Positions 1 to 64,000 of a stretch of 64,000 nt of DNA are shown here, one piece after another (position 1 is the stretch's first letter; each line of letters begins with the position of its first letter). Below the pieces are notes generated by a model, which saw nothing but the letters and a program-made list of their open reading frames with translations, did no database searches and was not told the origin of the DNA. A program made the position numbers and the translations under genes. This stretch comes from Sphingomicrobium lutaoense (GTDB lineage Bacteria > Pseudomonadota > Alphaproteobacteria > Sphingomonadales > Sphingomonadaceae): the NCBI RefSeq assembly GCF_014195685.1, contig NZ_JACICF010000001.1, positions 567,317-631,316 of the forward strand. Reading direction: 5' to 3'.

Positions 1-1
1 T

Positions 2-712
2 GACCCCCTTCCAGGTTCGCGGCTTCTGCGATCGAGTGGGTATGCGCGCTTAAAGGCTGGGGACGCTGTCGTGCTGGCTGACGCGGCGCCGCTGGGCCCC
101 GAATATCAGCCAGGTCACGGGCATGCTGATACGCTGAGCTTCGAGTTGTCTGTGGGACCTCAACGCGTCGTGGTCAATTCAGGCATTTCGCACTACGAAT
201 GCGATTCCGAGCGACTGCGGCAGCGCGCAACCGCGGCACATTCAACTCTGGTTTTTGACGACAAGGATAGTTCGGAGGTCTGGTCGGCCTTCCGGGTAGG
301 CCGACGCGCTCGCCCCCTGATCGAAAAGTTCGACAGAGATGCGGGAGTTTTCAAAGCAGCGCACGATGGCTATGCGCATCTACCTGGGAAACCCGTGCAT
401 CGCCGCTCTTGGACGCTCGACACTGGTTGCCTGGCGGTAACTGACTGGATTGATGCCCGACGCGGGCGTACGGCGCGAGCATATTTTCATCTCCACCCTG
501 ATCTTGAAGTCGAGCACCACTGCGAAGACGGCATAGTGCTTCGCGCGAGCCGACTGCGGGTGGGGGTTAAGGCCGACTTCCCGCTGGTGATTGAATTTGG
601 AAGTTGGCATCCGCGCTTCGGCGAGCGGGTAGGCAACTGTGCGCTGCGTATCGATTGGGATGATCCCGATGCTGAAATATGCCAGACCCGGTTTACTTGG
701 AGTGATGCGTGA
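2..712 (+). CDS. Heparinase II/III-like protein, C-terminal part (5' end outside window)
   Basis: The reading frame is open from base 2, so the gene starts upstream of the window; 236 residues are visible. Near the start the protein reads GPEYQPGHGHAD, followed by VVVNSG and a beta-rich C-terminal region. This is the pattern of the heparinase II/III-like C-terminal domain found in alginate/heparin lyase-fold proteins of exopolysaccharide loci. Such proteins cleave or edit acidic polysaccharides by beta-elimination, and here the partner would be the polymer made by the genes that follow. The stop overlaps the GTG start of the downstream glycosyltransferase by 4 bp, so the two are translationally coupled. 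The N-terminal alpha/alpha-toroid domain cannot be seen, and catalytic competence cannot be judged from this half. Confidence 0.75.
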   Translation, partial: DPLPGSRLLRSSGYARLKAGDAVVLADAAPLGPEYQPGHGHADTLSFELSVGPQRVVVNSGISHYECDSERLRQRATAAHSTLVFDDKDSSEVWSAFRVGRRARPLIEKFDRDAGVFKAAHDGYAHLPGKPVHRRSWTLDTGCLAVTDWIDARRGRTARAYFHLHPDLEVEHHCEDGIVLRASRLRVGVKADFPLVIEFGSWHPRFGERVGNCALRIDWDDPDAEICQTRFTWSDA

Positions 713-1899
713 ATATCCTTCTACTCACCTATTACTTTCCTCCCGATCTTAGCGCGGGCTCCTTTCGCAGTGGCGCACTCGTCGATGCATTGCTCGGACA
801 GATGGATTCGCACGATCAATTGCGGGTTGTCACAACCCACCCCAATCGCTATGCGGAAATGCGAACTGCTGGCGGTTCGCAATTTCATGACGATGAGCGG
901 TTCTCGGTGGTGCGCGCAAGCATCCCGGCGCATCGCAGCGGCTTTGTCGACCAAGCTCTTGGGTTTCGGCATTTTGCTCGTGCCGCATGGGAGGCCGCGC
1001 TTGCGTTCAAGCCAGACCTTGTGGTTGCAACTTCATCTCGGCTCGCAACTGCGGCGCTCGGCGCGGCCGTTGCACGTCGAAATGGCGCCAAGCTCTATCT
1101 CGATTTGCGCGATATTTTCACCGAAACACTGGCTGACGTCGTTTCCACCGGGCCGATGCGCACGTTAATTCCGCTATTTTCTCGCGTAGAACACTGGGCG
1201 CTACGCCGCGCTGATAGAATCAACATAGTGTCGCCTGCTTTTGCAGACTATTTTGGTCCGATAGTGGGGCATCGGGAGTTCTCAACTTTCACCAACGGCG
1301 TAGACAGCCTTTTCCTGGAGGCGATACCTCCCGGGCTAAACCGAGATTCGGCTCAACGAATTGTAATGGTGGCGGGCAATATGGGCGATGGGCAGGGGCT
1401 CCACCGTATTATCCCGCAAGTAGCGGAGCGGCTTGAAGGAACAGGGCTAACCTTCCGTCTAATTGGCGGTGGGGGTAGGCGCCCGGAGCTCGAAAATGCG
1501 CTAGAACAGAGTGACGCTGGGAGGTTTGCCGAAATCCGGGACCCCATCCCCCGCGAAGAGTTGATTGAGCAATATCATGAAGCGTCGGTTCTCTTCCTCC
1601 ACCTCAATGACTTGAGAGCTTTTGACCGTGTGCTCCCGTCGAAAATATTCGAGTACGCCGCGACGGGCCTTCCTATTGTGGCAGGCGTAAAAGGCTATGC
1701 TCGCCGATTTCTCGATGAAAACGTAGTGGGGGCATTTACCTTCGATCCGTGTGATGTGGATGGGTGTCTCGCCGCGCTAAAGGCAAGCGCAGCTGGCCCC
1801 CCTCGTTACGATCGCACGAAATTCGTCGAGCGATATGCCCGGTGCAATATCATGAAGCAGATGGCCCGCGAAATCTTATTGCATGGACAGATTAGTTAG
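709..1899 (+). CDS. Glycosyltransferase family 4 (GT-B fold)
   Basis: A 396-residue protein that probably adds a sugar to the lipid-linked repeat unit at the cytoplasmic face of the inner membrane. The N-terminus (MNILLLTYYFPPD) is the usual start of WbuB-like GT4 enzymes. The middle holds the VMVAGNMG strand that opens the second Rossmann domain. The C-terminal part has a PSKIFEYAATGLPIVAG motif (about residues 310-326), the E-x7-E-like nucleotide-sugar binding signature of GT4 enzymes. The GTG start overlaps the upstream lyase stop (GTGA). Its 3' end overlaps the end of the convergent gene by 8 bp. The donor and acceptor sugars cannot be deduced. Confidence 0.85.
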   Translation: MNILLLTYYFPPDLSAGSFRSGALVDALLGQMDSHDQLRVVTTHPNRYAEMRTAGGSQFHDDERFSVVRASIPAHRSGFVDQALGFRHFARAAWEAALAFKPDLVVATSSRLATAALGAAVARRNGAKLYLDLRDIFTETLADVVSTGPMRTLIPLFSRVEHWALRRADRINIVSPAFADYFGPIVGHREFSTFTNGVDSLFLEAIPPGLNRDSAQRIVMVAGNMGDGQGLHRIIPQVAERLEGTGLTFRLIGGGGRRPELENALEQSDAGRFAEIRDPIPREELIEQYHEASVLFLHLNDLRAFDRVLPSKIFEYAATGLPIVAGVKGYARRFLDENVVGAFTFDPCDVDGCLAALKASAAGPPRYDRTKFVERYARCNIMKQMAREILLHGQIS

Positions 1900-3091
1900 C
1901 GGTGCGGTCCCCGCCGCCCCTACCCAAAAAAGTCTGGACTAGAATTCGCAGGTCAAGCGCAAGGCAGCGAAGCTGGAGGTAACGCTCGTCCCATTGTGCG
2001 AGACGCACAGGGTTGCTCATGTCAACACCGTTGATCTGCGCTAAGCCGGTTAGTCCTGGACGGATCTGGTAAATGCCACGATTCCGCCTCTCCGTTATCA
2101 GTTTTTGTTGAACGGGCAGGCAGGGGCGGGGACCCACGACGCTCAATTCACGCCGCGCGATGTTAAAAATTTGCGGAAGTTCGTCAATTTTGAGCCGGCG
2201 AAGCCATTTACCTACTCTAGTGACTTCCGCGGCTGAGACTTCGTGAGTGCCAGCTTGCCTGGTACCCACACGCATAGTCCTGAACTTGTACAGGATGAAA
2301 ACCCGCTCGTCCTTCCCTACTCGAGGCTGAGCAAAAATTGCCGGTCCCCTGCTCTCCAAACGGATCAGGATCGTTACGAGCAGCATTAGCCACCCAATCA
2401 GCAGTATGACAAAAGCGACGAATGCCATGTCGATAAGAAAGCTTGCAATGCGGTACAAAGTGTTTTGTCCGTTATCGGGTACAAGGCGCCGGACGGGCGA
2501 CGAGTTTGAATTGTCCAAACACTCGTGGACGGCTTTGAGCGCGTCGTTTGCAGGAATTGTCGGCTTAATAGCCGCCGCCCAGCGCCAGAGGGTATGAGAC
2601 AAGCTGCCTTCGGGTGCTGTAATCAATTTTGGAAGCACCAGCCAGCAGATGTCTTTTCCGCCATCGAGACGTGCCCATTCCTGCGCCTCGGCTTTACTGA
2701 TCGCATACGGGCTGCAATTTCCGGGATCGAGAGCGTGGGTCGAGGAAAACGCAAGAATTCGCCTGATTCCGATAGATCGTGCAGTTCCCACTAGGGCGGT
2801 AAATCGGTCTACATTGACCGCGCGAAACGCTTTCAGGTCGCCTTTCGCGTCATTGTTCAGAACGGCAAGGTCGACCAGTGCGTCGCAACCCCGAGCAGCG
2901 ACACCGAAGTCGGCGCAGTGATGGCAATCATGTTGTGGAAATATACGGGCCAATGCTGCGGCATCGCGTCCAAACAATCGCAATTGGGCACCGTGCTTGG
3001 CGAGGTAAGGGACGAGCAGCCGTCCGAGCTTTCCACTCGCTCCGGTCAGCGCGATGGTTTTTCCGTCTAGACTCCTCTCCGTGTTCGTCAT
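1892..3091 (-). CDS. Fusion: NAD-dependent sugar reductase/epimerase + bacterial sugar transferase (phosphoglycosyltransferase)
   Basis: A 399-residue two-domain protein. Residues ~10-200 are an extended-SDR Rossmann domain with the LTGASGKLG nucleotide loop and an SS...YAISK (Ser, YxxxK) catalytic set. A hydrophobic re-entrant helix follows at ~215-245. Residues ~245-399 are a monotopic phosphoglycosyltransferase domain with KFRTMR, KIDELPQ (catalytic Asp-Glu pair), VVGPRP and RPGLTGLAQINGV motifs. This domain family moves a phospho-sugar from a UDP-sugar to undecaprenyl phosphate, starting the repeat unit. The start codon overlaps the stop of the WbpM-type dehydratase upstream (ATGA). I infer that the SDR domain reduces the dehydratase's 4-keto product, giving a QuiNAc- or FucNAc-type sugar for the transferase domain. 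The SDR half is short compared with stand-alone 4-reductases. Confidence 0.85.
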   Translation of the reverse strand: MTNTERSLDGKTIALTGASGKLGRLLVPYLAKHGAQLRLFGRDAAALARIFPQHDCHHCADFGVAARGCDALVDLAVLNNDAKGDLKAFRAVNVDRFTALVGTARSIGIRRILAFSSTHALDPGNCSPYAISKAEAQEWARLDGGKDICWLVLPKLITAPEGSLSHTLWRWAAAIKPTIPANDALKAVHECLDNSNSSPVRRLVPDNGQNTLYRIASFLIDMAFVAFVILLIGWLMLLVTILIRLESRGPAIFAQPRVGKDERVFILYKFRTMRVGTRQAGTHEVSAAEVTRVGKWLRRLKIDELPQIFNIARRELSVVGPRPCLPVQQKLITERRNRGIYQIRPGLTGLAQINGVDMSNPVRLAQWDERYLQLRCLALDLRILVQTFLGRGGGDRTAN

Positions 3092-5067
3092 CGGGTCCGG
3101 GCCCGATTCCTCATCGCCGGAGGCGCAATATCGTCTTCGGTGCGATCGCGATCGTGATTAAATTCTTCTACCTGCTCTTTCAGCCAATCAACCAAATCCT
3201 GATGCGCATTATTCTCGATCAGTGGCACGAGGGTCGCGATGGCTTGCTCAATGTCCCGCCATTCTGGGCGCTGTTCATGGGCATTAACAATGCGGGGGTG
3301 GCGCGTCGGTAGGGGCGCATCATTGATCAACAATTCCTCGTAAAGCTTTTCACCAGGGCGCAGTCCCACTTCGACGATTTCGATATCGCCGTCCGGGTTT
3401 AGTTCATCGCGCACCTCGAGTCCCGACAATTCAATCAACGAGCGGGCAAGGTCGGCAATTCGGACGGGTTCACCCATATCAAGCAAGAAAATCTCCCCGC
3501 CTTCCGCCATCGCGCCGGCTTGGATCACAAGCTGGGCAGCCTCGGGAATGGTCATGAAAAAACGGGTAACGTCGCGATGGGTGATTGTTACAGGGCCGCC
3601 ATGCTGGATTTGCTCGCGAAAACGCGGCACCACCGATCCACTGGAACCAAGCACGTTGCCAAATCGAACCGCCGAGAAACACGTGCGATCCTGGACGGCA
3701 GCGCGCGCCTGTATAATCTGTTCGCATACCCGCTTCGAGGCGCCCATTACGTTCGTGGGACGCACCGCCTTATCTGTGCTCACAAGGATGAAGCGGTCGG
3801 TGCCGTGACGCTCGGCGGCGAGAGCGCAATAGAGCGTGGACGTGACATTGTTCCGGATGCCTGCCGCTACGTTTGCCTCAACCAATGGCACATGCTTGTA
3901 GGCGGCAGCATGATAGATCGTCTGGGGCTGACGTTCAGAGAATAACCGCTCGACCTCGTGCTCATTAGCGACATCCACGAGCTCCGATACAATCTCCGCC
4001 TTGATACCGCTTTCTCGGGCCATGTCGCGCAATTCATGGTCAATCGCGTAAAGTGCATATTCGGACTGGTCGGCAATAATGAGCTGAGCGGGCGACTGGT
4101 GAAGAATCTGACGGCAAAGCTCACTTCCGATCGAACCGCCTGCTCCGGTCACAAGCACACGTCGCGCCATGATGTTGCGCCCGATCAATTCAGGAACGGG
4201 TTCAACTGGATCGCGTCCTAGAAGATCACCTATTTCAATTGGGCGTAGGTCGCTCACGCTGACCTTGTCATAGGCTACGTCTGCAATACTCGGAAGTACG
4301 CGGACGTGAGGGCGCATGCCGCTGGCTCGCAGCCGATCGAGTAATTCACGGCGCTTTGCACGCTGCCCTTTTTCGGCATTGGCGAGGAAGAGCTCATCAA
4401 TATTGGCACCTGCGAGCACTTCCTCGAGATCACTTTCATGCCAGATCGGCACGCCTTCGAGGAGCCCCCCTACTTCTTTACCGCTATGGTCAATAATGCC
4501 CACGAGCCGTAGGCCGGGTTCGCGTCCCACCGCCACAGCGATTTGCTGCATGGCGCTCCCCGCGCCGTAGACGATGACTCGTTTGGGCGCTGAAGTCGAA
4601 TCACGTCCTTCCAGATAAGGTTGGATCAAGCTTGAGAGGACGACCCGTAACGTGGCGATGAAGCAAAAGAACAGCACCGGGACGAGAATGCTGAGCGTGC
4701 GGGGCACTCCCGCTGGCTGGGTCAACAGAATAACGAAGGCCAGTAAAGCGACCATCACAATCGTAGCGCGCCCGACGAGAATGATTGTGTGGCGCCCTGT
4801 GTAACGAACCGTGGAGCGATACGGGCGCACAATCAAAGAAGCGAGTGTCCAGCAGCCGAGCGAATAGGCGCTAATCACGACGTAATCATCAAAATCGACC
4901 TGCGTAACGCCAAGTCGGATCGAAAATGCAGCCCACGCTGCAATAAGGCAGGCGAAGATATCGGCAAGCATCACTACGGCGTGCCTCACGGCACGGGGCA
5001 ATGCGATCATGCGCCTAATCAGCGGCATCATAAAGTGATGATAGTGAGGGATGTTAGCGTGCCCCAT
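3088..5067 (-). CDS. Membrane-bound UDP-N-acetylhexosamine 4,6-dehydratase (WbpM/CapD family)
   Basis: A 659-residue protein of full WbpM/FlaA1-type length. Four hydrophobic segments occupy residues ~25-150. A nucleotide-binding fold (VIVYGAGSA) lies near 165, and the catalytic SDR domain starts with VTGAGGSIGSELC near 305. The active-site segment is STDKAVRPTNVMGASKR: Met replaces the usual SDR Tyr in the YxxxK position, which is normal for this family. The family turns UDP-GlcNAc into the 4-keto-6-deoxy sugar, the precursor of QuiNAc or FucNAc. The C-terminus has the VGLRPGEKLYEELL motif. It is translationally coupled to the reductase-transferase fusion, which fits a two-gene chain-initiation module. 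The start is the first ATG; another at 5031 also lacks a clear ribosome site. Confidence 0.92.
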   Translation of the reverse strand: MGHANIPHYHHFMMPLIRRMIALPRAVRHAVVMLADIFACLIAAWAAFSIRLGVTQVDFDDYVVISAYSLGCWTLASLIVRPYRSTVRYTGRHTIILVGRATIVMVALLAFVILLTQPAGVPRTLSILVPVLFFCFIATLRVVLSSLIQPYLEGRDSTSAPKRVIVYGAGSAMQQIAVAVGREPGLRLVGIIDHSGKEVGGLLEGVPIWHESDLEEVLAGANIDELFLANAEKGQRAKRRELLDRLRASGMRPHVRVLPSIADVAYDKVSVSDLRPIEIGDLLGRDPVEPVPELIGRNIMARRVLVTGAGGSIGSELCRQILHQSPAQLIIADQSEYALYAIDHELRDMARESGIKAEIVSELVDVANEHEVERLFSERQPQTIYHAAAYKHVPLVEANVAAGIRNNVTSTLYCALAAERHGTDRFILVSTDKAVRPTNVMGASKRVCEQIIQARAAVQDRTCFSAVRFGNVLGSSGSVVPRFREQIQHGGPVTITHRDVTRFFMTIPEAAQLVIQAGAMAEGGEIFLLDMGEPVRIADLARSLIELSGLEVRDELNPDGDIEIVEVGLRPGEKLYEELLINDAPLPTRHPRIVNAHEQRPEWRDIEQAIATLVPLIENNAHQDLVDWLKEQVEEFNHDRDRTEDDIAPPAMRNRARTR

Positions 5068-5398
5068 AATATGTTCGCCGATCAGTGGACGAAACTTGAC
5101 TCATGCACGTCGGCTGCACTCCTCACGACCTCTTTTTTTGGTGTCGAGCCGAAGGGAAGACGACTTGCCAGGGCTTTATGCGCTCAAGTTGGAACCGGCA
5201 AGTCTCCGGCGTATTCCAACCCTCGCGCATTGGCTCATTATTCCGAGCGCCCAGTTCCAGGGTCCATGCTCAGTTGAAGTCGCTATACGAATGGGATAGG
5301 CGGCCGTTAGGCCTCGTGGGGAAACCCCTCCTGCCAGACCCAGCTAATGAATTCTCAGGGTGGCTAGATGCTGCTCGCTGTCAACGGAGTGTTGTAGC
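5068..5398. promoter_or_regulatory. Divergent intergenic region between the dehydratase and the pse operon
   Basis: This 331-base gap separates two divergently transcribed units and must hold promoters for both. I cannot assign a convincing -35/-10 pair. Two weak hairpins are visible near the pseB side: GGCC-GTTA-GGCC at 5302-5313 and GGGG-AAA-CCCC at 5318-5328. Reading frames inside it resemble no known protein and lack ribosome sites. Confidence 0.4.
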
Positions 5399-6397
5399 AT
5401 GTTTGAAGGCAAAACCATTCTTGTAACGGGCGGCACAGGATCGTTTGGCCATGCCTTCGTGCCAATGACGCTCAAACGTTTTAACCCTAAAAAAATCATT
5501 ATCTTTTCGCGCGACGAGATGAAGCAATGGGAGATGGCCAAGAAGTTTGACGGCGATGAACGCGTGCGGTTCTTCATTGGCGACGTGCGCGATCGGGAGA
5601 GGCTATACCGCGCTCTCGACGGAGTGGATTTCGTCGTGCATGCCGCAGCGACAAAAATTGTGCCGACTGCCGAGTACAATCCCTTCGAGTGTGTCAAAAC
5701 CAACATTAATGGCGCAATGAACCTGATTGATGCTTGTATTGATAAAGGTGTCGAACGGGTAGTCGCGCTTTCAACCGACAAGGCGTCGAGTCCGATCAAC
5801 CTATACGGTGCGACAAAACTGGCTTCCGACAAACTGTTTGTCGCCGGTAACAGTTATTCCGGGTCGGGAAAGACGCGATTTTCTGTGGTGCGCTACGGTA
5901 ATGTCATGGGATCGCGCGGCTCGGTTATACCCTTTTTCCAGTCAATTCGCGGAAAGGGCAAGGTGCCGATCACCGATGTTCGGATGACCCGATTTATGAT
6001 CAGCCTGGAACAGGGTGTTGAATTGGTATGGCATGCTTTCGAGGACATGGTCGGAGGCGAGATCTATGTTAAGAAAATCCCGTCGATGAGGGTAACCGAC
6101 CTTGCACGGGTTGTGGCCCCCGATGCAGAACAGGAGGTGGTCGGCATCCGCCCCGGAGAAAAGCTTCACGAGCAGATGATCGGATTTGAAGATGCACCCT
6201 ACACATATGAATATGACGAGCATTACAAAATCCTTCCCGCTATTCACGGCTGGGATCAAACCTCAGACCGGATCAAGGATGGCAAGCGGGTCGAGGCCGG
6301 CTTCACATATTCCAGCGACAACAATGAAAGCTGGATGAGCGAAAGCGAATTGGCGCAGTGGATCGAGGACAATCGTGGGAAAATCGGGGCGATCTGA
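5399..6397 (+). CDS. pseB: UDP-GlcNAc 4,6-dehydratase (inverting), first step of pseudaminic acid synthesis
   Basis: A 332-residue soluble SDR enzyme. It converts UDP-GlcNAc to UDP-2-acetamido-2,6-dideoxy-beta-L-arabino-hex-4-ulose, the first Pse step. The N-terminus MFEGKTILVTGGTGSFG carries the nucleotide loop. The active-site stretch STDKASSPINLYGATK has the Asp-Lys and Tyr-xxx-Lys residues of PseB. VGIRPGEKLHEQM near the C-terminus is also typical. I chose the ATG at 5399 because the protein then begins exactly where PseB proteins do; in-frame codons further upstream add unrelated residues. The stop shares bases with the pseC start (TGATG), so both are cotranslated. Confidence 0.95.
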   Translation: MFEGKTILVTGGTGSFGHAFVPMTLKRFNPKKIIIFSRDEMKQWEMAKKFDGDERVRFFIGDVRDRERLYRALDGVDFVVHAAATKIVPTAEYNPFECVKTNINGAMNLIDACIDKGVERVVALSTDKASSPINLYGATKLASDKLFVAGNSYSGSGKTRFSVVRYGNVMGSRGSVIPFFQSIRGKGKVPITDVRMTRFMISLEQGVELVWHAFEDMVGGEIYVKKIPSMRVTDLARVVAPDAEQEVVGIRPGEKLHEQMIGFEDAPYTYEYDEHYKILPAIHGWDQTSDRIKDGKRVEAGFTYSSDNNESWMSESELAQWIEDNRGKIGAI

Positions 6398-7560
6398 TGG
6401 CTTTCATCCCTTACGGTCGCCAATCGATTAGCGACGAGGACATCGCTGCGGTCATTAGGGTGCTGAAGTCAGATTTCCTTACCCAAGGACCCGCGGTTCC
6501 AAATTTTGAGGAGAAAATTTCTACTGCGACGTGCGCTCGCCACGCGGTAGCAGTCAATAGTGCGACTTCGGCACTACATATTGCATGTCTGGCCCTGGGG
6601 CTTGGGCCGGGCGACTGGCTTTGGACCAGCCCTGTCACTTTCGTCGCGTCTGCTAATTGCGGGCTCTATTGTGGGGCGCGGGTCGATTTCGTCGACATCG
6701 ACCCGCGAAGTTACAATCTCGACCCCGACCGCCTTGAGGAAAAGCTGCTGGTCGCCGAACGTGAAGGGCGATTGCCCAAGGTGGTCGTTCCTGTGCATCT
6801 AACTGGGCAAAGCTGCGACATGGAGCGAATCTACAGGCTTTCGCAAAAGTATGGGTTTCGTGTCATAGAAGATGCCTCGCACGCCATCGGCGCTAGCTAC
6901 AAGGGTCGACCGGTCGGTGATTGCCGATACTCGGATATCTGTGTCTTCAGCTTCCACCCAGTGAAAATCGTGACTTCAGCCGAGGGCGGGGTCGCTACAA
7001 CTCAGGATGAAGTACTTGCCGAGCGGATGCGACTTTTGCGCAGCCATGGCATAACTCGTGATGATCAGCGGTTGCGAGAGCCCAGCCATGGCGGATGGTA
7101 TTACGAGCAGCAGTTGCTCGGCTTCAACTATCGCATGACCGATATGCAGGCAGCGCTCGGGGCAAGCCAGATGGATCGGCTCGCCGAGTTCATCGATATG
7201 CGCCACCTGCTGGCAGACCGTTACGATCGGCTTCTCGACCTAGACGCATTGCAGCTGCCAGTCCGTCTGCCCGACCGTCGTTCGTCTCTGCATCTATACG
7301 TCATTCGGCTCGCGAAGGGAGGGGGAGGCATTGCGCAACGCGCGCTGTTCGATCATCTGCGCGAGGCGGAAATTGGCGCAAACCTCCATTATATCCCCGT
7401 CTATCGTCAGCCCTATTATCGCGAAATGGGTTTCGATCCGTCGGACTTTCCGCAGGCCGAAGCCTATTACCGCGAAGCGATTACGATACCGCTTTTTCCT
7501 GCCATGAACGAAGAGCAGCAAGACTATGTGATCGCAGCAATCCGGAAAGCGATATGTTAA
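6397..7560 (+). CDS. pseC: UDP-4-amino-4,6-dideoxy-N-acetyl-beta-L-altrosamine transaminase
   Basis: A 387-residue PLP-dependent DegT/DnrJ/EryC1-type aminotransferase, the second Pse step, adding the C4 amino group to the PseB product. The N-terminal FIPYGRQSISDEDIAAV and FLTQGP motifs match PseC. The PLP-binding lysine lies in FSFHPVKIVTSAEGG (about residues 186-200). The ATG at 6397 overlaps the pseB stop and gives the family-standard N-terminus. It sits in a run of genes on one strand from pseB to the flippase, reading as one long operon. Confidence 0.95.
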   Translation: MAFIPYGRQSISDEDIAAVIRVLKSDFLTQGPAVPNFEEKISTATCARHAVAVNSATSALHIACLALGLGPGDWLWTSPVTFVASANCGLYCGARVDFVDIDPRSYNLDPDRLEEKLLVAEREGRLPKVVVPVHLTGQSCDMERIYRLSQKYGFRVIEDASHAIGASYKGRPVGDCRYSDICVFSFHPVKIVTSAEGGVATTQDEVLAERMRLLRSHGITRDDQRLREPSHGGWYYEQQLLGFNYRMTDMQAALGASQMDRLAEFIDMRHLLADRYDRLLDLDALQLPVRLPDRRSSLHLYVIRLAKGGGGIAQRALFDHLREAEIGANLHYIPVYRQPYYREMGFDPSDFPQAEAYYREAITIPLFPAMNEEQQDYVIAAIRKAIC

Positions 7561-7600
7561 GCAATCATACGGATGTGATGCCTGTATTGGAGTGCTCAGA

Positions 7601-9379
7601 ATGAACGACACTATGCCGGTGTTGATGATCGAATTGGCTAATGCTCATGGTGGCGTTGAGCAAGTTATCGATGCCATGATCGAGGCGGCGATCGCAGTTG
7701 AGTACCCTGACAAGGTAATCAAATTTCAGCCCTTCAAATTCGATCTGATCGCAATTCCGGACTTCGAATACTACTCAGTGTATCGGGATTTGTATTTTTC
7801 TCCTAGTGAATGGGGGCGAATGATCCTAAAAACGGCAAGTAACTGTAAAGTTTGCTTGGACATTTTGGATCTCTATAGTTGTGAAATTTTGCGATCGAAT
7901 TGTGAGCAAATCTCATTTATCAAATTCCAATCGTCCATATTAGAGAATTACGAGGTCCTAACCGCGCTTCGATCGATCGATCTCAGCGACAAAAAAATCT
8001 TGGTCAATGTCTCAGGCCTTTCGCTCGATAGAATTGATGCGACGCTTGAGGAGTTGGGAAGTTTTGGCGCGCAAATCATTCTGCAGGTCGGATTTCAATC
8101 CTACCCGACACACCCTGAGGATCTTGGTTTGCAGAAAATAGAGCGTCTTGCGGCCCGGTTTCCTGAGTATGAACTGGGTATCGCGGACCATAGCGATGCG
8201 AACAGTGCTTTTGCGCAAATAGCTCCCCTTCTCGCAGTGGCGAAAGGAGCAAAATATGTTGAGAAACACATCTGCATTTCGCGCACATCTGCTAAATTCG
8301 ACGGTTCCGCCGCTTTGGAGCCTCAGGAGATGCAGAATCTCGCAGAGCATCTTAAGTTAGTTCATGCGTCGAGCCAGGCGCAATTTGTCCCTCGGAGCGA
8401 ACGGACTTATCTGGATTCTACGATCCAAGTGCCGGTTGCCGCTCGGATGGTTTCGGCCGGTTCTCTTCTTTCGGACGTCGACCTCTTATATCGCCGGACG
8501 GCGCAGTCTGGCCTTAAAAGGCACGAGCTTTTTGAACTGCAAAGGAGGCGCTACATTCTCGCCGAGCCTGTCGATACTTTTAATGTAGTCGCTGCCGAAA
8601 ACTTTCGATCTGCGAAGGTTGCAGCGATCATCGCTGCTCGCATGAAATCGACACGTCTGAAGCGAAAAGCACTATTGGAAATCGGCGGAACCGCATCATC
8701 TGTGCGCTGCTTGCGTCAGTGCGCAGCCGCTCGAGGCGTCCAACAAACTATTCTCGCTACGTCTGACATTGAAGAAGATGGAGTACTAGAGAATGTAGCA
8801 CGAGAGGCGGGCGTAGATTTTTGGAAAGGCGACAAGGACGACGTAATTGATCGTTACCTCGGGGCGTGCAAACATTACGATATAGACGTGGTGGTTCGGA
8901 TGACAGCGGATAATGTTTTTGCATCTCCAGAAATAATCGATTTCCTTCTTGATAGCCATTTTGCAACCGGGGCTGATTATACGGCGGCTGCAGATTTTGT
9001 TGTTGGTACGGCTTCTGAAATAATTAATCGTGAGGCACTACAGAGAGTTGCCGATCATTTTGGTAGGGCCGAGCATTCCGAATATATGACTTGGTATTTC
9101 CAGAACAATAAAGACAGGTTTAAGGTGAATATTGTCGACCTGCCTAAAGATTGGGTCGGCGATTTTCGTCTCACCCTCGATTATGAAGAGGATCGTGAGA
9201 TGATGGATGAACTCGCTCACCGGCTCGGGAAAAAGGAACGAGTTTACGCGCTCGACGATGTTCTTTCGGTTCTTCGATCGGACCCGGCGCTTGCTGGAAA
9301 AAACGCGCATATCGGGCTGCGCTATAAGGAGGATAAGAACCTCATCGATATGCTCGATCACCAAACCCGTATGAAATAG
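7601..9379 (+). CDS. Fusion: NeuB-like nonulosonate synthase domain + SpsF-type cytidylyltransferase domain (candidate PseF role)
   Basis: A 592-residue protein with two recognisable parts. Residues ~1-335 are NeuB-like: IELANAHGG, VIKFQ, GIADHS (~195), VEKH (~220) and KFDGSAALEP (~233) preserve the Glu, Lys, both metal-binding His and the Asp of the NeuB/PseI fold. An SAF-like tail follows at ~270-335, without the usual Arg-Arg-Ser-Leu entry. Residues ~340-575 are SpsF/CMP-sugar-synthetase-like: IIAARMKSTRLKRKALLEIGG, ILATSD and VVVRMTADN. No separate PseF gene is visible, so this domain is the best candidate to activate the sugar with CMP. ATG 7601 follows GGAG at 8-base spacing. Base composition is clearly more AT-rich than the neighbours, suggesting a separate origin. 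The product's stereochemistry is unknown. Confidence 0.8.
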   Translation: MNDTMPVLMIELANAHGGVEQVIDAMIEAAIAVEYPDKVIKFQPFKFDLIAIPDFEYYSVYRDLYFSPSEWGRMILKTASNCKVCLDILDLYSCEILRSNCEQISFIKFQSSILENYEVLTALRSIDLSDKKILVNVSGLSLDRIDATLEELGSFGAQIILQVGFQSYPTHPEDLGLQKIERLAARFPEYELGIADHSDANSAFAQIAPLLAVAKGAKYVEKHICISRTSAKFDGSAALEPQEMQNLAEHLKLVHASSQAQFVPRSERTYLDSTIQVPVAARMVSAGSLLSDVDLLYRRTAQSGLKRHELFELQRRRYILAEPVDTFNVVAAENFRSAKVAAIIAARMKSTRLKRKALLEIGGTASSVRCLRQCAAARGVQQTILATSDIEEDGVLENVAREAGVDFWKGDKDDVIDRYLGACKHYDIDVVVRMTADNVFASPEIIDFLLDSHFATGADYTAAADFVVGTASEIINREALQRVADHFGRAEHSEYMTWYFQNNKDRFKVNIVDLPKDWVGDFRLTLDYEEDREMMDELAHRLGKKERVYALDDVLSVLRSDPALAGKNAHIGLRYKEDKNLIDMLDHQTRMK

Positions 9380-9478
9380 ATCGAACCGGGCCGCGTTTTG
9401 CTAATGCGACGAGATTAATGGCACGGCGGTGCCGTGTATCGCAATAATGTCATCGAGTGCTCCGAAGGAGTTAAGTCA

Positions 9479-10396
9479 ATGCCATCGTCGGATGCAGCCC
9501 GTCATGCACGAAGGGGTTTCCACTTTGCTGAACGAATTGTCGGCACCGCTCAGTGGGGACTTGATTATGGCATCGCCAATCGCACAGGCCTGCCCTGCGA
9601 AAATGAGGTTCATGAAATGATGCGACTTGCATATCAGGGTGGAGTTCGAACGCTGGATACGGCAAGAGCATACGGAGATAGTGAAGAGCGTATTGGGCGC
9701 AGCGCGCTTAGTTCTCGATTTACAATTCTAACGAAAACGCCTCCGAATATGGGTCCTCGTTCCGAGGATGTCCGCTCAGCAATCGAGGAATCTCTTTCTG
9801 CGCTGCGTCGTGACAGGCTTGACGGCTTGCTACTCCATCGCATCGCCCAACTAGCCCATGAGCAAACTATGCAAGCGCTAATGGACGCACAGGCTAATGG
9901 TCTCATCGAACGAATAGGGGTTTCTGTTCAGGGGCCGGAGGAAATGGAGAAGGCGCTTGGAGACGAGCGCATTTCGATAATCCAATTTGCGTACAATCTG
10001 CTTGATAACCGTTGGGAGAGCTTTTTGGCGCGTTTTGAAAAGGTCCGGAAAGAGCGCGATCTTAAACTCCACGCCCGCTCTGCGTTGCTCCAGGGGTTGC
10101 TTCTTTCTCGCGATCCCCATCATTGGCGCATGGCCCACGTTGAAGACCCTCATCCTATTTGGCGATGGCTTGATAATCTAGTTTTGGCCAATGAGAACCG
10201 TTCGCTGGCCGAGTTATTGATTGAGGGTGTACGGCGTCTGGAATGGATCGACGCGGTCATCATCGGTGTCGAGACTCCCGCTCAGCTTCGCGCTCTGCTC
10301 GGTAATCGGGACTCATCCGATTTGATCATTCCCGCTGATCGCCCGAGCATTCAACCTGAAACCCTAAATCCAGCGTTGTGGACCCAAGCGGCATGA
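9479..10396 (+). CDS. Aldo/keto reductase family oxidoreductase
   Basis: A 305-residue TIM-barrel NAD(P)H-dependent reductase. The GTAQWGLDYGIAN start and the LDTARAYGDSEERIG motif (Asp and Tyr of the catalytic tetrad) define the family, and the segment TILTKTP carries the catalytic Lys. Near the C-terminus VIIGVETPAQL marks the cofactor site. The start at 9479 is supported by AAGGAG eight bases upstream. It lies inside the pse operon and overlaps the following SDR gene (ATGA), so it probably modifies a sugar or nonulosonate intermediate. It is not one of the canonical six Pse enzymes, and its substrate cannot be read from sequence. Confidence 0.85.
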   Translation: MPSSDAARHARRGFHFAERIVGTAQWGLDYGIANRTGLPCENEVHEMMRLAYQGGVRTLDTARAYGDSEERIGRSALSSRFTILTKTPPNMGPRSEDVRSAIEESLSALRRDRLDGLLLHRIAQLAHEQTMQALMDAQANGLIERIGVSVQGPEEMEKALGDERISIIQFAYNLLDNRWESFLARFEKVRKERDLKLHARSALLQGLLLSRDPHHWRMAHVEDPHPIWRWLDNLVLANENRSLAELLIEGVRRLEWIDAVIIGVETPAQLRALLGNRDSSDLIIPADRPSIQPETLNPALWTQAA

Positions 10397-11175
10397 TCAC
10401 TTCCGATGCTCCATTGGTGGGGCGAAATGTAATGATTACTGGCGCCATGGGTTATCTGGGACGGGCGATGGTCGCGCGATTTCTTGAGGCAGGCGCATTT
10501 GTGGTGGCGCAAGGCCGCACCCCCAAAAAACTTGACCTACTCGATGGTGGGGCTAGCGAGAATCTCAAGTACGCATGTTTCGATATCACTGATGCGGCGG
10601 CTTGCGAGACCTTTTTCGAGCGCTTTGGCCAACCGCTGCATGCATTAGTGCATAATGCCTATGCTGGGCGGGGTGGAACGCTCGCAACGGCTAGTGACGA
10701 GGATTTCCGACAAAGCTACGAGGTTGCGATGGTTGCGGCGCAGCGCTTAACTCGGCTTGCACTTCCGGCACTACGGAGGGGAAGTGCTGAGTATGGTGAT
10801 GCCGCAATTCTCGCAATCGCCTCGATGTATGGCAAAGTGAGTCCAGATCCTTCGTTATACTTGGAACCGGAGGCAACCAACCCACCATTTTACGGGGCCG
10901 CCAAGGCAGCGCTGATCCAATGGGCCCGCTATGCGTCTGTCGAACTCGCTCGCGAAGGAATCCGCGTAAACAGCCTGTCCCCGGGTCCGATACCTAATAA
11001 AAAAGTGCGCGAAGAAGCGCCGGATTTCGTCCAGAAGCTCGCGAGCAAAGTGCCGCTTGGTCGGACGGGGCGTCCAGACGAGGTAGCGCAAGCCGCCGTG
11101 TTCCTTTGTTCGCCTGCAGCATCTTTCGTTACCGGGGCCGATCTGCCAGTCGATGGCGGTTGGACCGCTCTGTAG
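10393..11175 (+). CDS. Short-chain dehydrogenase/reductase in the nonulosonate operon
   Basis: A 260-residue classical SDR. It shows ITGAMGYLGRA (nucleotide loop), a catalytic Ser in AIASMYGK, YGAAK (YxxxK), and the typical C-terminus FVTGADLPVDGGW. ATG 10393 overlaps the aldo/keto reductase stop; a GTG five codons earlier is possible but less likely. SDRs of this type, such as PtmA of Campylobacter flagellar glycan loci, occur next to nonulosonate genes. Here it presumably acts with the preceding reductase to oxidise or epimerise a sugar intermediate. This role is inferred from context only. Confidence 0.85.
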   Translation: MITSDAPLVGRNVMITGAMGYLGRAMVARFLEAGAFVVAQGRTPKKLDLLDGGASENLKYACFDITDAAACETFFERFGQPLHALVHNAYAGRGGTLATASDEDFRQSYEVAMVAAQRLTRLALPALRRGSAEYGDAAILAIASMYGKVSPDPSLYLEPEATNPPFYGAAKAALIQWARYASVELAREGIRVNSLSPGPIPNKKVREEAPDFVQKLASKVPLGRTGRPDEVAQAAVFLCSPAASFVTGADLPVDGGWTAL

Positions 11176-11179
11176 AGAG

Positions 11180-12772
11180 ATGACCGTCTTTCGATCAATC
11201 CTTTTTCGCTGTGATGCATCCCGACTATCGGGAATCGGTCATATGGAGCGATGCCTGACGCTTGCTAATGCCCTTTTAGGACATTCGACGCGCACAACCT
11301 TTGCAGTTCGCCATTGTCCAGACGCGCTTGAAGAGAAAATCCGCGCACAGGGGCATAGTGTGGAGCGCCTTCGAAAAGGGAGTAATGATCAATCACTCAC
11401 TGGCTATCTGCGCTGGCTGGGTGTTTCCTCTTCGCGCGACGCAGCGGAAACGCTTGAGGTCGCTCGATCGGTCGAGGCCGACTTAGTCGTGGTGGACCAT
11501 TATGCGCTTGGCCTAGAATGGGAAGCCTCTTTGGCTACCGTGGGCGCGGCGATCATGGCGATCGACGATCTCGCCGACCGTGTGCATCATGCTGATTTGC
11601 TTCTCGATCAAAATCTGGGCAGGTGCGCCGAACATTACTCGAAGCTTGTACCATCCGACTGCGAAGTGCTTACTGGCCCCGAATTCGGATTGCTCCGCCC
11701 CGAATTCGCAGCGGAACGATCGGCCGCGCTAGCACGGCGCAAGGACCCCGGGCGCCATCTGCTTATCAGTCTTGGCGGGGTGGACAAGGACGATTTTTCG
11801 GGAAGGGTGCTGCGTGAGTTAGCAGAGTTGGGGTGGCATTCGCTCGAACAACTTACAGTAGTGATGGGGAGTTCGGCGCCTCATCGCGACGCGGTTTGTA
11901 GGCTTCTGGAGGACTGTCCGATCCCCCACCGTGTCGAGGTCGACAGTGATCAGATGGCCGCACTTTTCCGTGACGCTGATCTTGCCGTGGGCGGGGCGGG
12001 GTCAACATCTTGGGAGCGTTGTGCGCTAGGTTTGCCATCTCTGCTCGTTGTCCAATCGGAAAATCAAACTGTGATCGCAGATTCACTTGAAAAAGCGGGA
12101 GCCGCGATCTCGAGCGGGACGAACCCAAAAGCAGAAGACTTAGCAAGACTATTGGCGCTGCTTGATCGCCCAAGTGATTATCGCAGGCTAAGTAACAACG
12201 CCTCGGTACTTTGCGATGGTCGCGGGACGGGCCGCGTAGCTGCGGCTGTGAACCGGATGAAACACGCTGTGGATCTCTTGAAACCGCTAACCGAAACAGA
12301 TTTGCAGATTTTGCTCGAATGGCGCAATCACGATGATGTTAGGAGGCACATGTATTCCAGTCGACCTATTGCGTTTGCTGATCATTGTCGTTGGTTTGAG
12401 AACTTAAAGCGAGACCCCTTGCGACAGGCCTTTATTTACGAGTGCGAAGGCAAGCCGAGCGGCTTCGTTCAATTCGAGAGAGATGACGCGGGCACTGTGG
12501 CTGAATGGGGCTTCCATGCAGCGCCTGGCAGCCCTAAGGGAACGGGTCGGCGTCTAGGCACGCTGGCGCTCGATTATCTTTTTGGTGTGATAGGGTGTGA
12601 TGCAGTCCGAGGGGCAGTCATACTGTCAAATTACGCCTCGCTGTCATTTCATCGAGTGTTCGGCTTCGAGCCAGACGGCCAGCCAGTCGAAATTCGAAAA
12701 GGCGATTATTCGGGTGATGTGCAGTATTTGCGACTGACGCGAGATCGATGGTTTGAATGCAGAAAGGTATGA
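11180..12772 (+). CDS. Fusion: UDP-sugar hydrolase (PseG) + GNAT N-acetyltransferase (PseH)
   Basis: A 530-residue bifunctional enzyme covering two Pse steps. Residues ~1-355 are PseG, which removes UDP from the diacetamido-trideoxy-altrose: it has RCDASRLSGIGHMERC at the N-terminus, an LSLGGVD-like region (LISLGGVDKDD), and GGAGSTSWERCALGLPSL. Residues ~370-530 are a GNAT acetyltransferase like PseH, which acetylates the C4 amine: LLEWRNHDDVRRHM, then GFVQFE, and KGTGRRLGTLALDYLF for acetyl-CoA binding. ATG 11180 gives a start matching PseG; the upstream in-frame codon overlaps the SDR gene. The fusion couples reactions normally done by two proteins, with PseH acting before PseG. Confidence 0.9.
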   Translation: MTVFRSILFRCDASRLSGIGHMERCLTLANALLGHSTRTTFAVRHCPDALEEKIRAQGHSVERLRKGSNDQSLTGYLRWLGVSSSRDAAETLEVARSVEADLVVVDHYALGLEWEASLATVGAAIMAIDDLADRVHHADLLLDQNLGRCAEHYSKLVPSDCEVLTGPEFGLLRPEFAAERSAALARRKDPGRHLLISLGGVDKDDFSGRVLRELAELGWHSLEQLTVVMGSSAPHRDAVCRLLEDCPIPHRVEVDSDQMAALFRDADLAVGGAGSTSWERCALGLPSLLVVQSENQTVIADSLEKAGAAISSGTNPKAEDLARLLALLDRPSDYRRLSNNASVLCDGRGTGRVAAAVNRMKHAVDLLKPLTETDLQILLEWRNHDDVRRHMYSSRPIAFADHCRWFENLKRDPLRQAFIYECEGKPSGFVQFERDDAGTVAEWGFHAAPGSPKGTGRRLGTLALDYLFGVIGCDAVRGAVILSNYASLSFHRVFGFEPDGQPVEIRKGDYSGDVQYLRLTRDRWFECRKV

Positions 12773-12917
12773 CGCCGGTGCCCCATGGTCTAAGAGTGGA
12801 TGAGCGAAGGGGGGCGTGCGACAGAGATCGATTGAGCTTCGACACGACAAAAGAAATAGAGCAATACGTCTCCCGCAGAGGCTTCGCACTTAACTCGTGA
12901 AAGATGGTGATTATCCC

Positions 12918-13994
12918 ATGGATTCTCATACAATTGAAATCGATGGTCGCAAGATCGGCGGGGGCTTTCCCCCCTACGTTATCGCAGAGGTTTCGGCCAA
13001 TCATAATGGTTCGCTTGATCGTGCATTCGGGATCATCGACGAAGCCGCTCGAGCCGGGGCCGACTGCATCAAGCTGCAAACCTATACTGCTGATACGATG
13101 ACGCTGAAGTCAACGAGGCCGGACTTCAAGATTGAAGGCGGGCTGTGGGATGGAGAGTATCTCCATGACCTATATGAGCGGGCTTACACGCCTTGGGATT
13201 GGTTTCCTCGGATTTTCGATCGGTGCCGCAAGCTCGGCATTACTGCCTTTTCCTCACCTTTTGACAAAAGCGCGGTCGACTTTCTCGAAGATTTAGGCGC
13301 TCCAGCTTACAAGATCGCCTCGTTTGAAGCGATCGACCTGCCGTTGATCCGATATGTTGCCTTGACGGGTAAGCCGTTGATCATTTCGACGGGCATGGCT
13401 GATGCTGAGGAAATCGAGGAAGCAATCTCCGCGGCGCGCGAAGCGGGGTGCCGCCAGCTCGCCATTTTGCATTGCGTAAGTGGCTACCCGGCCCCAGCGG
13501 CCGATTACAACTTGCGTACGATCCCTGACATGCGGGAGAAGTTCGGGGTGGTCGTGGGGCTCTCCGACCATACGTTGTCGAATTATACCGCGATTGCCTC
13601 AGTCGCGCTTGGTGCGTCAATTATTGAGAAACATTTCACCCTCGATCGCAAAGCTGGGGGGCCTGATGACAGTTTCTCGCTCGAACCTGCCGAATTGAGA
13701 AATCTAGTGGAAGGCGCGCGTACAACCTTCGAGGCGTTGGGTGCGGTCGACTATGGTCGTAAGTCGAGTGAAATCGGCAATGTGCAATTCCGGCGATCAC
13801 TGTATTTCGTGACCGATCTCGAAGCGGGCGCCACCATCGGACCCAACGATATTCGCTCGGTGCGGCCCGGATTCGGCTTACCTCCCAAATATTTTGATCA
13901 GATCGTCGGCTGTACCCTGCGAGAGCCGGTGAGCTACGGTACGCCAGTAACTAGCAGGCATTTGGCGTCGGAAGGCCTGGAGGCCGATGGCTGA
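12918..13994 (+). CDS. pseI: Pseudaminic acid synthase
   Basis: A 358-residue NeuB-family enzyme condensing 2,4-diacetamido-2,4,6-trideoxy-L-altrose with phosphoenolpyruvate to give pseudaminic acid. Motifs in order are YVIAEVSANHNGSLDRA, CIKLQTYTADTMTL, FSSPFD, YKIASFEA, IISTGMA, GLSDHTLSN and IIEKHFTLDRKAGGPDDSFSLEP. The SAF domain has RRSLYFV and a RPGFGLPPKY segment, as expected of an active enzyme. ATG 12918 gives the usual N-terminus; a GTG at 12897 is in frame. A 145-base gap separates it from pseG-pseH. Its 3' end overlaps the next membrane gene by 8 bp. This is the canonical synthase of the operon, in contrast to the divergent NeuB-like half upstream. Confidence 0.95.
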   Translation: MDSHTIEIDGRKIGGGFPPYVIAEVSANHNGSLDRAFGIIDEAARAGADCIKLQTYTADTMTLKSTRPDFKIEGGLWDGEYLHDLYERAYTPWDWFPRIFDRCRKLGITAFSSPFDKSAVDFLEDLGAPAYKIASFEAIDLPLIRYVALTGKPLIISTGMADAEEIEEAISAAREAGCRQLAILHCVSGYPAPAADYNLRTIPDMREKFGVVVGLSDHTLSNYTAIASVALGASIIEKHFTLDRKAGGPDDSFSLEPAELRNLVEGARTTFEALGAVDYGRKSSEIGNVQFRRSLYFVTDLEAGATIGPNDIRSVRPGFGLPPKYFDQIVGCTLREPVSYGTPVTSRHLASEGLEADG

Positions 13995-15294
13995 GCTTCC
14001 TTTACCTGATCGACCCCGTCCACATCTCCAGCCTGCGTTCGTAGAAAGCAGTAGAGTGGCTTTAGCGGATTTAAGGAAGTCTTGGCACCCGATCGTTTGG
14101 GGGCTGATCGTATATGTTGCTGTCGCTAACCTTTTGATTTCGGCCTTAACTCCGTTGCGAATTGCCGGCATTCTGGATCCGGTGGAGCTGCGCAACCCCT
14201 TACTGATCGCATCGCTTGGCCTTTGGGTAGTCCTTGGAAACCCCTTTCGAATACTTAAGCCGCGTTTCTTGGTACAATATGTGTTAATTCTTATGATCGT
14301 CGTATCAGCTTGGCGCGGGATCGAAAATTTTTATAACCCGTTTTACCAGCGCAACTATCTCTCGCACCTTTTCCAACTTGGCAGTGCCTATTGCCTTCTA
14401 GGGGTGGGTTATCATGCGTCGAACCAGATTCCAAAAAAGGTTTGGATGATATTAGGTTGGGCGACAGTTGGCGCTGTACTCTTGTCAACGCAGACGATTA
14501 TCTCTTCGCTTGAGAGAGGTGAGGTAGAGCGCTTCTATACTGCCGCTTACTCACTATTGTTGCCTATGGCCTTCGGACTGCTGTATTCGCGGCGCATGGC
14601 GATTGCTTCTTTTTTATTATTAATCATCTCGAATAAACGAGCTGTAATGCTAGCAATTGCCCCGATGTTCGCGGTTTTCATGAAAATCGGCCCTTCTTCG
14701 CATGCCCGAAGGAGAAAAGTGACCGAAAAATTGCTCATGCTATTGGTCGGCGTTAGCGTGATGGCATCAGCGGCGGCTTTGTTGGGATTTATCGCTGGAA
14801 GTGCGGGGAGCGACCAGTCTGGCGTGACTCGAGCGGCGCAAATTACTTACGAGCGTATGGCCTCCAGCATTGAGGTGGGGACGGGCGAGCGATCCCTGGA
14901 GGAGATTGATGCTGGGCGTACCTTTGAGGTGCAAACTGCGCTCGATACCCTTGACTCGTTTGAACTGGCGTTTGGCTCGGGAGCGGGCTGGACGATTTAT
15001 CTAAGGGACCATTTTGCGCAGAACGTACATTTCACGCCCATCTCTTTGACCGTAGTGTTCGGGGTTTTTTTTGCGGTATATATTTATGCTTTCCTGATCA
15101 GGACAGTGTGGCGAGGAATGCGCCGAACTAGTGCGCCGACGGTGGCTGAAAGCATCGCGCCAATTTACTTGAGCGGTGCGATCGTCCACACCCTTTTCGC
15201 ATATAGCATATTTATCGACTTTTTTATCTTCTTCTTCGCGGGTGCCGTGCTTGCGGGCGTTGAAAGAGATAAGGCAGCCCGATCTGCAGCTTGA
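13987..15294 (+). CDS. Wzy-like polysaccharide polymerase / O-antigen ligase-type membrane protein
   Basis: A 435-residue integral membrane protein with about ten hydrophobic segments. A large extracytoplasmic loop lies at ~265-345 and contains GTGERSLEEIDAGR and FGSGAGW, followed by NVHFTPISL. Such a loop with a GSG motif before a His-rich strand is typical of Wzy and O-antigen ligase proteins, which join lipid-linked repeat units in the periplasm. It starts 8 bp inside pseI and ends overlapping the next gene's start (TGATG), then a flippase follows. Sequence identity in this family is low, so the call rests on topology and position between a synthase and Wzx. Confidence 0.65.
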   Translation: MAELPLPDRPRPHLQPAFVESSRVALADLRKSWHPIVWGLIVYVAVANLLISALTPLRIAGILDPVELRNPLLIASLGLWVVLGNPFRILKPRFLVQYVLILMIVVSAWRGIENFYNPFYQRNYLSHLFQLGSAYCLLGVGYHASNQIPKKVWMILGWATVGAVLLSTQTIISSLERGEVERFYTAAYSLLLPMAFGLLYSRRMAIASFLLLIISNKRAVMLAIAPMFAVFMKIGPSSHARRRKVTEKLLMLLVGVSVMASAAALLGFIAGSAGSDQSGVTRAAQITYERMASSIEVGTGERSLEEIDAGRTFEVQTALDTLDSFELAFGSGAGWTIYLRDHFAQNVHFTPISLTVVFGVFFAVYIYAFLIRTVWRGMRRTSAPTVAESIAPIYLSGAIVHTLFAYSIFIDFFIFFFAGAVLAGVERDKAARSAA

Positions 15295-17009
15295 TGCCCC
15301 GTCTCTTGGTGAATCTGAGGAGCGATTGGGATGACCCGATCTGGAGGGGCGCTTCGAAGGAGCTGGTCCTATATGTTGGCCCTCCTCCGCCAATTGAGCT
15401 GGGTCTCGACGCGCGACCCGTCGGACCGCTCGATCGTGAGGCGCGCGCGTCATTAGCTGCTCGAACCGGGGAACAGTGGTCGTCGATGTCTCCGGGTCTT
15501 GTAAAAGATTTGTGTGGCGCGCATCTCAACGATTACCTTAATTATGCTCTAGTAGTCAGAGAAGCTGCATTGAACGCAGTGCTCAAATGGCGACACGCTG
15601 CCAAGGAAATCGTCATTTTAGCCTACGCCACCGGTTGCGAAAGCATGCCACTATTCGGTGTTCACAACAGCGAACGTAGCATCGGGTCGCCTTCGTTATT
15701 GAATTCGCGTTATGCGCAATGGCTCGCTACTAAATGCAATGCCCGTCTGGAGCTGACCTCGGCCCCCATTCGTGACCTCTGGCATCGCAGGCATTTCCGA
15801 TCAGTCCTGTTATTGCTGGCATCCGCATGGCTACTGTTACGGTATGCCGTACGGTTGTTAAATGCAGCGCCGGCAGCACGGGGAGCCGAGAGCCATACAC
15901 CGTTACTCATAGTTAGAGCCCTACACCAGTTTCGTTTTGCGCGCGGCTTGCTGCGAGAAAGCGGCCATTTGTCGCTCTGCCTGGTGCCTCAATATAGCCA
16001 GGGCAATGTCAAAACTTTGGTCGATCGCGCTCGCACGCTCCCGCGGAAGGGATTCATCATGGTCCCGGGACTGTCCGATTGGTTCGGAGCGTTGTTCGCG
16101 GCAATCGCGATGCGATGGCGGTTGGGGCGCGAATTGTCTCGGACCCGCACGCCCCCCGATTTGGTCGGTTTAGCCATCGAAATGCGACATGCTCATATCG
16201 GTTTGTTTCATGTGGCATTAATTGACCGCGTTGCTAAAAGAGGAGGCAGAGATCTGGTCAATTTCGAGATGATCGGGGCAATGGCGGGTCTCGAAGCGTT
16301 GGCTGCGCGACGAGCCGGACTGCGTCTATCGAGCGTCCAAACCGCTCTGATTTCCGATGCCCCGCTCGCAATTTTTCCGTTCAGCGATGAATTTTACTCG
16401 GATAGTCCTGAGATGGCTTGCTTGTGCGAGCGGCTTGGCCATGTGCGGATGGGCGAGGTGAAATTTGTAGGATCACCCTATCCCGTGCAGCCAATCCGCC
16501 CGCTGCCCCCTGATTGCGATCTACTTTTCTGCACCCAGCCCGATGATCGCTCTGCCAACCTGCGCATTCTTAAGGCACTGATCCCGCTGGCTAAAAACGG
16601 GGGGAGGCGACTCGCCGTCCGGCCACATCCGCGCGACGATATGACCTTTTACCGAGCAGCACTCGAGGCGGCAGGAATCACAGTAATTGTCGATCGGGAC
16701 GAGCTTTCGAATTCGCTCGAAAAATACCCGCTAATTGTTCTTAAAACATCAAGTCTAGCAAAGGACGCGCTCGGTGCGGGGGCGCATATCGTTTTTTGCC
16801 ATTTTACCGATCGTGACAGGTCACTTAGTGCCGATTATCTCGATTCCGCTCGGGCGACTGGGCTTGTGGCCAATGATGAAGCTCAGTTGGCCGAACTGAT
16901 TGCCAATCCGAATAGCCTTTCATCCAGGACCGGGGTGCTTCGTTCGTCCGTCCTGCCCGAGCTATCGATCAGGGATTTGGCCGATGTGCTTGGCAAGGAT
17001 GGCCGATGA
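15294..17009 (+). CDS. Unrecognised cytoplasmic protein, probable glycosyltransferase
   Basis: I do not recognise this 571-residue protein with certainty. It has no signal peptide; a hydrophobic stretch at ~165-180 (VLLLLASAWLLLRYAV) could be a membrane anchor. The C-terminal half resembles a GT-B donor domain: a CTQPDD strand-loop, then LAVRPHPRDDMTFYRAAL, a later LIVLKTSSLAKDALGAGA segment and a terminal helix. HP-R/D motifs of this sort occur in polysialyltransferase-like and CDP-glycerol-transferase-like enzymes. It lies between the polymerase and the flippase, overlapping both, in the operon that makes the nonulosonate. It is therefore a plausible transferase for that sugar, which is an inference. 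Confidence 0.5.
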   Translation: MPRLLVNLRSDWDDPIWRGASKELVLYVGPPPPIELGLDARPVGPLDREARASLAARTGEQWSSMSPGLVKDLCGAHLNDYLNYALVVREAALNAVLKWRHAAKEIVILAYATGCESMPLFGVHNSERSIGSPSLLNSRYAQWLATKCNARLELTSAPIRDLWHRRHFRSVLLLLASAWLLLRYAVRLLNAAPAARGAESHTPLLIVRALHQFRFARGLLRESGHLSLCLVPQYSQGNVKTLVDRARTLPRKGFIMVPGLSDWFGALFAAIAMRWRLGRELSRTRTPPDLVGLAIEMRHAHIGLFHVALIDRVAKRGGRDLVNFEMIGAMAGLEALAARRAGLRLSSVQTALISDAPLAIFPFSDEFYSDSPEMACLCERLGHVRMGEVKFVGSPYPVQPIRPLPPDCDLLFCTQPDDRSANLRILKALIPLAKNGGRRLAVRPHPRDDMTFYRAALEAAGITVIVDRDELSNSLEKYPLIVLKTSSLAKDALGAGAHIVFCHFTDRDRSLSADYLDSARATGLVANDEAQLAELIANPNSLSSRTGVLRSSVLPELSIRDLADVLGKDGR

Positions 17010-18238
17010 TCAGGCGGATAGCCAGCACCGGGTTGCGGGCTGTCTCATTGGGCACGCGGATGCTCTTGATCGTCGCACTAGCGCACTTACTGCCGCCAGC
17101 CGAAGTCGCGCGCTTTGCCTTATACTCAAGCGCGCTACTGCTAATCTCGGATCTCCTTCCCCTCGATAGTTACGCGGCCATAATTCGGCAGCTGCTGGGC
17201 GAGAAGTCTGATTTGAAAGGAATATTACAGCGCTATTTTGGGTTGCTGGCGGCAAGCGCGCTATCACTGGGACTGCCAGTAGCCTGGCTATACGTATCTG
17301 CAACGCCAGCACTGGGGAGCCTTATTGCGGTCGTGATGGCGGGGCATATCCTGCTCGAAATTCTTTCAGCCAATGCCGCCCGCATTGCGATTGCCCTAGG
17401 CGCGCCGCTCCGCGCTAATCTCTTGATCTTCCTGCGTACTGCGGCGTGGGTCTTTCCCGCCCTCCCGGCCCTTTATTTCCAAGGGGCGGACGCGGTGTTC
17501 GAGGACCTCTTGCTTGTCTGGGCCGCCGGATCGGCTCTGGCCGCCCTTTATGGAGGATTTCTTCTCCAACGGCTGTCCGGACAGTCTATTACGCCTCGCT
17601 GGGATGCTGCATGGACCCGCGCGCTCATCCGGTCGGTCGGCTGGTTCTTTGCCGGCACCGTGCTTTATCGCGCGATCATTGGGTTGGATCGGCTGATTGT
17701 CGAGAGACTAGCTGGGACCGAGGTGCTGGCTGTCTATGCCGTGCTGATTGCGCTTGCTATGGGTATTCTTAGCCTGCTCGAAGCCGGTGTAAGCGCGTTC
17801 CATTATCCGGAGATGGTCAAGGACATCCGGGCCGCGGATTGGAAACGCGCACATGAGGGCTTTCGCCGCTTCGTTCGAGTCAATTTGCTATCCACGGGGG
17901 GCACGTTTGCTGTCGCGCTGGGTGTCTATGGTTTGATCATCGATCCCTTGCTCCCGAGTTTCTACCAAGGCTATTCGGAGGCCTTCGCGTGGCTCCTCGT
18001 GGGGACCGCGCTATTCAGCGCTTCGATGCCGTATCACTACGCGCTTTTCGGGCTCGATCGCGATCGGCATATGCTGGCCATCTATGCGACGGGCTTGGTC
18101 GCGATGGTAGGCTGGGCAGCATTAAAGGTACATGGCGGTACGGTAGTGGATGCGGCGATTATGCCGTCCGTAGCCCTCTCGGCGATTGCGCTGGGCCGCT
18201 TTGTCCTCGGAAGACCATCGAGCTGGCCGAGGGACTAA
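17006..18238 (+). CDS. Wzx-like lipid-linked repeat-unit flippase
   Basis: A 410-residue polytopic membrane protein with about twelve hydrophobic segments and few charged residues in them, the layout of the polysaccharide-transport/MATE-like flippases. Such proteins move undecaprenyl-pyrophosphate-linked repeat units across the inner membrane. Supporting segments are LGTRMLLIVALAHLL at the N-terminus and GWFFAGTVLYRAIIGLDRLIVERLAG in the middle, where a conserved D/R-rich motif often marks Wzx. The start overlaps the preceding stop (ATGA). It is the last gene of the operon; the convergent Wzc-type kinase ends 37 bases beyond its stop. Confidence 0.75.
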   Translation: MIRRIASTGLRAVSLGTRMLLIVALAHLLPPAEVARFALYSSALLLISDLLPLDSYAAIIRQLLGEKSDLKGILQRYFGLLAASALSLGLPVAWLYVSATPALGSLIAVVMAGHILLEILSANAARIAIALGAPLRANLLIFLRTAAWVFPALPALYFQGADAVFEDLLLVWAAGSALAALYGGFLLQRLSGQSITPRWDAAWTRALIRSVGWFFAGTVLYRAIIGLDRLIVERLAGTEVLAVYAVLIALAMGILSLLEAGVSAFHYPEMVKDIRAADWKRAHEGFRRFVRVNLLSTGGTFAVALGVYGLIIDPLLPSFYQGYSEAFAWLLVGTALFSASMPYHYALFGLDRDRHMLAIYATGLVAMVGWAALKVHGGTVVDAAIMPSVALSAIALGRFVLGRPSSWPRD

Positions 18239-18275
18239 CGTCCTTGGTAGGAACGCCAAGCCTCGGCCTCATTAT

Positions 18276-20510
18276 TTAGCCCTCGATGGCAGGACGCTGT
18301 TCGTCGTCGTTCGCACCATACCGATAGCTATAACCGTAGCCATAGCCATATCCTTCAGCCTTTGCGTCGAATTTGGCCAAGATAGTTCCGAGGATATTGG
18401 CTCGTACGGCGCGGAGCCGCTCGAGCGCCTGGCGCGCTTGGGTGACACGCGTCCGCCCCGCTTCCATGACAAGCACGGTGCCTTCGACAAGCCGCGCGAG
18501 TTGAGGCGCGTCGGCCAGTCCAATTACCGGAGGGCCGTCGATAACGACATGGTCGAAGTGATTAAGCGATCCGCTGAGGATCTTTTCAAGATGGCCAGAA
18601 GCGAGCAGTTCGGCTGGGTTGCTTGGGATGGCGCCCGCGAGGAGAACAGTCAGCCCTTCGACATCGGATGCTGAGAGATAATCATTAATGTCCGCGCGAG
18701 CAGCAAGAATTTCGCTCAGACCGGGCCCCAATGTGCGCCCGAGAAGGCGATGGAGCGAAGGATTACGCATGTCTGCGTCGATCAAAAGAACGCGCCGTCC
18801 GACCGACGCGAGCGACTTCGCTAGGGCGAAAGCGCTGGTGCTCTTGCCCTCATTGGGAAGGCTGCTGGTCACCAGCAAGGTTGCAGGCGTACCTCGTTCG
18901 TTTGCGAATTGGATCGAAGTCATTGTCGAGAAGTAGGCTTCGGAAATTTCCGAGCGGTCCTCACTCAATTCGCCCATTATGTTATCTGACGCCAAGCGTG
19001 GCGTCGTGCCAAGAAGGGGTACGCCGAGCTTCTGGCGGAATTCGCCCGGAAGGATAACATTGTCGGCCAGTTGTTCCGCGACGAAGGCGGATGCGCCTCC
19101 GACGATCAGCCCCATCACAAGACCGAGCGCAAGGTTTAGCGGAAGGTTGGGCGACGAAGGATGCTTTGGCACTCGAGCAGGATCGACGATAGAGACGTTA
19201 TTCGTCCCAACGCCGCCGGCGATTCCGATTTCCTTATACCGCTGCAACAGCGCTTGATACAATTCGCGATTAGTGTCCACGTCGCGCTGGATGATATTGA
19301 ACGCAATTGACCGCTGCTGCTCGTCGAGCACGTTCCCCTTAAGGGCATTGACCCGCGATTGAAGTGATCGCTCGTTACGTAGCGCCTGACGATATTTTTC
19401 CTCCAGGTCCTTTCTCACCGAACTGCGAACCCGGTCCTCTTCCCGAGCTATCTGCTGATCGAGTTCGGCGACCTGCGCCTTTAGAGCGACGACGCGCGGA
19501 AACTCGGGGCCGAAATCGCTTTCAAGTTTGCTCAGCTCAGCCCGCAATTCTGCGCGACTTTGCCGCATCATGTTCACCGCTTGGTTGCTTAGCGAAGAAG
19601 TGGCCGCCGCACCGCCGGTCGCCGCGCGAAAGTCGGCTTCTGCCCGGACTCGCTGCGCGCGTGCAATCGCGAGCTGTTCACTCAGTTGCTGCAAATCCAG
19701 CGTGGTCAGCATCTGACTTGCACGCATCGCACCATCTTCGCCATCGCCGCCAACCTGAATGAGGTTTTGGCGGCGCGCATATTCGGTCGCCTGACGCTCT
19801 GACTGTTCAAGCTTTTGGCGTGTTTCTTCTAGCTGGCGTTCAAGAAATTCACGAGCATACTTCGTACGTTCAAAGCGTCGCTCGAGATTGTTCTCGATGT
19901 AATTTTCGACTACCGAGTTCGTAATTTGCGCGGCAAGCGCAGGCGCCGGATCAGTGAAACGAACATCGACGATGCTACTGTTGCGCACTGGGGCAATTTC
20001 CAGCCCCTCGTCGATAAGCTTTACCGCTTCTTCGAACCGATCTTTGCGCGGTACAGCTTTGAACCCTCCGGCTGCGTCGGCATCGCCTTCTGCAAGGAAT
20101 GTAAAGTTCTCGCTCAGGCGCAGGTCGCGTACGACTGACTCGGCGAGTGACCGACTTTGCAGTAGCTCGTACTGCGTCTGGTAAAATTCAGCGCTCGCCG
20201 CTGCACTTGAACGGTCCTCTTCTGCACCGGCGATGTCCACGATCTTTGCTTCTTCGCGCGCGATTTCGAGTCTGGCTTCCGCGGTGTAAAGGCGCTGCAT
20301 AAGGAGGCTCACGACGATCGCCAGCAACAGAAAGCCGCCGACAACGCCAAGGACAATCCAGCGATGGCGAAACATGATCCGCCAATATTGCCGCAGCAAA
20401 GGCTCCTCTTCGGGGCCTTGCGGACCAGCGGCATAAGGAATGGCCGTATTGGTTTGCTGCTGTGCAGGGACGATCGGAAAAGCGGCGGGGTTGGCGGGAT
20501 ACTGCGTCAC
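18276..20510 (-). CDS. Wzc-type polysaccharide co-polymerase with C-terminal tyrosine kinase (BY-kinase)
   Basis: A 744-residue inner-membrane protein controlling polymer length and export. After a proline-rich N-terminus comes a membrane segment (WIVLGVVGGFLLLAIVV), a long periplasmic coiled-coil domain, and a second membrane helix (LALGLVMGLIVGGASAF). The cytoplasmic kinase domain has Walker A SLPNEGKST (~550), Walker A' VLLIDADMRNPSLH and Walker B HVVIDGPP. It ends in a tyrosine cluster (GYGYGYGYSYRYG), the autophosphorylation tail that a phosphatase would reset. I prefer the GTG at 20510, which has AGGA six bases upstream and gives a normal family length; the open frame continues to an ATG at 20639 with unrelated residues. 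Its partners are the polymerases and flippase around it. Confidence 0.9.
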   Translation of the reverse strand: MTQYPANPAAFPIVPAQQQTNTAIPYAAGPQGPEEEPLLRQYWRIMFRHRWIVLGVVGGFLLLAIVVSLLMQRLYTAEARLEIAREEAKIVDIAGAEEDRSSAAASAEFYQTQYELLQSRSLAESVVRDLRLSENFTFLAEGDADAAGGFKAVPRKDRFEEAVKLIDEGLEIAPVRNSSIVDVRFTDPAPALAAQITNSVVENYIENNLERRFERTKYAREFLERQLEETRQKLEQSERQATEYARRQNLIQVGGDGEDGAMRASQMLTTLDLQQLSEQLAIARAQRVRAEADFRAATGGAAATSSLSNQAVNMMRQSRAELRAELSKLESDFGPEFPRVVALKAQVAELDQQIAREEDRVRSSVRKDLEEKYRQALRNERSLQSRVNALKGNVLDEQQRSIAFNIIQRDVDTNRELYQALLQRYKEIGIAGGVGTNNVSIVDPARVPKHPSSPNLPLNLALGLVMGLIVGGASAFVAEQLADNVILPGEFRQKLGVPLLGTTPRLASDNIMGELSEDRSEISEAYFSTMTSIQFANERGTPATLLVTSSLPNEGKSTSAFALAKSLASVGRRVLLIDADMRNPSLHRLLGRTLGPGLSEILAARADINDYLSASDVEGLTVLLAGAIPSNPAELLASGHLEKILSGSLNHFDHVVIDGPPVIGLADAPQLARLVEGTVLVMEAGRTRVTQARQALERLRAVRANILGTILAKFDAKAEGYGYGYGYSYRYGANDDEQRPAIEG

Positions 20511-20667
20511 TGTTTTTCCTGTTGCGAAATAGGCGCCGGGACAAGCCCGCCGCAGTAATTTTGATAGCTCATTAACCGAAACGGGGTCCCGACTGAAGAG
20601 GAGTCGGCTTCCTCTATGGTGCCTTGCCGCGAAATGCAATTTTCGTGACGCTCAAAGGTCGTGTCGG

Positions 20668-23274
20668 TCACTTTGGGCTAGTCAGTCTGCTGACTTCTAT
20701 ATCATCTAGTTGTGCGCTGGTCGGCTCTCTGGTTTCAACGGTTACGAAAGCCAACTGTAGGAGGGGGCAACTTGGCTGCACCTGAAAGGTCATCGACTTA
20801 CGCTGCGGGGAGGCTGAAATTCGATCGTCCTGAGACTGCGCGATCCGAGGGCCGCCAACGCAACTCACTCGCGCGCGCACTGGAGACGTGTCCGCGTCAA
20901 AGCTCCACTCGCTCCATTCCATTCGGTGGAGGCCCGGTCGGAGCATCGCTAAGCGGCGCAGAGCGGGATACCCCTCCGAGCTGTGCGTTTCGATCAACAC
21001 CGAAGGATTGTCTGCTCCCTCTACGGCAACCTCGACATTGGTCCCGGAATGTATTCCCCATTCGAAAGGCGATAGGGGCCGGCGCAGCCTAAAATGGGAA
21101 AGATCGCCGCCTGCCAGGCGAGATTGGTTTTGCGGCAGATCGCGCGCAAGGCGGTCGACCCGAAAGGCCTCCTCCGCACGTCCGGCGGCGATAAGAGCTT
21201 GTATGAGCGGTGCGGCCTCGGCGATCGATGCAGGCAGATCGGACTTTTCCATCGCCGCGATCAGCGCGAGCGCACCGTTAATTTCGCGCGGGTCGCTTTC
21301 TGCAGCGAGCTGAAAGACTTGCCGACGCCAATCGGGCGATTTGGCTAATCGATTGGTAATAGCAACACGGAAGCCGGGTTCGTTCGCTGCGATGCGGACG
21401 AGCTTCGCTACTTCCGGCCTTCGGTCGGCGGCCTGGCGTGTGCGCATATAGGCATCGGCTCGAAGCGCCGCCACCTCAAATTCTTCGTTGGTCAAGGCCT
21501 GACCCAGTGCCCAAAGCTGAGTCGGCGCGTCGCGCCATCCTAAGCTAGCCGCGGCGAGCCAGGCCGCACTGGAATCCTGCCCACTCAACTCTTGCGCGAC
21601 GGCAAGCGAACGGACCGCCGCCTGATTCATAGGGCTGTTCCTAATCGCATGAGCCGCGAGCGCTTGAGAACGCGCGGCTTCCCGAGCGCGGACCGCTTCA
21701 CTGGCAAGGATTGCCACCGCTTGACCGTGCGACGGACGCAATTGAGCGGCGGTAGTGCTGTCTCCCGACCGGAACGCTGCCTGAGCTAACTGTATTGGAA
21801 GTATCAGAATTGCCACGACCCCCGCTACAGCGAGTCCCGATCCGATTACCGCCATTCCCGACCGCCGAGTAGCCTCACGCGGCGTGCGCAGGTCCATCCA
21901 GCCTGCCCCCATAAGGGCGATAGCAAGCGCGCTCATCGCGGCGATCGCCGCAATTCGGATAGGATAGTCAAACGCGCTGTGGACGCTCAAAATGAAAAGA
22001 ATTCCCGCGCCTGCGAAAAAGAGCCGCCACGAATAACCCGGAATCACCTTGCGACGCAGAAACTGTCGAAGGGCGAAAAAAGCAAGTAGCCCGAATAGGC
22101 CCGCTAGCAATGCGAAGCCCGGCGCCCCGGCTTCAAGAATCCATTCCAGCCAATCGTTATGCGCGTGATTGACATAAGCGGGAACGACATGATCGAGATT
22201 CTCCTGACTGGCAAAGACTGGCACAAAGGTTCCGAGCCCGCTTCCCCATGGAAAGTAGCCTTGAAGAACATAGAGCGTGTCTGGGACGATCGTGATCCGT
22301 AGATCGCTGGGGTTAAGCCATGCCTCGTCGAACGCATTGGCATAAGCCGAAGGGTAGATGCTCATGACGATCAGCAGAGCGATGGGGATCAGCATCACCA
22401 AGCCGAGAGCGCGGCTGGATCTGCGCGGCGGCAACGCGATTACGATCGCAAGTGCTAACGCTACCGCTCCGAGGATGAGCCCGGCACGCGATCCACTCGC
22501 AATGATCCCCAAAGCCATATATGGGACGGCCAACCAAAGCGCCTTGTCGCGGGGGCGGGGAGAGGAGCCTTCCTCCACCCGCGCCGGAGCAATCGCGATC
22601 AACGCGCCGCTAGCTATCATGCCTAACGCTAGAAAGTGGGCGAAATGATTGTGATTGGCGAATAGTCCGCTCGCCATGCTTAAGCTTCGGCTGGCGTAGA
22701 ATTGCAGCCAGTCAGGAAGACCGAGAATTAGTTGTAGTACCCCGACGGTGGCGTTAACCAACCCTCCCGCCACGGCAATCCATAACCATAGCCGTATTTC
22801 GCGGATGCGCGCGCCAAGGGCCGCAAGCACCAACCCGAAAGGCAAGAGAAACATTAGCGCGGATCGCTTGGTCGCTTCGGGGTCGAGTGAAAGCGACCGT
22901 GCCTCGTCAGCGGCCCCGATCAAGCCCAATACCGATTGTTCGGAACCGCGCAGGGGCGCGTCGTCCCATGGGCGATCGTTGAACGCCCAAAGTTGGAAGA
23001 CCACCAAAGCGGCGAGTCCGATCATCAGGCCCAGTGTCGGCCATGCGATGGAGGGAAGTCGTCTGCGACCATTAAAATGCGCCGCTAGCGTCATGGCGAT
23101 AAGCCCTGCCCCGCCGAAAGCAAGAATGCCGTTGCCAAGAGGACCATCCGCTCCGCCGCCACCAATAATTGTCGCTAGCGCGAATAGTGTCAGCGCGGCG
23201 ATTCCCACAGGGCCAATCGGGTAATGGTCCGTCGATCGCGCCCCATTGGCTTTCACATCAAGTAACTTGGACAT
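20668..23274 (-). CDS. O-antigen ligase / Wzy-family membrane protein with long C-terminal periplasmic domain
   Basis: An 868-residue protein. Residues ~20-480 contain about twelve membrane helices with the Wzy_C/O-antigen-ligase signature: GLFANHNHFAHFLAL, then ASGSRAGLILG, and the loop YVNHAHNDWLEWILEAG. Residues ~500-750 form a helical, TPR-like region with many Ala-rich pairs, and the last ~110 residues look beta-rich. This layout occurs in proteins that polymerise or transfer polysaccharide in the periplasm. The ATG at 23274 has GGAGG seven bases upstream. With the smaller Wzy-like protein at 13987-15294, the locus has two members of this family, one probably the polymerase and the other a ligase or second polymerase. 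Confidence 0.8.
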   Translation of the reverse strand: MSKLLDVKANGARSTDHYPIGPVGIAALTLFALATIIGGGGADGPLGNGILAFGGAGLIAMTLAAHFNGRRRLPSIAWPTLGLMIGLAALVVFQLWAFNDRPWDDAPLRGSEQSVLGLIGAADEARSLSLDPEATKRSALMFLLPFGLVLAALGARIREIRLWLWIAVAGGLVNATVGVLQLILGLPDWLQFYASRSLSMASGLFANHNHFAHFLALGMIASGALIAIAPARVEEGSSPRPRDKALWLAVPYMALGIIASGSRAGLILGAVALALAIVIALPPRRSSRALGLVMLIPIALLIVMSIYPSAYANAFDEAWLNPSDLRITIVPDTLYVLQGYFPWGSGLGTFVPVFASQENLDHVVPAYVNHAHNDWLEWILEAGAPGFALLAGLFGLLAFFALRQFLRRKVIPGYSWRLFFAGAGILFILSVHSAFDYPIRIAAIAAMSALAIALMGAGWMDLRTPREATRRSGMAVIGSGLAVAGVVAILILPIQLAQAAFRSGDSTTAAQLRPSHGQAVAILASEAVRAREAARSQALAAHAIRNSPMNQAAVRSLAVAQELSGQDSSAAWLAAASLGWRDAPTQLWALGQALTNEEFEVAALRADAYMRTRQAADRRPEVAKLVRIAANEPGFRVAITNRLAKSPDWRRQVFQLAAESDPREINGALALIAAMEKSDLPASIAEAAPLIQALIAAGRAEEAFRVDRLARDLPQNQSRLAGGDLSHFRLRRPLSPFEWGIHSGTNVEVAVEGADNPSVLIETHSSEGYPALRRLAMLRPGLHRMEWSEWSFDADTSPVRARVSCVGGPRIAQSQDDRISASPQRKSMTFQVQPSCPLLQLAFVTVETREPTSAQLDDIEVSRLTSPK

Positions 23275-23470
23275 ATCGTCGACCTCCGCCCCCTAGCGGT
23301 CTACCGGGAATCACGCTCTTCGGCACCGTGAGTGGCGTAGAGCATGACCCTCACGGGAGCAACTTTGCAGCATGAACGACCGCTAAGTTTTTCCTTTTGC
23401 CTGGCAGCATCCATGTCTATTTGACGAGAATGATCCAAACCATTTTGAGTGAAGCCAGAAAGGCTGGAAA

Positions 23471-25339
23471 ATGTGCGGCCTTGTAGTATCCGTCGGAGAG
23501 CGTCCGCTGCTGGCCACGCTTGAAGAAGCCCATCGCCGTCAGTATCACCGCGGGCCAGACGCAGGCCGCATTCATGAAGAAGTCATCGCCGGCAAGACTG
23601 TTGGGCTCGCCCACGAACGCCTCGCGATTGTAGATTTGAGCGATGCTGGGATTCAGCCAATGCGATCAACCAGCGGGCGCACAATCATCGCTTTTAATGG
23701 CGAAATCTACAACTATGTTGAGTTGGCGTACGAATACGGTTTGGCGGGACCGATGGCTCGCAACGATACCGCCGTGGCTGTGGAGCTAATCGAGCGACTG
23801 GGTATCGAAGAAGCGTGCAGCCGTTTCAATGGTATGTGGGCGATGGCAGTGCTTGATCGCCAAAGGGGGTTGCTGCACTTCTCGCGTGACAGGCTGGGCA
23901 AGAAACCGCTGTATTATGCGACCTACGGGCGACAATTCATGGCGGCCTCGGAGATGCACAGCCTGCTGATGATGCCTGGGATGGATTTCAAACCCGACCT
24001 TACCACAGCGGGTCGATTCCTGTCGTTGTCGCTGCAGAATGTTGACGATCGGAGCTGGGCTAGGGGAATCAGCGCGATTCCGGCTGGCGCGGTGCGCACG
24101 ATCAACCTATCCCACCCTATACCCGAGTTGAGCGAGCCGCGTTTCTTTTGGTCGCTGCTTAAAAATGAAGCGATGGTGCCCTCTCCCCACCTCAGTGAGG
24201 ATCAATGGCTTTCGCGACTTCGCGACACGCTAGAGGATTCGGTCGCAATGCGGCTCCGCGCAGATGTCCCGGTTGGCGTGGCTTTGTCGGGTGGAATCGA
24301 CAGTTCGGTGATTTGCGCGATTACCCGCGCGATGCGCGATGGACAGGGCGCGACCTTTTTTTCAGCGGTGAGTCCCGGACAGCCTGAGGATGAAAGTCGT
24401 TTCGTCGACATGGTATCGCGTCACCTCGACATACCTGTCGAGAAGGTAGAGCTTAGTAATTCGGATAGCGCCGACATTCTTACAGAAGTCGCTGATTGCA
24501 GCCGCTTTCACGACGGCCCGCTCACGAGTTTCTCGCCTCTTCTGTTCCGTCGCCTGATGGAGCGCGCGCGCCAAATGGGTATCACTGTTGTTCTGACGGG
24601 ACAGGGCGCAGATGAGGCTTTTTGCGGTTATCGGAAATATCCCTTCTTTGCCTTGCGGGAACTAATCGCCGAGAAGCGCCCCCTCCGGGCGGCGTTCAAA
24701 GCGCTGCAGTTTCTGACCAAGGGCGCAATCGGGAATTTTCGATTTGTCGAAGCTAAGCGTTATCTGGGCCGGTCCGAGCGCGGACATCTGGGGGAGGCGC
24801 TTGCGGACTTCAATCACAACCTGCGCGCTGGGACCGGGCTGGCGGCTCGCCAATGGGCGGATATCCGCCATTATAGTGTTCCTGCGCTTTGTCATTACGA
24901 AGATCGCATGTCCATGAGTTGGTCGCGTGAAGTACGCTCCCCGTTCCTTGATTATCGCTTGATCGAGCTAGGATTGGCGATGCCTATGGAGATGAAGCTT
25001 GGTCAGGGCTGGACAAAATATGCGCTGCGCAAGGCCTATGCCGACACATTGCCCGATGCTGTAATCTGGCGGCGTGATAAGAAGGGTTTTGCCAACCCGG
25101 AGGACAACTGGCTGCGCGGAGCCGGGGCGCATGCACTTGAGATGATGGGCGCGCCCGATGCCCCCGTTTATGCCCATGGCTTAATTGAGCGAGAGCCCTA
25201 TCTCGCCATGCTCAGGCGCTATCTCGCTGGGGACGATCGCATTTGGTTCCGAGAGGTTTTCGCTCCTATATCGACCAACATTTGGCTTGAAACGGTCCAA
25301 TCGGGCGCAAGTGCAATTGAGCAGTCTCGCGCGGCGTGA
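23471..25339 (+). CDS. Asparagine synthase (glutamine-hydrolysing)-type amidotransferase
   Basis: A 622-residue AsnB-family enzyme. The N-terminal glutaminase domain begins MCGLVVSVG, so Cys2 becomes the catalytic nucleophile after Met removal; it includes YHRGPDA and FNGEIYNY. The synthetase domain has the ATP-binding PP-loop SGGIDSSV (about residues 275-282) and LTGQGADEAFCGY. Relatives near polysaccharide genes often amidate uronic acids or other acidic sugars instead of making asparagine. Lying alone, divergent from the O-antigen-ligase-like gene at the edge of the locus, it could do either. The ATG is placed just before the invariant Cys, so the start is certain. Confidence 0.9.
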   Translation: MCGLVVSVGERPLLATLEEAHRRQYHRGPDAGRIHEEVIAGKTVGLAHERLAIVDLSDAGIQPMRSTSGRTIIAFNGEIYNYVELAYEYGLAGPMARNDTAVAVELIERLGIEEACSRFNGMWAMAVLDRQRGLLHFSRDRLGKKPLYYATYGRQFMAASEMHSLLMMPGMDFKPDLTTAGRFLSLSLQNVDDRSWARGISAIPAGAVRTINLSHPIPELSEPRFFWSLLKNEAMVPSPHLSEDQWLSRLRDTLEDSVAMRLRADVPVGVALSGGIDSSVICAITRAMRDGQGATFFSAVSPGQPEDESRFVDMVSRHLDIPVEKVELSNSDSADILTEVADCSRFHDGPLTSFSPLLFRRLMERARQMGITVVLTGQGADEAFCGYRKYPFFALRELIAEKRPLRAAFKALQFLTKGAIGNFRFVEAKRYLGRSERGHLGEALADFNHNLRAGTGLAARQWADIRHYSVPALCHYEDRMSMSWSREVRSPFLDYRLIELGLAMPMEMKLGQGWTKYALRKAYADTLPDAVIWRRDKKGFANPEDNWLRGAGAHALEMMGAPDAPVYAHGLIEREPYLAMLRRYLAGDDRIWFREVFAPISTNIWLETVQSGASAIEQSRAA

Positions 25340-25713
25340 GGCTTCCCAACCGAGAGGAGCTTTTCTTAGCTTTCAGATAACAGGGCCTGCACCTGCTTTT
25401 AAGCCCGTATCTGATGGGTTCAGGCTCCGCTCCTTCCAAGGGGCGGCATCCGCTAAACAGTGCCTTGTCCCGTTGGCAGTGAGGAGAAAAAGGGCTTCGC
25501 CTCTTTTAGAAGCGGGCCACATCTTTTTCCCTCTCATTTGCAGCTCAAGGATAGTCAGACGCTTCAAGGCGGCGTGTTAGAGCTGCGAGCCCAACGCGTT
25601 GGGATCGGAAGTGGCGTCGCGCGATAATGGCTTGTGTGCAGCTCGTCTTCTCGGTGTTAAGGGGAACGGTTTTGGCACTCGCTTCATTGATAATCATTAA
25701 GGGAGGAGCGGGT
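25340..25713. other. Intergenic region at the end of the polysaccharide locus
   Basis: This 374-base gap holds no convincing gene. A terminator-like hairpin (AAAAGGGC / GCC-T-CTTTT with a TTC loop) lies at 25487-25507. A perfect 14-base palindrome CCCAACGCGTTGGG lies at 25590-25603. The last 20 bases carry the ribosome site of the mscS-like gene. In-frame codons upstream of 25714 could extend that protein, but the strong GGGAGGAG at 25701-25708 argues against it. Confidence 0.5.
25487..25507 (+). terminator. Possible rho-independent terminator after the amidotransferase gene
   Basis: The segment folds as AAAAGGGC-TTC-GCC(T)CTTTT with one bulged T. It is A-rich on one side and T-rich on the other, so it could work in both directions. 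It lies about 150 bases after the stop, which is far for a terminator, and the T-run is short. Confidence 0.35.
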
Positions 25714-26676
25714 ATGAGCGGCATTGACGCAGATATCTCGGCGACGTGGCAGACAATCGACAGTCTCGTGGAAGGCTTTTTCGCAACGCTGCCTAAGTTA
25801 GTGATCGGCGCGATCGTCTTCGTCATTATTTGGATGATCGCCAAGCTAGTGCGCTCCGTGATATCGCGGGCGAAGTTCGGCGACGACAATGGCGAACTGG
25901 CGCTTGTCCTGTCGCGGATCGTCTATTGGGTGCTGCTGATCGTCGGGCTGTTCATTGCGCTCACCGTGGTGCTGCCTTCGCTGACGCCCGCGCAGCTGAT
26001 TTCGACCTTGGGGATTGGCGGGCTGGCGATCGGTTTTGCCTTCAAGGATATCTTCCAGAACTTACTGGCAGGGATCCTCATTCTCATCCGGCGGCCGTTC
26101 CGGATCGGGGATGAGATCGAGAGCAAGGACTATCTCGGCAAGGTCGAGGCGATCGAGACGCGGGCGACCTATCTGAAGACGCCGGACGGGCAGCAGGTGA
26201 TCATTCCCAACAGCCAGATCTATTCGGACCCGATCACGGTGGTGACCGCCTATGACGTGCGGCGGAGCGAATATGAGATCGGTATCGGCTATGGCGACGA
26301 TATCAAGACCGCTCGCGAGGTGCTGTTAAAGGCGGTCCGCGGCGTCGAGGGGGTATTGTCGGAGCCGGCGCCGGATGTGCTTGTCTCCTCGCTCGATGCG
26401 AGCTGGGTCACGCTCAAGGCGCGCTGGTGGACCGATTCGGTGCGGAGCGCGGTGACGCGGACGCGCAGCGAGGTCATCCAGGAAGTCGCCTACCATCTGA
26501 CCGAGGCGGGGATCGACATGCCTTTCGATACGCAGGTCGTGCTGTTCCACGACCAGACCGAGGAAAGCGATGGCGACCGGGCCAGGCAGCGCGAGGGCTG
26601 GCCGACCGGGCCGGACAATTCCCGGCCTGCGAAGATGGTCGATGCGATGCGCGAGCGGGGCAAGGCCAACGACTGA
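25714..26676 (+). CDS. Small-conductance mechanosensitive ion channel (MscS family)
   Basis: A 320-residue inner-membrane channel that opens under membrane tension and protects against osmotic downshock. Two N-terminal hydrophobic segments (VIGAIVFVIIWMIAKLV and IVYWVLLIVGLFIALTVV) precede the pore helix LISTLGIGGLAIGFAFKDIFQNLLAGILI, the conserved Gly/Ala-packed TM3 of MscS. Then come RRPFRIGDEIE and VIIPNSQIYSDPI, marking the beta domain. The start at 25714 has GGGAGGAG upstream. The C-terminal 40 residues are charged and probably disordered. It is convergent with dnaE2, 25 bases apart. Confidence 0.93.
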   Translation: MSGIDADISATWQTIDSLVEGFFATLPKLVIGAIVFVIIWMIAKLVRSVISRAKFGDDNGELALVLSRIVYWVLLIVGLFIALTVVLPSLTPAQLISTLGIGGLAIGFAFKDIFQNLLAGILILIRRPFRIGDEIESKDYLGKVEAIETRATYLKTPDGQQVIIPNSQIYSDPITVVTAYDVRRSEYEIGIGYGDDIKTAREVLLKAVRGVEGVLSEPAPDVLVSSLDASWVTLKARWWTDSVRSAVTRTRSEVIQEVAYHLTEAGIDMPFDTQVVLFHDQTEESDGDRARQREGWPTGPDNSRPAKMVDAMRERGKAND

Positions 26677-26701
26677 TCGCGGTGGCGGGCGGCCTTGCCC
26701 G

Positions 26702-29700
26702 TCAGTGGAAATCGCGGCTGCGCGGGAGGATGCGCGCGTTGCGCGGATGCCCCGTGGCCGCGGGCCGCGCGAGCGTCCGCTTCGGCTGGCGCGGGGGGCA
26801 GTCGGCATTGGCGGCGTCGGGGATCACCGGCACCTTGTGTTTCACCTCGCTCATCGTGCGGAGCGGGCGGGTGACATGGTCGGCGCGCGACATGCGCGGA
26901 TCGAGCAGATCCTCGCTGAGTTCGGACAGGCGGTGCGTGGCATCTTCGAGGCGAGTGACGATGACGTGGAGCACTTCGTCGTCCATCTCGATCCGGCCGG
27001 TCACCTCCATCAGCCGCGCGCCCATGATGACCTTGCGATATTTCTCCATCACGTCCGGCCAGATGACGAGATTGACCACGCCCGTCTCGTCCTCGAGCGT
27101 GATGAAGCAGACGCCCTTGGCGCTGCCCGGGCGCTGGCGGATGAGGACCACGCCCGCGACCTTCACCGACTGGCGGAAATTGCGTTTGCGAAGGTCGGCG
27201 CTGGCGGTGAAGCCGCGCGCGTCGAGATCGGGGCGCAGGAAGGAGAGGGGATGCGCCTTCAGGCTGAGGCGGGTGGTCTGATAGTCGGCCACCACATGTT
27301 CGCCCAGCGCCATTTCCGGCAATTGGTGCGCGGCGCGTTCGCGGCCCTCGTCGCGTGCATCGGCGGCGGCGAACAGGGGCAGGTCGAGCGCGGGCTTGAG
27401 CGCGCGGGCGTCCCATAGCGCCTGGCGCCGGTCGAGCCCCATCGAGCGGAAGGCATCGGCGGCGGCGAGGCGCTGGATCACCGCGGGAGTGAGGCCCGCG
27501 CGTTCCTGCAGCATGGCGACACTTTCATAAGGCCCCTGTTCGGCCCGCGCCGCGACGAGGCGCGCCGCCGCGACCTCGGACAGCCCGTCGACCTGCCGCA
27601 GCCCGAGCCGCAGCGGGGGCTGTTCGCCGGAGCCGGTCTCGAGCCGGTTGTCCCAGTCGCTATGGTTGACGTCGATAGCACGCACCTCGACCCCATGTTC
27701 CTGCGCGTCGCGGACGATCTGCGCGGGGGCGTAGAAGCCCATCGGCTGCGAATTGAGGAGCGCGCAGGCGAAGGCCGCGGGATAATGGCATTTCATCCAG
27801 CTCGAGATGTAGACGAGATGGGCGAAGCTGGCGGCATGGCTTTCGGGAAAGCCATATTCGCCAAAACCGCGGATCTGCTGGAAGCAGCGCGCCGCGAAAT
27901 CGGGATCATAGCCGCGTTCGATCATCCGCCCGACCATCTTGTCCTGCAGTTCATCGACCATGCCGCGCGAGCGGAAGGTCGCCATCGCCTTCCTGAGCTG
28001 GTTGGCTTCGCGGCTGGAGAAGTTGGCGGCGTCGAGCGCGATCTTCATCGCCTGTTCCTGGAAGATGGGAACGCCGAGCGTGCGCCCGAGGATCGAGGAA
28101 AGTTCATCGGGCGGGCCATGTTCGGGGCCGGGTTTGGGAATGACCACCGGCTCGGCGCCGCGCCGCCGCTTGAGATAGGGATGGACCATGTCGCCCTGGA
28201 TGGGGCCCGGGCGGACGATCGCCACCTCGATCACCAGATCGTAGAATTTGCGCGGCTTGAGCCGCGGCAGCATGTTCATCTGGGCGCGGCTTTCGACCTG
28301 GAACACGCCCAGACTGTCGCCTTTCACCAGCATGTCATAGACGCGCGGATCCTCGCGCGGGACGGTGGCGAGATCGATGTCGCGGCCATGATGCTCGCGC
28401 AAGAGGTCCAAGCCCTTTTGCAGGCAGGTGAGCATGCCCAGAGCGAGCACGTCGATCTTGAGGATGCCCAGCGCCTCGATATCGTCCTTGTCCCATTCGA
28501 TGAAGCTGCGGTCGGGCATCGCGCCATTGCCCACCGGGACGGTTTCGGTGAGCGGACCCTGGGTGAGGATGAAGCCCCCGACATGCTGCGAGAGATGGCG
28601 CGGCATGCCGATCATCTGTTCGGTCAGCCTGAGGACGCGGCGCAATTGCGGGTCGGCCATGTCGAGCCCCGCCTCGGCGGCATGTTTTTCGGCGATCTCC
28701 TTGCCATAGCTGCCCCATACGGTGCGGGCGAGCGCGCTGGTCGTGTCCTCGGAAAGCCCCATCACCTTGCCGACCTCGCGAATCGCCATGCGCGGGCGGT
28801 AGTGGATCACCGTGGCGCACAGCCCCGCGCGATGGCGGCCGTAGCGGCGGTAGATATATTGGATCACCTCCTCGCGCCGCTCATGTTCGAAATCGACATC
28901 GATGTCGGGCGGCTCCTTGCGCTCCTCGGAGATGAAGCGGTCGAACAGCAGTTCATATTCGTCGGGATCGACGGCGGTGATCTCGAGACAGTAGCAGACC
29001 GCTGAATTGGCGGCGCTGCCGCGGCCCTGGCAGAGGATCGGGGGATCGCACGAACGGGCAAAGTCGATGATGTCCTTGATGGTCAGGAAATAGCGCGCGA
29101 TGTCGAGCTTCGCGATCAGCGCCAGTTCGCGTTCGATGAGCCCCTTCACCTTTTCGGGAACGCCCCCCGGATAGCGCCGCGCCGCGCCTTCCCAGGCGAG
29201 CCGTTCGAGCTGTTCGTCGGGGGTACGGTCCCTGGGAATGGGTTCGTCGGGATATTCGTAGCGCAGTTCGTCGAGGCTGAAGGTGCAGGCGTCGGCCACC
29301 TGCCGCGTCGCCGCGATGGCATGGGGCCAGCGCGCGAACAGGCGGACCATTTCGGCCGGGGACTTGAGGTGCCGCTCGGCATTGGCGAGGAGAAGAAGGC
29401 CCGCTTTGTCGATGGTGGTTTTCTCGCGGATGCATGTCATCACGTCCTGGAGCGGGCGCCGTTCGGGAGCGTGGTAGAGAACCGCATTGGTGGCGAGGAT
29501 CGACAGGTCGTGCTGCCGCGCCAGCGCGTCGAGCCGGTTGATCCGCGCCACATCGTCGCCGCGATAGAGAAAGGAGGCGGCCAGGTGGCGCATCGTCGGC
29601 AATTGCCCTGCGAGCCGTGCGACCTGCTTTTCGAAAGCGGAATCGATCCGGTCGGGGGGACAGAGGATGAGCTGGATCCCTGTCGCATGGGCCGCGAGCA

Positions 29701-30124
29701 TGGCGAGGTCGATTTCGCACGCGCCCTTGTCCTGCCAGTCGCCCGACAGTGTCGCCATCTTGCCCGTGCTGAGGAGCGCCGAGAGGCGGCCATAAGCGGC
29801 GCGGTCTTCGGGATAGGCGAGAAAGGCATGGCCTTCGACCGTTTCGATCCGGCAGCCGATGACGGGGCGCAGCCGCGCGGTTTTCGCCTCGGTGTGGAGG
29901 CGCACCACCCCGGCGAGCGTGTTCACATCGGCAATGCCGAGCGCGTCATGCCCCTGGTGCAGCGCGGTGAGCACGAGATCGACCGCATCCGATGCGCCGC
30001 GCAGGAAGGAAAAGCAGCTCATCAGGCCCAGTTCGACGAAATCGGCGCGCGGATTGCCGCGGAAGGGATCGCCTTCGCGCCGCGCGAGCGTGCGCCGGTC
30101 GGGAGTGAGGGGCTTGTCGGGCAT
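26702..30124 (-). CDS. dnaE2: Error-prone DNA polymerase III alpha subunit homologue
   Basis: A 1140-residue C-family polymerase. It begins with a PHP domain (SCFSFLRGASDAVDLV, IADVNTLAGVVR), followed by the polymerase core with DIDVDFEHERREEVIQYIY and the third catalytic Asp in LKIDVLALGML. The carboxy part holds the HhH and OB domains and ends HPRNARILPRSRDFH, a DnaE2 hallmark. With ImuA and ImuB it forms the SOS-induced mutasome that copies past DNA damage and raises mutation rates. The ATG at 30124 overlaps the imuB stop (ATGA). The open frame continues upstream, but that part is out of register with imuB and looks like shadow sequence. Confidence 0.96.
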   Translation of the reverse strand: MPDKPLTPDRRTLARREGDPFRGNPRADFVELGLMSCFSFLRGASDAVDLVLTALHQGHDALGIADVNTLAGVVRLHTEAKTARLRPVIGCRIETVEGHAFLAYPEDRAAYGRLSALLSTGKMATLSGDWQDKGACEIDLAMLAAHATGIQLILCPPDRIDSAFEKQVARLAGQLPTMRHLAASFLYRGDDVARINRLDALARQHDLSILATNAVLYHAPERRPLQDVMTCIREKTTIDKAGLLLLANAERHLKSPAEMVRLFARWPHAIAATRQVADACTFSLDELRYEYPDEPIPRDRTPDEQLERLAWEGAARRYPGGVPEKVKGLIERELALIAKLDIARYFLTIKDIIDFARSCDPPILCQGRGSAANSAVCYCLEITAVDPDEYELLFDRFISEERKEPPDIDVDFEHERREEVIQYIYRRYGRHRAGLCATVIHYRPRMAIREVGKVMGLSEDTTSALARTVWGSYGKEIAEKHAAEAGLDMADPQLRRVLRLTEQMIGMPRHLSQHVGGFILTQGPLTETVPVGNGAMPDRSFIEWDKDDIEALGILKIDVLALGMLTCLQKGLDLLREHHGRDIDLATVPREDPRVYDMLVKGDSLGVFQVESRAQMNMLPRLKPRKFYDLVIEVAIVRPGPIQGDMVHPYLKRRRGAEPVVIPKPGPEHGPPDELSSILGRTLGVPIFQEQAMKIALDAANFSSREANQLRKAMATFRSRGMVDELQDKMVGRMIERGYDPDFAARCFQQIRGFGEYGFPESHAASFAHLVYISSWMKCHYPAAFACALLNSQPMGFYAPAQIVRDAQEHGVEVRAIDVNHSDWDNRLETGSGEQPPLRLGLRQVDGLSEVAAARLVAARAEQGPYESVAMLQERAGLTPAVIQRLAAADAFRSMGLDRRQALWDARALKPALDLPLFAAADARDEGRERAAHQLPEMALGEHVVADYQTTRLSLKAHPLSFLRPDLDARGFTASADLRKRNFRQSVKVAGVVLIRQRPGSAKGVCFITLEDETGVVNLVIWPDVMEKYRKVIMGARLMEVTGRIEMDDEVLHVIVTRLEDATHRLSELSEDLLDPRMSRADHVTRPLRTMSEVKHKVPVIPDAANADCPPRQPKRTLARPAATGHPRNARILPRSRDFH

Positions 30125-31674
30125 CAGGCGAACAGTCCGTGCAGATACCAGTCGGGCAGGCCGCCGCGCCCGTCGCCCACCAGCCCGTTGCGGAAGATCC
30201 AGTAGCGCCGCCCTTCGCCATCCTCGATGCGATAATAGTCGCGCAGCCGCGTCGAGGAGCGCTGGCGCCACCATTCGGGCGAGATGCGTTCGGGGCCTTC
30301 GACCTTGACGATATCGTGCATCGTGCCGCGCCAGCGGAAGCGGCGCGGCAGGCCGTCGGGAGTGAGATAGATCACGCTGATCGCCTCGGGCCGGTCGAGC
30401 AGCTTCAAGGGGCGGCAGGCGATATCGAGATCATATTGGGCGCGCGAAGGCGGCTCCGCGCCGGCGGCGATGCGCTGCTGGCTGCGTTCGGGCAGATGGC
30501 TCTGGCGCGGGGCGAGGCAAGCGACATTGGCCTTGCCCAGCCGGGTCACCAGACGGTCGATCAGCATCGGCAGCGGAGTGCCCTTGCCGCGCTCGCGGTC
30601 GAGCCGGTCCTGCGCCTGGTCGAGAGGTTCGGCCCAGACCGCGGTCAATCGCGCCTGGTCGATGCCAAAGCCCGCCTCGATATCGTCGAGCCGCTCGTCG
30701 AACAGCCGAGCGAGATGGTCGGGATCGCGCGAGGGCGAGGCCAGTTCGACCGCCCGCTCGATCGCGTCGCCATCGACGCGCCACAGTCGCAAGACCAGCC
30801 GCCGGGCACCCAAGCGCGCGGCTTCGAGAGTGCGCGCCAGGTCGAGCGCGAGATCGGCGACGATGCGGGCGAGGAGCGGCGCGTGCAGCACCGGTTCGAG
30901 AAGACGGCGGTCGGCGGTGGGAGGCACTTCCTCGATCAGGGGAACGAGCGGTTCGTGGGTGCGACCCAAGAGCTGGTCGAGGCGGTGCAGCGGATTGGCC
31001 TCGGGCGAGCGGCGGTTGCGGAAGCGGCGCGCGAGGCTTTCGCGCGGGACCGCCATCAGCTCCCCGATGGTCTTGAGCCCCAGCCGCGAGAGGAGGAGCC
31101 GCGTGTCGGCATTGAGACGCAGCGCCGCGGCGGGCAGGGGAGCGAGCGCGGCGGGAAGCGCGGCGGGGTCGGTCACGACCGGCCGTTCGCCGCCATGATG
31201 GGACAAGGCCCAGGCCGCGCCCGCATTGGTAGCCAGCGCGACGCGCGCGCCATAGCCTTCCATCCCGTAGCGATGTTCGATGTCGGCGAGCATCGCGGCC
31301 TCTCCGCCGAACAGATGCGCGCTTGAACTGGCGTCGAGCAGGAGAGCGTCCTGCCCGTCGACCATGGTCCAGGGTCCCCATCGCTGTGCCGCGAGAGCCA
31401 TTTTCTCAAGCGTGCGATGGTCGCCTTCATGATCCGAGGGGAAGGCGGCGATGCCCGGCGCGAGCATCCGCGCGTCCGCCAGGCGCATGCCCGCTTCCGC
31501 CCCCAGCGCACGGGCGAGGGGATTGGCGGCGTCGATGGCGGGGCCGTGCGCGGTCTCGGTGACGAGCAGGGCAGGGGCGAGAGTGCGCGCCTCTTCACCC
31601 TGCCGCGCGCTGATCCGGCTCCAGCGGTCGATCGCGAAGGTCGGAAACCAGATGGAGACGATCGCCCGGTTCAT
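30124..31674 (-). CDS. imuB: Catalytically inactive Y-family polymerase-like protein
   Basis: A 516-residue ImuB homologue that links DnaE2 to the beta clamp at lesions. The N-terminus MNRAIVSIWFPTFAIDRW carries the Y-family start. ALLLDASSSAHLFGGE is present, but the acidic metal-binding residues of active Y polymerases are missing, as is normal for ImuB. GLKTIGELMAVPRESLARRF is the HhH region. The C-terminus contains the segment LPDWYLHGLFA. ATG 31674 follows GGAGAGG at suitable spacing; the open frame extends further, but those residues belong to the overlapping imuA in another frame. It overlaps imuA by 80 bp and dnaE2 by 1-3 bases. Confidence 0.93.
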   Translation of the reverse strand: MNRAIVSIWFPTFAIDRWSRISARQGEEARTLAPALLVTETAHGPAIDAANPLARALGAEAGMRLADARMLAPGIAAFPSDHEGDHRTLEKMALAAQRWGPWTMVDGQDALLLDASSSAHLFGGEAAMLADIEHRYGMEGYGARVALATNAGAAWALSHHGGERPVVTDPAALPAALAPLPAAALRLNADTRLLLSRLGLKTIGELMAVPRESLARRFRNRRSPEANPLHRLDQLLGRTHEPLVPLIEEVPPTADRRLLEPVLHAPLLARIVADLALDLARTLEAARLGARRLVLRLWRVDGDAIERAVELASPSRDPDHLARLFDERLDDIEAGFGIDQARLTAVWAEPLDQAQDRLDRERGKGTPLPMLIDRLVTRLGKANVACLAPRQSHLPERSQQRIAAGAEPPSRAQYDLDIACRPLKLLDRPEAISVIYLTPDGLPRRFRWRGTMHDIVKVEGPERISPEWWRQRSSTRLRDYYRIEDGEGRRYWIFRNGLVGDGRGGLPDWYLHGLFA

Positions 31675-32338
31675 GCCCCTCTCCATGCGACAGGAGGAAA
31701 GTGCCGGGCCGGAAGCCGCGCCCGCGATAGAGCTCGGCCTCGAGCGTGGGCGAGCCGGGGGCCTGCGGGTTCCAGCGATGATCCTGTGCCGGGGCCGAGC
31801 GGGTGCGCCAGCGCAGCCGCGCCGCCGAGAGGTTGGACGTGCCTTCGCGGCGCAGAAGGAGGAGCGGGACGCCGCTGCGCTCCGCCGCCAGCACGAGGCG
31901 GCGCGTGGCGGTGAAGTCGAGCGACTTGGGATCGCCCCACAATTCGCCCACGACAAAGGCCATGGCGCCGCATCTTACGCCTTCCTCCATCGCCCAGAGG
32001 GCATCGCTGCCATGGCGGGCCTGGACATGGATGAGGCCGGGGCGCAGCGGCGCGGGGAGGCCGTGCAGGAAGGGACGGCCCGAACGGCGCATGCTGTCGG
32101 CGTCCTGGACCCAGAGCCAGGAGGGGGCGGGTGCCTCGGCATTGCCGTGCATCTGGCCGAGCGCGAGGGCGAGGGCATCGGCGGAAAGCTCGTCCCCGCT
32201 GGAGAAAATCTCCCATAGGGAAGGGGATAGAGGGAGGTCCGGGGACCAGCTGCCATGCGGGTTTCCGGTATGACCGGAAAGGTCGGCCGCGCGGAGCGCG
32301 TCGAGGGCGGAAAGGCAGCGGGGCAGGTCATCATTCAC
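31595..32338 (-). CDS. imuA: RecA-like mutasome accessory protein
   Basis: A 247-residue ImuA homologue, the first gene of the imuA-imuB-dnaE2 cassette. LWEIFSSGDELSADALALAL, FLHGLPAPLRPGLIHVQAR and ELWGDPKSLDFTATRRLVLAAERSGVP match sphingomonad-type ImuA, and ARLRWRTRSAPA and GFRPGTFLL close the protein. Family members bind ImuB and DnaE2 and are needed for damage tolerance. The GTG at 32338 is chosen because the only earlier start (32431) would place the LexA box inside the gene; there is no strong ribosome site. SOS control is indicated by the box at 32368-32382, 30 bases upstream. Confidence 0.85.
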   Translation of the reverse strand: MNDDLPRCLSALDALRAADLSGHTGNPHGSWSPDLPLSPSLWEIFSSGDELSADALALALGQMHGNAEAPAPSWLWVQDADSMRRSGRPFLHGLPAPLRPGLIHVQARHGSDALWAMEEGVRCGAMAFVVGELWGDPKSLDFTATRRLVLAAERSGVPLLLLRREGTSNLSAARLRWRTRSAPAQDHRWNPQAPGSPTLEAELYRGRGFRPGTFLLSHGEGHEPGDRLHLVSDLRDRPLEPDQRAAG

Positions 32339-32367
32339 GGGCAGACAAGAATCGAATCGAGGTTTAT

Positions 32368-32382
32368 GTTCCCTATATGTTC
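32368..32382 (-). promoter_or_regulatory. LexA (SOS) box upstream of imuA-imuB-dnaE2
   Basis: The sequence is an exact GTTC-cctatat-GTTC direct repeat (GAAC-N7-GAAC on the coding strand), the alphaproteobacterial LexA operator. It lies 30 bases before the imuA start, so LexA bound here would block the promoter and DNA damage would induce the cassette. Confidence 0.88.
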
Positions 32383-32706
32383 TCACTATTCGGAGTTGGT
32401 GGCAAGGCTGTTTGCGGAGGCTTGCGACCACGCCCCGGGGGTGCCTAGGGGCACACTGGGCGGCCTGTTGACGAGCGGGTTAACGAAGCGGCTGAAAAGC
32501 GGAAAATAGGCCTGACGCGGGGTTGTAAAGGGTGGAAACAGTCGATCTTCCCTTTTCGGAAATGTCGCGAAACTCAGGAAAATGAAGCCGATACGTGATT
32601 ATTTTACCATTAACTCCATCGGGATACCTCTCGGTTAACATCCTGCGATTAACTTCTTCAATATCCCGGTGTGTATCCACGCCGAACGACCAAGAATGGA
32701 AGTGAT
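32383..32706. other. Divergent intergenic region, imuA / exported protease
   Basis: This 324-base stretch separates the SOS cassette from the protease gene on the other strand. It becomes AT-rich near 32580-32690, where a promoter for the protease is likely, and ends with GGAAG before its ATG. TTAAC occurs several times there but not at CtrA-box spacing. No gene is supported. Confidence 0.4.
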
Positions 32707-35700
32707 ATGAAGAAGAGCATCGCATATGGAGCAGCAAGCCTCGCCCTCGGGGCCTCGCTCGCCAGCCCCGCGTACGCACAGGACGGGGATGCCATTCCCG
32801 CTGCGCTTCTGGGCACTTCCATCGTCACCGACCAGGAAGGCGATGCACCGCCGAGCGGGAATGTTTCGGAAGCGAGCACTCTCCAGCCGCACGCGATCGC
32901 GAATTACGGGGTCGATCCCAACTACGGGAACATCAATCCCTTCTACGGCGACATCGGCGCCTTCTGGGGCAACATCAATCCGTTCTACGGCAACATCAAT
33001 CCGTTCTACGGGAACATCAACCCCTTCTACGGGAACATCAGCCCCTTCTATGGGAACATCAACCCATTCTACGGGAATATCAGTCCTTTCTACGGCGATA
33101 TCAGTGCCTTCTGGGGCGACATTAACGCTTTTTATGGGGATATCTCCGCGTTCGACAGCGCCTATCTGAACTCGATCGGGACCTTCTGGCAGGACACCAC
33201 GGTCTTCTGGCAGGAAATCGACAAGCAGTGGGCCGCCGCCGGCAGCGATAGCCTGCTCAGCTACAGCCTGGTGGGCGGGACGGTGAGCTCGCCATATTCG
33301 ACCGTGCAGGCGCAGCTGAAAGAACTGGTGCGCCGGTCCGAAGCGCAGTGGGGCAAGGCCGTAATGGCCAAAACCGGCCTCGGCTTCGATGCCGGGTTCG
33401 CGCAGAAGGTCTTCAAGCGGCACGGCATCGACATCAACGATCCCAATTCGCTAGCGGCGCTCGACGAAGTTGATCGCGCGCTCTTCTTCCTCGACTGGCA
33501 CGACAGCCTGATGACCTTTTCGGGGCTCGACCATGTCGATCACTGGATGTCGTCGGTCAATTGGACCCCCGCGATCACCCAGATGCAGGGCGGTGGCGGC
33601 GACGCGGTGATCGGGATGATCGATTCCACCGTGATGAACGACCAGGATCTTGCCGACAATGTGATCTGGCAGGGCGGAAGTCAGACCGATCTCGGTGGCC
33701 ATGGAGCCGGGGTGGCGAGCCTTCTCTTCGGCGCGCATGACGGCGAAGGCGTGATGGGCATCGCGCCTGACGTCCGCGTGAGTTTCTACAATCCCTTTGC
33801 CGCCGCCGGCACCGCCGACTGGCCCGACATCACCCATGCGATCTCGGCCCTCAAATCGACCGACCATGCCTCGGCGAGCATCATCAACCTTTCGCTGGGC
33901 GAAAGCGGCTGGGCGCTCGCGCCGGGCATCGCGAAGGTCTTCTCTGACCCCTCGGTCGCCAAGCACAAGGACAATACGGTTTACGTCATCGCCGCTGGCA
34001 ATGACGGCCTTAGCCAGACTGTCGATCTTGAGTGGAATTTCGCGTCCGACCCTTCGATGATCCTCGTCGGTTCGACCAATCCGCTCGACGAGATCTCGGC
34101 TTTCTCGAACCGTCCGGGCACGGCGTGCCTTCTCGATCACGGCATCTGCCATGAGCAGAATCGCCTTTATATGCGCACCATCGTGGCGCCTGGTGAGATG
34201 CTGCTCGTCTCTGACGGTCAGGGCGGCGTGGTTCGCCGTTCGGGCACTTCCTTCGCCGCGCCGCTGGTGTCGGGAGCGATTTCGCTTTTACATGATCGCT
34301 GGCCTTGGCTGGCGCGCAATCCCAAAGCGACGACCGAAATCATTTTCCGGTCGGCACGCGACCTTGGCGCGCCGGGTCCCGATCCGGTCTATGGCTGGGG
34401 CATGCTTGACGTGCTGGCCTCGCAATCGCCGCTCGATTTCAATGCGCTCAGCTTCACCATGTACAAGAAAAAGGGCAGTTTCTACCGCTCCTCTAGCCAG
34501 TCGGCGGCCGAAATCATCCGCTCAGGCATCAGTTCCTCCTGGGAAGGCGACGAGGTCTTCTTCTTCATGCTCGAGCGTGTCGGCGGGACACATCGCGATT
34601 TCGCGGTGCCCCTGTCGAGCGTGCTCTATGGCAAGAAAACCAATGTCGGCGGAAGCTGGCAATATCTGCAGAAGTTCGTTGCAAGTCGTTTCGCGCAGTG
34701 GATCCTGAGCGGCGGCGCGGACAGCGACGGTGACGGCACCGCCGGCTTCAGCGACGTGCGTTCGAGCAGCGCACAGGTGCCGGGCGGCTGGATGCTGCGC
34801 TACGACGCGTCCCTGCCCACGGTCCGTTACGACGGACGCCTGACCCCGAGCCATGGCGCGGCCACGCTGAGCGACCCGATGGGCAAGTTCGCCCTGACCA
34901 TGGGCTATGGCGAGGGCTCGCTGGCCCTCAACGGCGGGCGTTTCACCAACAGCGCCGACCATGACCGCCATACCGGCGGGGTTAATCCGGTGCTGGGCTT
35001 CGCTTCGGGCGAAAGCTTTGCCGCCGCGAGCTACCAGCTTGGCGAGAACACCCGCGTGAAGCTGGGTTATAGCGAGAACCGCCGCGACGCGGGCGACCTG
35101 CCGGGCCTCACGCCGCAGGAGAGGGTACTGATGGACCAGCTCGACGACCATGAAGCGCATGCTTTCTCGGTCGAAGTGTCGCACAAGGTAAATCGCGACC
35201 TCAGCCTGAGCGCGCAGGTGACGCGTCTTCGCGAGAAGAGCGCTCTCCTGGGCACGCAGACGACGATCGACGACCTGCTGGGTCAGGGCACGTCGACCGA
35301 AGCGCTGACGCTGGCCGCCGCCTATGACGCGGGTCACGGCATCCAGGTCGACCTTTCGGCCACCGCCGCGCGGACCGGAACCGCCAGCGACCAGGCGCTT
35401 GCCACCAAGGGCGATGTGCTGAGTACGGCGGGCCAGCTCGCGGTGACCAAGCATGGCCTCCTCGGCAAGAAGGATGCGCTCCGCCTGTCGGTTGCCCAGC
35501 CTCTCAATGTCGAGAAGGGCGAGATCGAGTTCTACAGCCTCGGCGTCGTCGATCGGCAGACCGGCGAACTGGGCGAGATCGCACAGCAGTTCAGCATCGA
35601 GGGCAAGCGCCGCGTCGTCGGCGAGGCCGCCTATGCCGCACCGCTCGGCGATGATGGCGAGCTGTCCTTCTTCGGACGCTACGAAAGCCGGGGAAATCCG

Positions 35701-35751
35701 GGTGAAACGGAAAATTATGTCTTTGGCGGTAGCTTCAGCCTCCGATTTTAA
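32707..35751 (+). CDS. Exported subtilisin-like (S8) serine protease with heptad repeats and C-terminal beta-barrel-like domain
   Basis: A 1014-residue protein. A signal peptide ending ASPAYA (residues 1-24) precedes an aromatic repeat of eleven seven-residue units (G-N/D-I-N/S/G-P/A-F-Y/W) at residues 74-150. The S8 catalytic triad is visible: Asp306 (GMIDST), His332 (GGHGAGVAS) and Ser515 (SGTSFAAPLVSG), with Asn in AAGNDG as oxyanion residue. The C-terminal ~350 residues are rich in alternating hydrophobic residues and end GGSFSLRF with a terminal Phe, as in outer-membrane barrels. An autotransporter-like arrangement is therefore likely. The ATG at 32707 follows GGAAG. It is followed on the same strand by the GGDEF-EAL gene. 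Targets are unknown. Confidence 0.85.
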   Translation: MKKSIAYGAASLALGASLASPAYAQDGDAIPAALLGTSIVTDQEGDAPPSGNVSEASTLQPHAIANYGVDPNYGNINPFYGDIGAFWGNINPFYGNINPFYGNINPFYGNISPFYGNINPFYGNISPFYGDISAFWGDINAFYGDISAFDSAYLNSIGTFWQDTTVFWQEIDKQWAAAGSDSLLSYSLVGGTVSSPYSTVQAQLKELVRRSEAQWGKAVMAKTGLGFDAGFAQKVFKRHGIDINDPNSLAALDEVDRALFFLDWHDSLMTFSGLDHVDHWMSSVNWTPAITQMQGGGGDAVIGMIDSTVMNDQDLADNVIWQGGSQTDLGGHGAGVASLLFGAHDGEGVMGIAPDVRVSFYNPFAAAGTADWPDITHAISALKSTDHASASIINLSLGESGWALAPGIAKVFSDPSVAKHKDNTVYVIAAGNDGLSQTVDLEWNFASDPSMILVGSTNPLDEISAFSNRPGTACLLDHGICHEQNRLYMRTIVAPGEMLLVSDGQGGVVRRSGTSFAAPLVSGAISLLHDRWPWLARNPKATTEIIFRSARDLGAPGPDPVYGWGMLDVLASQSPLDFNALSFTMYKKKGSFYRSSSQSAAEIIRSGISSSWEGDEVFFFMLERVGGTHRDFAVPLSSVLYGKKTNVGGSWQYLQKFVASRFAQWILSGGADSDGDGTAGFSDVRSSSAQVPGGWMLRYDASLPTVRYDGRLTPSHGAATLSDPMGKFALTMGYGEGSLALNGGRFTNSADHDRHTGGVNPVLGFASGESFAAASYQLGENTRVKLGYSENRRDAGDLPGLTPQERVLMDQLDDHEAHAFSVEVSHKVNRDLSLSAQVTRLREKSALLGTQTTIDDLLGQGTSTEALTLAAAYDAGHGIQVDLSATAARTGTASDQALATKGDVLSTAGQLAVTKHGLLGKKDALRLSVAQPLNVEKGEIEFYSLGVVDRQTGELGEIAQQFSIEGKRRVVGEAAYAAPLGDDGELSFFGRYESRGNPGETENYVFGGSFSLRF
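32926..33156 (+). repeat. Eleven in-frame 21-bp repeats encoding G-x-I-x-x-F-[YW]
   Basis: Eleven consecutive 21-base units code for variants of GNINPFY (units 2 and 9 are GDIGAFW and GDISAFW; the last is GDISAFD). There is no spacer, and the register is exact over 231 bases. Third-codon positions vary while the amino acids stay the same, so selection is on the protein rather than a recent DNA expansion. Confidence 0.95.
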
Positions 35752-35831
35752 GGACTGATTTCGAAAGAACGGGAGAAAAGTCGGCTTTCTGCGCCAATAC
35801 CGTCAGCAGACGCCCACTTTGGGGAAAGCAT

Positions 35832-38426
35832 ATGGCACGACGAGGTTCGAGACTGATCGTAGCGGCGCTGGCTTCGGCAACGCTCGCGACCGCTGTCCCG
35901 GCCCTGGCCGCGGCTCCCGCTCCTTCCGCCTTCACTGCCAAGATCGAGGAAGCCAAGTCCTCAATGATGGCTGATTCCGCCGCCGCTCTCGAACTGGCGC
36001 GCGAAGCGCGCAAGCTCGCTTCGAGCGAAGCGGGGCAGGAAGATGTCGCCAGGCTCACCGCGCAATGGCTCGAGGGCGAGGCACTGATGCGCCTCAATCG
36101 TGGCGAGGAAGCGGCCGACCTTCTCGGCAAGAGCCTAGCCGAAGCCGAACGCATCGCTCCGCGAACCAAGCTGCATGCCGACCTGTTGCGATCGCACGCC
36201 TCGGTCAATGCCTTCGGCGGAAATTATGGCGAAGCACTTTCCTCCTTCCTCGAAGCGCATGAACGTTACCAGGCGCTCGGCGAGGCGCGCAGCGAAGCGA
36301 TCGTCCTTCAGAATATCGGTTCGCTCTATTCGGATGCGCGCGACTATCAGCGCGTGCTCGGCTATTATCGCCAGGCGCGGCTGGCCTATCCCGAAGATCC
36401 CGCGCTTTCGCTTTCGGCGCACAACAATACCGCCAATGCGCTCAAGGAACTGAAGAAGTTCGACGAGGCCGAGGCCGAATTCCGCAAGGCGCTCGAAATC
36501 GCCGCGAAGATGGATAGCCCGCTGCTCGAGGCGCGAATCCTGACCAATATTGCCTCGACCCAATATCTGCGTGGACAGCTGGGCGCCGCCGAAGCCACCG
36601 TCGTCAAGGGCCTCGCCTTTGCCGAGAAGGGTGCCGAGCCCTGGGAGCCTTTCCTTTATGGCGTGCGCGCGCAGATCGCGCTTGCACGGGGCAATGCCAA
36701 GCTGGCCGAACGCTATCTGCAGCGCACTTTTGCCGGGCAGGACCTCGATGCGACCTCGCCTTTCTTCCGCGATTTCCATGAAACCGCCTTCACCGTCTAT
36801 TCGGCGCTCGGCCAGCATCAGCGCGCCAGCCAGCATCTCGTCGCCTTCAACCGGCTCGACGGGCAAGCGCGCGACCTGTCGGCCAAGGCTAATAATGCGC
36901 TTCTCGGCGCGCGTTTCGACGCCGCCAACCGCGAATTGCGCATTTCCAAGCTGTCGGCCGAAAAGGCCGCCAACGAGGTGCGCCTCGCCAAGGCCCAGAA
37001 CCAGGTCTGGTTGCTGACCGGCGGGATCGCCTTCGTCATCCTCGCTTTCCTTGCCGCACTGGCGACCTTGAGGATGATGGCGCGCAGCAAGGCGGCGATC
37101 AGTGCCGCCAATGCGAAGCTGACCTATGTCACCCAGCATGACAGCCTGACGGGCGTGTTCGCGCGCGACCATTTCCGCCACCTTCTCGAAACCGAGCAGC
37201 GCAAGGCCGCCGCGGCCGGCGAGACGGGCGTGCTGATGTTCATCGACCTCGACCGGTTCAAGCAGGTCAACGATCTTTACGGTCATGCGACGGGCGACAA
37301 GCTCCTCGCGCTGGTTGCCGAGCGTTTCCGCGCGGCGGCGGGCAAGAAGGCCGTGATCGGACGGCTGGGCGGCGATGAATTCGGCGTGATGCTGCCTTCG
37401 CCCACCGAGATGAGCGAAGCGCGCGAAGTCGCGGCTCGCCTGATCGGAATGATCGGCCAACCCTATGCCATCGACGATTTCGAGGTGTCGGTGGGCGCTT
37501 CGGTGGGCCTGGCCACGATCGGCGAGACGGACGGCGATACCAGCACCTTGATGACCAATGCCGACCTTGCGCTCTACGAAGCCAAGCGGCGGGGGCGCGC
37601 GACGAGCGCAATCTACAAGCCGCACATGCGCGACAAGCTCGAGGAACGGGCCATTCTCGAGAATGACTTGGCGGCGGCGCTGGAAGAGGGTCAGCTGTCG
37701 ATTTCCTATCAGCCGATCGTCAATGGCACCAACCGTGAGGTCGTCTGCTACGAGGCGCTGATGCGCTGGAACCACCCTGAGCGGGGCGAAATCTCTCCGA
37801 GCGTATTCATCCCGATTGCCGAAGAGGCGCTGCTGATCGAGCAGCTGGGCGCTTGGATGCTGCGCACCGCGTGCAACGAGGCGGTCAACTGGCCCGAGAA
37901 TGTGCGGCTGACCGTCAATGTGTCGGCGCTCCAGATTTCGAACGGCGCCTTCCTTGGCACCGTGGTCGATGCGCTGGCCAAGAGCGGGCTGGCCCCGCAG
38001 CGGCTGCTTCTCGAACTCACCGAGTCGGTGGTTCTCGAGATGGATGAGCAGCTCGAGCAGTTGCTGGCGAGCCTCAACCGGCTGGGCGTGACCTTCGCGC
38101 TCGACGATTTCGGTCGGGGCTATTCATCGCTCAACTATATCGAGAAGATGCAATTCTCGATGATCAAGATCGATCGCGACTTCGTCCAGTCGGCGGCCTC
38201 GGGTTCGCCCAAGAGCGAAGCAATCATCTCGGCGATCGTGTCGCTCGCCAAGTCGCTCGATATCGATGTGACCGCCGAGGGCATCGAGGAAGAAGACCAG
38301 GTGCGCGCGATGACGAAGCTCGGCTGTTCCTGCTTCCAGGGCTATCATTTCGGGCAGCCCAATCCGGCGGCTAACAAGGCCAAGCGCAGCGATCGCGACG
38401 AAGGACCCGCGCACAAGGTGGCGTGA
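35832..38426 (+). CDS. TPR-sensor GGDEF-EAL protein (cyclic-di-GMP turnover)
   Basis: An 864-residue protein. A signal sequence or first membrane segment (residues 1-27, AAALASATLATAVPALAAA-like) is followed by about 350 residues of tetratricopeptide-type helical repeats, probably periplasmic. A second membrane helix (VWLLTGGIAFVILAFLAALATL, ~395) leads to the cytoplasmic domains. The GGDEF domain is intact (GRLGGDEFGV, ~514) and the EAL domain has YEALMRW (~641), ELTES, DDFGRGYSSL, KIDRDF and TAEGIEEEDQ, so both cyclase and phosphodiesterase activities are possible. An RxxD inhibitory site was not established. RBS GGGGAAA precedes the start. It may be cotranscribed with the protease upstream, 80 bases away. 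Confidence 0.93.
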   Translation: MARRGSRLIVAALASATLATAVPALAAAPAPSAFTAKIEEAKSSMMADSAAALELAREARKLASSEAGQEDVARLTAQWLEGEALMRLNRGEEAADLLGKSLAEAERIAPRTKLHADLLRSHASVNAFGGNYGEALSSFLEAHERYQALGEARSEAIVLQNIGSLYSDARDYQRVLGYYRQARLAYPEDPALSLSAHNNTANALKELKKFDEAEAEFRKALEIAAKMDSPLLEARILTNIASTQYLRGQLGAAEATVVKGLAFAEKGAEPWEPFLYGVRAQIALARGNAKLAERYLQRTFAGQDLDATSPFFRDFHETAFTVYSALGQHQRASQHLVAFNRLDGQARDLSAKANNALLGARFDAANRELRISKLSAEKAANEVRLAKAQNQVWLLTGGIAFVILAFLAALATLRMMARSKAAISAANAKLTYVTQHDSLTGVFARDHFRHLLETEQRKAAAAGETGVLMFIDLDRFKQVNDLYGHATGDKLLALVAERFRAAAGKKAVIGRLGGDEFGVMLPSPTEMSEAREVAARLIGMIGQPYAIDDFEVSVGASVGLATIGETDGDTSTLMTNADLALYEAKRRGRATSAIYKPHMRDKLEERAILENDLAAALEEGQLSISYQPIVNGTNREVVCYEALMRWNHPERGEISPSVFIPIAEEALLIEQLGAWMLRTACNEAVNWPENVRLTVNVSALQISNGAFLGTVVDALAKSGLAPQRLLLELTESVVLEMDEQLEQLLASLNRLGVTFALDDFGRGYSSLNYIEKMQFSMIKIDRDFVQSAASGSPKSEAIISAIVSLAKSLDIDVTAEGIEEEDQVRAMTKLGCSCFQGYHFGQPNPAANKAKRSDRDEGPAHKVA

Positions 38427-38445
38427 GGGGCGGGCGACCCGGCGA

Positions 38446-40344
38446 TCAGATCTTCACCTGGCTTCCCAGTTCGACCACGCGGTTGGGAGGCAAGCGGAAA
38501 TAGGTCATGGCGCTTTCCGAATTGCGCATCATCGACGCGAACAATTGCTCCTGCCAGCGGTGCATCCATTTTCCGCGACTGGGCAGCAGGGTCTGTCGAC
38601 CGAGGAAATAGCTTGTTTCCATGACCTTGCACGGTCCGCCACCGCCGTCGAGCCGGGCCAGCGCGCGCGGCACGTGGATATGGTCCATGAAGCCATAGTT
38701 GAGGATGACGCGATAGATCCCCGAGCCGTAGCTCTCCACCTCGGTGCGTTCGTCGTCGGGGACGCGGGGAACGTCGGCGATCTTCACGGTGAGGAGGAAC
38801 GTGCGCTCGTGCAGCACCTTGTTATGCTTCAGATTGTGGAGGAGCGAAGGGGGCACGCCCGCGGTGGAGGTCGTCAGGAAAACCGCCGTTCCCGGGACAC
38901 GCAGCGCCGTTTTGGCGCCGGTCCTGGCGAACAGTTCGACGGGCAGTACCTCGCGGGAGAAGTAGCGCAGAAGACGCTGGCGCCCCTTCGCCCAGGTGGT
39001 CAGCAAGGTGAAGACGAGCGCGCCGATGAGCAGCGGGACCCAGCCGCCTTCGGGCACCTTCAGGAGGTTCGCGCCGAAATAGAGAATGTCGACCGTGAAA
39101 AAGAGCGCGAGCAGCGGAATGACGAGGCTCTTGCGCCATTTCCATAGCGAAAGGAGGATCACCGAGATCAGGATGGTGTCGATCAGCATCGCGCCCGTGA
39201 CCGCGATCCCGTAGGCAGCCGACAGGTTGGAGGACGAGCGGAAGGTGAGGACCAGCAGGATGACCGCGACCAGCAGGAGCCAGTTGATCACCGGGACATA
39301 GATCTGTCCGGCAGCATCCTCGCTCGTATGCTCGATGCGCAGGCGGGGCATGAAGCCGAGCTGGATCGCCTGCTGGGTGACCGAGAAAGCCCCGCTGATG
39401 ACGGCCTGGCTGGCGATCACTGTCGCCAGGGTCGCGAGTATGACGAGGGGCAGGCGAAGGAGATCGGGGGCGAGATAGAAGAAGGGATTCTGGACCAGCT
39501 TCTGCGCCGAAGCGGGGTCGTGGGACAGGAGAAGCGCGCCTTGCCCAAGATAGTTGAGCAGGAGCGCGGGCATGACGATCCACAGCCAGGAAAGACGAAT
39601 GGGCTTGCGGCCGAAATGTCCCATGTCGGCATAAAGGGCTTCGGCGCCGGTGACGGCCAGCACCACCGAGCCGAGCGCGAAAAATGCCCGATAGGGCTCC
39701 GTCCCGAGGAAATGCGTTGCGTTGAGCGGGTTGAGCATTTCCCAGAGCACCGGAAGATGGTTGGGAATATGCGCGAGGCCCAAGAGCGCGAGCACGAAGA
39801 AATAGGTGAGCATGACGGGCGCGAAGAAACGCGCGATTCCGGCGGTGCCGAACCTTTGCACGCTGAACAGCGCCACTAGGATGACCACTGCCAAGGGGAT
39901 TACCAGCGGCGAGAAGGCGGGGTTGACGGTACTGAGGCCCTCCACCGCGGACAGGACCGAGATCGCCGGCGTAATCATGCTGTCGCCATAGAAGAGCGAG
40001 GTCGCGAACACGCCGAGGAGGATGATGCCCTTGGTCCATCGCGCACCACCGCCCTGTCGGGTGTAGAGGGCGAGAAGCGCGAGGCTCCCCCCTTCGCCGC
40101 GATTGTCCGCCCGCATGATGATCGTGACATATTTGAGCGTCACGATGATCATCATCGACCAGAAAATGAGGCTCAACACCCCGTAGACGTGCAGCGCGTC
40201 CGGGACGAGCGTATGATGACCGGCAAAGGTCTCGCGAAAGGCGTAGATCGGCGAGGTGCCGATGTCGCCGAAGACGATCCCGACCGCTCCCGCTGCCAGT
40301 TTGGCGGTGGACGCGGAAGACCGGTGCCCTCCGGCCTCAGCCAT
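38446..40344 (-). CDS. kup: Low-affinity K+ transporter, Kup family
   Basis: A 632-residue inner-membrane K+/H+ symporter. The N-terminus carries the family signature [17 protein letters not shown], then [13 protein letters not shown] and [20 protein letters not shown]. Twelve or so hydrophobic helices occupy residues ~20-450; the last ~170 residues are the cytoplasmic domain. I take the ATG at 40344 rather than the TTG one codon upstream. It stands alone, convergent with the GGDEF-EAL gene. The gap to the next gene on this strand is about 440 bases. Confidence 0.95.
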
Positions 40345-40788
40345 CAAAGTCTTCGTTCATCAAAGGAGTCCGGCAAAGGCGGTGGGGCGAGGTGGCATGT
40401 TGGGGGTCACTGGCGAACGAGATCGCAAGGCGCAACGTCGGTGCATACTTCGTGCATTTCGACCTTCCCGATGTGATCGGCCCCTTTATCACCAGCAGCC
40501 GTTCGCGCACAAAGGAAAAGAATGGGCCGTCGCGGGCCGTTCCGATCATGGATTTCCGGGGTGCGAAGAATGTCCGCTTTGCGCCCCAACTCGACCGTCA
40601 AAGTTTCGAAGATGATCGCCGGGCACTTCGTTCAGGGCATCTGGCACGTTCTTTGCCGGTTTTTATCTTCCCTTATGCGGCAATCCAGTGGAAGCGCCGA
40701 TGAGGTCGGGTGCGCTTGGCGCGATGCGCATCATCAGGCTCTGGCGGCTCCCTGCATGGACCGGGAACCGCCAGAGACTGTTCGAACT
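40345..40788. other. Intergenic region between kup and the OmpA-family gene
   Basis: This 444-base gap has no convincing gene. Frames of 70-103 codons exist on both strands (e.g. GTG at 40392 to 40703, +), but they lack ribosome sites and resemble nothing I know. The kup promoter must lie here. A stable hairpin sits at 40739-40776, just after the OmpA-family gene. Confidence 0.4.
40739..40776 (-). terminator. Terminator-like hairpin after the OmpA-family gene
   Basis: CTCTGGCGG pairs perfectly with CCGCCAGAG, and an inner TCCC/GGGA extends the stem to 13 pairs with one mismatch, around a 10-base loop. It lies 12 bases downstream of the OmpA-family stop. No T-run follows, so termination efficiency is uncertain. 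Confidence 0.5.
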
Positions 40789-41691
40789 CTAACCGCCGGG
40801 CTGTTCCATGCCGTCGACGGCCTTGCTGACAAGGATGTTGACCGCAACGCGACGGTTTTGGGCCCTGCCTTGCGGAGTTGCATTGTCCGCCGCCGGGTCA
40901 GCCTCGGACATCCCGGTAGGGGTCAGCATGCGATACGGCGCCCAACCGCATTTTTGCTGCAAGGTGTTGACGACCTTGCCGGCGCGCTTCTCGCTTAGCA
41001 CCTGGTTATAGTCTTCGTTGCCGACAGAATCGGTATAGCCGACGACTAGCAGGAGCGCATTGTCGATGCCGCTAGCCTCGTGCGCCGCGGCGCACAGCTG
41101 GCTTACGTCTTCGCTCGAAATCGCCCACTTGCCCGTGTCGAAATAGATGTCGGTGGTGGCCTTGATATTGTATTGGTCGATGTCGCCGAAGCGGCCGCGA
41201 AGTGCCTCGGTCGCCGCCGCGTTTTCGGCAATGGCGGTATCATGTTCGCCAAAACGCTGCGCGGTACCGTTACGGATCATCGACGCGGTCTCGAGGTTCT
41301 TTTCCTTGAGCTTGACCTTGGTCGCGATCAGGCCGCCACCCCATTGCACCGTCTCGACCTTGACCGGCAGCCCGTTGAGCAGCGAGTCCGCGGCCAGATT
41401 GTCCTTGTCGAGGCCGAGGAAGCCGCCGCTGGACCGGATCTCGGTGCTCGGCGCGACGAGGACCACCGTGCTGGCGCCGTCATCGCCGGCTACCTGCATC
41501 TGGCCTCCTCGGCGCGCGGCGATGAAGCCCTTGAGTTCGGGACCTTCGGGCAGACCCTCCAGCGTTTCCGGGAGTTGGCCGCTTACCGTGATCGGGTCCG
41601 TTTCTCCGGTCTGTTGAGCGGAGACCGCGCTGGCCGGGATCGCCACCGCGGCCATAAGCAGGGATATCTTGTAACGATTGAAAATGTTCAC
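40789..41691 (-). CDS. OmpA-domain outer-membrane-associated protein
   Basis: A 300-residue exported protein. With the GTG at 41691 it begins VNIFNRYKISLLMAAVAIPASAVSA, a signal peptide, and AAGGAG stands eight bases upstream; the in-frame codons further up lack such a site. The C-terminal third is an OmpA/Pal peptidoglycan-binding domain: DIYFDTGKWAIS, VVGYTDSVGNEDYNQVLSEKRAGKV and a final GRAQNRRVAV. The middle (~40-150) is a beta-rich domain rather than a recognisable OmpA barrel. It probably anchors the envelope to peptidoglycan. A strong hairpin follows its stop. Confidence 0.9.
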   Translation of the reverse strand: MNIFNRYKISLLMAAVAIPASAVSAQQTGETDPITVSGQLPETLEGLPEGPELKGFIAARRGGQMQVAGDDGASTVVLVAPSTEIRSSGGFLGLDKDNLAADSLLNGLPVKVETVQWGGGLIATKVKLKEKNLETASMIRNGTAQRFGEHDTAIAENAAATEALRGRFGDIDQYNIKATTDIYFDTGKWAISSEDVSQLCAAAHEASGIDNALLLVVGYTDSVGNEDYNQVLSEKRAGKVVNTLQQKCGWAPYRMLTPTGMSEADPAADNATPQGRAQNRRVAVNILVSKAVDGMEQPGG

Positions 41692-41983
41692 AAACTTTGC
41701 TCCTTCAAGTGACCGTTCTGCCGCGTAGGCGACAGACTTTTCGGCCGCTTCGGCCTCACGGCTGTTCATCCATCCCTTGCTGCCAGATGAATGCCTCGGC
41801 GCGTTGTTTAGCCGCCATTAAATTTACGGGTGTGGCGGGCGGTGGGAGCGGCGAGCCGTGTCGGGAAAGAGATCGCGATGAGCGCTCGAGGAAGGCCAAA
41901 GTCAGGCTGCGGAATGCCATCGAGGCGATCTTTTGCTTTCGAACCGCTGCTTAAAAGAGATCGGCCGCACGGATCCGACTGGT

Positions 41984-43210
41984 CTACGATCCAGCTTCAG
42001 TCTTGTCCTCCATCATGGTCGCCATCGGGGTTGTGCGAGGAAGTGCCTGGAAATCTTGCTGTTGTGCCGCCGGCACCGGCTTGCTTACCGCCGTGCGCCA
42101 CAAGCCGAAGAGGGCGGTGAGCAGTGCCACGGCTCCGATGGTTCCGAACAAGCCCGAGGGGCCCAGGGCCCCCATCGCTAGTGAACCCATCACGGGTCCG
42201 GCGGCGGCGCCGACAGAATAGGCCATGACGAGCCCACTGCTGGCGCTGACCCTATCGCGCTCGTCGAGGTGGTCGTTCGAGTGCGCGACGCAAAGGGGGT
42301 AGAGGGCGAAAGAGAAGCCGCCGAATATCGAGCCGAAAATCAGGATCATCGGCAGGTGGCTGACGATCGTCAGGACGCCACACAGGACCGCGGTCAGAAC
42401 GAGGCAGCCGATGATCACGTGACGCCTGTCGAACCTGTCGGACAACCGTCCGAGCGGATATTGAAGCGCCACACCGCCGAATATGACGCACGAAGTGAAC
42501 AGTGCCACCTGCGCCAGGGGTAGTCCGATCCGCTGCACGTAAACGGCGCCCAGCGCGTAGAAGGCGCCGAGCATTACGCCCGTCGAGACGGATCCGACGG
42601 TTCCAAGTGGCGAGGTTTCGTAGAGACGCCTGAGCGAAAAAGGTGCCGCCTCCTCGATTGCCGGCTGCTCGATAGGTGTCATGACGATCGGCAGAACCGA
42701 GAGGGACAGCAGCACCGCGGAAGCCATGAAAGGAAGCGCCGGAGCGTTGTCGCCGAGGTTGAGCAAGAATTGCCCGATGGCCTGCCCCAGGTAGAGAGCG
42801 ATCATGTACGACGCGAGGATGGCGCTGCGATTGCGAGGGCGGGCAAGGCTGTTCAGCCAGCTTTCCAGACAAACGAAGACGCCGCTCATCACGAAACCGT
42901 CGGCAAAGCGAAGAATGAGCCATACCGCGGGCATGTCGAGGATCGCGTATGTGAGGCTGCTGGCCGAGTAAAAGGAGACGAATGCAGCAAACGCCCGGAT
43001 GTGACCAATCCGGCCAATAAGCGCAGGTACCTTGAGGGCACCTAGCGTCAAGCCCGCGAAGTAGCTTGTCGCCACCAACCCGATGAGAAACGCGCCCTGG
43101 CCCGCTTGCTCAAGCCGGATTGCAATCAGCGTGGCGAGAAACCCGCTGCCCCCCATGAGCATGAAGATCGCCACCAGGATGGTGCGCACCGATAGGAGAG
43201 AGCCGGACAT
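41984..43210 (-). CDS. Major facilitator superfamily transporter
   Basis: A 408-residue inner-membrane protein with about twelve hydrophobic helices. The loop between TM2 and TM3 carries GRIGHIRAF, and PLGRLSDRFDRRHVIIG is the second-half equivalent (G-x-x-x-D-R/K-R-x-R-R), both MFS hallmarks. FADGFVMSGVFVCLESWLNS resembles the YbfB/sugar-transporter-like subgroup. The ATG at 43210 has AGGTG six bases upstream. The C-terminal 40 residues are cytoplasmic and not conserved. Substrate unknown; the neighbouring unrecognised gene on the same strand offers no clue. Confidence 0.85.
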   Translation of the reverse strand: MSGSLLSVRTILVAIFMLMGGSGFLATLIAIRLEQAGQGAFLIGLVATSYFAGLTLGALKVPALIGRIGHIRAFAAFVSFYSASSLTYAILDMPAVWLILRFADGFVMSGVFVCLESWLNSLARPRNRSAILASYMIALYLGQAIGQFLLNLGDNAPALPFMASAVLLSLSVLPIVMTPIEQPAIEEAAPFSLRRLYETSPLGTVGSVSTGVMLGAFYALGAVYVQRIGLPLAQVALFTSCVIFGGVALQYPLGRLSDRFDRRHVIIGCLVLTAVLCGVLTIVSHLPMILIFGSIFGGFSFALYPLCVAHSNDHLDERDRVSASSGLVMAYSVGAAAGPVMGSLAMGALGPSGLFGTIGAVALLTALFGLWRTAVSKPVPAAQQQDFQALPRTTPMATMMEDKTEAGS

Positions 43211-43294
43211 GCTCTGCACCTAGTTCGCTCGATACTTGTGATCCAGCCCTTGGCTATCACCGATTGGGTGACGGATCGCCCAGCAATTTGAAAT

Positions 43295-44260
43295 TCATTT
43301 CCAGGCCGTTGACTCTACCTTCCAGCGCGGACCATCGGCGTGCACGCTGACCACCCAGCTTCCATCGGGAGGGAAGAGGCTGAAGGCGGACAAAAGAAGT
43401 CCGTTTACGTGCTTTTCGTAAGCTCCGCATTCGATCGGCGCCATCAGCAGTTGCGGACGTTCCAATAGCTTTTCGGCTTCAGTCAAAACAATGGGCGAGT
43501 CATCATAACCAAGATCGTAGGCGAGAAGGGTTATGCCGGGTGCCGTCTGTTCGAGAAATTCTCTCAATCTTGCTGCAAGTCCCTGGTAGTCACCTCGATC
43601 CAAAGGCAAGCCTTCGGTCCGCTTGTTCTGACGCCAGTTATAGACGACCGCACCTCGGGGTAGATCGGGTCCCGCCGGGTCATCTCGTGCATAAACACTC
43701 ACCGGAACTCCGTCCTCGCGCAAAGGCCGGACGAGGGCACCGACATATGCCATCTGTCGCTCGACCGCTGCCGCTGCGGCCGTGGGACCCAGGATAGGGG
43801 GCAAAGCCAGCCTTGTGGTTCCGCACCTGTCGACCTCGATGAGCCAATTGGCCGGTCGAGCGGTTATCCAGACTTCTCGTCTAGTATCGAGGAGGATGTC
43901 CAGCGCCCGCAGCGCATGAGTTTGCTGGAGATCGATCCCGCTTGAACTGTCGTCGAAAAAGAAGTGGAGCCAATCCGACGGAGCTGCAACGCGCTGCAAT
44001 AGTTTGCCGACGGCCTCGACTCGTGCTGCCAGACCCTCCGACTTCCAACATTCTGCTGCCAAGGGTGACCTGCTCCAGTCAATCCGCGAAGATGAGATGG
44101 CCAAATACTGAGGCGTCCATAGTCCAACTTGCGACGGTTCGAATGGCACTCCTCTTTGATCTAGCGCCTTTTGCATTTCGTCGTCGCCCGGAGATCGGGC
44201 AAGATCAGCTTGCATCTTTGCCCGTCTTTCTTCGAGGGCTTTCCGGCGTTTCTCGTCCAT
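43295..44260 (-). CDS. Unrecognised 321-residue protein
   Basis: I recognise no family. The protein starts with a highly charged helix (DEKRRKALEERRAKMQADL), has no signal peptide or membrane segment, and is rich in alpha/beta-like alternation. A stretch around HFFFDDSSSGIDLQQTHALRAL and the C-terminal LFPPDGSWVVSVHADGPRW stand out as possibly structured. The TTG/ATG choice is open: ATG 44260 seems best, but an alternative TTG lies at 44296. It sits 225 bases from the left att repeat of the tRNA-Lys islet. It could belong to the chromosome or to an older insertion. Confidence 0.5.
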   Translation of the reverse strand: MDEKRRKALEERRAKMQADLARSPGDDEMQKALDQRGVPFEPSQVGLWTPQYLAISSSRIDWSRSPLAAECWKSEGLAARVEAVGKLLQRVAAPSDWLHFFFDDSSSGIDLQQTHALRALDILLDTRREVWITARPANWLIEVDRCGTTRLALPPILGPTAAAAAVERQMAYVGALVRPLREDGVPVSVYARDDPAGPDLPRGAVVYNWRQNKRTEGLPLDRGDYQGLAARLREFLEQTAPGITLLAYDLGYDDSPIVLTEAEKLLERPQLLMAPIECGAYEKHVNGLLLSAFSLFPPDGSWVVSVHADGPRWKVESTAWK

Positions 44261-44694
44261 GCCGCATTCAAGGCAGCTTTTCGAAACGAGATGCAAGCAT
44301 GTTGCTAGCTTCCTATCCCTCCCACATCTGAAGGGTCGTGTCGTGATCGTAGGACATTTGGCGATGGCGCCCTACTTCAGCTGCTCAAGAAACATGTAGG
44401 GAAAAGACCGAGCAGCCGATCTGTCGGAAAGACCGCCGCTAAAATGTCGGAATGTAGCTTCCGTTTCGGCGCTAAGTTTTTGGGAAAATGGTGGACGCAC
44501 TAGGGCTCGAACCTAGGACCCGCTGATTAAGAGTCCTGCGCAGTTTCAATGATTTCAGTACTCGTTCCGACAAATTCAGTGACTACAATGCCCTGCATTG
44601 CTTTGAGGCGGACGGAATAGTTCGAATGGAATAAAGGTGCGCCGACTCTCCGCTTTGCGCCCTCTCTCAGTCTTCCGGCCCGGCCAAATATCCC
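44261..44694. other. Region left of and across the left islet boundary
   Basis: This 434-base segment contains the left copy of the tRNA-Lys 3' half (44485-44535). TGTCGGAA copies lie at 44422-44429 and 44445-44452, and the inverse TTCCGACA at 44565-44572. The 160 bases between the repeat and merR show no gene or RNA that I can support. Confidence 0.5.
44485..44535 (-). repeat. Left att-type direct repeat: displaced tRNA-Lys 3' half
   Basis: A 51-base perfect copy of 47373-47423. It corresponds to residues 30-76 of tRNA-Lys, including CCA, plus four A bases. It is on the same strand as the intact tRNA but lacks the 5' half. Such a fragment is the expected scar of a site-specific insertion at a tRNA 3' end. 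Confidence 0.93.
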
Positions 44695-45102
44695 TCAAAG
44701 CGGACTTGGGTCATACTGTTTACCCGCGAGACTCTGGATCACAGGGCAGTAACCCCCGCTCATCTCGCCACACTGCTCGATCATTGAAGTCAGTGCTTTT
44801 TCCATCTCCCCTAGATCGGCAATCTTGATTTGTACGCTAGCCAGCTGGCGCTTTGCGATCTGTTGCACTTCATCGCAGTGAATGTTCTGGCGAGGCGCAA
44901 GGCTGAGCAGCGTGCGGATCTCATCCAGCGAGAAGCCGAGCTCTCTGCCTCGCCTGATAAAGCGCAGCGTGTCGACATCAGCTGGCGAATAATCGCGATA
45001 CGTTCCCTTTCTGGGGGGCGCGGCAATCAAGCCGACGCGTTCATAGTACCGGATCGTCTCGATTTTGCAGCCGGTTTGAGCGGACAGCTTACCGATCTTC
45101 AT
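44695..45102 (-). CDS. merR: MerR-type mercury-responsive regulator
   Basis: A 135-residue regulator. The start MKIGKLSAQTGCKIETIRYYERVGLI is the MerR winged-helix. Three cysteines stand at 76, 111 and 119; the 76-111 spacing (35) equals the Cys82-Cys117 spacing of Tn501 MerR. The loop to the last Cys is one residue shorter (8 rather than 9). Hg(II) binding in a trigonal thiolate site across the dimer is therefore likely, with other soft metals possible. The start at 45102 matches the family; in-frame codons upstream run through the operator. It is divergent from merT and shares the operator at 45113-45143. Confidence 0.85.
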   Translation of the reverse strand: MKIGKLSAQTGCKIETIRYYERVGLIAAPPRKGTYRDYSPADVDTLRFIRRGRELGFSLDEIRTLLSLAPRQNIHCDEVQQIAKRQLASVQIKIADLGEMEKALTSMIEQCGEMSGGYCPVIQSLAGKQYDPSPL

Positions 45103-45112
45103 TCCGCACCCC

Positions 45113-45143
45113 TTGAGTCTGTAGTGCCTACAGAGATTAGATA
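45113..45143 (+). promoter_or_regulatory. MerR-type operator/promoter between merR and merT
   Basis: TTGAGT (45113-45118) and TAGATA (45138-45143) form a -35/-10 pair separated by 19 bases, the long spacer typical of MerR-controlled promoters. Inside it lies the perfect dyad CTGTAG-TGC-CTACAG at 45119-45133. MerR would hold and, with metal, untwist this DNA to start merT transcription. Confidence 0.8.
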
Positions 45144-45176
45144 GGGAGAAGCTATCAACTTGGAAGGCGTCTAGCG

Positions 45177-45524
45177 ATGAGCAGTGGCAATTCCTGGTGG
45201 TCCGCACTGACGACAGGGGGAGGTATCCTCGCGTCATTCGGAGCGGCAGCCTGTTGTGCGCTTCCCTTGGCGCTGGTCTCGGCCGGGATTGGCACGGCTT
45301 GGCTTGGAGGGATCTCGCCGATCGTCGCCCCCTATCGCGAACCCCTGCTGATCGTTGCCGCACTGCTCCTACTCGTCGGAGCGGTTCAAGTTACTAGGCA
45401 ATTCCGGCGCGCACGCAGTTGCCCTGCCGATGCAGCCTGCGCGAGTCCGACCTATCGCTACGCCACGCTCGCAGGTCTGGTAATCGGCCTCGGCCTGCTC
45501 GTAGGAGCATTTTTCTATGGCTGA
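45177..45524 (+). CDS. merT: MerT-type mercuric ion transporter
   Basis: A 115-residue membrane protein with three hydrophobic helices. The first carries the vicinal Cys pair 26-27 (AACCALPL), and a second pair, Cys82 and Cys88, sits in the loop before the last helix; the same 6-residue spacing occurs in classical MerT. The protein moves Hg(II) from the periplasm to the cytoplasm, where reductase or chaperone proteins take it. No MerP is visible next to it. The stop overlaps the next gene's start by 8 bases. Confidence 0.85.
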   Translation: MSSGNSWWSALTTGGGILASFGAAACCALPLALVSAGIGTAWLGGISPIVAPYREPLLIVAALLLLVGAVQVTRQFRRARSCPADAACASPTYRYATLAGLVIGLGLLVGAFFYG

Positions 45525-45732
45525 TGTCATCCCGCTCTCCAGACTGCGTTGTCCGCAATGTGGCACCGAGAAGGAAGAGGTCATGCCCACCGACGCCTGC
45601 CAGTATTTTTACGACTGTTCGGGATGCGGAGTGGTCTTGAAGCCTTTGCCAGGCGATTGCTGCGTCTTCTGTTCGTACGGGTCGATAGCCTGTCCACCCA
45701 TTCAGCAGGGAGAAGGTTGCTGCGATGACTGA
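45517..45732 (+). CDS. GDCCVxC-type small cysteine-rich protein
   Basis: A 71-residue protein with eleven cysteines (12, 15, 28, 34, 37, 48, 49, 52, 59, 68, 69). The family-defining GDCCVFC lies at 46-52. CPQC and CSGC pairs suggest a zinc-ribbon-like fold, and the C-terminus ends GCCDD with a vicinal Cys pair. Proteins of this type occur in mercury resistance operons; their biochemical role is not settled to my knowledge. The start overlaps merT and the stop overlaps the merA-like gene by 8 bases each, giving tight translational coupling between all three. Confidence 0.85.
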   Translation: MADVIPLSRLRCPQCGTEKEEVMPTDACQYFYDCSGCGVVLKPLPGDCCVFCSYGSIACPPIQQGEGCCDD

Positions 45733-47056
45733 CAAGTTTGATTTCATTGCCATTGGCTCCGGTACCGCAGCACAGGTCGCCGTCCATCGAATGGCCAAGG
45801 CGGGCAAGAGATGCGCTGTTATCGACTATCGCCCTTACGGCGGCACGTGCGCATTGCGTGGCTGTGACCCCAAAAAGATGCTGGTCAGCGGCGAGGAGGT
45901 AGTTGCCGCCTTTTCGCGGATGCGTGGTCACGGCATCGACGGTGATATACAGATCAACTGGCGCGATCTGCAGGAGTTCAAGCGAAGCTTCACCGATCCG
46001 GTGCCGGACAAACAACAAGCAAGATACGAGCGCGCCGGCGTTGCTACCTTCCACGGGAAGGCTCGCTTTGTCGGTTCATGTTCATTGGCCGTGGACAGTG
46101 ATTTGCTTGAAGCGGATCATATTCTGATTGCTACCGGCGCCCAGCCGCGCACTTTGGATATCGAAGGCGAGACGCATCTCACTCACAGCGATGTCTTTCT
46201 CGAGCTTGAAAAACTTCCCGAGCACATCCTTTTCGTGGGCGGCGGTTATATTGCGGCGGAGCTGGCCCATCTTGCGGCGAGAGCCGGTGCGAAGGTCACG
46301 ATTGTCCAGCGCGGCCGCGTCCTGCAGGCATTCGACCCCGATATCGTCGAATGGCTTTTACCCAGCTTCGAGAGGCTCGGCATCGAGATTGTCGACGGTG
46401 CAGTGACAGGCATTACGAAAGATGCTCAGAGCCTGCGCGTTCATGTTGGCGACCAACAATTGACCGTGGATATGGCCGTGCATTCAGCCGGGCGAGTTCC
46501 GGCGCTGGAGGCGCTCGATCTCGAAGCGGCCAATATTGCGGCGGCGAATGGGCGCCTCCTCCTGACCCCACAGCTGTGCAGCGAAACCAATGAGCATGTC
46601 TATGCGGCTGGCGATGCCGCTGCTTCGGGGCCACCGCTCACGCCGGTATCGAGTCACGATGCGAAGGTCGTCGTGGAGAACATTCTGGAAGGGAGCGGCC
46701 GCGAACCCAATTATATGGGTGTGCCGTCCGCTCTGTTTACCGTGCCGCCCGCTGCCCGGGTCGGACTGCTTGAAAAGGAAGCGTGCGATGCGGGGCTGGA
46801 TTTCGATGTCGACGCCGGAGCGCACTCCAAGTGGTTTTCAGCCCGTCGACTCAATGCCGAAATCTACGGGCACAAGATGTTGATCGAACGCGATAGTGGG
46901 CGTGTCCTCGGTGCCCATATCGTTGGGCCGGGGGCAGATGAGGTCATCAATATTTTCGCACTTGCAGTGCGCCATGGCCTCACCGCCGATGATCTTAAGA
47001 GCACAATGTTTGCCTATCCCACGGGCGCGTCGGACGTGGGCTATATGCTCGGCTGA
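45725..47056 (+). CDS. MerA-like pyridine nucleotide-disulfide oxidoreductase
   Basis: A 443-residue FAD/NAD(P) flavoprotein. FAD-binding GSGTAAQVA begins at residue 11, the redox-active pair is Cys42/Cys47 in GGTCALRGCDPKK, and the NAD(P)-binding GGGYIAAELAHL is followed by AAGDAAASGPPLTPVSSHDA. It lacks both the N-terminal NmerA domain and the C-terminal CysCys pair of true mercuric reductases, ending instead YPTGASDVGYMLG. It may reduce Hg(II) with help from the small cysteine protein upstream, or another disulfide or metal substrate; the operon argues for Hg(II). Confidence 0.85.
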   Translation: MTDKFDFIAIGSGTAAQVAVHRMAKAGKRCAVIDYRPYGGTCALRGCDPKKMLVSGEEVVAAFSRMRGHGIDGDIQINWRDLQEFKRSFTDPVPDKQQARYERAGVATFHGKARFVGSCSLAVDSDLLEADHILIATGAQPRTLDIEGETHLTHSDVFLELEKLPEHILFVGGGYIAAELAHLAARAGAKVTIVQRGRVLQAFDPDIVEWLLPSFERLGIEIVDGAVTGITKDAQSLRVHVGDQQLTVDMAVHSAGRVPALEALDLEAANIAAANGRLLLTPQLCSETNEHVYAAGDAAASGPPLTPVSSHDAKVVVENILEGSGREPNYMGVPSALFTVPPAARVGLLEKEACDAGLDFDVDAGAHSKWFSARRLNAEIYGHKMLIERDSGRVLGAHIVGPGADEVINIFALAVRHGLTADDLKSTMFAYPTGASDVGYMLG

Positions 47057-47372
47057 GGGAAGCGCCAAACCCACGGAACATCCGACAGAGTTGTCGGAAT
47101 TCAATTCACCCAAAAAGGTGGAGATTTTCTGAGGAAAAATGGGCCGCCGTCTTCCGTCTGCGTATCCGGTGGGAGGCGGCGGCAACGCGATCGGTTACCC
47201 CCGATGACGCGGTTGCCGCCAGGTCAGCGCACGGCACCGAGATTTTGCTTTTCGGTTTGCAGTCGATCCGCAACCTATTGATATCTATAGCCTCGAGAAC
47301 AGGGGCAGATTGCAAACCGGCAAGTCACGGAGGTCCGAAAGACTTCCCTTAAGCGGTTCAGATATCGAGGGA

Positions 47373-47376
<4 letters not shown>
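47057..47376. other. Right end of the islet, 3' of the merA-like gene
   Basis: This 320-base stretch has no supported gene. A perfect 7-bp stem with a GAGT loop (TCCGACA / TGTCGGA) lies at 47081-47098, 24 bases after the merA-like stop. The octamer TGTCGGAA at 47092-47099 recurs near the other att end. The remaining sequence leads to the tRNA repeat. Confidence 0.5.
47081..47098 (+). terminator. Hairpin after the merA-like gene
   Basis: TCCGACA-GAGT-TGTCGGA, a perfect 7-bp stem, follows the stop by 24 bases. No run of T follows, so it may be a processing or binding site rather than a terminator. Confidence 0.4.
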
Positions 47377-47452
<76 letters not shown>

Positions 47453-47540
47453 ACACTAAGGGCAATGCTTGAACCGAGGATCGGTTGCGCTGCGGGCGCG
47501 GCCTCTAACACCCGCTTTTCGCATGCGCAACATCTTATTT

Positions 47541-48653
47541 TCATCCCCAGCCCGGACGGCGCGTGTCGGTCTGCGATTTGCGGTCGATCGCCATCAGCAC
47601 GCCGATCGACAGGAGCACCGTCATTACCGCCGATCCGCCGAAGCTGACCAGCGGTAGCGGGATGCCGACGACGGGTGCCAGCCCCATCACCATCATCAGG
47701 TTGATCGTGACGTAGAAGAAGAGATTTGTGGTGAGGCCCGCCGCGGCGAGCTGCGAGAAGCGGTCGTTGGCGCGGCGCGCGACCCTCAAACCCCAGCCGA
47801 GGATCCCCGCGAATCCCAGGATCATCAGCACGCCGCCGACAAGGCCCCATTCCTCGACCATCGCCGAGAAGATGAAATCGGTATGGCCTTCGGGCAGATA
47901 TTGGAGATGGCTTTGCGAGCCGTTGAGATAGCCTTTGCCCCAGACCCCGCCCGAACCGATCGCGATCTTCGACTGGGACAGGTTGTAGCCCGCGCCCAGG
48001 GGATCGCTTTCGGGATCGAGGAAGATGAGGATGCGGCGCTGCTGATATTCGTGGAGGAAGCTGAAGGCGAGCGGGATCGCCGCCGCCGTGGCGAGGCCGC
48101 CGGTGATGAACAGCCAGGCGGGCAGGCCTGCGAGGAACATGACTGCGATGCCGCCGAGCATGAGCACCAGCGAGGTGCCCAGATCGGGCTGGATCATGGT
48201 GAGGCCCGCGGGAATGCCGATCAGCGCCGCGGCGGGCCAGATCGCTCGCCACTTGCGGATGTCGCCGGTGGGCAGAAGCTCGTAGAAGCGGGCGAGCATG
48301 AGGACGAGCACGGGCTTCATGAATTCGGAGGGCTGGAGCTTCATGAAGCCGAGGTCGATCCAGCGTTGGGCGCCCTTGCCGACGAAGCCGACCAGTTCCA
48401 CCGCGACGAGCAGACCCAGCACCGCCAGATAGGCCAGCGGAGTCATCGACTTGATGAAGCTGACGGGCATGTAGCGTATCGCGATGGCGACGCCCAGAAG
48501 CGCGATGAAGATGCTGCCTTGGCGCAATGCCCAAGGCTGGAGCGAGCCGCCGGCGGTCGAATAGAGCGTCATCAGCCCCATCGTGCCGATGGCGATGATG
48601 AGGAAGATCACGCGCCACGGAAGCTGGGCGACGGGGCGTGGGACGATGATCAC
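47541..48653 (-). CDS. rodA: Rod-shape lipid II polymerase RodA
   Basis: A 370-residue SEDS-family membrane glycosyltransferase that makes glycan strands of the lateral cell wall with PBP2. Family motifs include QRWIDLGFMKLQPSEFMKPVLVLMLA, MIQPDLGTSLVL, LSQSKIAIGSGGVWGKG and PEGHTDFIFSAMVEEWG; ten or so hydrophobic helices are present, and GIPLPLVSFGGSAV closes the core. The GTG at 48653 overlaps the mrdA stop (GTGA). It is the last gene of the mreB-mreC-mreD-mrdA-rodA operon. Confidence 0.96.
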   Translation of the reverse strand: MIIVPRPVAQLPWRVIFLIIAIGTMGLMTLYSTAGGSLQPWALRQGSIFIALLGVAIAIRYMPVSFIKSMTPLAYLAVLGLLVAVELVGFVGKGAQRWIDLGFMKLQPSEFMKPVLVLMLARFYELLPTGDIRKWRAIWPAAALIGIPAGLTMIQPDLGTSLVLMLGGIAVMFLAGLPAWLFITGGLATAAAIPLAFSFLHEYQQRRILIFLDPESDPLGAGYNLSQSKIAIGSGGVWGKGYLNGSQSHLQYLPEGHTDFIFSAMVEEWGLVGGVLMILGFAGILGWGLRVARRANDRFSQLAAAGLTTNLFFYVTINLMMVMGLAPVVGIPLPLVSFGGSAVMTVLLSIGVLMAIDRKSQTDTRRPGWG

Positions 48654-50572
48654 GCGCCGTCCCCTTCGCTCGGCGTGGGCGAAGGCGCGGCATTGGCGTT
48701 GGCGACGTCGAGGACATGCTGGTGGAAGGCCGCCGTGCGCTGCTTGAGGCTGCCGCCCCATTGTTCTTCCATCTGTTCGAGCGATGCCATCGCCTTTTCC
48801 CGGTCGTAGAGATAAGTGAGCACGTCGCGTGCGACCGGCGCGGCGGCGCGGCTGCCGCCCATCCCATGTTCGATCACCACCGAGACCGCGAAGCGCGGCT
48901 TGTCCACCGGGGCAAAGCCGATGAAGAGCCCGTGGTCGCGATATTTCCACGGCACATTGCGCCCGTCGCCCGAAGAGAGGCGGCGGACCTGCGCGGTGCC
49001 GGTCTTGCCGCCCATCTCGATGCCGTCGAGGGGCAGGCGGCTGGCGCCCGCGGTGCCGTCGCCATTGACGACCTGCCACATGCCGCGCCGTGCGACGTCG
49101 AGATGCTGGGTCGGGATGTCGAGCAGAGGCGCGGGCTTGGGATGGACGCCGACCAGCTTGGGGTCGATCGCCCGGCCCGAGGCGATGCGCCCCGACATCA
49201 CCGCGAGTTGCAGCGGATTGAGGATGACATAGCCCTGGCCGATGATGGCGTTGAGCGTATCCGCCGAGGTCCAGGGCCGGTCATATTTGCGCATCTTCCA
49301 TTCGCTGTCGGGAATGGTGCCATAGCTTTGGCTGACGACCGGCAGGTCATAAGTCGCGCCGAGCGTCAATTTGCGCGCCATGTCGGCGATCACGTCATAG
49401 CCGACGCGGTGGCCCATGGCGTAGAAATAGGTGTTGCAGCTTTTGGCGATGGCGCGGTTCATGTCGACCGAGCCATGCTTGCCGAGGCAGCGGAAGAAAC
49501 GGTTGCCGAGCTGGTAGCCGCCGGGACAGAAGACGCGTTCTTCGGGGTCGATGCCCTGGCCCTGGAGCGCGAGCGAGGCCATCGGCTTGAGGGTCGAGCC
49601 CGGGGGATAAAGGGCATTGAGCGTCTTGTTGACCAGCGGGCGGCGCTCATTCTCGGAAAGAAGCCGCCATTCGGTGCGCCCGATGCCGTCGGAGAAGCTG
49701 TTGGGATCGTAAGCGGGCATCGAGGCCATCGCGAGGATTTCGCCGGTCAGGCAGTCGAGCACGATGCAGGCGCCCGATTCCAGCCCCATGCGGCGCGCGG
49801 CAAATTCATGGAGGCCCGCGTCGAGCGCGAGTTGCACCGTGCCGCCCGAACGGTCGGGCTTGGGTTCGAGTTCGCGCACGAGGCGTCCGCGCGCGGTCAA
49901 TTCGACGCGCTGGCCGCCCGGCTGTCCGCGCAGGCGCTTCTCGAGCGTTTCCTCGAGGCCTTCCTTGCCGATCTTGAAGCCCGGGGTGACGAGCAGCGGA
50001 TTGTTATCCTCGGCTTCATATTCCTCCCGGCTGGCGGCGCCGACATAGCCGACGAGATGCCCGACCGCGGGGCCGGCGGGATAGAAGCGGCGGAAGCCGC
50101 GCATCGGTTCGATGCCCGGAAGTTCGGGCAGGCGGACCGTTACCGCGGCATATTGATCGTAGGGAATATTGTCCGCGACCTGCACTGGGCGATAGCCGCT
50201 CTTCGACATGATCTCGTCACGGATGCGCTGGCGTTCCTCGGGATCGATGTCGAGCAATTGGGTGAGAAGATCGAGCTCGCGGTCGATATTCTCCTTGTCC
50301 ATCTGGTCGGGGATCGCGTCGACGCGGAACGCCGACTGGTTGATCGCGATGGGCGCGCCATGACGATCGACGATCCAGCCGCGGCGCGGCGGGACGATGA
50401 TCATCTGGACGCGATTGTCCTCGGCGAGCGTCTGGTAATATTTGTTCTGGCTGATCGAGAGATAGCCGAGACGGGCGATGAGTGCCGCGCCAAAGGTCGC
50501 CTGAAGCCCGCCCACCAGCATCATGCGGCGGGAAAAAAGCTGCTCGCGATTCTGTTCGGTGACGCGCTTCAT
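48650..50572 (-). CDS. mrdA: Penicillin-binding protein 2 (transpeptidase)
   Basis: A 640-residue class B PBP that crosslinks strands made by RodA. One N-terminal membrane helix (MMLVGGLQATFGAALIARLG) is followed by the pedestal domain with PPRRGWIVDRHG. The transpeptidase has the catalytic S-x-x-K in PPGSTLKPM, S-x-N in AKSCNTYF and K-T-G in GGKTGTAQ. The ATG at 50572 overlaps the mreD stop (ATGA). The C-terminal tail is short, charged and rich in Ala/Pro. Confidence 0.96.
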   Translation of the reverse strand: MKRVTEQNREQLFSRRMMLVGGLQATFGAALIARLGYLSISQNKYYQTLAEDNRVQMIIVPPRRGWIVDRHGAPIAINQSAFRVDAIPDQMDKENIDRELDLLTQLLDIDPEERQRIRDEIMSKSGYRPVQVADNIPYDQYAAVTVRLPELPGIEPMRGFRRFYPAGPAVGHLVGYVGAASREEYEAEDNNPLLVTPGFKIGKEGLEETLEKRLRGQPGGQRVELTARGRLVRELEPKPDRSGGTVQLALDAGLHEFAARRMGLESGACIVLDCLTGEILAMASMPAYDPNSFSDGIGRTEWRLLSENERRPLVNKTLNALYPPGSTLKPMASLALQGQGIDPEERVFCPGGYQLGNRFFRCLGKHGSVDMNRAIAKSCNTYFYAMGHRVGYDVIADMARKLTLGATYDLPVVSQSYGTIPDSEWKMRKYDRPWTSADTLNAIIGQGYVILNPLQLAVMSGRIASGRAIDPKLVGVHPKPAPLLDIPTQHLDVARRGMWQVVNGDGTAGASRLPLDGIEMGGKTGTAQVRRLSSGDGRNVPWKYRDHGLFIGFAPVDKPRFAVSVVIEHGMGGSRAAAPVARDVLTYLYDREKAMASLEQMEEQWGGSLKQRTAAFHQHVLDVANANAAPSPTPSEGDGA

Positions 50573-51096
50573 CGATCGCGCAGCCTCTTGGCGTCGGCCC
50601 AGTTGACGATCCCCGCGATGAGCGGGAAGAGCAGCACGGCGATGACGATCGGCGCCCCGTTGGCCGCGAGCGGCACATCGGCGCCATTGAGGCGCGCGAC
50701 CTGCCATTGCACCAGCTCGGCGACCGCGATGAGGATCGCGGCGACCAGCCATTCGGAGGCATAGTCGCGCCATTCCCTGCGTCGTTCGATCAATTCGGCC
50801 ACGATCATCGCCAGCGAGAAGGTGAAGACACTCAAGCCGATCATATGGCCTGCGACCAGATCGTTGAAGAGGCCCGCGACCGGGGCGAACCAGGGACTGA
50901 AGGCGAGGGGGCGTTGCAGCCGCCAGGCAATGAGGAAAAGCAGCGCCATGTCGGGCCACCAGCCACGGAAGCTGATCACCGGCCAGAGCGCGAAGAAGCT
51001 GGCGAGCAGCACCATTGCGGGTGGCCAATAGGCCGCGCCGGGAACCGGGCCACGGCGGAATTGCGCGCTACTGGAGAGCGAGCGCCGCCCCATCAT
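50569..51096 (-). CDS. mreD: Rod-shape-determining protein MreD
   Basis: A 175-residue protein with about five hydrophobic helices. WWPDMALLFLIAWRLQRPL and APVAGLFNDLVAGHMIGLSVFTFSL match MreD, a membrane part of the elongasome. Adjacent ATG codons at 51096 and 51093 both overlap the mreC stop; either may be used. It lies between mreC and mrdA in the usual order. Confidence 0.92.
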   Translation of the reverse strand: MMGRRSLSSSAQFRRGPVPGAAYWPPAMVLLASFFALWPVISFRGWWPDMALLFLIAWRLQRPLAFSPWFAPVAGLFNDLVAGHMIGLSVFTFSLAMIVAELIERRREWRDYASEWLVAAILIAVAELVQWQVARLNGADVPLAANGAPIVIAVLLFPLIAGIVNWADAKRLRDR

Positions 51097-51971
51097 TCGT
51101 CTCCCAGCGGGTCACTGGCGAGAGCGGCGGGTTCGAAGGGAGGTTCGACGATGGCGAAACCGCTTTCGGCGGGGCGGGCCATGGGCACCGCGATCGCGCC
51201 GTCATCGTCGAGACGGATCACCTTCGCGACCGGAACGAGCGGGGGATAAAGGCCGCCTGTCCCGCTGGTCGCGATGATGTCGCCCGGACGAAAGGGATTG
51301 CGGCCAACCTCGAGCGGACGGATGTCGATGGTGCCGTCGCCGCGCCCCTTGGCGATCACCGCTTCGTCGGTGCGCAACAGCTTGGCGGGCACTACGTTGG
51401 CCCGGTCGGAAACGAGGAGGACGCGGCTGGCGAAGCGGCCGGTATCGACCACCCGCCCGATGAGGCCGCGGCTCGAGCGCACTGGCATGCCGTTGGCGAC
51501 GCCATTCTCGCTGCCCACCGAAAGCACCGCGAAGCGTCGCGGGCTGTCCTGGCTCGATCCGATGATACGGCCGGTGGCGATGGGTTCGCGCGAGCGTTCG
51601 ACGAGGCCGATCGTCTGCTTGAGGCGGATATTCTCGCGCATCACCGCTTCGGCCTCGATCAGGCGGCGGCGCAGTTCGTCACGCTCCTCGCGGAGCGCGG
51701 CATTCTGTTCGGCGGCATCCCAATAGTCGCCCGCGCCGCTGGCGAGGCCCTCGACCGTCGCGGCCACCGCGCTGCCGGTTTCTGCAATGGGGCGCGTGGC
51801 GTCGATCGCGGCGCCCCTGATATCGGCAAAGGTACGCGGTGCCACCAGCGAGACGGTGAGCAGGACAAGACCCAGCACCGCCCCGGCGACAAGCGCAACG
51901 AACCCGAAGAACAGGCTGTATTGCGCCCGTCGGGACCAGCCCGAGCGCCGGATCATCGGCGGCGCCATCAA
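51093..51971 (-). CDS. mreC: Rod-shape-determining protein MreC
   Basis: A 292-residue periplasmic elongasome scaffold. A single N-terminal membrane helix (YSLFFGFVALVAGAVLGLVLL) is followed by a short coiled coil (AALREERDELRRRLIEAEAVMRE-like, ~residues 90-120). The beta-barrel MreC domain includes GSENGVANGMPV, RGLIGRVVDTG and GDIIATSGTGGLYP. It links MreB filaments to PBP2. The 6-base gap to mreB and overlap with mreD place it in the operon. Confidence 0.94.
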   Translation of the reverse strand: MMAPPMIRRSGWSRRAQYSLFFGFVALVAGAVLGLVLLTVSLVAPRTFADIRGAAIDATRPIAETGSAVAATVEGLASGAGDYWDAAEQNAALREERDELRRRLIEAEAVMRENIRLKQTIGLVERSREPIATGRIIGSSQDSPRRFAVLSVGSENGVANGMPVRSSRGLIGRVVDTGRFASRVLLVSDRANVVPAKLLRTDEAVIAKGRGDGTIDIRPLEVGRNPFRPGDIIATSGTGGLYPPLVPVAKVIRLDDDGAIAVPMARPAESGFAIVEPPFEPAALASDPLGDE

Positions 51972-51977
51972 TCCACC

Positions 51978-53120
<1,143 letters not shown>

Positions 53121-53173
53121 CTAAGAAAAACAGCACTTCGCGTGAAGTTCCGGATTGGGCTAGAAGGGGCCAT

Positions 53174-54973
53174 ATGTCAATAAGAAGGCTGCCCTCGGAC
53201 CTCATCAATCGCATTGCCGCGGGCGAAGTCGTGGAGCGTCCGGCAAGCGCGCTCAAGGAACTCGTTGAAAATGCTCTGGATGCCGGGGCGGCGAACGTCA
53301 CCGTGCGGATCGCCTCGGGCGGGATCGAGAAGGTCGAGGTGGTCGATGACGGCCATGGCATGAGCCCCGCCGACATGGCGCTGGCGCTCGAGAGGCATGC
53401 GACCTCGAAACTTCCCGACGCGCATATCGAGAATGTGTCGAGCTTCGGATTTCGCGGCGAAGCGCTGCCCTCGATTGCGAGCGTGTCGCAGTTCACCCTC
53501 GAGAGCCGGGTGCGCGGCGAAGAAGGCTGGCAGATCATCGTCGATCATGGCGAACGGGTGAAGGAAGGGCCCGCCGCATTGCCGCCCGGTACGCGCATCC
53601 GGGTCGAGCAGATCTTCGCCAAGGTGCCCGCGCGCCGCAAGTTTCTGCGCACGCCGCGCTCCGAATATCAGGCCTGCCTCGATGTCATGCGCAGGCTGGC
53701 GATGGCCCGCAGCGATGTCGGCTTCGTCTTCGAGCATGACGGGCGGCGCGTGATCGAGGTGCAGCCGCAGAGCGCGCCGCAGCGCGTGGCGTCGCTGTTG
53801 ACCCCCGAGCTTGCGCGCCATGGCCTCGGCATCGACACCGCGCGGGGCGAGATGCGAATGACCGGGGTGGTGAGCCTGCCGACCTTCAACCGGGGAATGG
53901 GGGACCAGCAATATCTGTTCGTCAACAAGCGGCCCGTGAAGGACCGCTTGCTCGTCGGGGCGCTGCGCGGTGCCTATCGCGACCTGTTGCCGCGCGACCG
54001 TCATCCGATCGCCGCGCTGTTTCTCGACCTGCCGACCGACGCAGTGGATATCAATGTTCATCCCGCCAAGACCGAAGTGCGTTTCCACGATGCCGCGGGC
54101 GTGCGCGGGCTGATCGTCGGGGGCTTGCGCCATGCGCTCGAGGAAGCGGGGCATCTGTCGGCGGCGCGCGAACAGCATGCCCAGCCTGCCGCCTGGCAGG
54201 TCGAGCCGGTGGGAGCGCAGGCGCCTTCTTCGGAGGCGTCGCCCGTCCGGCCCTTTGGCGAAGTGCGCGATGCGCCTGCCGCGCCACTGCCACCGAGTCA
54301 GTCGAGCGTGTGGGAAAGCCAATCCACTTTCGCGGCGCCGCCGCAGGCCCGGGCCGAGCCCGCCGAAGCGCCGACCCCTGATGCCGAACGCTATCCGCTC
54401 GGCGCGGCGCGGGGGCAGGTTTCGGCGACCTATATCGTCGCCGAAGCGAGCGACGGGCTGGTGATCGTCGACCAGCATGCCGCGCATGAGCGGCTGGTGC
54501 TCGAACGGATGCGACGGGCGGTGAAGGGCGAGCGGGTGATGTCGCAGCCGCTGCTGATCCCCGAGCCTGTCGAGATGGACGAAGCCGATTGCGACCGGCT
54601 CGAGGAAGCGGCCGGGGAATTGGCCAAGCTGGGGCTCGAGATCGAGCGGTTCGGGCCCGCTACCATGCTGGTGCGCGCGGTGCCTGCGCCGCTGGGTGAC
54701 CGTGTGAAGGCGCCCGCGCTTCTTTCCGATCTCGCCGCCGAACTGGCCGAGCTGGGAACGGCGCTTGCCTTGCGCGACCGGCTCGATGAAGTGGCTGGGA
54801 CGATTGCCTGCCATGGTTCGGTGCGCGCGGGGCGCGTGCTGTCGGTGCCCGAGATGAACAGCCTCTTGCGCGAAATGGAAGTCACTCCGCACAGCGGGTC
54901 GTGCAACCATGGCCGCCCGACCTGGGTGAAGCTGGCGCATGACGATATCGAGAAGCTGTTCGGGCGAAAATAG
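53174..54973 (+). CDS. mutL: DNA mismatch repair protein MutL
   Basis: A 599-residue GHKL ATPase that acts between MutS and strand excision. ATP-binding motifs are IAAGEVVERPASALKELVENALDAGA, DDGHGM and GFRGEALPSIASVS. The C-terminal half carries the metal-dependent endonuclease signature DQHAAHERLVLE and ACHGSVRAG, plus SCNHGRPTW, so this MutL can probably nick DNA itself, in line with the absence of MutH in alphaproteobacteria. The ATG at 53174 gives the family start MSIRRLPSDLINRIAAGEVV. Divergent from mreB. Confidence 0.97.
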   Translation: MSIRRLPSDLINRIAAGEVVERPASALKELVENALDAGAANVTVRIASGGIEKVEVVDDGHGMSPADMALALERHATSKLPDAHIENVSSFGFRGEALPSIASVSQFTLESRVRGEEGWQIIVDHGERVKEGPAALPPGTRIRVEQIFAKVPARRKFLRTPRSEYQACLDVMRRLAMARSDVGFVFEHDGRRVIEVQPQSAPQRVASLLTPELARHGLGIDTARGEMRMTGVVSLPTFNRGMGDQQYLFVNKRPVKDRLLVGALRGAYRDLLPRDRHPIAALFLDLPTDAVDINVHPAKTEVRFHDAAGVRGLIVGGLRHALEEAGHLSAAREQHAQPAAWQVEPVGAQAPSSEASPVRPFGEVRDAPAAPLPPSQSSVWESQSTFAAPPQARAEPAEAPTPDAERYPLGAARGQVSATYIVAEASDGLVIVDQHAAHERLVLERMRRAVKGERVMSQPLLIPEPVEMDEADCDRLEEAAGELAKLGLEIERFGPATMLVRAVPAPLGDRVKAPALLSDLAAELAELGTALALRDRLDEVAGTIACHGSVRAGRVLSVPEMNSLLREMEVTPHSGSCNHGRPTWVKLAHDDIEKLFGRK

Positions 54974-55199
54974 GCTGATTCGCGGAGTGTGTGCGGGAGC
55001 GCGAAGAGATTTTCGCGCCTTTCGACGAACGGCTTGCCGGCATCTAAATCACTGAAAGAATTCCATCATTCATCGAGCGAAATGCCGGATGAACGCGAGC
55101 TTACAGCTTTCTCATCGTCCGTTCATGCGCGCAGCGCAAGCGAGGGGCCATCGGCGCACGGCTTATGGAAGCGTGCGCGAAGTTGAATGGAGAAAAATG

Positions 55200-55793
55200 A
55201 TGAAGAAGCTTGCATTTGCACTCATCCCCGCGGCGATGGTCGCGCTTCCGGCGGCGGCGCAGGCCGCTCCGCAGGGCGCCCGTGCCGAAGTCCAGCTTGG
55301 CTGGGACCAGTTCAAGACCGGTGATGACGTGGAATCCGTCAAGAGCGATGGCATTTCCTACGGCCTTGGCGCGGGTTACGACTTCGCCGTGGCCCCGACC
55401 GTGTCGCTCGGCATTGACGCCGAGATCGCTGACAGCAGCGTCGAGGAAAGCGAAAGCGGCATGATCGGCAACACTGCCTATGACGCCTCGATCGACCTTG
55501 GCCGCGATCTCTATGCCGGTCTTCGCGCCAGCTTCGGGATTGCCGACAATGCCAATGTCTATCTGAAGGGCGGCATCACCAATGTGAAGGCCGACTATCG
55601 CATCACCTATGACGATGGCGCTTCGGTGATCACCGAGCAGTTCAGCGATGACGAAACCGGCTATCGCCTCGGTGCGGGCCTCCAGTTCGGGCTGGCCAGC
55701 AATGCCTATGCGGGCGGTGAATATCGCTATTCGAACTATGACGAAGGTCTCGATCGCCACCAGGTGATGGCCACCGTCGGCGTTCGTTTCTAA
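55200..55793 (+). CDS. Outer-membrane beta-barrel protein
   Basis: A 197-residue exported protein. The signal peptide MKKLAFALIPAAMVALPAAAQA precedes a mature part of alternating beta strands (FAVAPTVSLGIDAEI, GRDLYAGLRASFGI, NAYAGGEYRYSNY). It ends ...MATVGVRF with a terminal Phe, the outer-membrane insertion signal. Length and pattern fit an eight-stranded porin-like/OmpW-type barrel. Two ATG codons are adjacent (55197, 55200); the second is 7 bases from GGAG. A strong terminator follows. Function and ligand unknown. Confidence 0.85.
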   Translation: MKKLAFALIPAAMVALPAAAQAAPQGARAEVQLGWDQFKTGDDVESVKSDGISYGLGAGYDFAVAPTVSLGIDAEIADSSVEESESGMIGNTAYDASIDLGRDLYAGLRASFGIADNANVYLKGGITNVKADYRITYDDGASVITEQFSDDETGYRLGAGLQFGLASNAYAGGEYRYSNYDEGLDRHQVMATVGVRF

Positions 55794-55816
55794 TCGATCG
55801 ACGGATCGACAGGAGG

Positions 55817-55856
55817 GGAGGCGTAGGGCGCAAATGCCCTGCGCCTCCTTTCATTT
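55817..55856 (+). terminator. Rho-independent terminator after the barrel gene
   Basis: GGAGGCG pairs with CGCCTCC and the inner AGGGC with GCCCT, joined by one T-G pair, around a 6-base loop, then TTTCATTT. It ends the barrel gene and overlaps the last bases of the convergent ilvC-like gene. Confidence 0.78.
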
Positions 55857-56822
55857 GAGGCGGTCGAGGGCCTGGCGCACCGCTTCGATCTTCGCGGACC
55901 GCGCTTCCTTCCTTGCCGAGCGGAGCAGGGGATAGCCTTCGGCTTCCTCGCCCTTCAGCTGCTCGGCGAACTTGCCGGCGCGGACGTCGGCGAGGATCGC
56001 GCGCATCTTCGCTTTTTCCTCTTCGCCGACCATCCTGGGGCCGCCCAGCACCGCGCCCAGTTCGGCGGTGTTGCTGATCGCTTCGCGCATTCCAGCAATG
56101 CCGCGCGCTTCGATGAGGTCGGCGAGCAGCTTCAGTTCCGAGACGCATTCGAAATAGGCCAATTCCTCCGAATAGCCTGCCTCGACCAGCGTTTCGAAGC
56201 CCGCTTCGAGAATGGCGGGGACCGCGCCCCAGACCACTGCCTGTTCGTTGAAGAGATCGGCTTCGCATTCCTCGGCGAAAGTCGAGGCGATGAGGCCAGA
56301 GCGGGCGCAGCCGATTGCCTTGCCATAAGCCTGGACGATGGCCGCGGCCTTGCCCGTCACGTCCCGTTCGACCGCCCAGAGGCCCGGCATTCCCTTGCCT
56401 TCGCGGTAGAGCGAGCGGAGCGCGGTGCCCGGGCCCTTGGGCGCGAGCATCACCACGTCGAGATCGTCGCGCGGGTCGATGAAGCCGAAGTGCACTGCAA
56501 GGCCGTGGCTGAAGCCCAGCGCGCTGCCCTGGGGAAGGGCCGAGGCGATCATGCCATAGGCTGACGTCATGACTTCATCGGGGACGAGCATCATGCTGAG
56601 CGCGGCACCATCGACGGCCGCGTCGGGCGCGGCATGGCGAAGCCCGTCGGCCTCGACCTTTTCGATCGAGGGGCTGTTTTCGCGAAGGCCGATCACCACC
56701 TCGAATCCGCCGTCATGGAGATTGAGCGCCTGTGCGCGGCCCTGGTTGCCATAGCCGATGATCGCGATCTTCCTGCCCTCGAGAGGGGCGGGGTCGATGT
56801 CCGGGTCGCGCAGCAATTGCAT
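55851..56822 (-). CDS. Ketol-acid reductoisomerase family protein, divergent
   Basis: A 323-residue IlvC-family protein. IIGYGNQGRAQALNLHDGG is the NADPH fold, and FSHGLAVHFG, DLFNEQAVVWG and ECVSELKLLADLIEARGI retain the His, Asp and Glu positions that bind metal in the family; ISNTAELG holds the conserved Ser. Canonical IlvC converts acetolactate to dihydroxyisovalerate in valine, leucine and isoleucine synthesis. The usual GPGHTVR motif reads GPGTALR, and the protein is slightly short. It lies in a pair with miaA instead of with ilvB/ilvH. It may be a paralogue with a changed substrate or the only copy. Confidence 0.75.
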   Translation of the reverse strand: MQLLRDPDIDPAPLEGRKIAIIGYGNQGRAQALNLHDGGFEVVIGLRENSPSIEKVEADGLRHAAPDAAVDGAALSMMLVPDEVMTSAYGMIASALPQGSALGFSHGLAVHFGFIDPRDDLDVVMLAPKGPGTALRSLYREGKGMPGLWAVERDVTGKAAAIVQAYGKAIGCARSGLIASTFAEECEADLFNEQAVVWGAVPAILEAGFETLVEAGYSEELAYFECVSELKLLADLIEARGIAGMREAISNTAELGAVLGGPRMVGEEEKAKMRAILADVRAGKFAEQLKGEEAEGYPLLRSARKEARSAKIEAVRQALDRLK

Positions 56823-56831
56823 GGAGCCGTC

Positions 56832-57764
56832 CTACAGGCCGGAGCGCAGAAGCGCCACGGCTTCTTCGGCGCCTTCGCCGGGGCGGGGAAAATGCTCGAA
56901 CCGTGGCCAATCGCCGGGTGGCTGGCGGCGGAACCAGGTATATTGGCGCTTGGCATATTGGCGGGTTGAAAGCTGTCCCGCGGCGATCATCTCCTCGCGG
57001 CTGGTCTCGCCCGCGAGATAGGCCGCGATCTCGGGCACGCCGATCGCGCGCATCACCGGAAGCGAAGGATCGAGATGGCGGGCGAGGAGCGCTTCGACCT
57101 CGTCGAGCGCGCCTTCTTCGACCATGCATTCGAACCGCCGGTCGCATAGCTCGAACAGCTCTTCGCGGGGAGGGAGGAGGATGAGCGGCGAGAGCCCGAC
57201 CTTGTCGCCGATCCCGCCTTCCTTGTGCGCTTGCCAGTAGGACAAAGGCTTGCCGGTCGAACGGACCACCTCGAGCGCGCGGGCGACGCGAAGACTGTCG
57301 CCCGGATGGAGGCGGCGGGCGGCATCTGGATCCTCTTTAGCAAGGTCGGCATGGTTGGCAGCAGCATCGCGCGAGCGGATGGACGCGCGGATGTCGGGGT
57401 CGATGTCGGGGACCGGCGCGATGCCCTCGAGCAGGGTGCGGAGATAAAGGCCGGTTCCGCCGACGAGGATGGGCAACAGGCCCTTTTCGTGCGCCTCGTC
57501 CACCTCGACCCGGGCCAGCGCCGCCCAGTCGGCAGCCGAGCAGGGCCGGGCGCCGTCGCGCACGCCGTAAAGGCGATGCGGTGCGGCGGCGAGTTCGTCG
57601 GGCGAGGGGCGGGCGGCGACCACGTCGAGGTCGGAATAGATTTGCGCGCTGTCGGCATTGATGATGACGCCGTTCGCTTCCTGTGCCAGCAGGATGGCAA
57701 GTGCCGACTTGCCGCTGGCGGTCGGACCGGCAATGAGGGCGAGAGGAGGATAAAACTTGGCCAT
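56832..57764 (-). CDS. miaA: tRNA dimethylallyltransferase
   Basis: A 310-residue enzyme that adds dimethylallyl to A37 of tRNAs reading UNN codons. The P-loop GPTASGKSALA begins at residue ~13, then INADSAQIYSDLDV, VGGTGLYLRTLL and the C-terminal RQYAKRQYTWFR. ATG 57764 gives MAKFYPPLALIAGPTASGKS; a second ATG at 57776 is possible. Either makes its start overlap the 5' end of divergent serB. The gene ends 9 bases before the ilvC-like start on the same strand. Confidence 0.95.
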   Translation of the reverse strand: MAKFYPPLALIAGPTASGKSALAILLAQEANGVIINADSAQIYSDLDVVAARPSPDELAAAPHRLYGVRDGARPCSAADWAALARVEVDEAHEKGLLPILVGGTGLYLRTLLEGIAPVPDIDPDIRASIRSRDAAANHADLAKEDPDAARRLHPGDSLRVARALEVVRSTGKPLSYWQAHKEGGIGDKVGLSPLILLPPREELFELCDRRFECMVEEGALDEVEALLARHLDPSLPVMRAIGVPEIAAYLAGETSREEMIAAGQLSTRQYAKRQYTWFRRQPPGDWPRFEHFPRPGEGAEEAVALLRSGL

Positions 57765-58599
57765 TGCGACGCTCATAGCAGCCGGAAGGCTTGACGATAG
57801 CCTGCTTCGCGCCGCCGCCGAGCGGGTCGGGTGCGCCAAGGCACCCCTGTGGCGCGACGGGCAGGACGCGGCGCAGTTGCGCGTCGGCAATGGCGAGGAA
57901 GCGCGGCAGGCGATCGAGGGGTGGGAAGGCATGGACATCATCGTCCAGCCCGATCCCATTCCCGACTATCGCCTGTTCATCGCCGACATGGATTCGACCA
58001 TGATCGGGCAGGAATGCATCGACGAACTGGGCGACATGGCGGGCGTCGGGGGACGCATCGCCGAGATCACCGAGCGCGCGATGCAGGGCGAATTGGATTT
58101 TCGCGGTGCGCTTGCGGCGCGGGTCGAGCTATTGGCCGACCAGCCCGCCGGGATCATCGACCGGTGCATCGCCGAGCGGATCCGGCCAAGGGAAGGCGCC
58201 GAGCGACTGGTCCGGACGCTCAAGGCACGCGGGGTCCGCTGCGTTCTCGTGTCGGGGGGCTTTACCCGTTTTGCCGACCGGATCGGTGCCGACCTCGGCT
58301 TCGACCGGGTCGTCGCCAATCGGCTGGGCGAAGCGGAGGGGCGCTTGACGGGCCGGGTGGACGGCGATGTCGTCGATGGCGCGGTGAAGGAACGGGTGCT
58401 GCGCGAAGAAGCGGGCGAGGGCGCTTCGCTGGCGATCGGCGATGGCGCGAACGATCTTGCAATGATCCGCGCGGCGACGGTGGGAATCGCCTTTCGCGCC
58501 AAGCCGATCCTGGCCGAGGCCGCCGAAGCGCGGCTCGACCATCATCCGCTCGACGCGCTTCTCTGGGCGCTGGGGATCCGGCGCGAGGACTGGGTCTAG
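57757..58599 (+). CDS. serB: Phosphoserine phosphatase
   Basis: A 280-residue HAD-family enzyme making L-serine from phosphoserine. The catalytic motif is IADMDSTMIGQECIDELG; VLVSGGFTRFADRIG is motif II, and IGDGANDLAMI motif III. The TTG start at 57757 is supported by AGGAGG seven bases upstream and by the usual SerB opening IATLIAAGRL. Its first bases lie inside miaA, which starts on the opposite strand at 57764 or 57776. The end overlaps the convergent SPOR-domain gene by 4 bases. Confidence 0.95.
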   Translation: MAIATLIAAGRLDDSLLRAAAERVGCAKAPLWRDGQDAAQLRVGNGEEARQAIEGWEGMDIIVQPDPIPDYRLFIADMDSTMIGQECIDELGDMAGVGGRIAEITERAMQGELDFRGALAARVELLADQPAGIIDRCIAERIRPREGAERLVRTLKARGVRCVLVSGGFTRFADRIGADLGFDRVVANRLGEAEGRLTGRVDGDVVDGAVKERVLREEAGEGASLAIGDGANDLAMIRAATVGIAFRAKPILAEAAEARLDHHPLDALLWALGIRREDWV

Positions 58600-59561
58600 T
58601 CGACCTTTACCGGGAAACAGGCCTGTCCCGAGGCCGACAAGGATTGGCAAGCGGCCTTGGCCTGCGCTGAGCTGGCGAAGGGGCCGACCTGTAGACGGGT
58701 CACTTTTCCTGCTGCGACGAGGAATGAACGTTTGCCCGCAAGCGCCTTGTGGCCTTTGACTTTTTCAAAAAGGCCCGATGCCGAACTGCGCTGGGAGAAA
58801 GCGCCGAGTTGGACCCGCCAGGGGCCGGTGGCGCTGCTGGCCTCGGCCTTTTTCGCGGCAGGCTTGGGCGCGGCTTTCGCGGCGGGCTTCTCGGGCGCTT
58901 TCGCAGCGCTTTTTGCCGGTGCGGGCCTGGTCGCTGGCGTTTCTATCTTGGGCGCGGCGCGGGCGGCGCTCTTTTGCGGAGGGGCGGCACTCTTGCTGGT
59001 CTGGCGAGCAGCGAGCGCGCGGCCTTCCTTTTTAACTGCTTCGGGAAGCAGGCGATTCATCTCCGACTTGGTCGCTTGTGCGGGGCCGAGGCCCGATGCG
59101 GCGGCCCGGCTGACATAGGCATAGGCGCTGACCTGGTCGATCGGAACGCCGTCGCCATTGAAGAGCGCGGTGCCATAGACCAGCATGGCGCGTGGATCGC
59201 CCTGTTCCGACGCAAGGCGCAGCCAGCGCAGCGCACCCGTCCGGTCGCCGTTGTTGAAGAGGATGAGGCCGAGATTGGTCTGGGCATCGACATGGCCCTT
59301 GTTTCCGGCAATCTCGAAATAATGGCGGGCGCGCGAGAAATTCGTGGGGACGCCGCGACCCAGACGATAGGCCTGCCCCATGTTGAAGGCGGCGTCGGCA
59401 TCGCCCCGGTCGGCGAGCGGGCGCCAGATCGAGACCGCCTTCACATGGTTACCTGCCTGCCATGCGCCGATCCCTTCCTCGACGCTCTGCGCGTGGGAGG
59501 GTGCGGAGGCCGTGGCGACCATGGCCGCGGCGATTGCCAGGAAGAATTTCTGCTTCATCAT
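58596..59561 (-). CDS. Sel1-repeat and SPOR-domain exported protein
   Basis: A 321-residue exported protein. The signal peptide ends SAPSHA (about residue 24). Four Sel1/TPR-like repeats follow (DADAAFNMGQAYRLGRGVP, VDAQTNLGLILFNNGD and related). Then comes an Ala/Lys/Pro-rich linker, and a C-terminal SPOR domain (WRVQLGAFSQRSSASGLFEKVKG ... VGPFASSAQAKAACQSL). SPOR domains bind denuded peptidoglycan at division septa. Adjacent ATGs at 59561 and 59558 are possible. It is divergent from the ParA gene, and a second SPOR protein is encoded beyond that gene. Confidence 0.9.
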   Translation of the reverse strand: MMKQKFFLAIAAAMVATASAPSHAQSVEEGIGAWQAGNHVKAVSIWRPLADRGDADAAFNMGQAYRLGRGVPTNFSRARHYFEIAGNKGHVDAQTNLGLILFNNGDRTGALRWLRLASEQGDPRAMLVYGTALFNGDGVPIDQVSAYAYVSRAAASGLGPAQATKSEMNRLLPEAVKKEGRALAARQTSKSAAPPQKSAARAAPKIETPATRPAPAKSAAKAPEKPAAKAAPKPAAKKAEASSATGPWRVQLGAFSQRSSASGLFEKVKGHKALAGKRSFLVAAGKVTRLQVGPFASSAQAKAACQSLSASGQACFPVKVD

Positions 59562-59724
59562 TCCAATCCGTGGGTTACCGGCCGGTCCCTTAGGGACGGC
59601 GCGCGCATCATCCGCCCATTCGGGGTGTCATGCAAGTGCGTCAAAAAGCGCGTTAACCAGATTTTAGCCCCTTCCGTGTCAATTCGGCACTGAACAACAG
59701 CGTCCATCGTCTGAGGGGAAGATA

Positions 59725-60447
59725 ATGCGCGTTCTCGCAATGGCATCACAGAAGGGAGGGTCAGGCAAAACGACTCTATCCGGACATCTGGCGGTGCAAG
59801 CGCAACGAGCCGGGGCTGGCCCGGTCTGCCTGATCGATATCGATCCGCAGGGGTCCCTTGCGGACTGGTGGAACGAACGGGAAGATGAAATGCCTGCCTT
59901 TGCGCAGACCACCGTGGCCCGGCTCGCGTCGGACCTCGAGGTGCTGCGTCAGCAGGGCTTCAAGCTGGCCGTGATCGATACGCCGCCGGCCATCACCATG
60001 GCCATCCAGTCGGTCATCGCGGTGGCCGAATTGATCGTCGTTCCGACCCGACCGAGCCCGCACGACCTTCGTGCCGTGGGCGCCACGGTCGATCTGTGCG
60101 ACCGGGCGGGCAAGCCGTTGATCTTCGTGGTCAATGCCGCGACGCCCAAGGCCAAGATCACCTATGAAGCCGCGGTCGCGCTGTCGCAGCATGGCACCGT
60201 GGCTCCGGTCACGCTTCATCACCGCACCGATTATGCCGCTTCGATGATCGATGGACGCACGGTGATGGAAGTCGATCCCGAAGGCCGCTCGGCGCAGGAA
60301 GTGACCGCGCTCTGGGATTATATCTCGGACCGCCTGGAAAAGAATTTCCGCCGGACGGTCTTTGCCGCTCCGGGAGCCAGCCATGTCGCGGCTCCCCATT
60401 CGTCTCGCCCTGTCGGCGGCTTCGGTCGCCGGGTAGTCGGGCAGTAG
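59725..60447 (+). CDS. ParA/MinD-family positioning ATPase
   Basis: A 240-residue protein. The deviant Walker A KGGSGKTT lies at 10-17, then IDIDPQGSLADWW (Walker A'/switch) and LAVIDTPPA (Walker B). The last 25 residues are short and disordered. It belongs to the orphan ParA group, not the chromosomal parAB pair: no parB or parS is next to it. Such ATPases place cargo or surface complexes at defined sites through nucleoid-bound gradients. RBS GAGGGGAA precedes the ATG. The next gene starts 16 bases after the stop and is likely its partner. Confidence 0.88.
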   Translation: MRVLAMASQKGGSGKTTLSGHLAVQAQRAGAGPVCLIDIDPQGSLADWWNEREDEMPAFAQTTVARLASDLEVLRQQGFKLAVIDTPPAITMAIQSVIAVAELIVVPTRPSPHDLRAVGATVDLCDRAGKPLIFVVNAATPKAKITYEAAVALSQHGTVAPVTLHHRTDYAASMIDGRTVMEVDPEGRSAQEVTALWDYISDRLEKNFRRTVFAAPGASHVAAPHSSRPVGGFGRRVVGQ

Positions 60448-60463
60448 AGGAGGCCGACCCACC

Positions 60464-61441
60464 ATGAACAGCGAACATAAGGCCTTCGCTTCTCTTTCCT
60501 CGGGCTTGCTGGCCCGCAAGGGAGACGCGCGTCCCGCCATGCGCCGCCAGGGCTTTGGCGAAATGGGCCAGGATCTCGACGATCTCGGCTGGAACGACAT
60601 GGGCGACGATGATGCGCCCACGGGTCCGGCTCCTTCCTTCGGCGGCGACGCCGATGGCGATGACAATGACCGTGGCGTGCTGGCCGCGCTCGGCCCGCTG
60701 GCGGGTCTGTCGGCCCAGAAGGCCGTGCAGGACCAGATCCAGTCGGTCGCGACCCAGGCCAAGTCGGTCGAGGAACAGCGCGCCGACATCATGGCGCATT
60801 TCAAGATCGCCGAGGGCGAGGAAGCCGACGACGGCGCGGACATCGAGGATGAAACCGCCGAACTGTGGGATCCCGAAGCCGAAGATGACGGCAATGTCTT
60901 TGCCGGTCACACCTCTTCGGTCGCCAAGAGTGGTGTCGAGCTGGACGAGGGCGAAGAACCGCTCGAAGTCAGCGAAGTCTACCAGGAAGAGGTAGAAGAG
61001 CCCGTCGCCGCTTCCTTCGACGAGGACGAGAGCGACGACGATCGCTTTGCCGTCTACGCCGAAAGCGAGGACGCACCCGAGGCCGCCATGCCGGTCGAGG
61101 AAAGCGTGGAAGCCGAGGAAGCTGCCGAAGCCGTCGAGGCCAAGGCACCGGTTTCGATCGCCGACGTGGTTCCGATGCCGACGCGCCAGGCGCAGCCCGC
61201 CAAGCCCCGCCGCGTCCGCCGGGAAGTGCGCAGCCGCGCCGCGCCCGGCAGCAAGGAAAAGGCTGCCTTTACCTTGCGGCTCGACAAGTCGCGCCACCTC
61301 AAGCTGCGCCTCGCCAGCGCGGTCACGGGGCGCTCGGCCCAGAAAATGCTGATCGAGGCTCTCGATCGCATGCTGGAAGAAATGCCGGAGATCGATGCGC
61401 TGGCCGAGCGCGCGCCGGAAGCTGGCAAGAAAGCCGGCTAG
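60464..61441 (+). CDS. Acidic protein with C-terminal ribbon-helix-helix-like segment (probable ParA partner)
   Basis: A 325-residue protein of unusual make-up. Residues ~1-240 are low-complexity and very acidic (long Glu/Asp runs) with GEMGQDLDDLGWNDMGDDD near the start, and likely disordered. Residues ~245-262 are basic (PRRVRREVRSRAA). The C-terminal ~60 residues (AAFTLRLDKSRHLKLRLASAV and RSAQKMLIEALDRML) resemble a ribbon-helix-helix or RHH-like fold. Location directly behind the ParA gene (16 bases, GAGGAGG site) suggests an adaptor or regulator for that ATPase. Its cargo is unknown. Confidence 0.6.
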   Translation: MNSEHKAFASLSSGLLARKGDARPAMRRQGFGEMGQDLDDLGWNDMGDDDAPTGPAPSFGGDADGDDNDRGVLAALGPLAGLSAQKAVQDQIQSVATQAKSVEEQRADIMAHFKIAEGEEADDGADIEDETAELWDPEAEDDGNVFAGHTSSVAKSGVELDEGEEPLEVSEVYQEEVEEPVAASFDEDESDDDRFAVYAESEDAPEAAMPVEESVEAEEAAEAVEAKAPVSIADVVPMPTRQAQPAKPRRVRREVRSRAAPGSKEKAAFTLRLDKSRHLKLRLASAVTGRSAQKMLIEALDRMLEEMPEIDALAERAPEAGKKAG

Positions 61442-61474
61442 GGAACGATAGATTGAGGCTGAGGGGATAGCATC

Positions 61475-62968
61475 ATGACCAACCACCGAATGAAACAGCT
61501 GATCAGCGGGATCGCATTGGCCGCGGCACTGGGTGCCTGCGCCACGCCGGCATCGCGGCAGGCATCGATCTTCGGCGGCAAGGTCGATGAGAGCAATATC
61601 GGCCTCGCCACCCGTGCCCAGGCCGCGCTGGTCGCCGAGCAATATGACGAAGCCATCGCGCTTGCCGAGCGGGCCGTGGAAAAGAGCCCGCATGACGCGG
61701 GTTTCCGTACCCTTCTGGGCAACGCTTATTTCGCCGCGGGTCGTTTCACTTCTGCCGAAGCGGCCTATGGCGATTCGCTGGCGCTGGTTCCGGCGCAGCC
61801 CCAGGTCATCCTGAAGCGTGCGCTGGTGCTGATCGCGCAGGGTCGCCCGACTGCGGCGGTCGCTTTGCTCGACATGGCCGACGGCTTTGTCGATGAAGCG
61901 GATCATGGCCTTGCGCTGGCGCTGGCGGGCCGTCCCGACAGCGCGGTCGCGGTGCTGGGCAAGGCTGCGCGCCGCCCGGGTGCCGATGCCCGGACGCGCC
62001 AGAATCTCGCGCTTGCCCATGCGCTGGCAGGCGATTGGCAGCAGGCCCGTGCGGTTGCCGCGCAGGATGTTCCGGCCAACCAGATCGACGCGCGGATGGA
62101 ACAGTGGATGCGGATGGCCAAGCCGACCCATCCTTCGCAGCAGGTTGCCGAACTGACCGGCATCGCGCCTGCCGCTCTCGATCCGGGCCAGCCCGTCCGT
62201 CTTGTGCTTCGCAATGACGATGGCCAGCGCCTCGCGGTGGCTCTCCCGGCCGAGCCGGTGCCCTATGTCGCGCCCGGCACGAAGGTCGCCGCCAAGTTCG
62301 AACGGGCCGCGCCTGCCGCAGTCCAGACCGTTTCGCTGGCGCCGATGCCGGTGGCACCGACGCCGCCTGCCGACGTGAAGCCCGTGGGCGAAGCGCATGT
62401 TCGCGTGATGGAATTGCCGGTGGTCGATGTCGATCTCGAAGAGGATGAAGACGAGCTGGCGCCGCTCGCGGTGGCCGAAGCGGCGGCCGTTCCCGCTCCG
62501 CAGCCGGTCCCGGCCGCGCCGACGCCCAAGCCCGCGCCCAAGCCTGCACTGGTGACGCCGGTTCAACTGGCCGCCGCGCCGGTGGCCAAGGCTGCCGATC
62601 CGGCGCCCAAGCCGGCATTGTCGGCGGCGACCACGCGCCTGACGCAGTCGGCCCGCTCGATCCGTGCCGAAGCCGCGCGGGTGAAGGGCGAGAGCCGCAG
62701 CGTCGTGCAGCTGGGCGCCTATACCAAGCGTTCGAGCCTCGATCTCGGCTGGCAGGTGGCGACCCGCCGCTTCTCGCCGGTGCGTGAATATAAGCCGATG
62801 GCAGCGCGGACCACGGTCGATGGCCAGAAATTCTATCGCCTCGCGGCCTATGGCTTTACGAGCGATGCCGACGCCCGCAACTTCTGCGGCGAAGTCCGCG
62901 CAGCGGGCGGCGAATGCTTCGTGCGCAAGATGGCGGGCGATACGCCCTTCAAGCTGGCGTCGCGTTAA
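61475..62968 (+). CDS. TPR and SPOR-domain lipoprotein
   Basis: A 497-residue protein. The lipobox LGAC (Cys about residue 22) marks lipoprotein export. TPR helices occupy ~45-230 (AEQYDEAIALAERAVEKSPHD and similar). A Pro/Ala-rich linker (~290-400) leads to a SPOR-like C-terminal domain (SVVQLGAYTKRSSLDLGWQVA ... FTSDADARNFCGEVRAAGG). It probably sits in the outer membrane and contacts peptidoglycan. It follows the acidic ParA-partner gene by 33 bases, with RBS GAGGGGAT, and overlaps the end of the convergent pyrB by 4 bases. Confidence 0.85.
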   Translation: MTNHRMKQLISGIALAAALGACATPASRQASIFGGKVDESNIGLATRAQAALVAEQYDEAIALAERAVEKSPHDAGFRTLLGNAYFAAGRFTSAEAAYGDSLALVPAQPQVILKRALVLIAQGRPTAAVALLDMADGFVDEADHGLALALAGRPDSAVAVLGKAARRPGADARTRQNLALAHALAGDWQQARAVAAQDVPANQIDARMEQWMRMAKPTHPSQQVAELTGIAPAALDPGQPVRLVLRNDDGQRLAVALPAEPVPYVAPGTKVAAKFERAAPAAVQTVSLAPMPVAPTPPADVKPVGEAHVRVMELPVVDVDLEEDEDELAPLAVAEAAAVPAPQPVPAAPTPKPAPKPALVTPVQLAAAPVAKAADPAPKPALSAATTRLTQSARSIRAEAARVKGESRSVVQLGAYTKRSSLDLGWQVATRRFSPVREYKPMAARTTVDGQKFYRLAAYGFTSDADARNFCGEVRAAGGECFVRKMAGDTPFKLASR

Positions 62969-63876
62969 CTGGCGGGGGCGCGGCTGCGTCGCTCGATCGT
63001 GACCAGGTCGAGCACCGCCATGCGCATCGCCACGCCCATTTCCACCTGCTGACGAATGAGGGAGCGGTCGCCATCGGCGATCGCTCCTTCGATTTCGACA
63101 TCGCGGTTCATCGGACCCGGGTGCATCACCATCGCCGAAGGGGCCGCGAGGGCAAGCCGGTCAGCGGTGAGGCCGTAGCGCGACAGATATTCGCCCGGCG
63201 CATCGCCAAGGTCGCTTTCGAGCCGTTCGCGCTGCACACGCAGCATCATCACGACATCGGCGCCGCGCACCGCATCGTCGATGCCGTCGGGGCCGTCATG
63301 TCCCTCGGGCATCAGCGCGGCGGGACCGGCGAGCCGCACATTGGCACCCATCCGTTCGAGAAGGTCGCGGGTCGAATTGGCGACGCGGCTGTGCCGGATG
63401 TCGCCGCAGATCGCGACGGTAAGGCCCTCGGCCCGGCCGAAATGCTGCTTGATCGTGGCGACGTCGAGCAGGCCCTGGGTGGGATGTTCTCCGGTGCCGT
63501 CGCCTGCATTGACCACCGGACAGTCCATCCAGTCGGCGACCTGCCGGGGCGCACCCGGCTGGGAATGGCGAAGTACGAGAACATCGGGACGCATCGCATC
63601 GAGCGTCACTGCGGTGTCATGCAGGCTTTCGCCCTTGGCGAGCGAGCTCATGTCGACGGGCAGGTTGGAGACCATCGCGCCGAGCCGCCGCGCCGCGATG
63701 TCGAAGGACATGAGCGTCCGCGTCGAATTTTCGAAGAAGGCGGTGAGGACGGTCATCCCCGCGAGCCGGTCATCGCTTTTGCGAAGCTGCTTGTTGAAGC
63801 GCAGCCAATGGCTCGCGGCGTCGAGAAGATAGTCGAGCTGTTCGTCCGAAAGATCGCGTGTCGAGAGAAGGTCCAT
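62965..63876 (-). CDS. pyrB: Aspartate carbamoyltransferase catalytic subunit
   Basis: A 303-residue enzyme joining carbamoyl phosphate and aspartate, the committed step of pyrimidine synthesis. The carbamoyl-phosphate motif FENSTRT lies at ~49, then SFDIAARRLGA, and GEHPTQGLLD (His-Pro-Thr-Gln). The C-terminal MHPGPMNRDVEI contains the aspartate-binding loop. It starts 8 bases after the ruvX stop on the same strand, so the two are cotranscribed. Regulatory PyrI is not visible. Confidence 0.96.
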   Translation of the reverse strand: MDLLSTRDLSDEQLDYLLDAASHWLRFNKQLRKSDDRLAGMTVLTAFFENSTRTLMSFDIAARRLGAMVSNLPVDMSSLAKGESLHDTAVTLDAMRPDVLVLRHSQPGAPRQVADWMDCPVVNAGDGTGEHPTQGLLDVATIKQHFGRAEGLTVAICGDIRHSRVANSTRDLLERMGANVRLAGPAALMPEGHDGPDGIDDAVRGADVVMMLRVQRERLESDLGDAPGEYLSRYGLTADRLALAAPSAMVMHPGPMNRDVEIEGAIADGDRSLIRQQVEMGVAMRMAVLDLVTIERRSRAPAS

Positions 63877-63884
63877 GCCCTGCC

Positions 63885-64000
63885 TTAATCGTCCTGTCCG
63901 AGATTGACGAGCGCATCGATCGCGCCCTGAAGGATATGTGCTGCGGCCATCGCGTCGACTTTCTCGGCGCGTTTGGCGCGGCTGACATCGGCATCGATCA
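63885..64000 (-). CDS. ruvX: Putative Holliday junction resolvase, C-terminal end (5' end outside window)
   Basis: Only the last 37 or so codons are visible. They read [29 protein letters not shown], matching the D-x-S-R-A-K-R ... AAAHILQG C-terminus of the YqgF/RuvX family. The stop is 8 bases before pyrB, on the same strand. The ribonuclease-H-like N-terminal part lies beyond the window edge. Confidence is limited only by the short piece. Confidence 0.7.

Follow-up and report, generated by a model that had tools for sequence, protein, structure and literature searches.

Why does an operon for pseudaminic acid (Pse) that has its own synthase encode a second synthase-like domain, and why is that domain joined to the operon's cytidylyltransferase? 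The gene that raises this question lies at 7601..9379 of a 64,000-nucleotide stretch of the Sphingomicrobium lutaoense genome (the window; all genes described in it are on the + strand), in the order pseB-pseC-fusion-AKR-SDR-pseGH-pseI. Upstream lie pseB (5402..6397; TIGR03589, 536 bits, cut-off 408) and pseC (6358..7560; TIGR03588, 549.5 bits, cut-off 423.5). Downstream follow an aldo/keto reductase (AKR) gene of uncertain start (9479..10396; PF00248, 99.9 bits; ATG at 9479 after GAAGGAG), a short-chain dehydrogenase/reductase (SDR) gene (10378..11175; PF13561, 141.5 bits), a pseG-pseH fusion (11153..12772; TIGR03590, 255.8 bits, and TIGR03585, 99.4 bits, both above cut-off) and a canonical pseudaminic acid synthase gene, pseI (12918..13994; TIGR03586, 482 bits, cut-off 340), whose product falls in the PseI clade of our tree. 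We classed the locus as a Pse operon on the basis of pseB, pseC, pseG, pseH and pseI, all of which score above the NCBIfam cut-offs.

The fusion is a single open reading frame, stop codon included, with a product of 592 residues, and its two-part architecture is well established. The NeuB-fold half, a TIM barrel with a SAF-like tail, spans residues 1-335 (7601..8605), and the SpsF-type cytidylyltransferase half spans residues 338-592 (8612..9376). Pfam places NeuB (PF03102) at residues 88-257 (69.5 bits, above cut-off) and CTP_transf_3 (PF02348) at residues 341-505 (80.3 bits, cut-off 22.6). An AlphaFold2 model computed from 25 natural sequences has a mean pLDDT of 92.4 and a pTM of 0.69. Its residues 1-336 match NeuB (1xuu) over both barrel and tail (Z 29.9, 322 residues, 3.5 Å) and also PseI (8h2c, Z 27.1); for residues 337-578 the match is a Leptospira cytidylyltransferase (6oew; Z 29.2, 234 residues, 2.2 Å). 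The first-pass annotation of this DNA had described such a fusion, with the NeuB Glu, Lys, both His and Asp in place (E11, K41, H197, H223 and D234) and a separate pseI downstream in the same operon, and all of this is borne out. It had also called the gene AT-rich; at 48.3% GC the gene is indeed the operon's minimum (the remaining operon genes have 52.0-57.6%), but the entire first 25 kb of the window is low (55.7%, and 63.9% past position 25,000).

To what does the cytidylyltransferase half join CTP? In the source genome (2.08 Mb, two contigs, completeness rating 100%), PF03102 finds the fusion, pseI and nothing else. With PF02348 the fusion scores 77 bits, and three other proteins match, all weakly (25.3, 20.7 and 20.7 bits, two of them above the Pfam cut-off). 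These three are GlmU (659 bits), a protein resembling MurU (245 bits, cut-off 370) and one of 255 residues with weak MobA/CofC-like similarity; by model, none of them is a CMP-sugar synthetase. The count given in the first-pass annotation, two synthase domains and one cytidylyltransferase, is correct. A PseF elsewhere in the genome, which that annotation had said would refute its reading, was searched for and none was found: the PseF model TIGR03584 (cut-off 205.7 bits) has no match at E 0.001 to the fusion or anywhere in the source genome. Across 28 fusion-bearing genomes (the source genome and those of 27 of the 32 fusion loci described below) this model exceeds its cut-off in 0/28, as it also does in none of the control genomes, so that the count comes with no positive control. 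Nothing above 47 bits to the PseF model appears in 22/28, and the other 6/28 have a NeuA/PseF-like protein that stays below cut-off, at 100-157 bits.

A role for the cytidylyltransferase half as a stand-in for KdsB is unlikely, because KdsA (TIGR01362) is absent from the source genome; the same model is positive in 9/14 control genomes. KdsB models match this half weakly (best 53.3 bits, cut-off 193), and its profile is nearest to 6oew (112.6 bits) and distant from KdsB (37.9 bits). Six of its residues are invariant in an alignment of 25 rows: R347, S350, R352 and K356, which we take to be the CTP-binding Arg/Ser/Arg/Lys set, and two Asp, D437 and D527, which we presume to belong with them. 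Since the source genome shows no other PseF-, NeuA- or KdsB-like enzyme, the cytidylyltransferase half is, by elimination, very probably the operon's CMP-pseudaminate synthetase, in place of PseF.

The neighborhoods of unfused relatives of this half are consistent with such a role. Lone SpsF-type cytidylyltransferases, with no NeuB half, adjoin pse genes in the same order at five loci: beside pseC (L041), beside AKR and pseC genes (L042), beside pseI (L043, L047) and, within the same genus, beside pseB and pseC (L045, where the cytidylyltransferase match crosses a TAG). The Pse cluster of Vibrio B9-25K2 carries an SpsF-AKR fusion followed by a dehydrogenase gene, a counterpart of the cytidylyltransferase-AKR-SDR section of the present operon, and the accessible part of that report suggests the fusion as a probable NeuA replacement (PMC7371886). 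Caulobacter FlmC, as described in the available text, has no homology to PseF and is part of a six-enzyme Pse pathway rebuilt in E. coli, in which its individual contribution was not isolated (PMC7591256). A B. subtilis spsF mutant, in the portion of that study at hand, has legionaminic acid in the mother cell and none on the spore, and complementation failed (PMC7439481).

Because relatives of the fusion are encoded at 32 loci in GTDB genomes (from a scan for close relatives only), it is not a product of chance or misassembly. By their titles, with phyla assigned from the genus names, these comprise 23 Bacteroidota, four Bacillota, three Pseudomonadota, one Brocadia and one Leptolyngbya. The relatives are full-length, apart from those at contig ends and L037, where the halves are two adjacent open reading frames; at L030 the fusion carries an AKR as a third domain. 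Both pseB and a PseI-like gene are present at 25/32 loci each, and at the seven loci lacking the latter the sequence stops ∼2.6 kb or less past the fusion. The fusion loci examined have no second hexose pathway that recurs consistently.

Closer to home the fusion is rare. Among 100 related genomes (the source genome, 60 of the same genus and 39 of the same order), the source genome is the only one with a full-span match to both halves, and horizontal arrival in this lineage is therefore likely. We considered and rejected a phage or plasmid origin. Phage sequences gave one match, to the cytidylyltransferase half alone, and a PHROG search with the fusion gave zero. All 43 matching plasmid records are below 60% identity, 29/43 of them from Azospirillum, Sinorhizobium, Rhizobium or Neorhizobium. 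The Azospirillum plasmid locus with the best coverage (L196) carries a canonical pseI and, after it, an SpsF-type cytidylyltransferase as a gene of its own, and a Rhizobium locus (L197) has a canonical-type NeuB gene followed by a separate cytidylyltransferase gene; these two are thus unfused neighbors, not fusions.

What, then, is the NeuB half? It reaches 53.5 bits against the PseI model TIGR03586 (cut-off 340) and 69.9 bits against TIGR03569 (cut-off 400). Many canonical residues are kept in 27/27 fusions: E11, H16, K41, Q43, D90, K108, Y168, D196, H197, E221, K222, H223, D234, G287 and R299. The NeuB-family catalytic set (E11, K41, K108, H197, H223, D234) is thus present throughout, whereas the Ser-Thr-Gly motif, the second Ser and the Cys are gone. 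In PseI numbering, S157-T158-G159 is replaced by N, I/V and A/S, Cys186 by Gly164 and Ser/Thr188 by Gln166, each in 27/27 fusions; Ser216 corresponds to residue 195 (26 Ala, one Thr), and the Glu137 position is Val/Ile113 in 26/26. The window's fusion has N136, G164, Q166 and A195 for the canonical Ser, Cys, Ser/Thr and Ser. By comparison, S157, T158, G159, C186 and S216 are kept in 60-62/62 rows of canonical synthases, a set of PseI and NeuB/LegI-like sequences that leaves out the NeuB open reading frames of L075, L076, L082 and L089. Also set apart are two synthases, one next to the fused pair of L126 and one next to that of L128, which keep the Ser, Thr, Gly, Cys and Ser but have no equivalents of Gln54 and Arg316, and are canonical in a loose sense.

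These replacements fall in what we take to be the donor pocket: Ser132, Ser154 and Ser213 of Neisseria NeuB are presumably the PEP phosphate binders. The numbering and catalytic roles used here for the equivalents of its E25, K53, K129 and D247, and the roles of the residues replaced in the fusions, are likewise partly assumed. The one paper found on the roles of single donor-pocket residues lists, in its available text, an active site lined by Glu25, Gln55, Asn74, Thr110, Phe112, Lys129, Asn184, Tyr186, Ser213, His215, Glu234, Phe288 and Arg314 (PMC6795526). The NeuB active-site geometry, whose loss the first-pass annotation had said would count against its reading, is therefore retained in predicted fold and metal-ligand residues and altered in donor-pocket residues. 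PEP use by the NeuB half of the fused clade is doubtful, although K41, Q43, K108 and R299, expected of a working synthase, are all kept.

A quick tree with 87 rows unites 26/26 NeuB halves in one clade (SH-aLRT 100), whose stem measures 2.84 changes per column. This clade sits outside PseI, NeuB/LegI, SpsE and 3g8r, its exact place being unsure because of long branches; for the unfused relatives described below, the tree flags long-branch joins. As far as sequence can assign it, the NeuB half is neither PseI nor NeuB nor LegI. Both halves are under purifying selection: in five close pairs (a sixth is saturated at synonymous sites) the NeuB half has a dN/dS of 0.054-0.100, the cytidylyltransferase half one of 0.058-0.122 and PseI one of 0.048-0.104. 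Tree distances of the NeuB half and PseI are correlated (r 0.62, 25 loci), which indicates that the operon travels together and no more, since PseB and PseC correlate likewise (r 0.68, 17 loci).

A profile built from the NeuB halves of the fusions alone (A2) also retrieved unfused and differently fused relatives, so that the fusion belongs to a wider class in which a NeuB-like protein is paired with a cytidylyltransferase. In one Leg-type cluster (L061), LegC, NeuC, NeuB and NeuD, all above cut-off, are followed by PtmE-like, NeuB-like and cytidylyltransferase genes. Two others (L123, L125) have LegC, NeuD, LegI, NeuC and PtmE followed by the pair, as judged by BLAST to L061, and L124 and L121 are also Leg-type clusters with the pair; LegB and PtmE labels rest on gene order and BLAST to L061, with no NCBIfam model above cut-off. 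A Pse cluster (L122) has pseB, pseC, AKR, NeuB-like, cytidylyltransferase and pseG genes, with pseI ∼8 kb away. Two Bacillota genomes (L193, L194) have a PtmE-like, NeuB-like and cytidylyltransferase triad with the synthase on another contig, and further fusions occur at L060 and at L126 and L128, the last two adjoining a HAD phosphatase gene and a further gene of the NeuB family. L052/L059 belongs less securely because, at 209 bits to TIGR03569, it is nearer to canonical NeuB. L053 keeps the first canonical Ser, and L053 and L122 keep the second.

We sorted 88 NeuB-family open reading frames into class and canonical by residues alone, and a clear difference in their neighbors emerged: an SpsF-type cytidylyltransferase is fused or adjacent in 14/14 class members (93-323 bits) versus 1/74 canonical synthases, where a single partial match has 77 bits and nine further ones lie at 27-42 bits (Fisher p 2e-15, which ignores kinship). 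The sample comes from 89 loci, comprising all 29 matches of the A2 search and the best 30 from each of two longer lists; one locus (L168) had no classified open reading frame and was dropped. The 14 members are three fusions that seeded the profile (L092, L132, L162), eight found via A2 and three via a further profile (A4), these last eleven found before their neighboring genes were seen. The A2 genome tallies (8/398 and 26/296) include canonical synthases too, and those of A4, which also finds canonical synthases, are not class counts. An SpsF-type cytidylyltransferase does not in itself imply the class, since canonical synthases adjoin one at L043, L047, L196 and L197, all four reached via matches to the fusion. 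All of 14 further genomes that carry the pair (14/14) also encode a separate NeuB-family protein scoring above 200 bits, in 12 of them within 8 kb. At E 1e-5 the class profile matches eight PDB sequences, all NeuB, PseI or SpsE entries; none of the eight is a solved structure of the class, and in those aligned over the region both the Cys and the second Ser are present.

The reading that we prefer, at a probability of roughly one half, is that the fusion is a two-domain CMP-Pse synthetase whose N-terminal half is a former synthase that no longer builds sugar and serves activation; we infer CMP-Pse as the product, the loss of synthase activity and a hand-over role. PseB, PseC, PseH, PseG and PseI would make Pse, and the cytidylyltransferase half would join CTP to it, replacing PseF. 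The NeuB half, of synthase descent, would have lost its synthase role, leaving PseI to supply Pse; its metal site and some of its sugar-side pocket would persist, beside a remodeled donor pocket. Most likely it would hold or prepare the new nonulosonate, or dock onto PseI, and thereby deliver the sugar to the cytidylyltransferase domain. Because SpsF-type cytidylyltransferases also occur alone, the N-terminal half would be an aid or an added step, and the core reaction would not depend on it. The class is, in this sense, optional, an observation that runs against the preferred reading.

The NeuB half may instead be a true enzyme that uses a metal for new chemistry, needed before CMP activation, with the nonulosonate or a precursor of it as substrate, a possibility that we hold tentatively. 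Such chemistry could be ring opening and closing to an anomer that the cytidylyltransferase can use, epimerization, or a reversible aldol reaction with pyruvate. Eight residues (E11, G164, D196, H197, E221, K222, H223, D234) are universal in the class (37/37, 27 fusions and 10 others), and all of them except G164 argue for this reading, being kept while the donor pocket changes. Outside the fused clade, K108 is lost in 5/10 members and K41 in 2/10, so both synthase lysines are dispensable there and the metal site is the common feature; in the fused clade both are retained, so that a simple loss of synthase chemistry is harder to argue there. The class is also common to Leg-type and Pse clusters, and in L121 and L123 genes of the YhcH family (PF04074) adjoin the pair. 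The E. coli YhcH is a Neu5Ac anomerase according to a report whose available text is silent on biosynthesis, CMP and NeuB (PMC8141875). Its presence next to the pair suggests that such clusters handle the anomer problem, but another protein may do so there, and wherever YhcH adjoins the NeuB-like protein, the latter would not be needed as an anomerase; moreover, SpsF-type cytidylyltransferases work in other clusters with no NeuB-like protein. If such chemistry did take place, the class, found in at least Pseudomonadota, Bacteroidota and Bacillota, might mark a metal-dependent step between synthesis and CMP activation that is absent from textbooks, a speculative proposal to which we give limited credence.

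It is unlikely that the NeuB half works as a PEP-dependent synthase of a second ulosonate, with the cytidylyltransferase half activating both that product and Pse, a variant of the second nonulosonate considered in the first-pass annotation. The retention of K41, Q43, K108, both His and R299 in 27/27 fusions and the separate PseI at 25/32 loci favor it. The gene content of the fusion loci, with no consistent second hexose pathway, speaks against it, as do the replaced Ser/Thr/Gly/Cys set, the unfused relatives that have lost K108 or K41, the occurrence of the class in both Pse- and Leg-type clusters, and the need for the source genome's only cytidylyltransferase to serve Pse too. We regard as very improbable an active Pse synthase that duplicates PseI and is fused to channel its own product. 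Its domain order would follow the pathway order, and L196 and L197, with a canonical synthase directly upstream of a cytidylyltransferase, show how a fusion might have started; but such channeling presupposes a working synthase, redundant with the PseI present at 25/32 loci, itself under purifying selection beside the fusion in five pairs, and the clade lies apart from PseI with an altered donor pocket. Of the channeling once proposed for this locus, a modified form, in which PseI's product is handed over, fits better. A decaying relic, which the first-pass annotation had coupled to the better-founded proposal, backed by genome elimination and synteny, that the cytidylyltransferase half serves as PseF, can be dismissed almost entirely: the NeuB half is less identical to the window protein (30-43%) than the cytidylyltransferase half (43-57%), has a larger mean tree distance (1.79 versus 1.34, 21 loci) and matches Pfam NeuB partially, but it is under purifying selection, conserved across phyla with 41 positions invariant in 26 sequences, confidently predicted to have the full fold, and encoded as its own open reading frame in L037 and at the unfused loci.

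The biosynthetic routes to Pse and Leg are generally regarded as fully described. If a conserved paralog of the synthase is tied to CMP activation in both, then one of their components would so far have been missed; the results point to an unrecognized component among folds and a pathway that are already known. Automated annotation is likely to name members of the class sialic acid synthases, and a simple rule would sort them: Gly for the Cys, loss of the Ser of the Ser-Thr-Gly motif, and a fused or adjacent SpsF-type cytidylyltransferase mark the class and not a true synthase. The class would explain Pse operons that have no pseF and may help enzymatic synthesis of CMP-Pse. We found no description of the fusion or the unfused pair in searches of open-licence PubMed Central papers, and the accessible parts of three related reports have no mention of the fusion (PMC7371886, PMC13317340, PMC3438082).

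It is instructive to compare the fusion with known systems. Its NeuB half shares with the PseI, NeuB and LegI synthases the fold, the metal histidines, E11, K41, K108, D234 and R299; it differs from them in falling below their cut-offs, in forming its own clade, in the replaced Ser-Thr-Gly, second Ser and Cys, and in that the class pair coexists with a separate synthase in all 14 further genomes. The C-terminal half resembles the SpsF-type cytidylyltransferases (B. subtilis SpsF, Leptospira 6oew and that of Vibrio B9-25K2), to which the fusion adds a NeuB half, and belongs to the same superfamily (PF02348) as PseF, NeuA and KdsB, but has no match to the PseF model and is far from KdsB. The nonulosonate cluster of Leptospira, in the part of the report available, has two NeuB genes, the second being sas/neuB2, and neuA2 (PMC4758666). 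The vertebrate CMP-sialic acid synthetase is also fused to a domain like that of a neighboring pathway enzyme, a HAD sugar phosphatase; in the accessible text this C-terminal domain is phosphatase-like, has no shown phosphatase activity and is linked to oligomerization (PMC8636478). That accessory domain has an unrelated fold and is C-terminal, whereas the NeuB half is N-terminal, so the likeness is one of analogy, that of a pathway enzyme recruited as an accessory domain.

In L007, one of the loci recovered by searches with the fusion or its halves, an N-acetyl sugar amidotransferase gene, WbuX (11437-12636, 323 bits), and two more shared genes lie downstream of the fusion; L033 and L031 belong to the same cluster family, and our guess is that the sugar made by these WbuX-bearing clusters is acetamidino-Pse. 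In the legionaminate-type clusters L121 and L123, a YhcH/YjgK family gene (PF04074; 6434-6871 and 6340-6777, respectively) directly adjoins the unfused pair of cytidylyltransferase and NeuB-like protein, and possibly encodes a nonulosonate anomerase acting in biosynthesis.

A canonical-type synthase is followed directly by a separate SpsF-type cytidylyltransferase on an Azospirillum plasmid (L196, 3950-5758) and a Rhizobium plasmid (L197, 3614-5304), an arrangement that is a likely starting state for a NeuB-cytidylyltransferase fusion. A further fusion of the cytidylyltransferase domain within the host's order is the 579-aa protein of L049 (505-2244, minus strand), in which an N-terminal CTP_transf_3 domain precedes >300 aa without a Pfam match. 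Canonical-type NeuB was also observed within ORFs of 748-761 aa (L170-L174, L176-L178, L181, L183, L185), from the same phylum as the Leptolyngbya genome; these keep the synthase residues, with Ser at the Arg299 (Arg314) position.

Around the Pse operon, the window encodes a protein that joins an NAD-binding epimerase-like domain, at the N-terminus, to a bacterial sugar transferase (1892-3091, minus strand) and, downstream of pseI, a 572-aa protein without a Pfam match (15291-17009), whose position alone makes it a candidate Pse transferase. Profile searches of the host genome gave no KdsA match and, with PF02348, no KdsB-level CTP_transf_3 match, so Kdo may be absent from the host.

Aldo/keto reductase (AKR) and short-chain dehydrogenase/reductase (SDR) genes lie close to the SpsF-type cytidylyltransferase in the window (9479-11175) and again in L028 and L030, the AKR being a fused domain in L030; in L122 and L042 the AKR occurs there without the SDR. 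The combination is also present in a published Vibrio cluster, where the AKR is fused to the cytidylyltransferase and a dehydrogenase follows (PMC7371886). Cytidylyltransferase, AKR and SDR could form a tailoring module.
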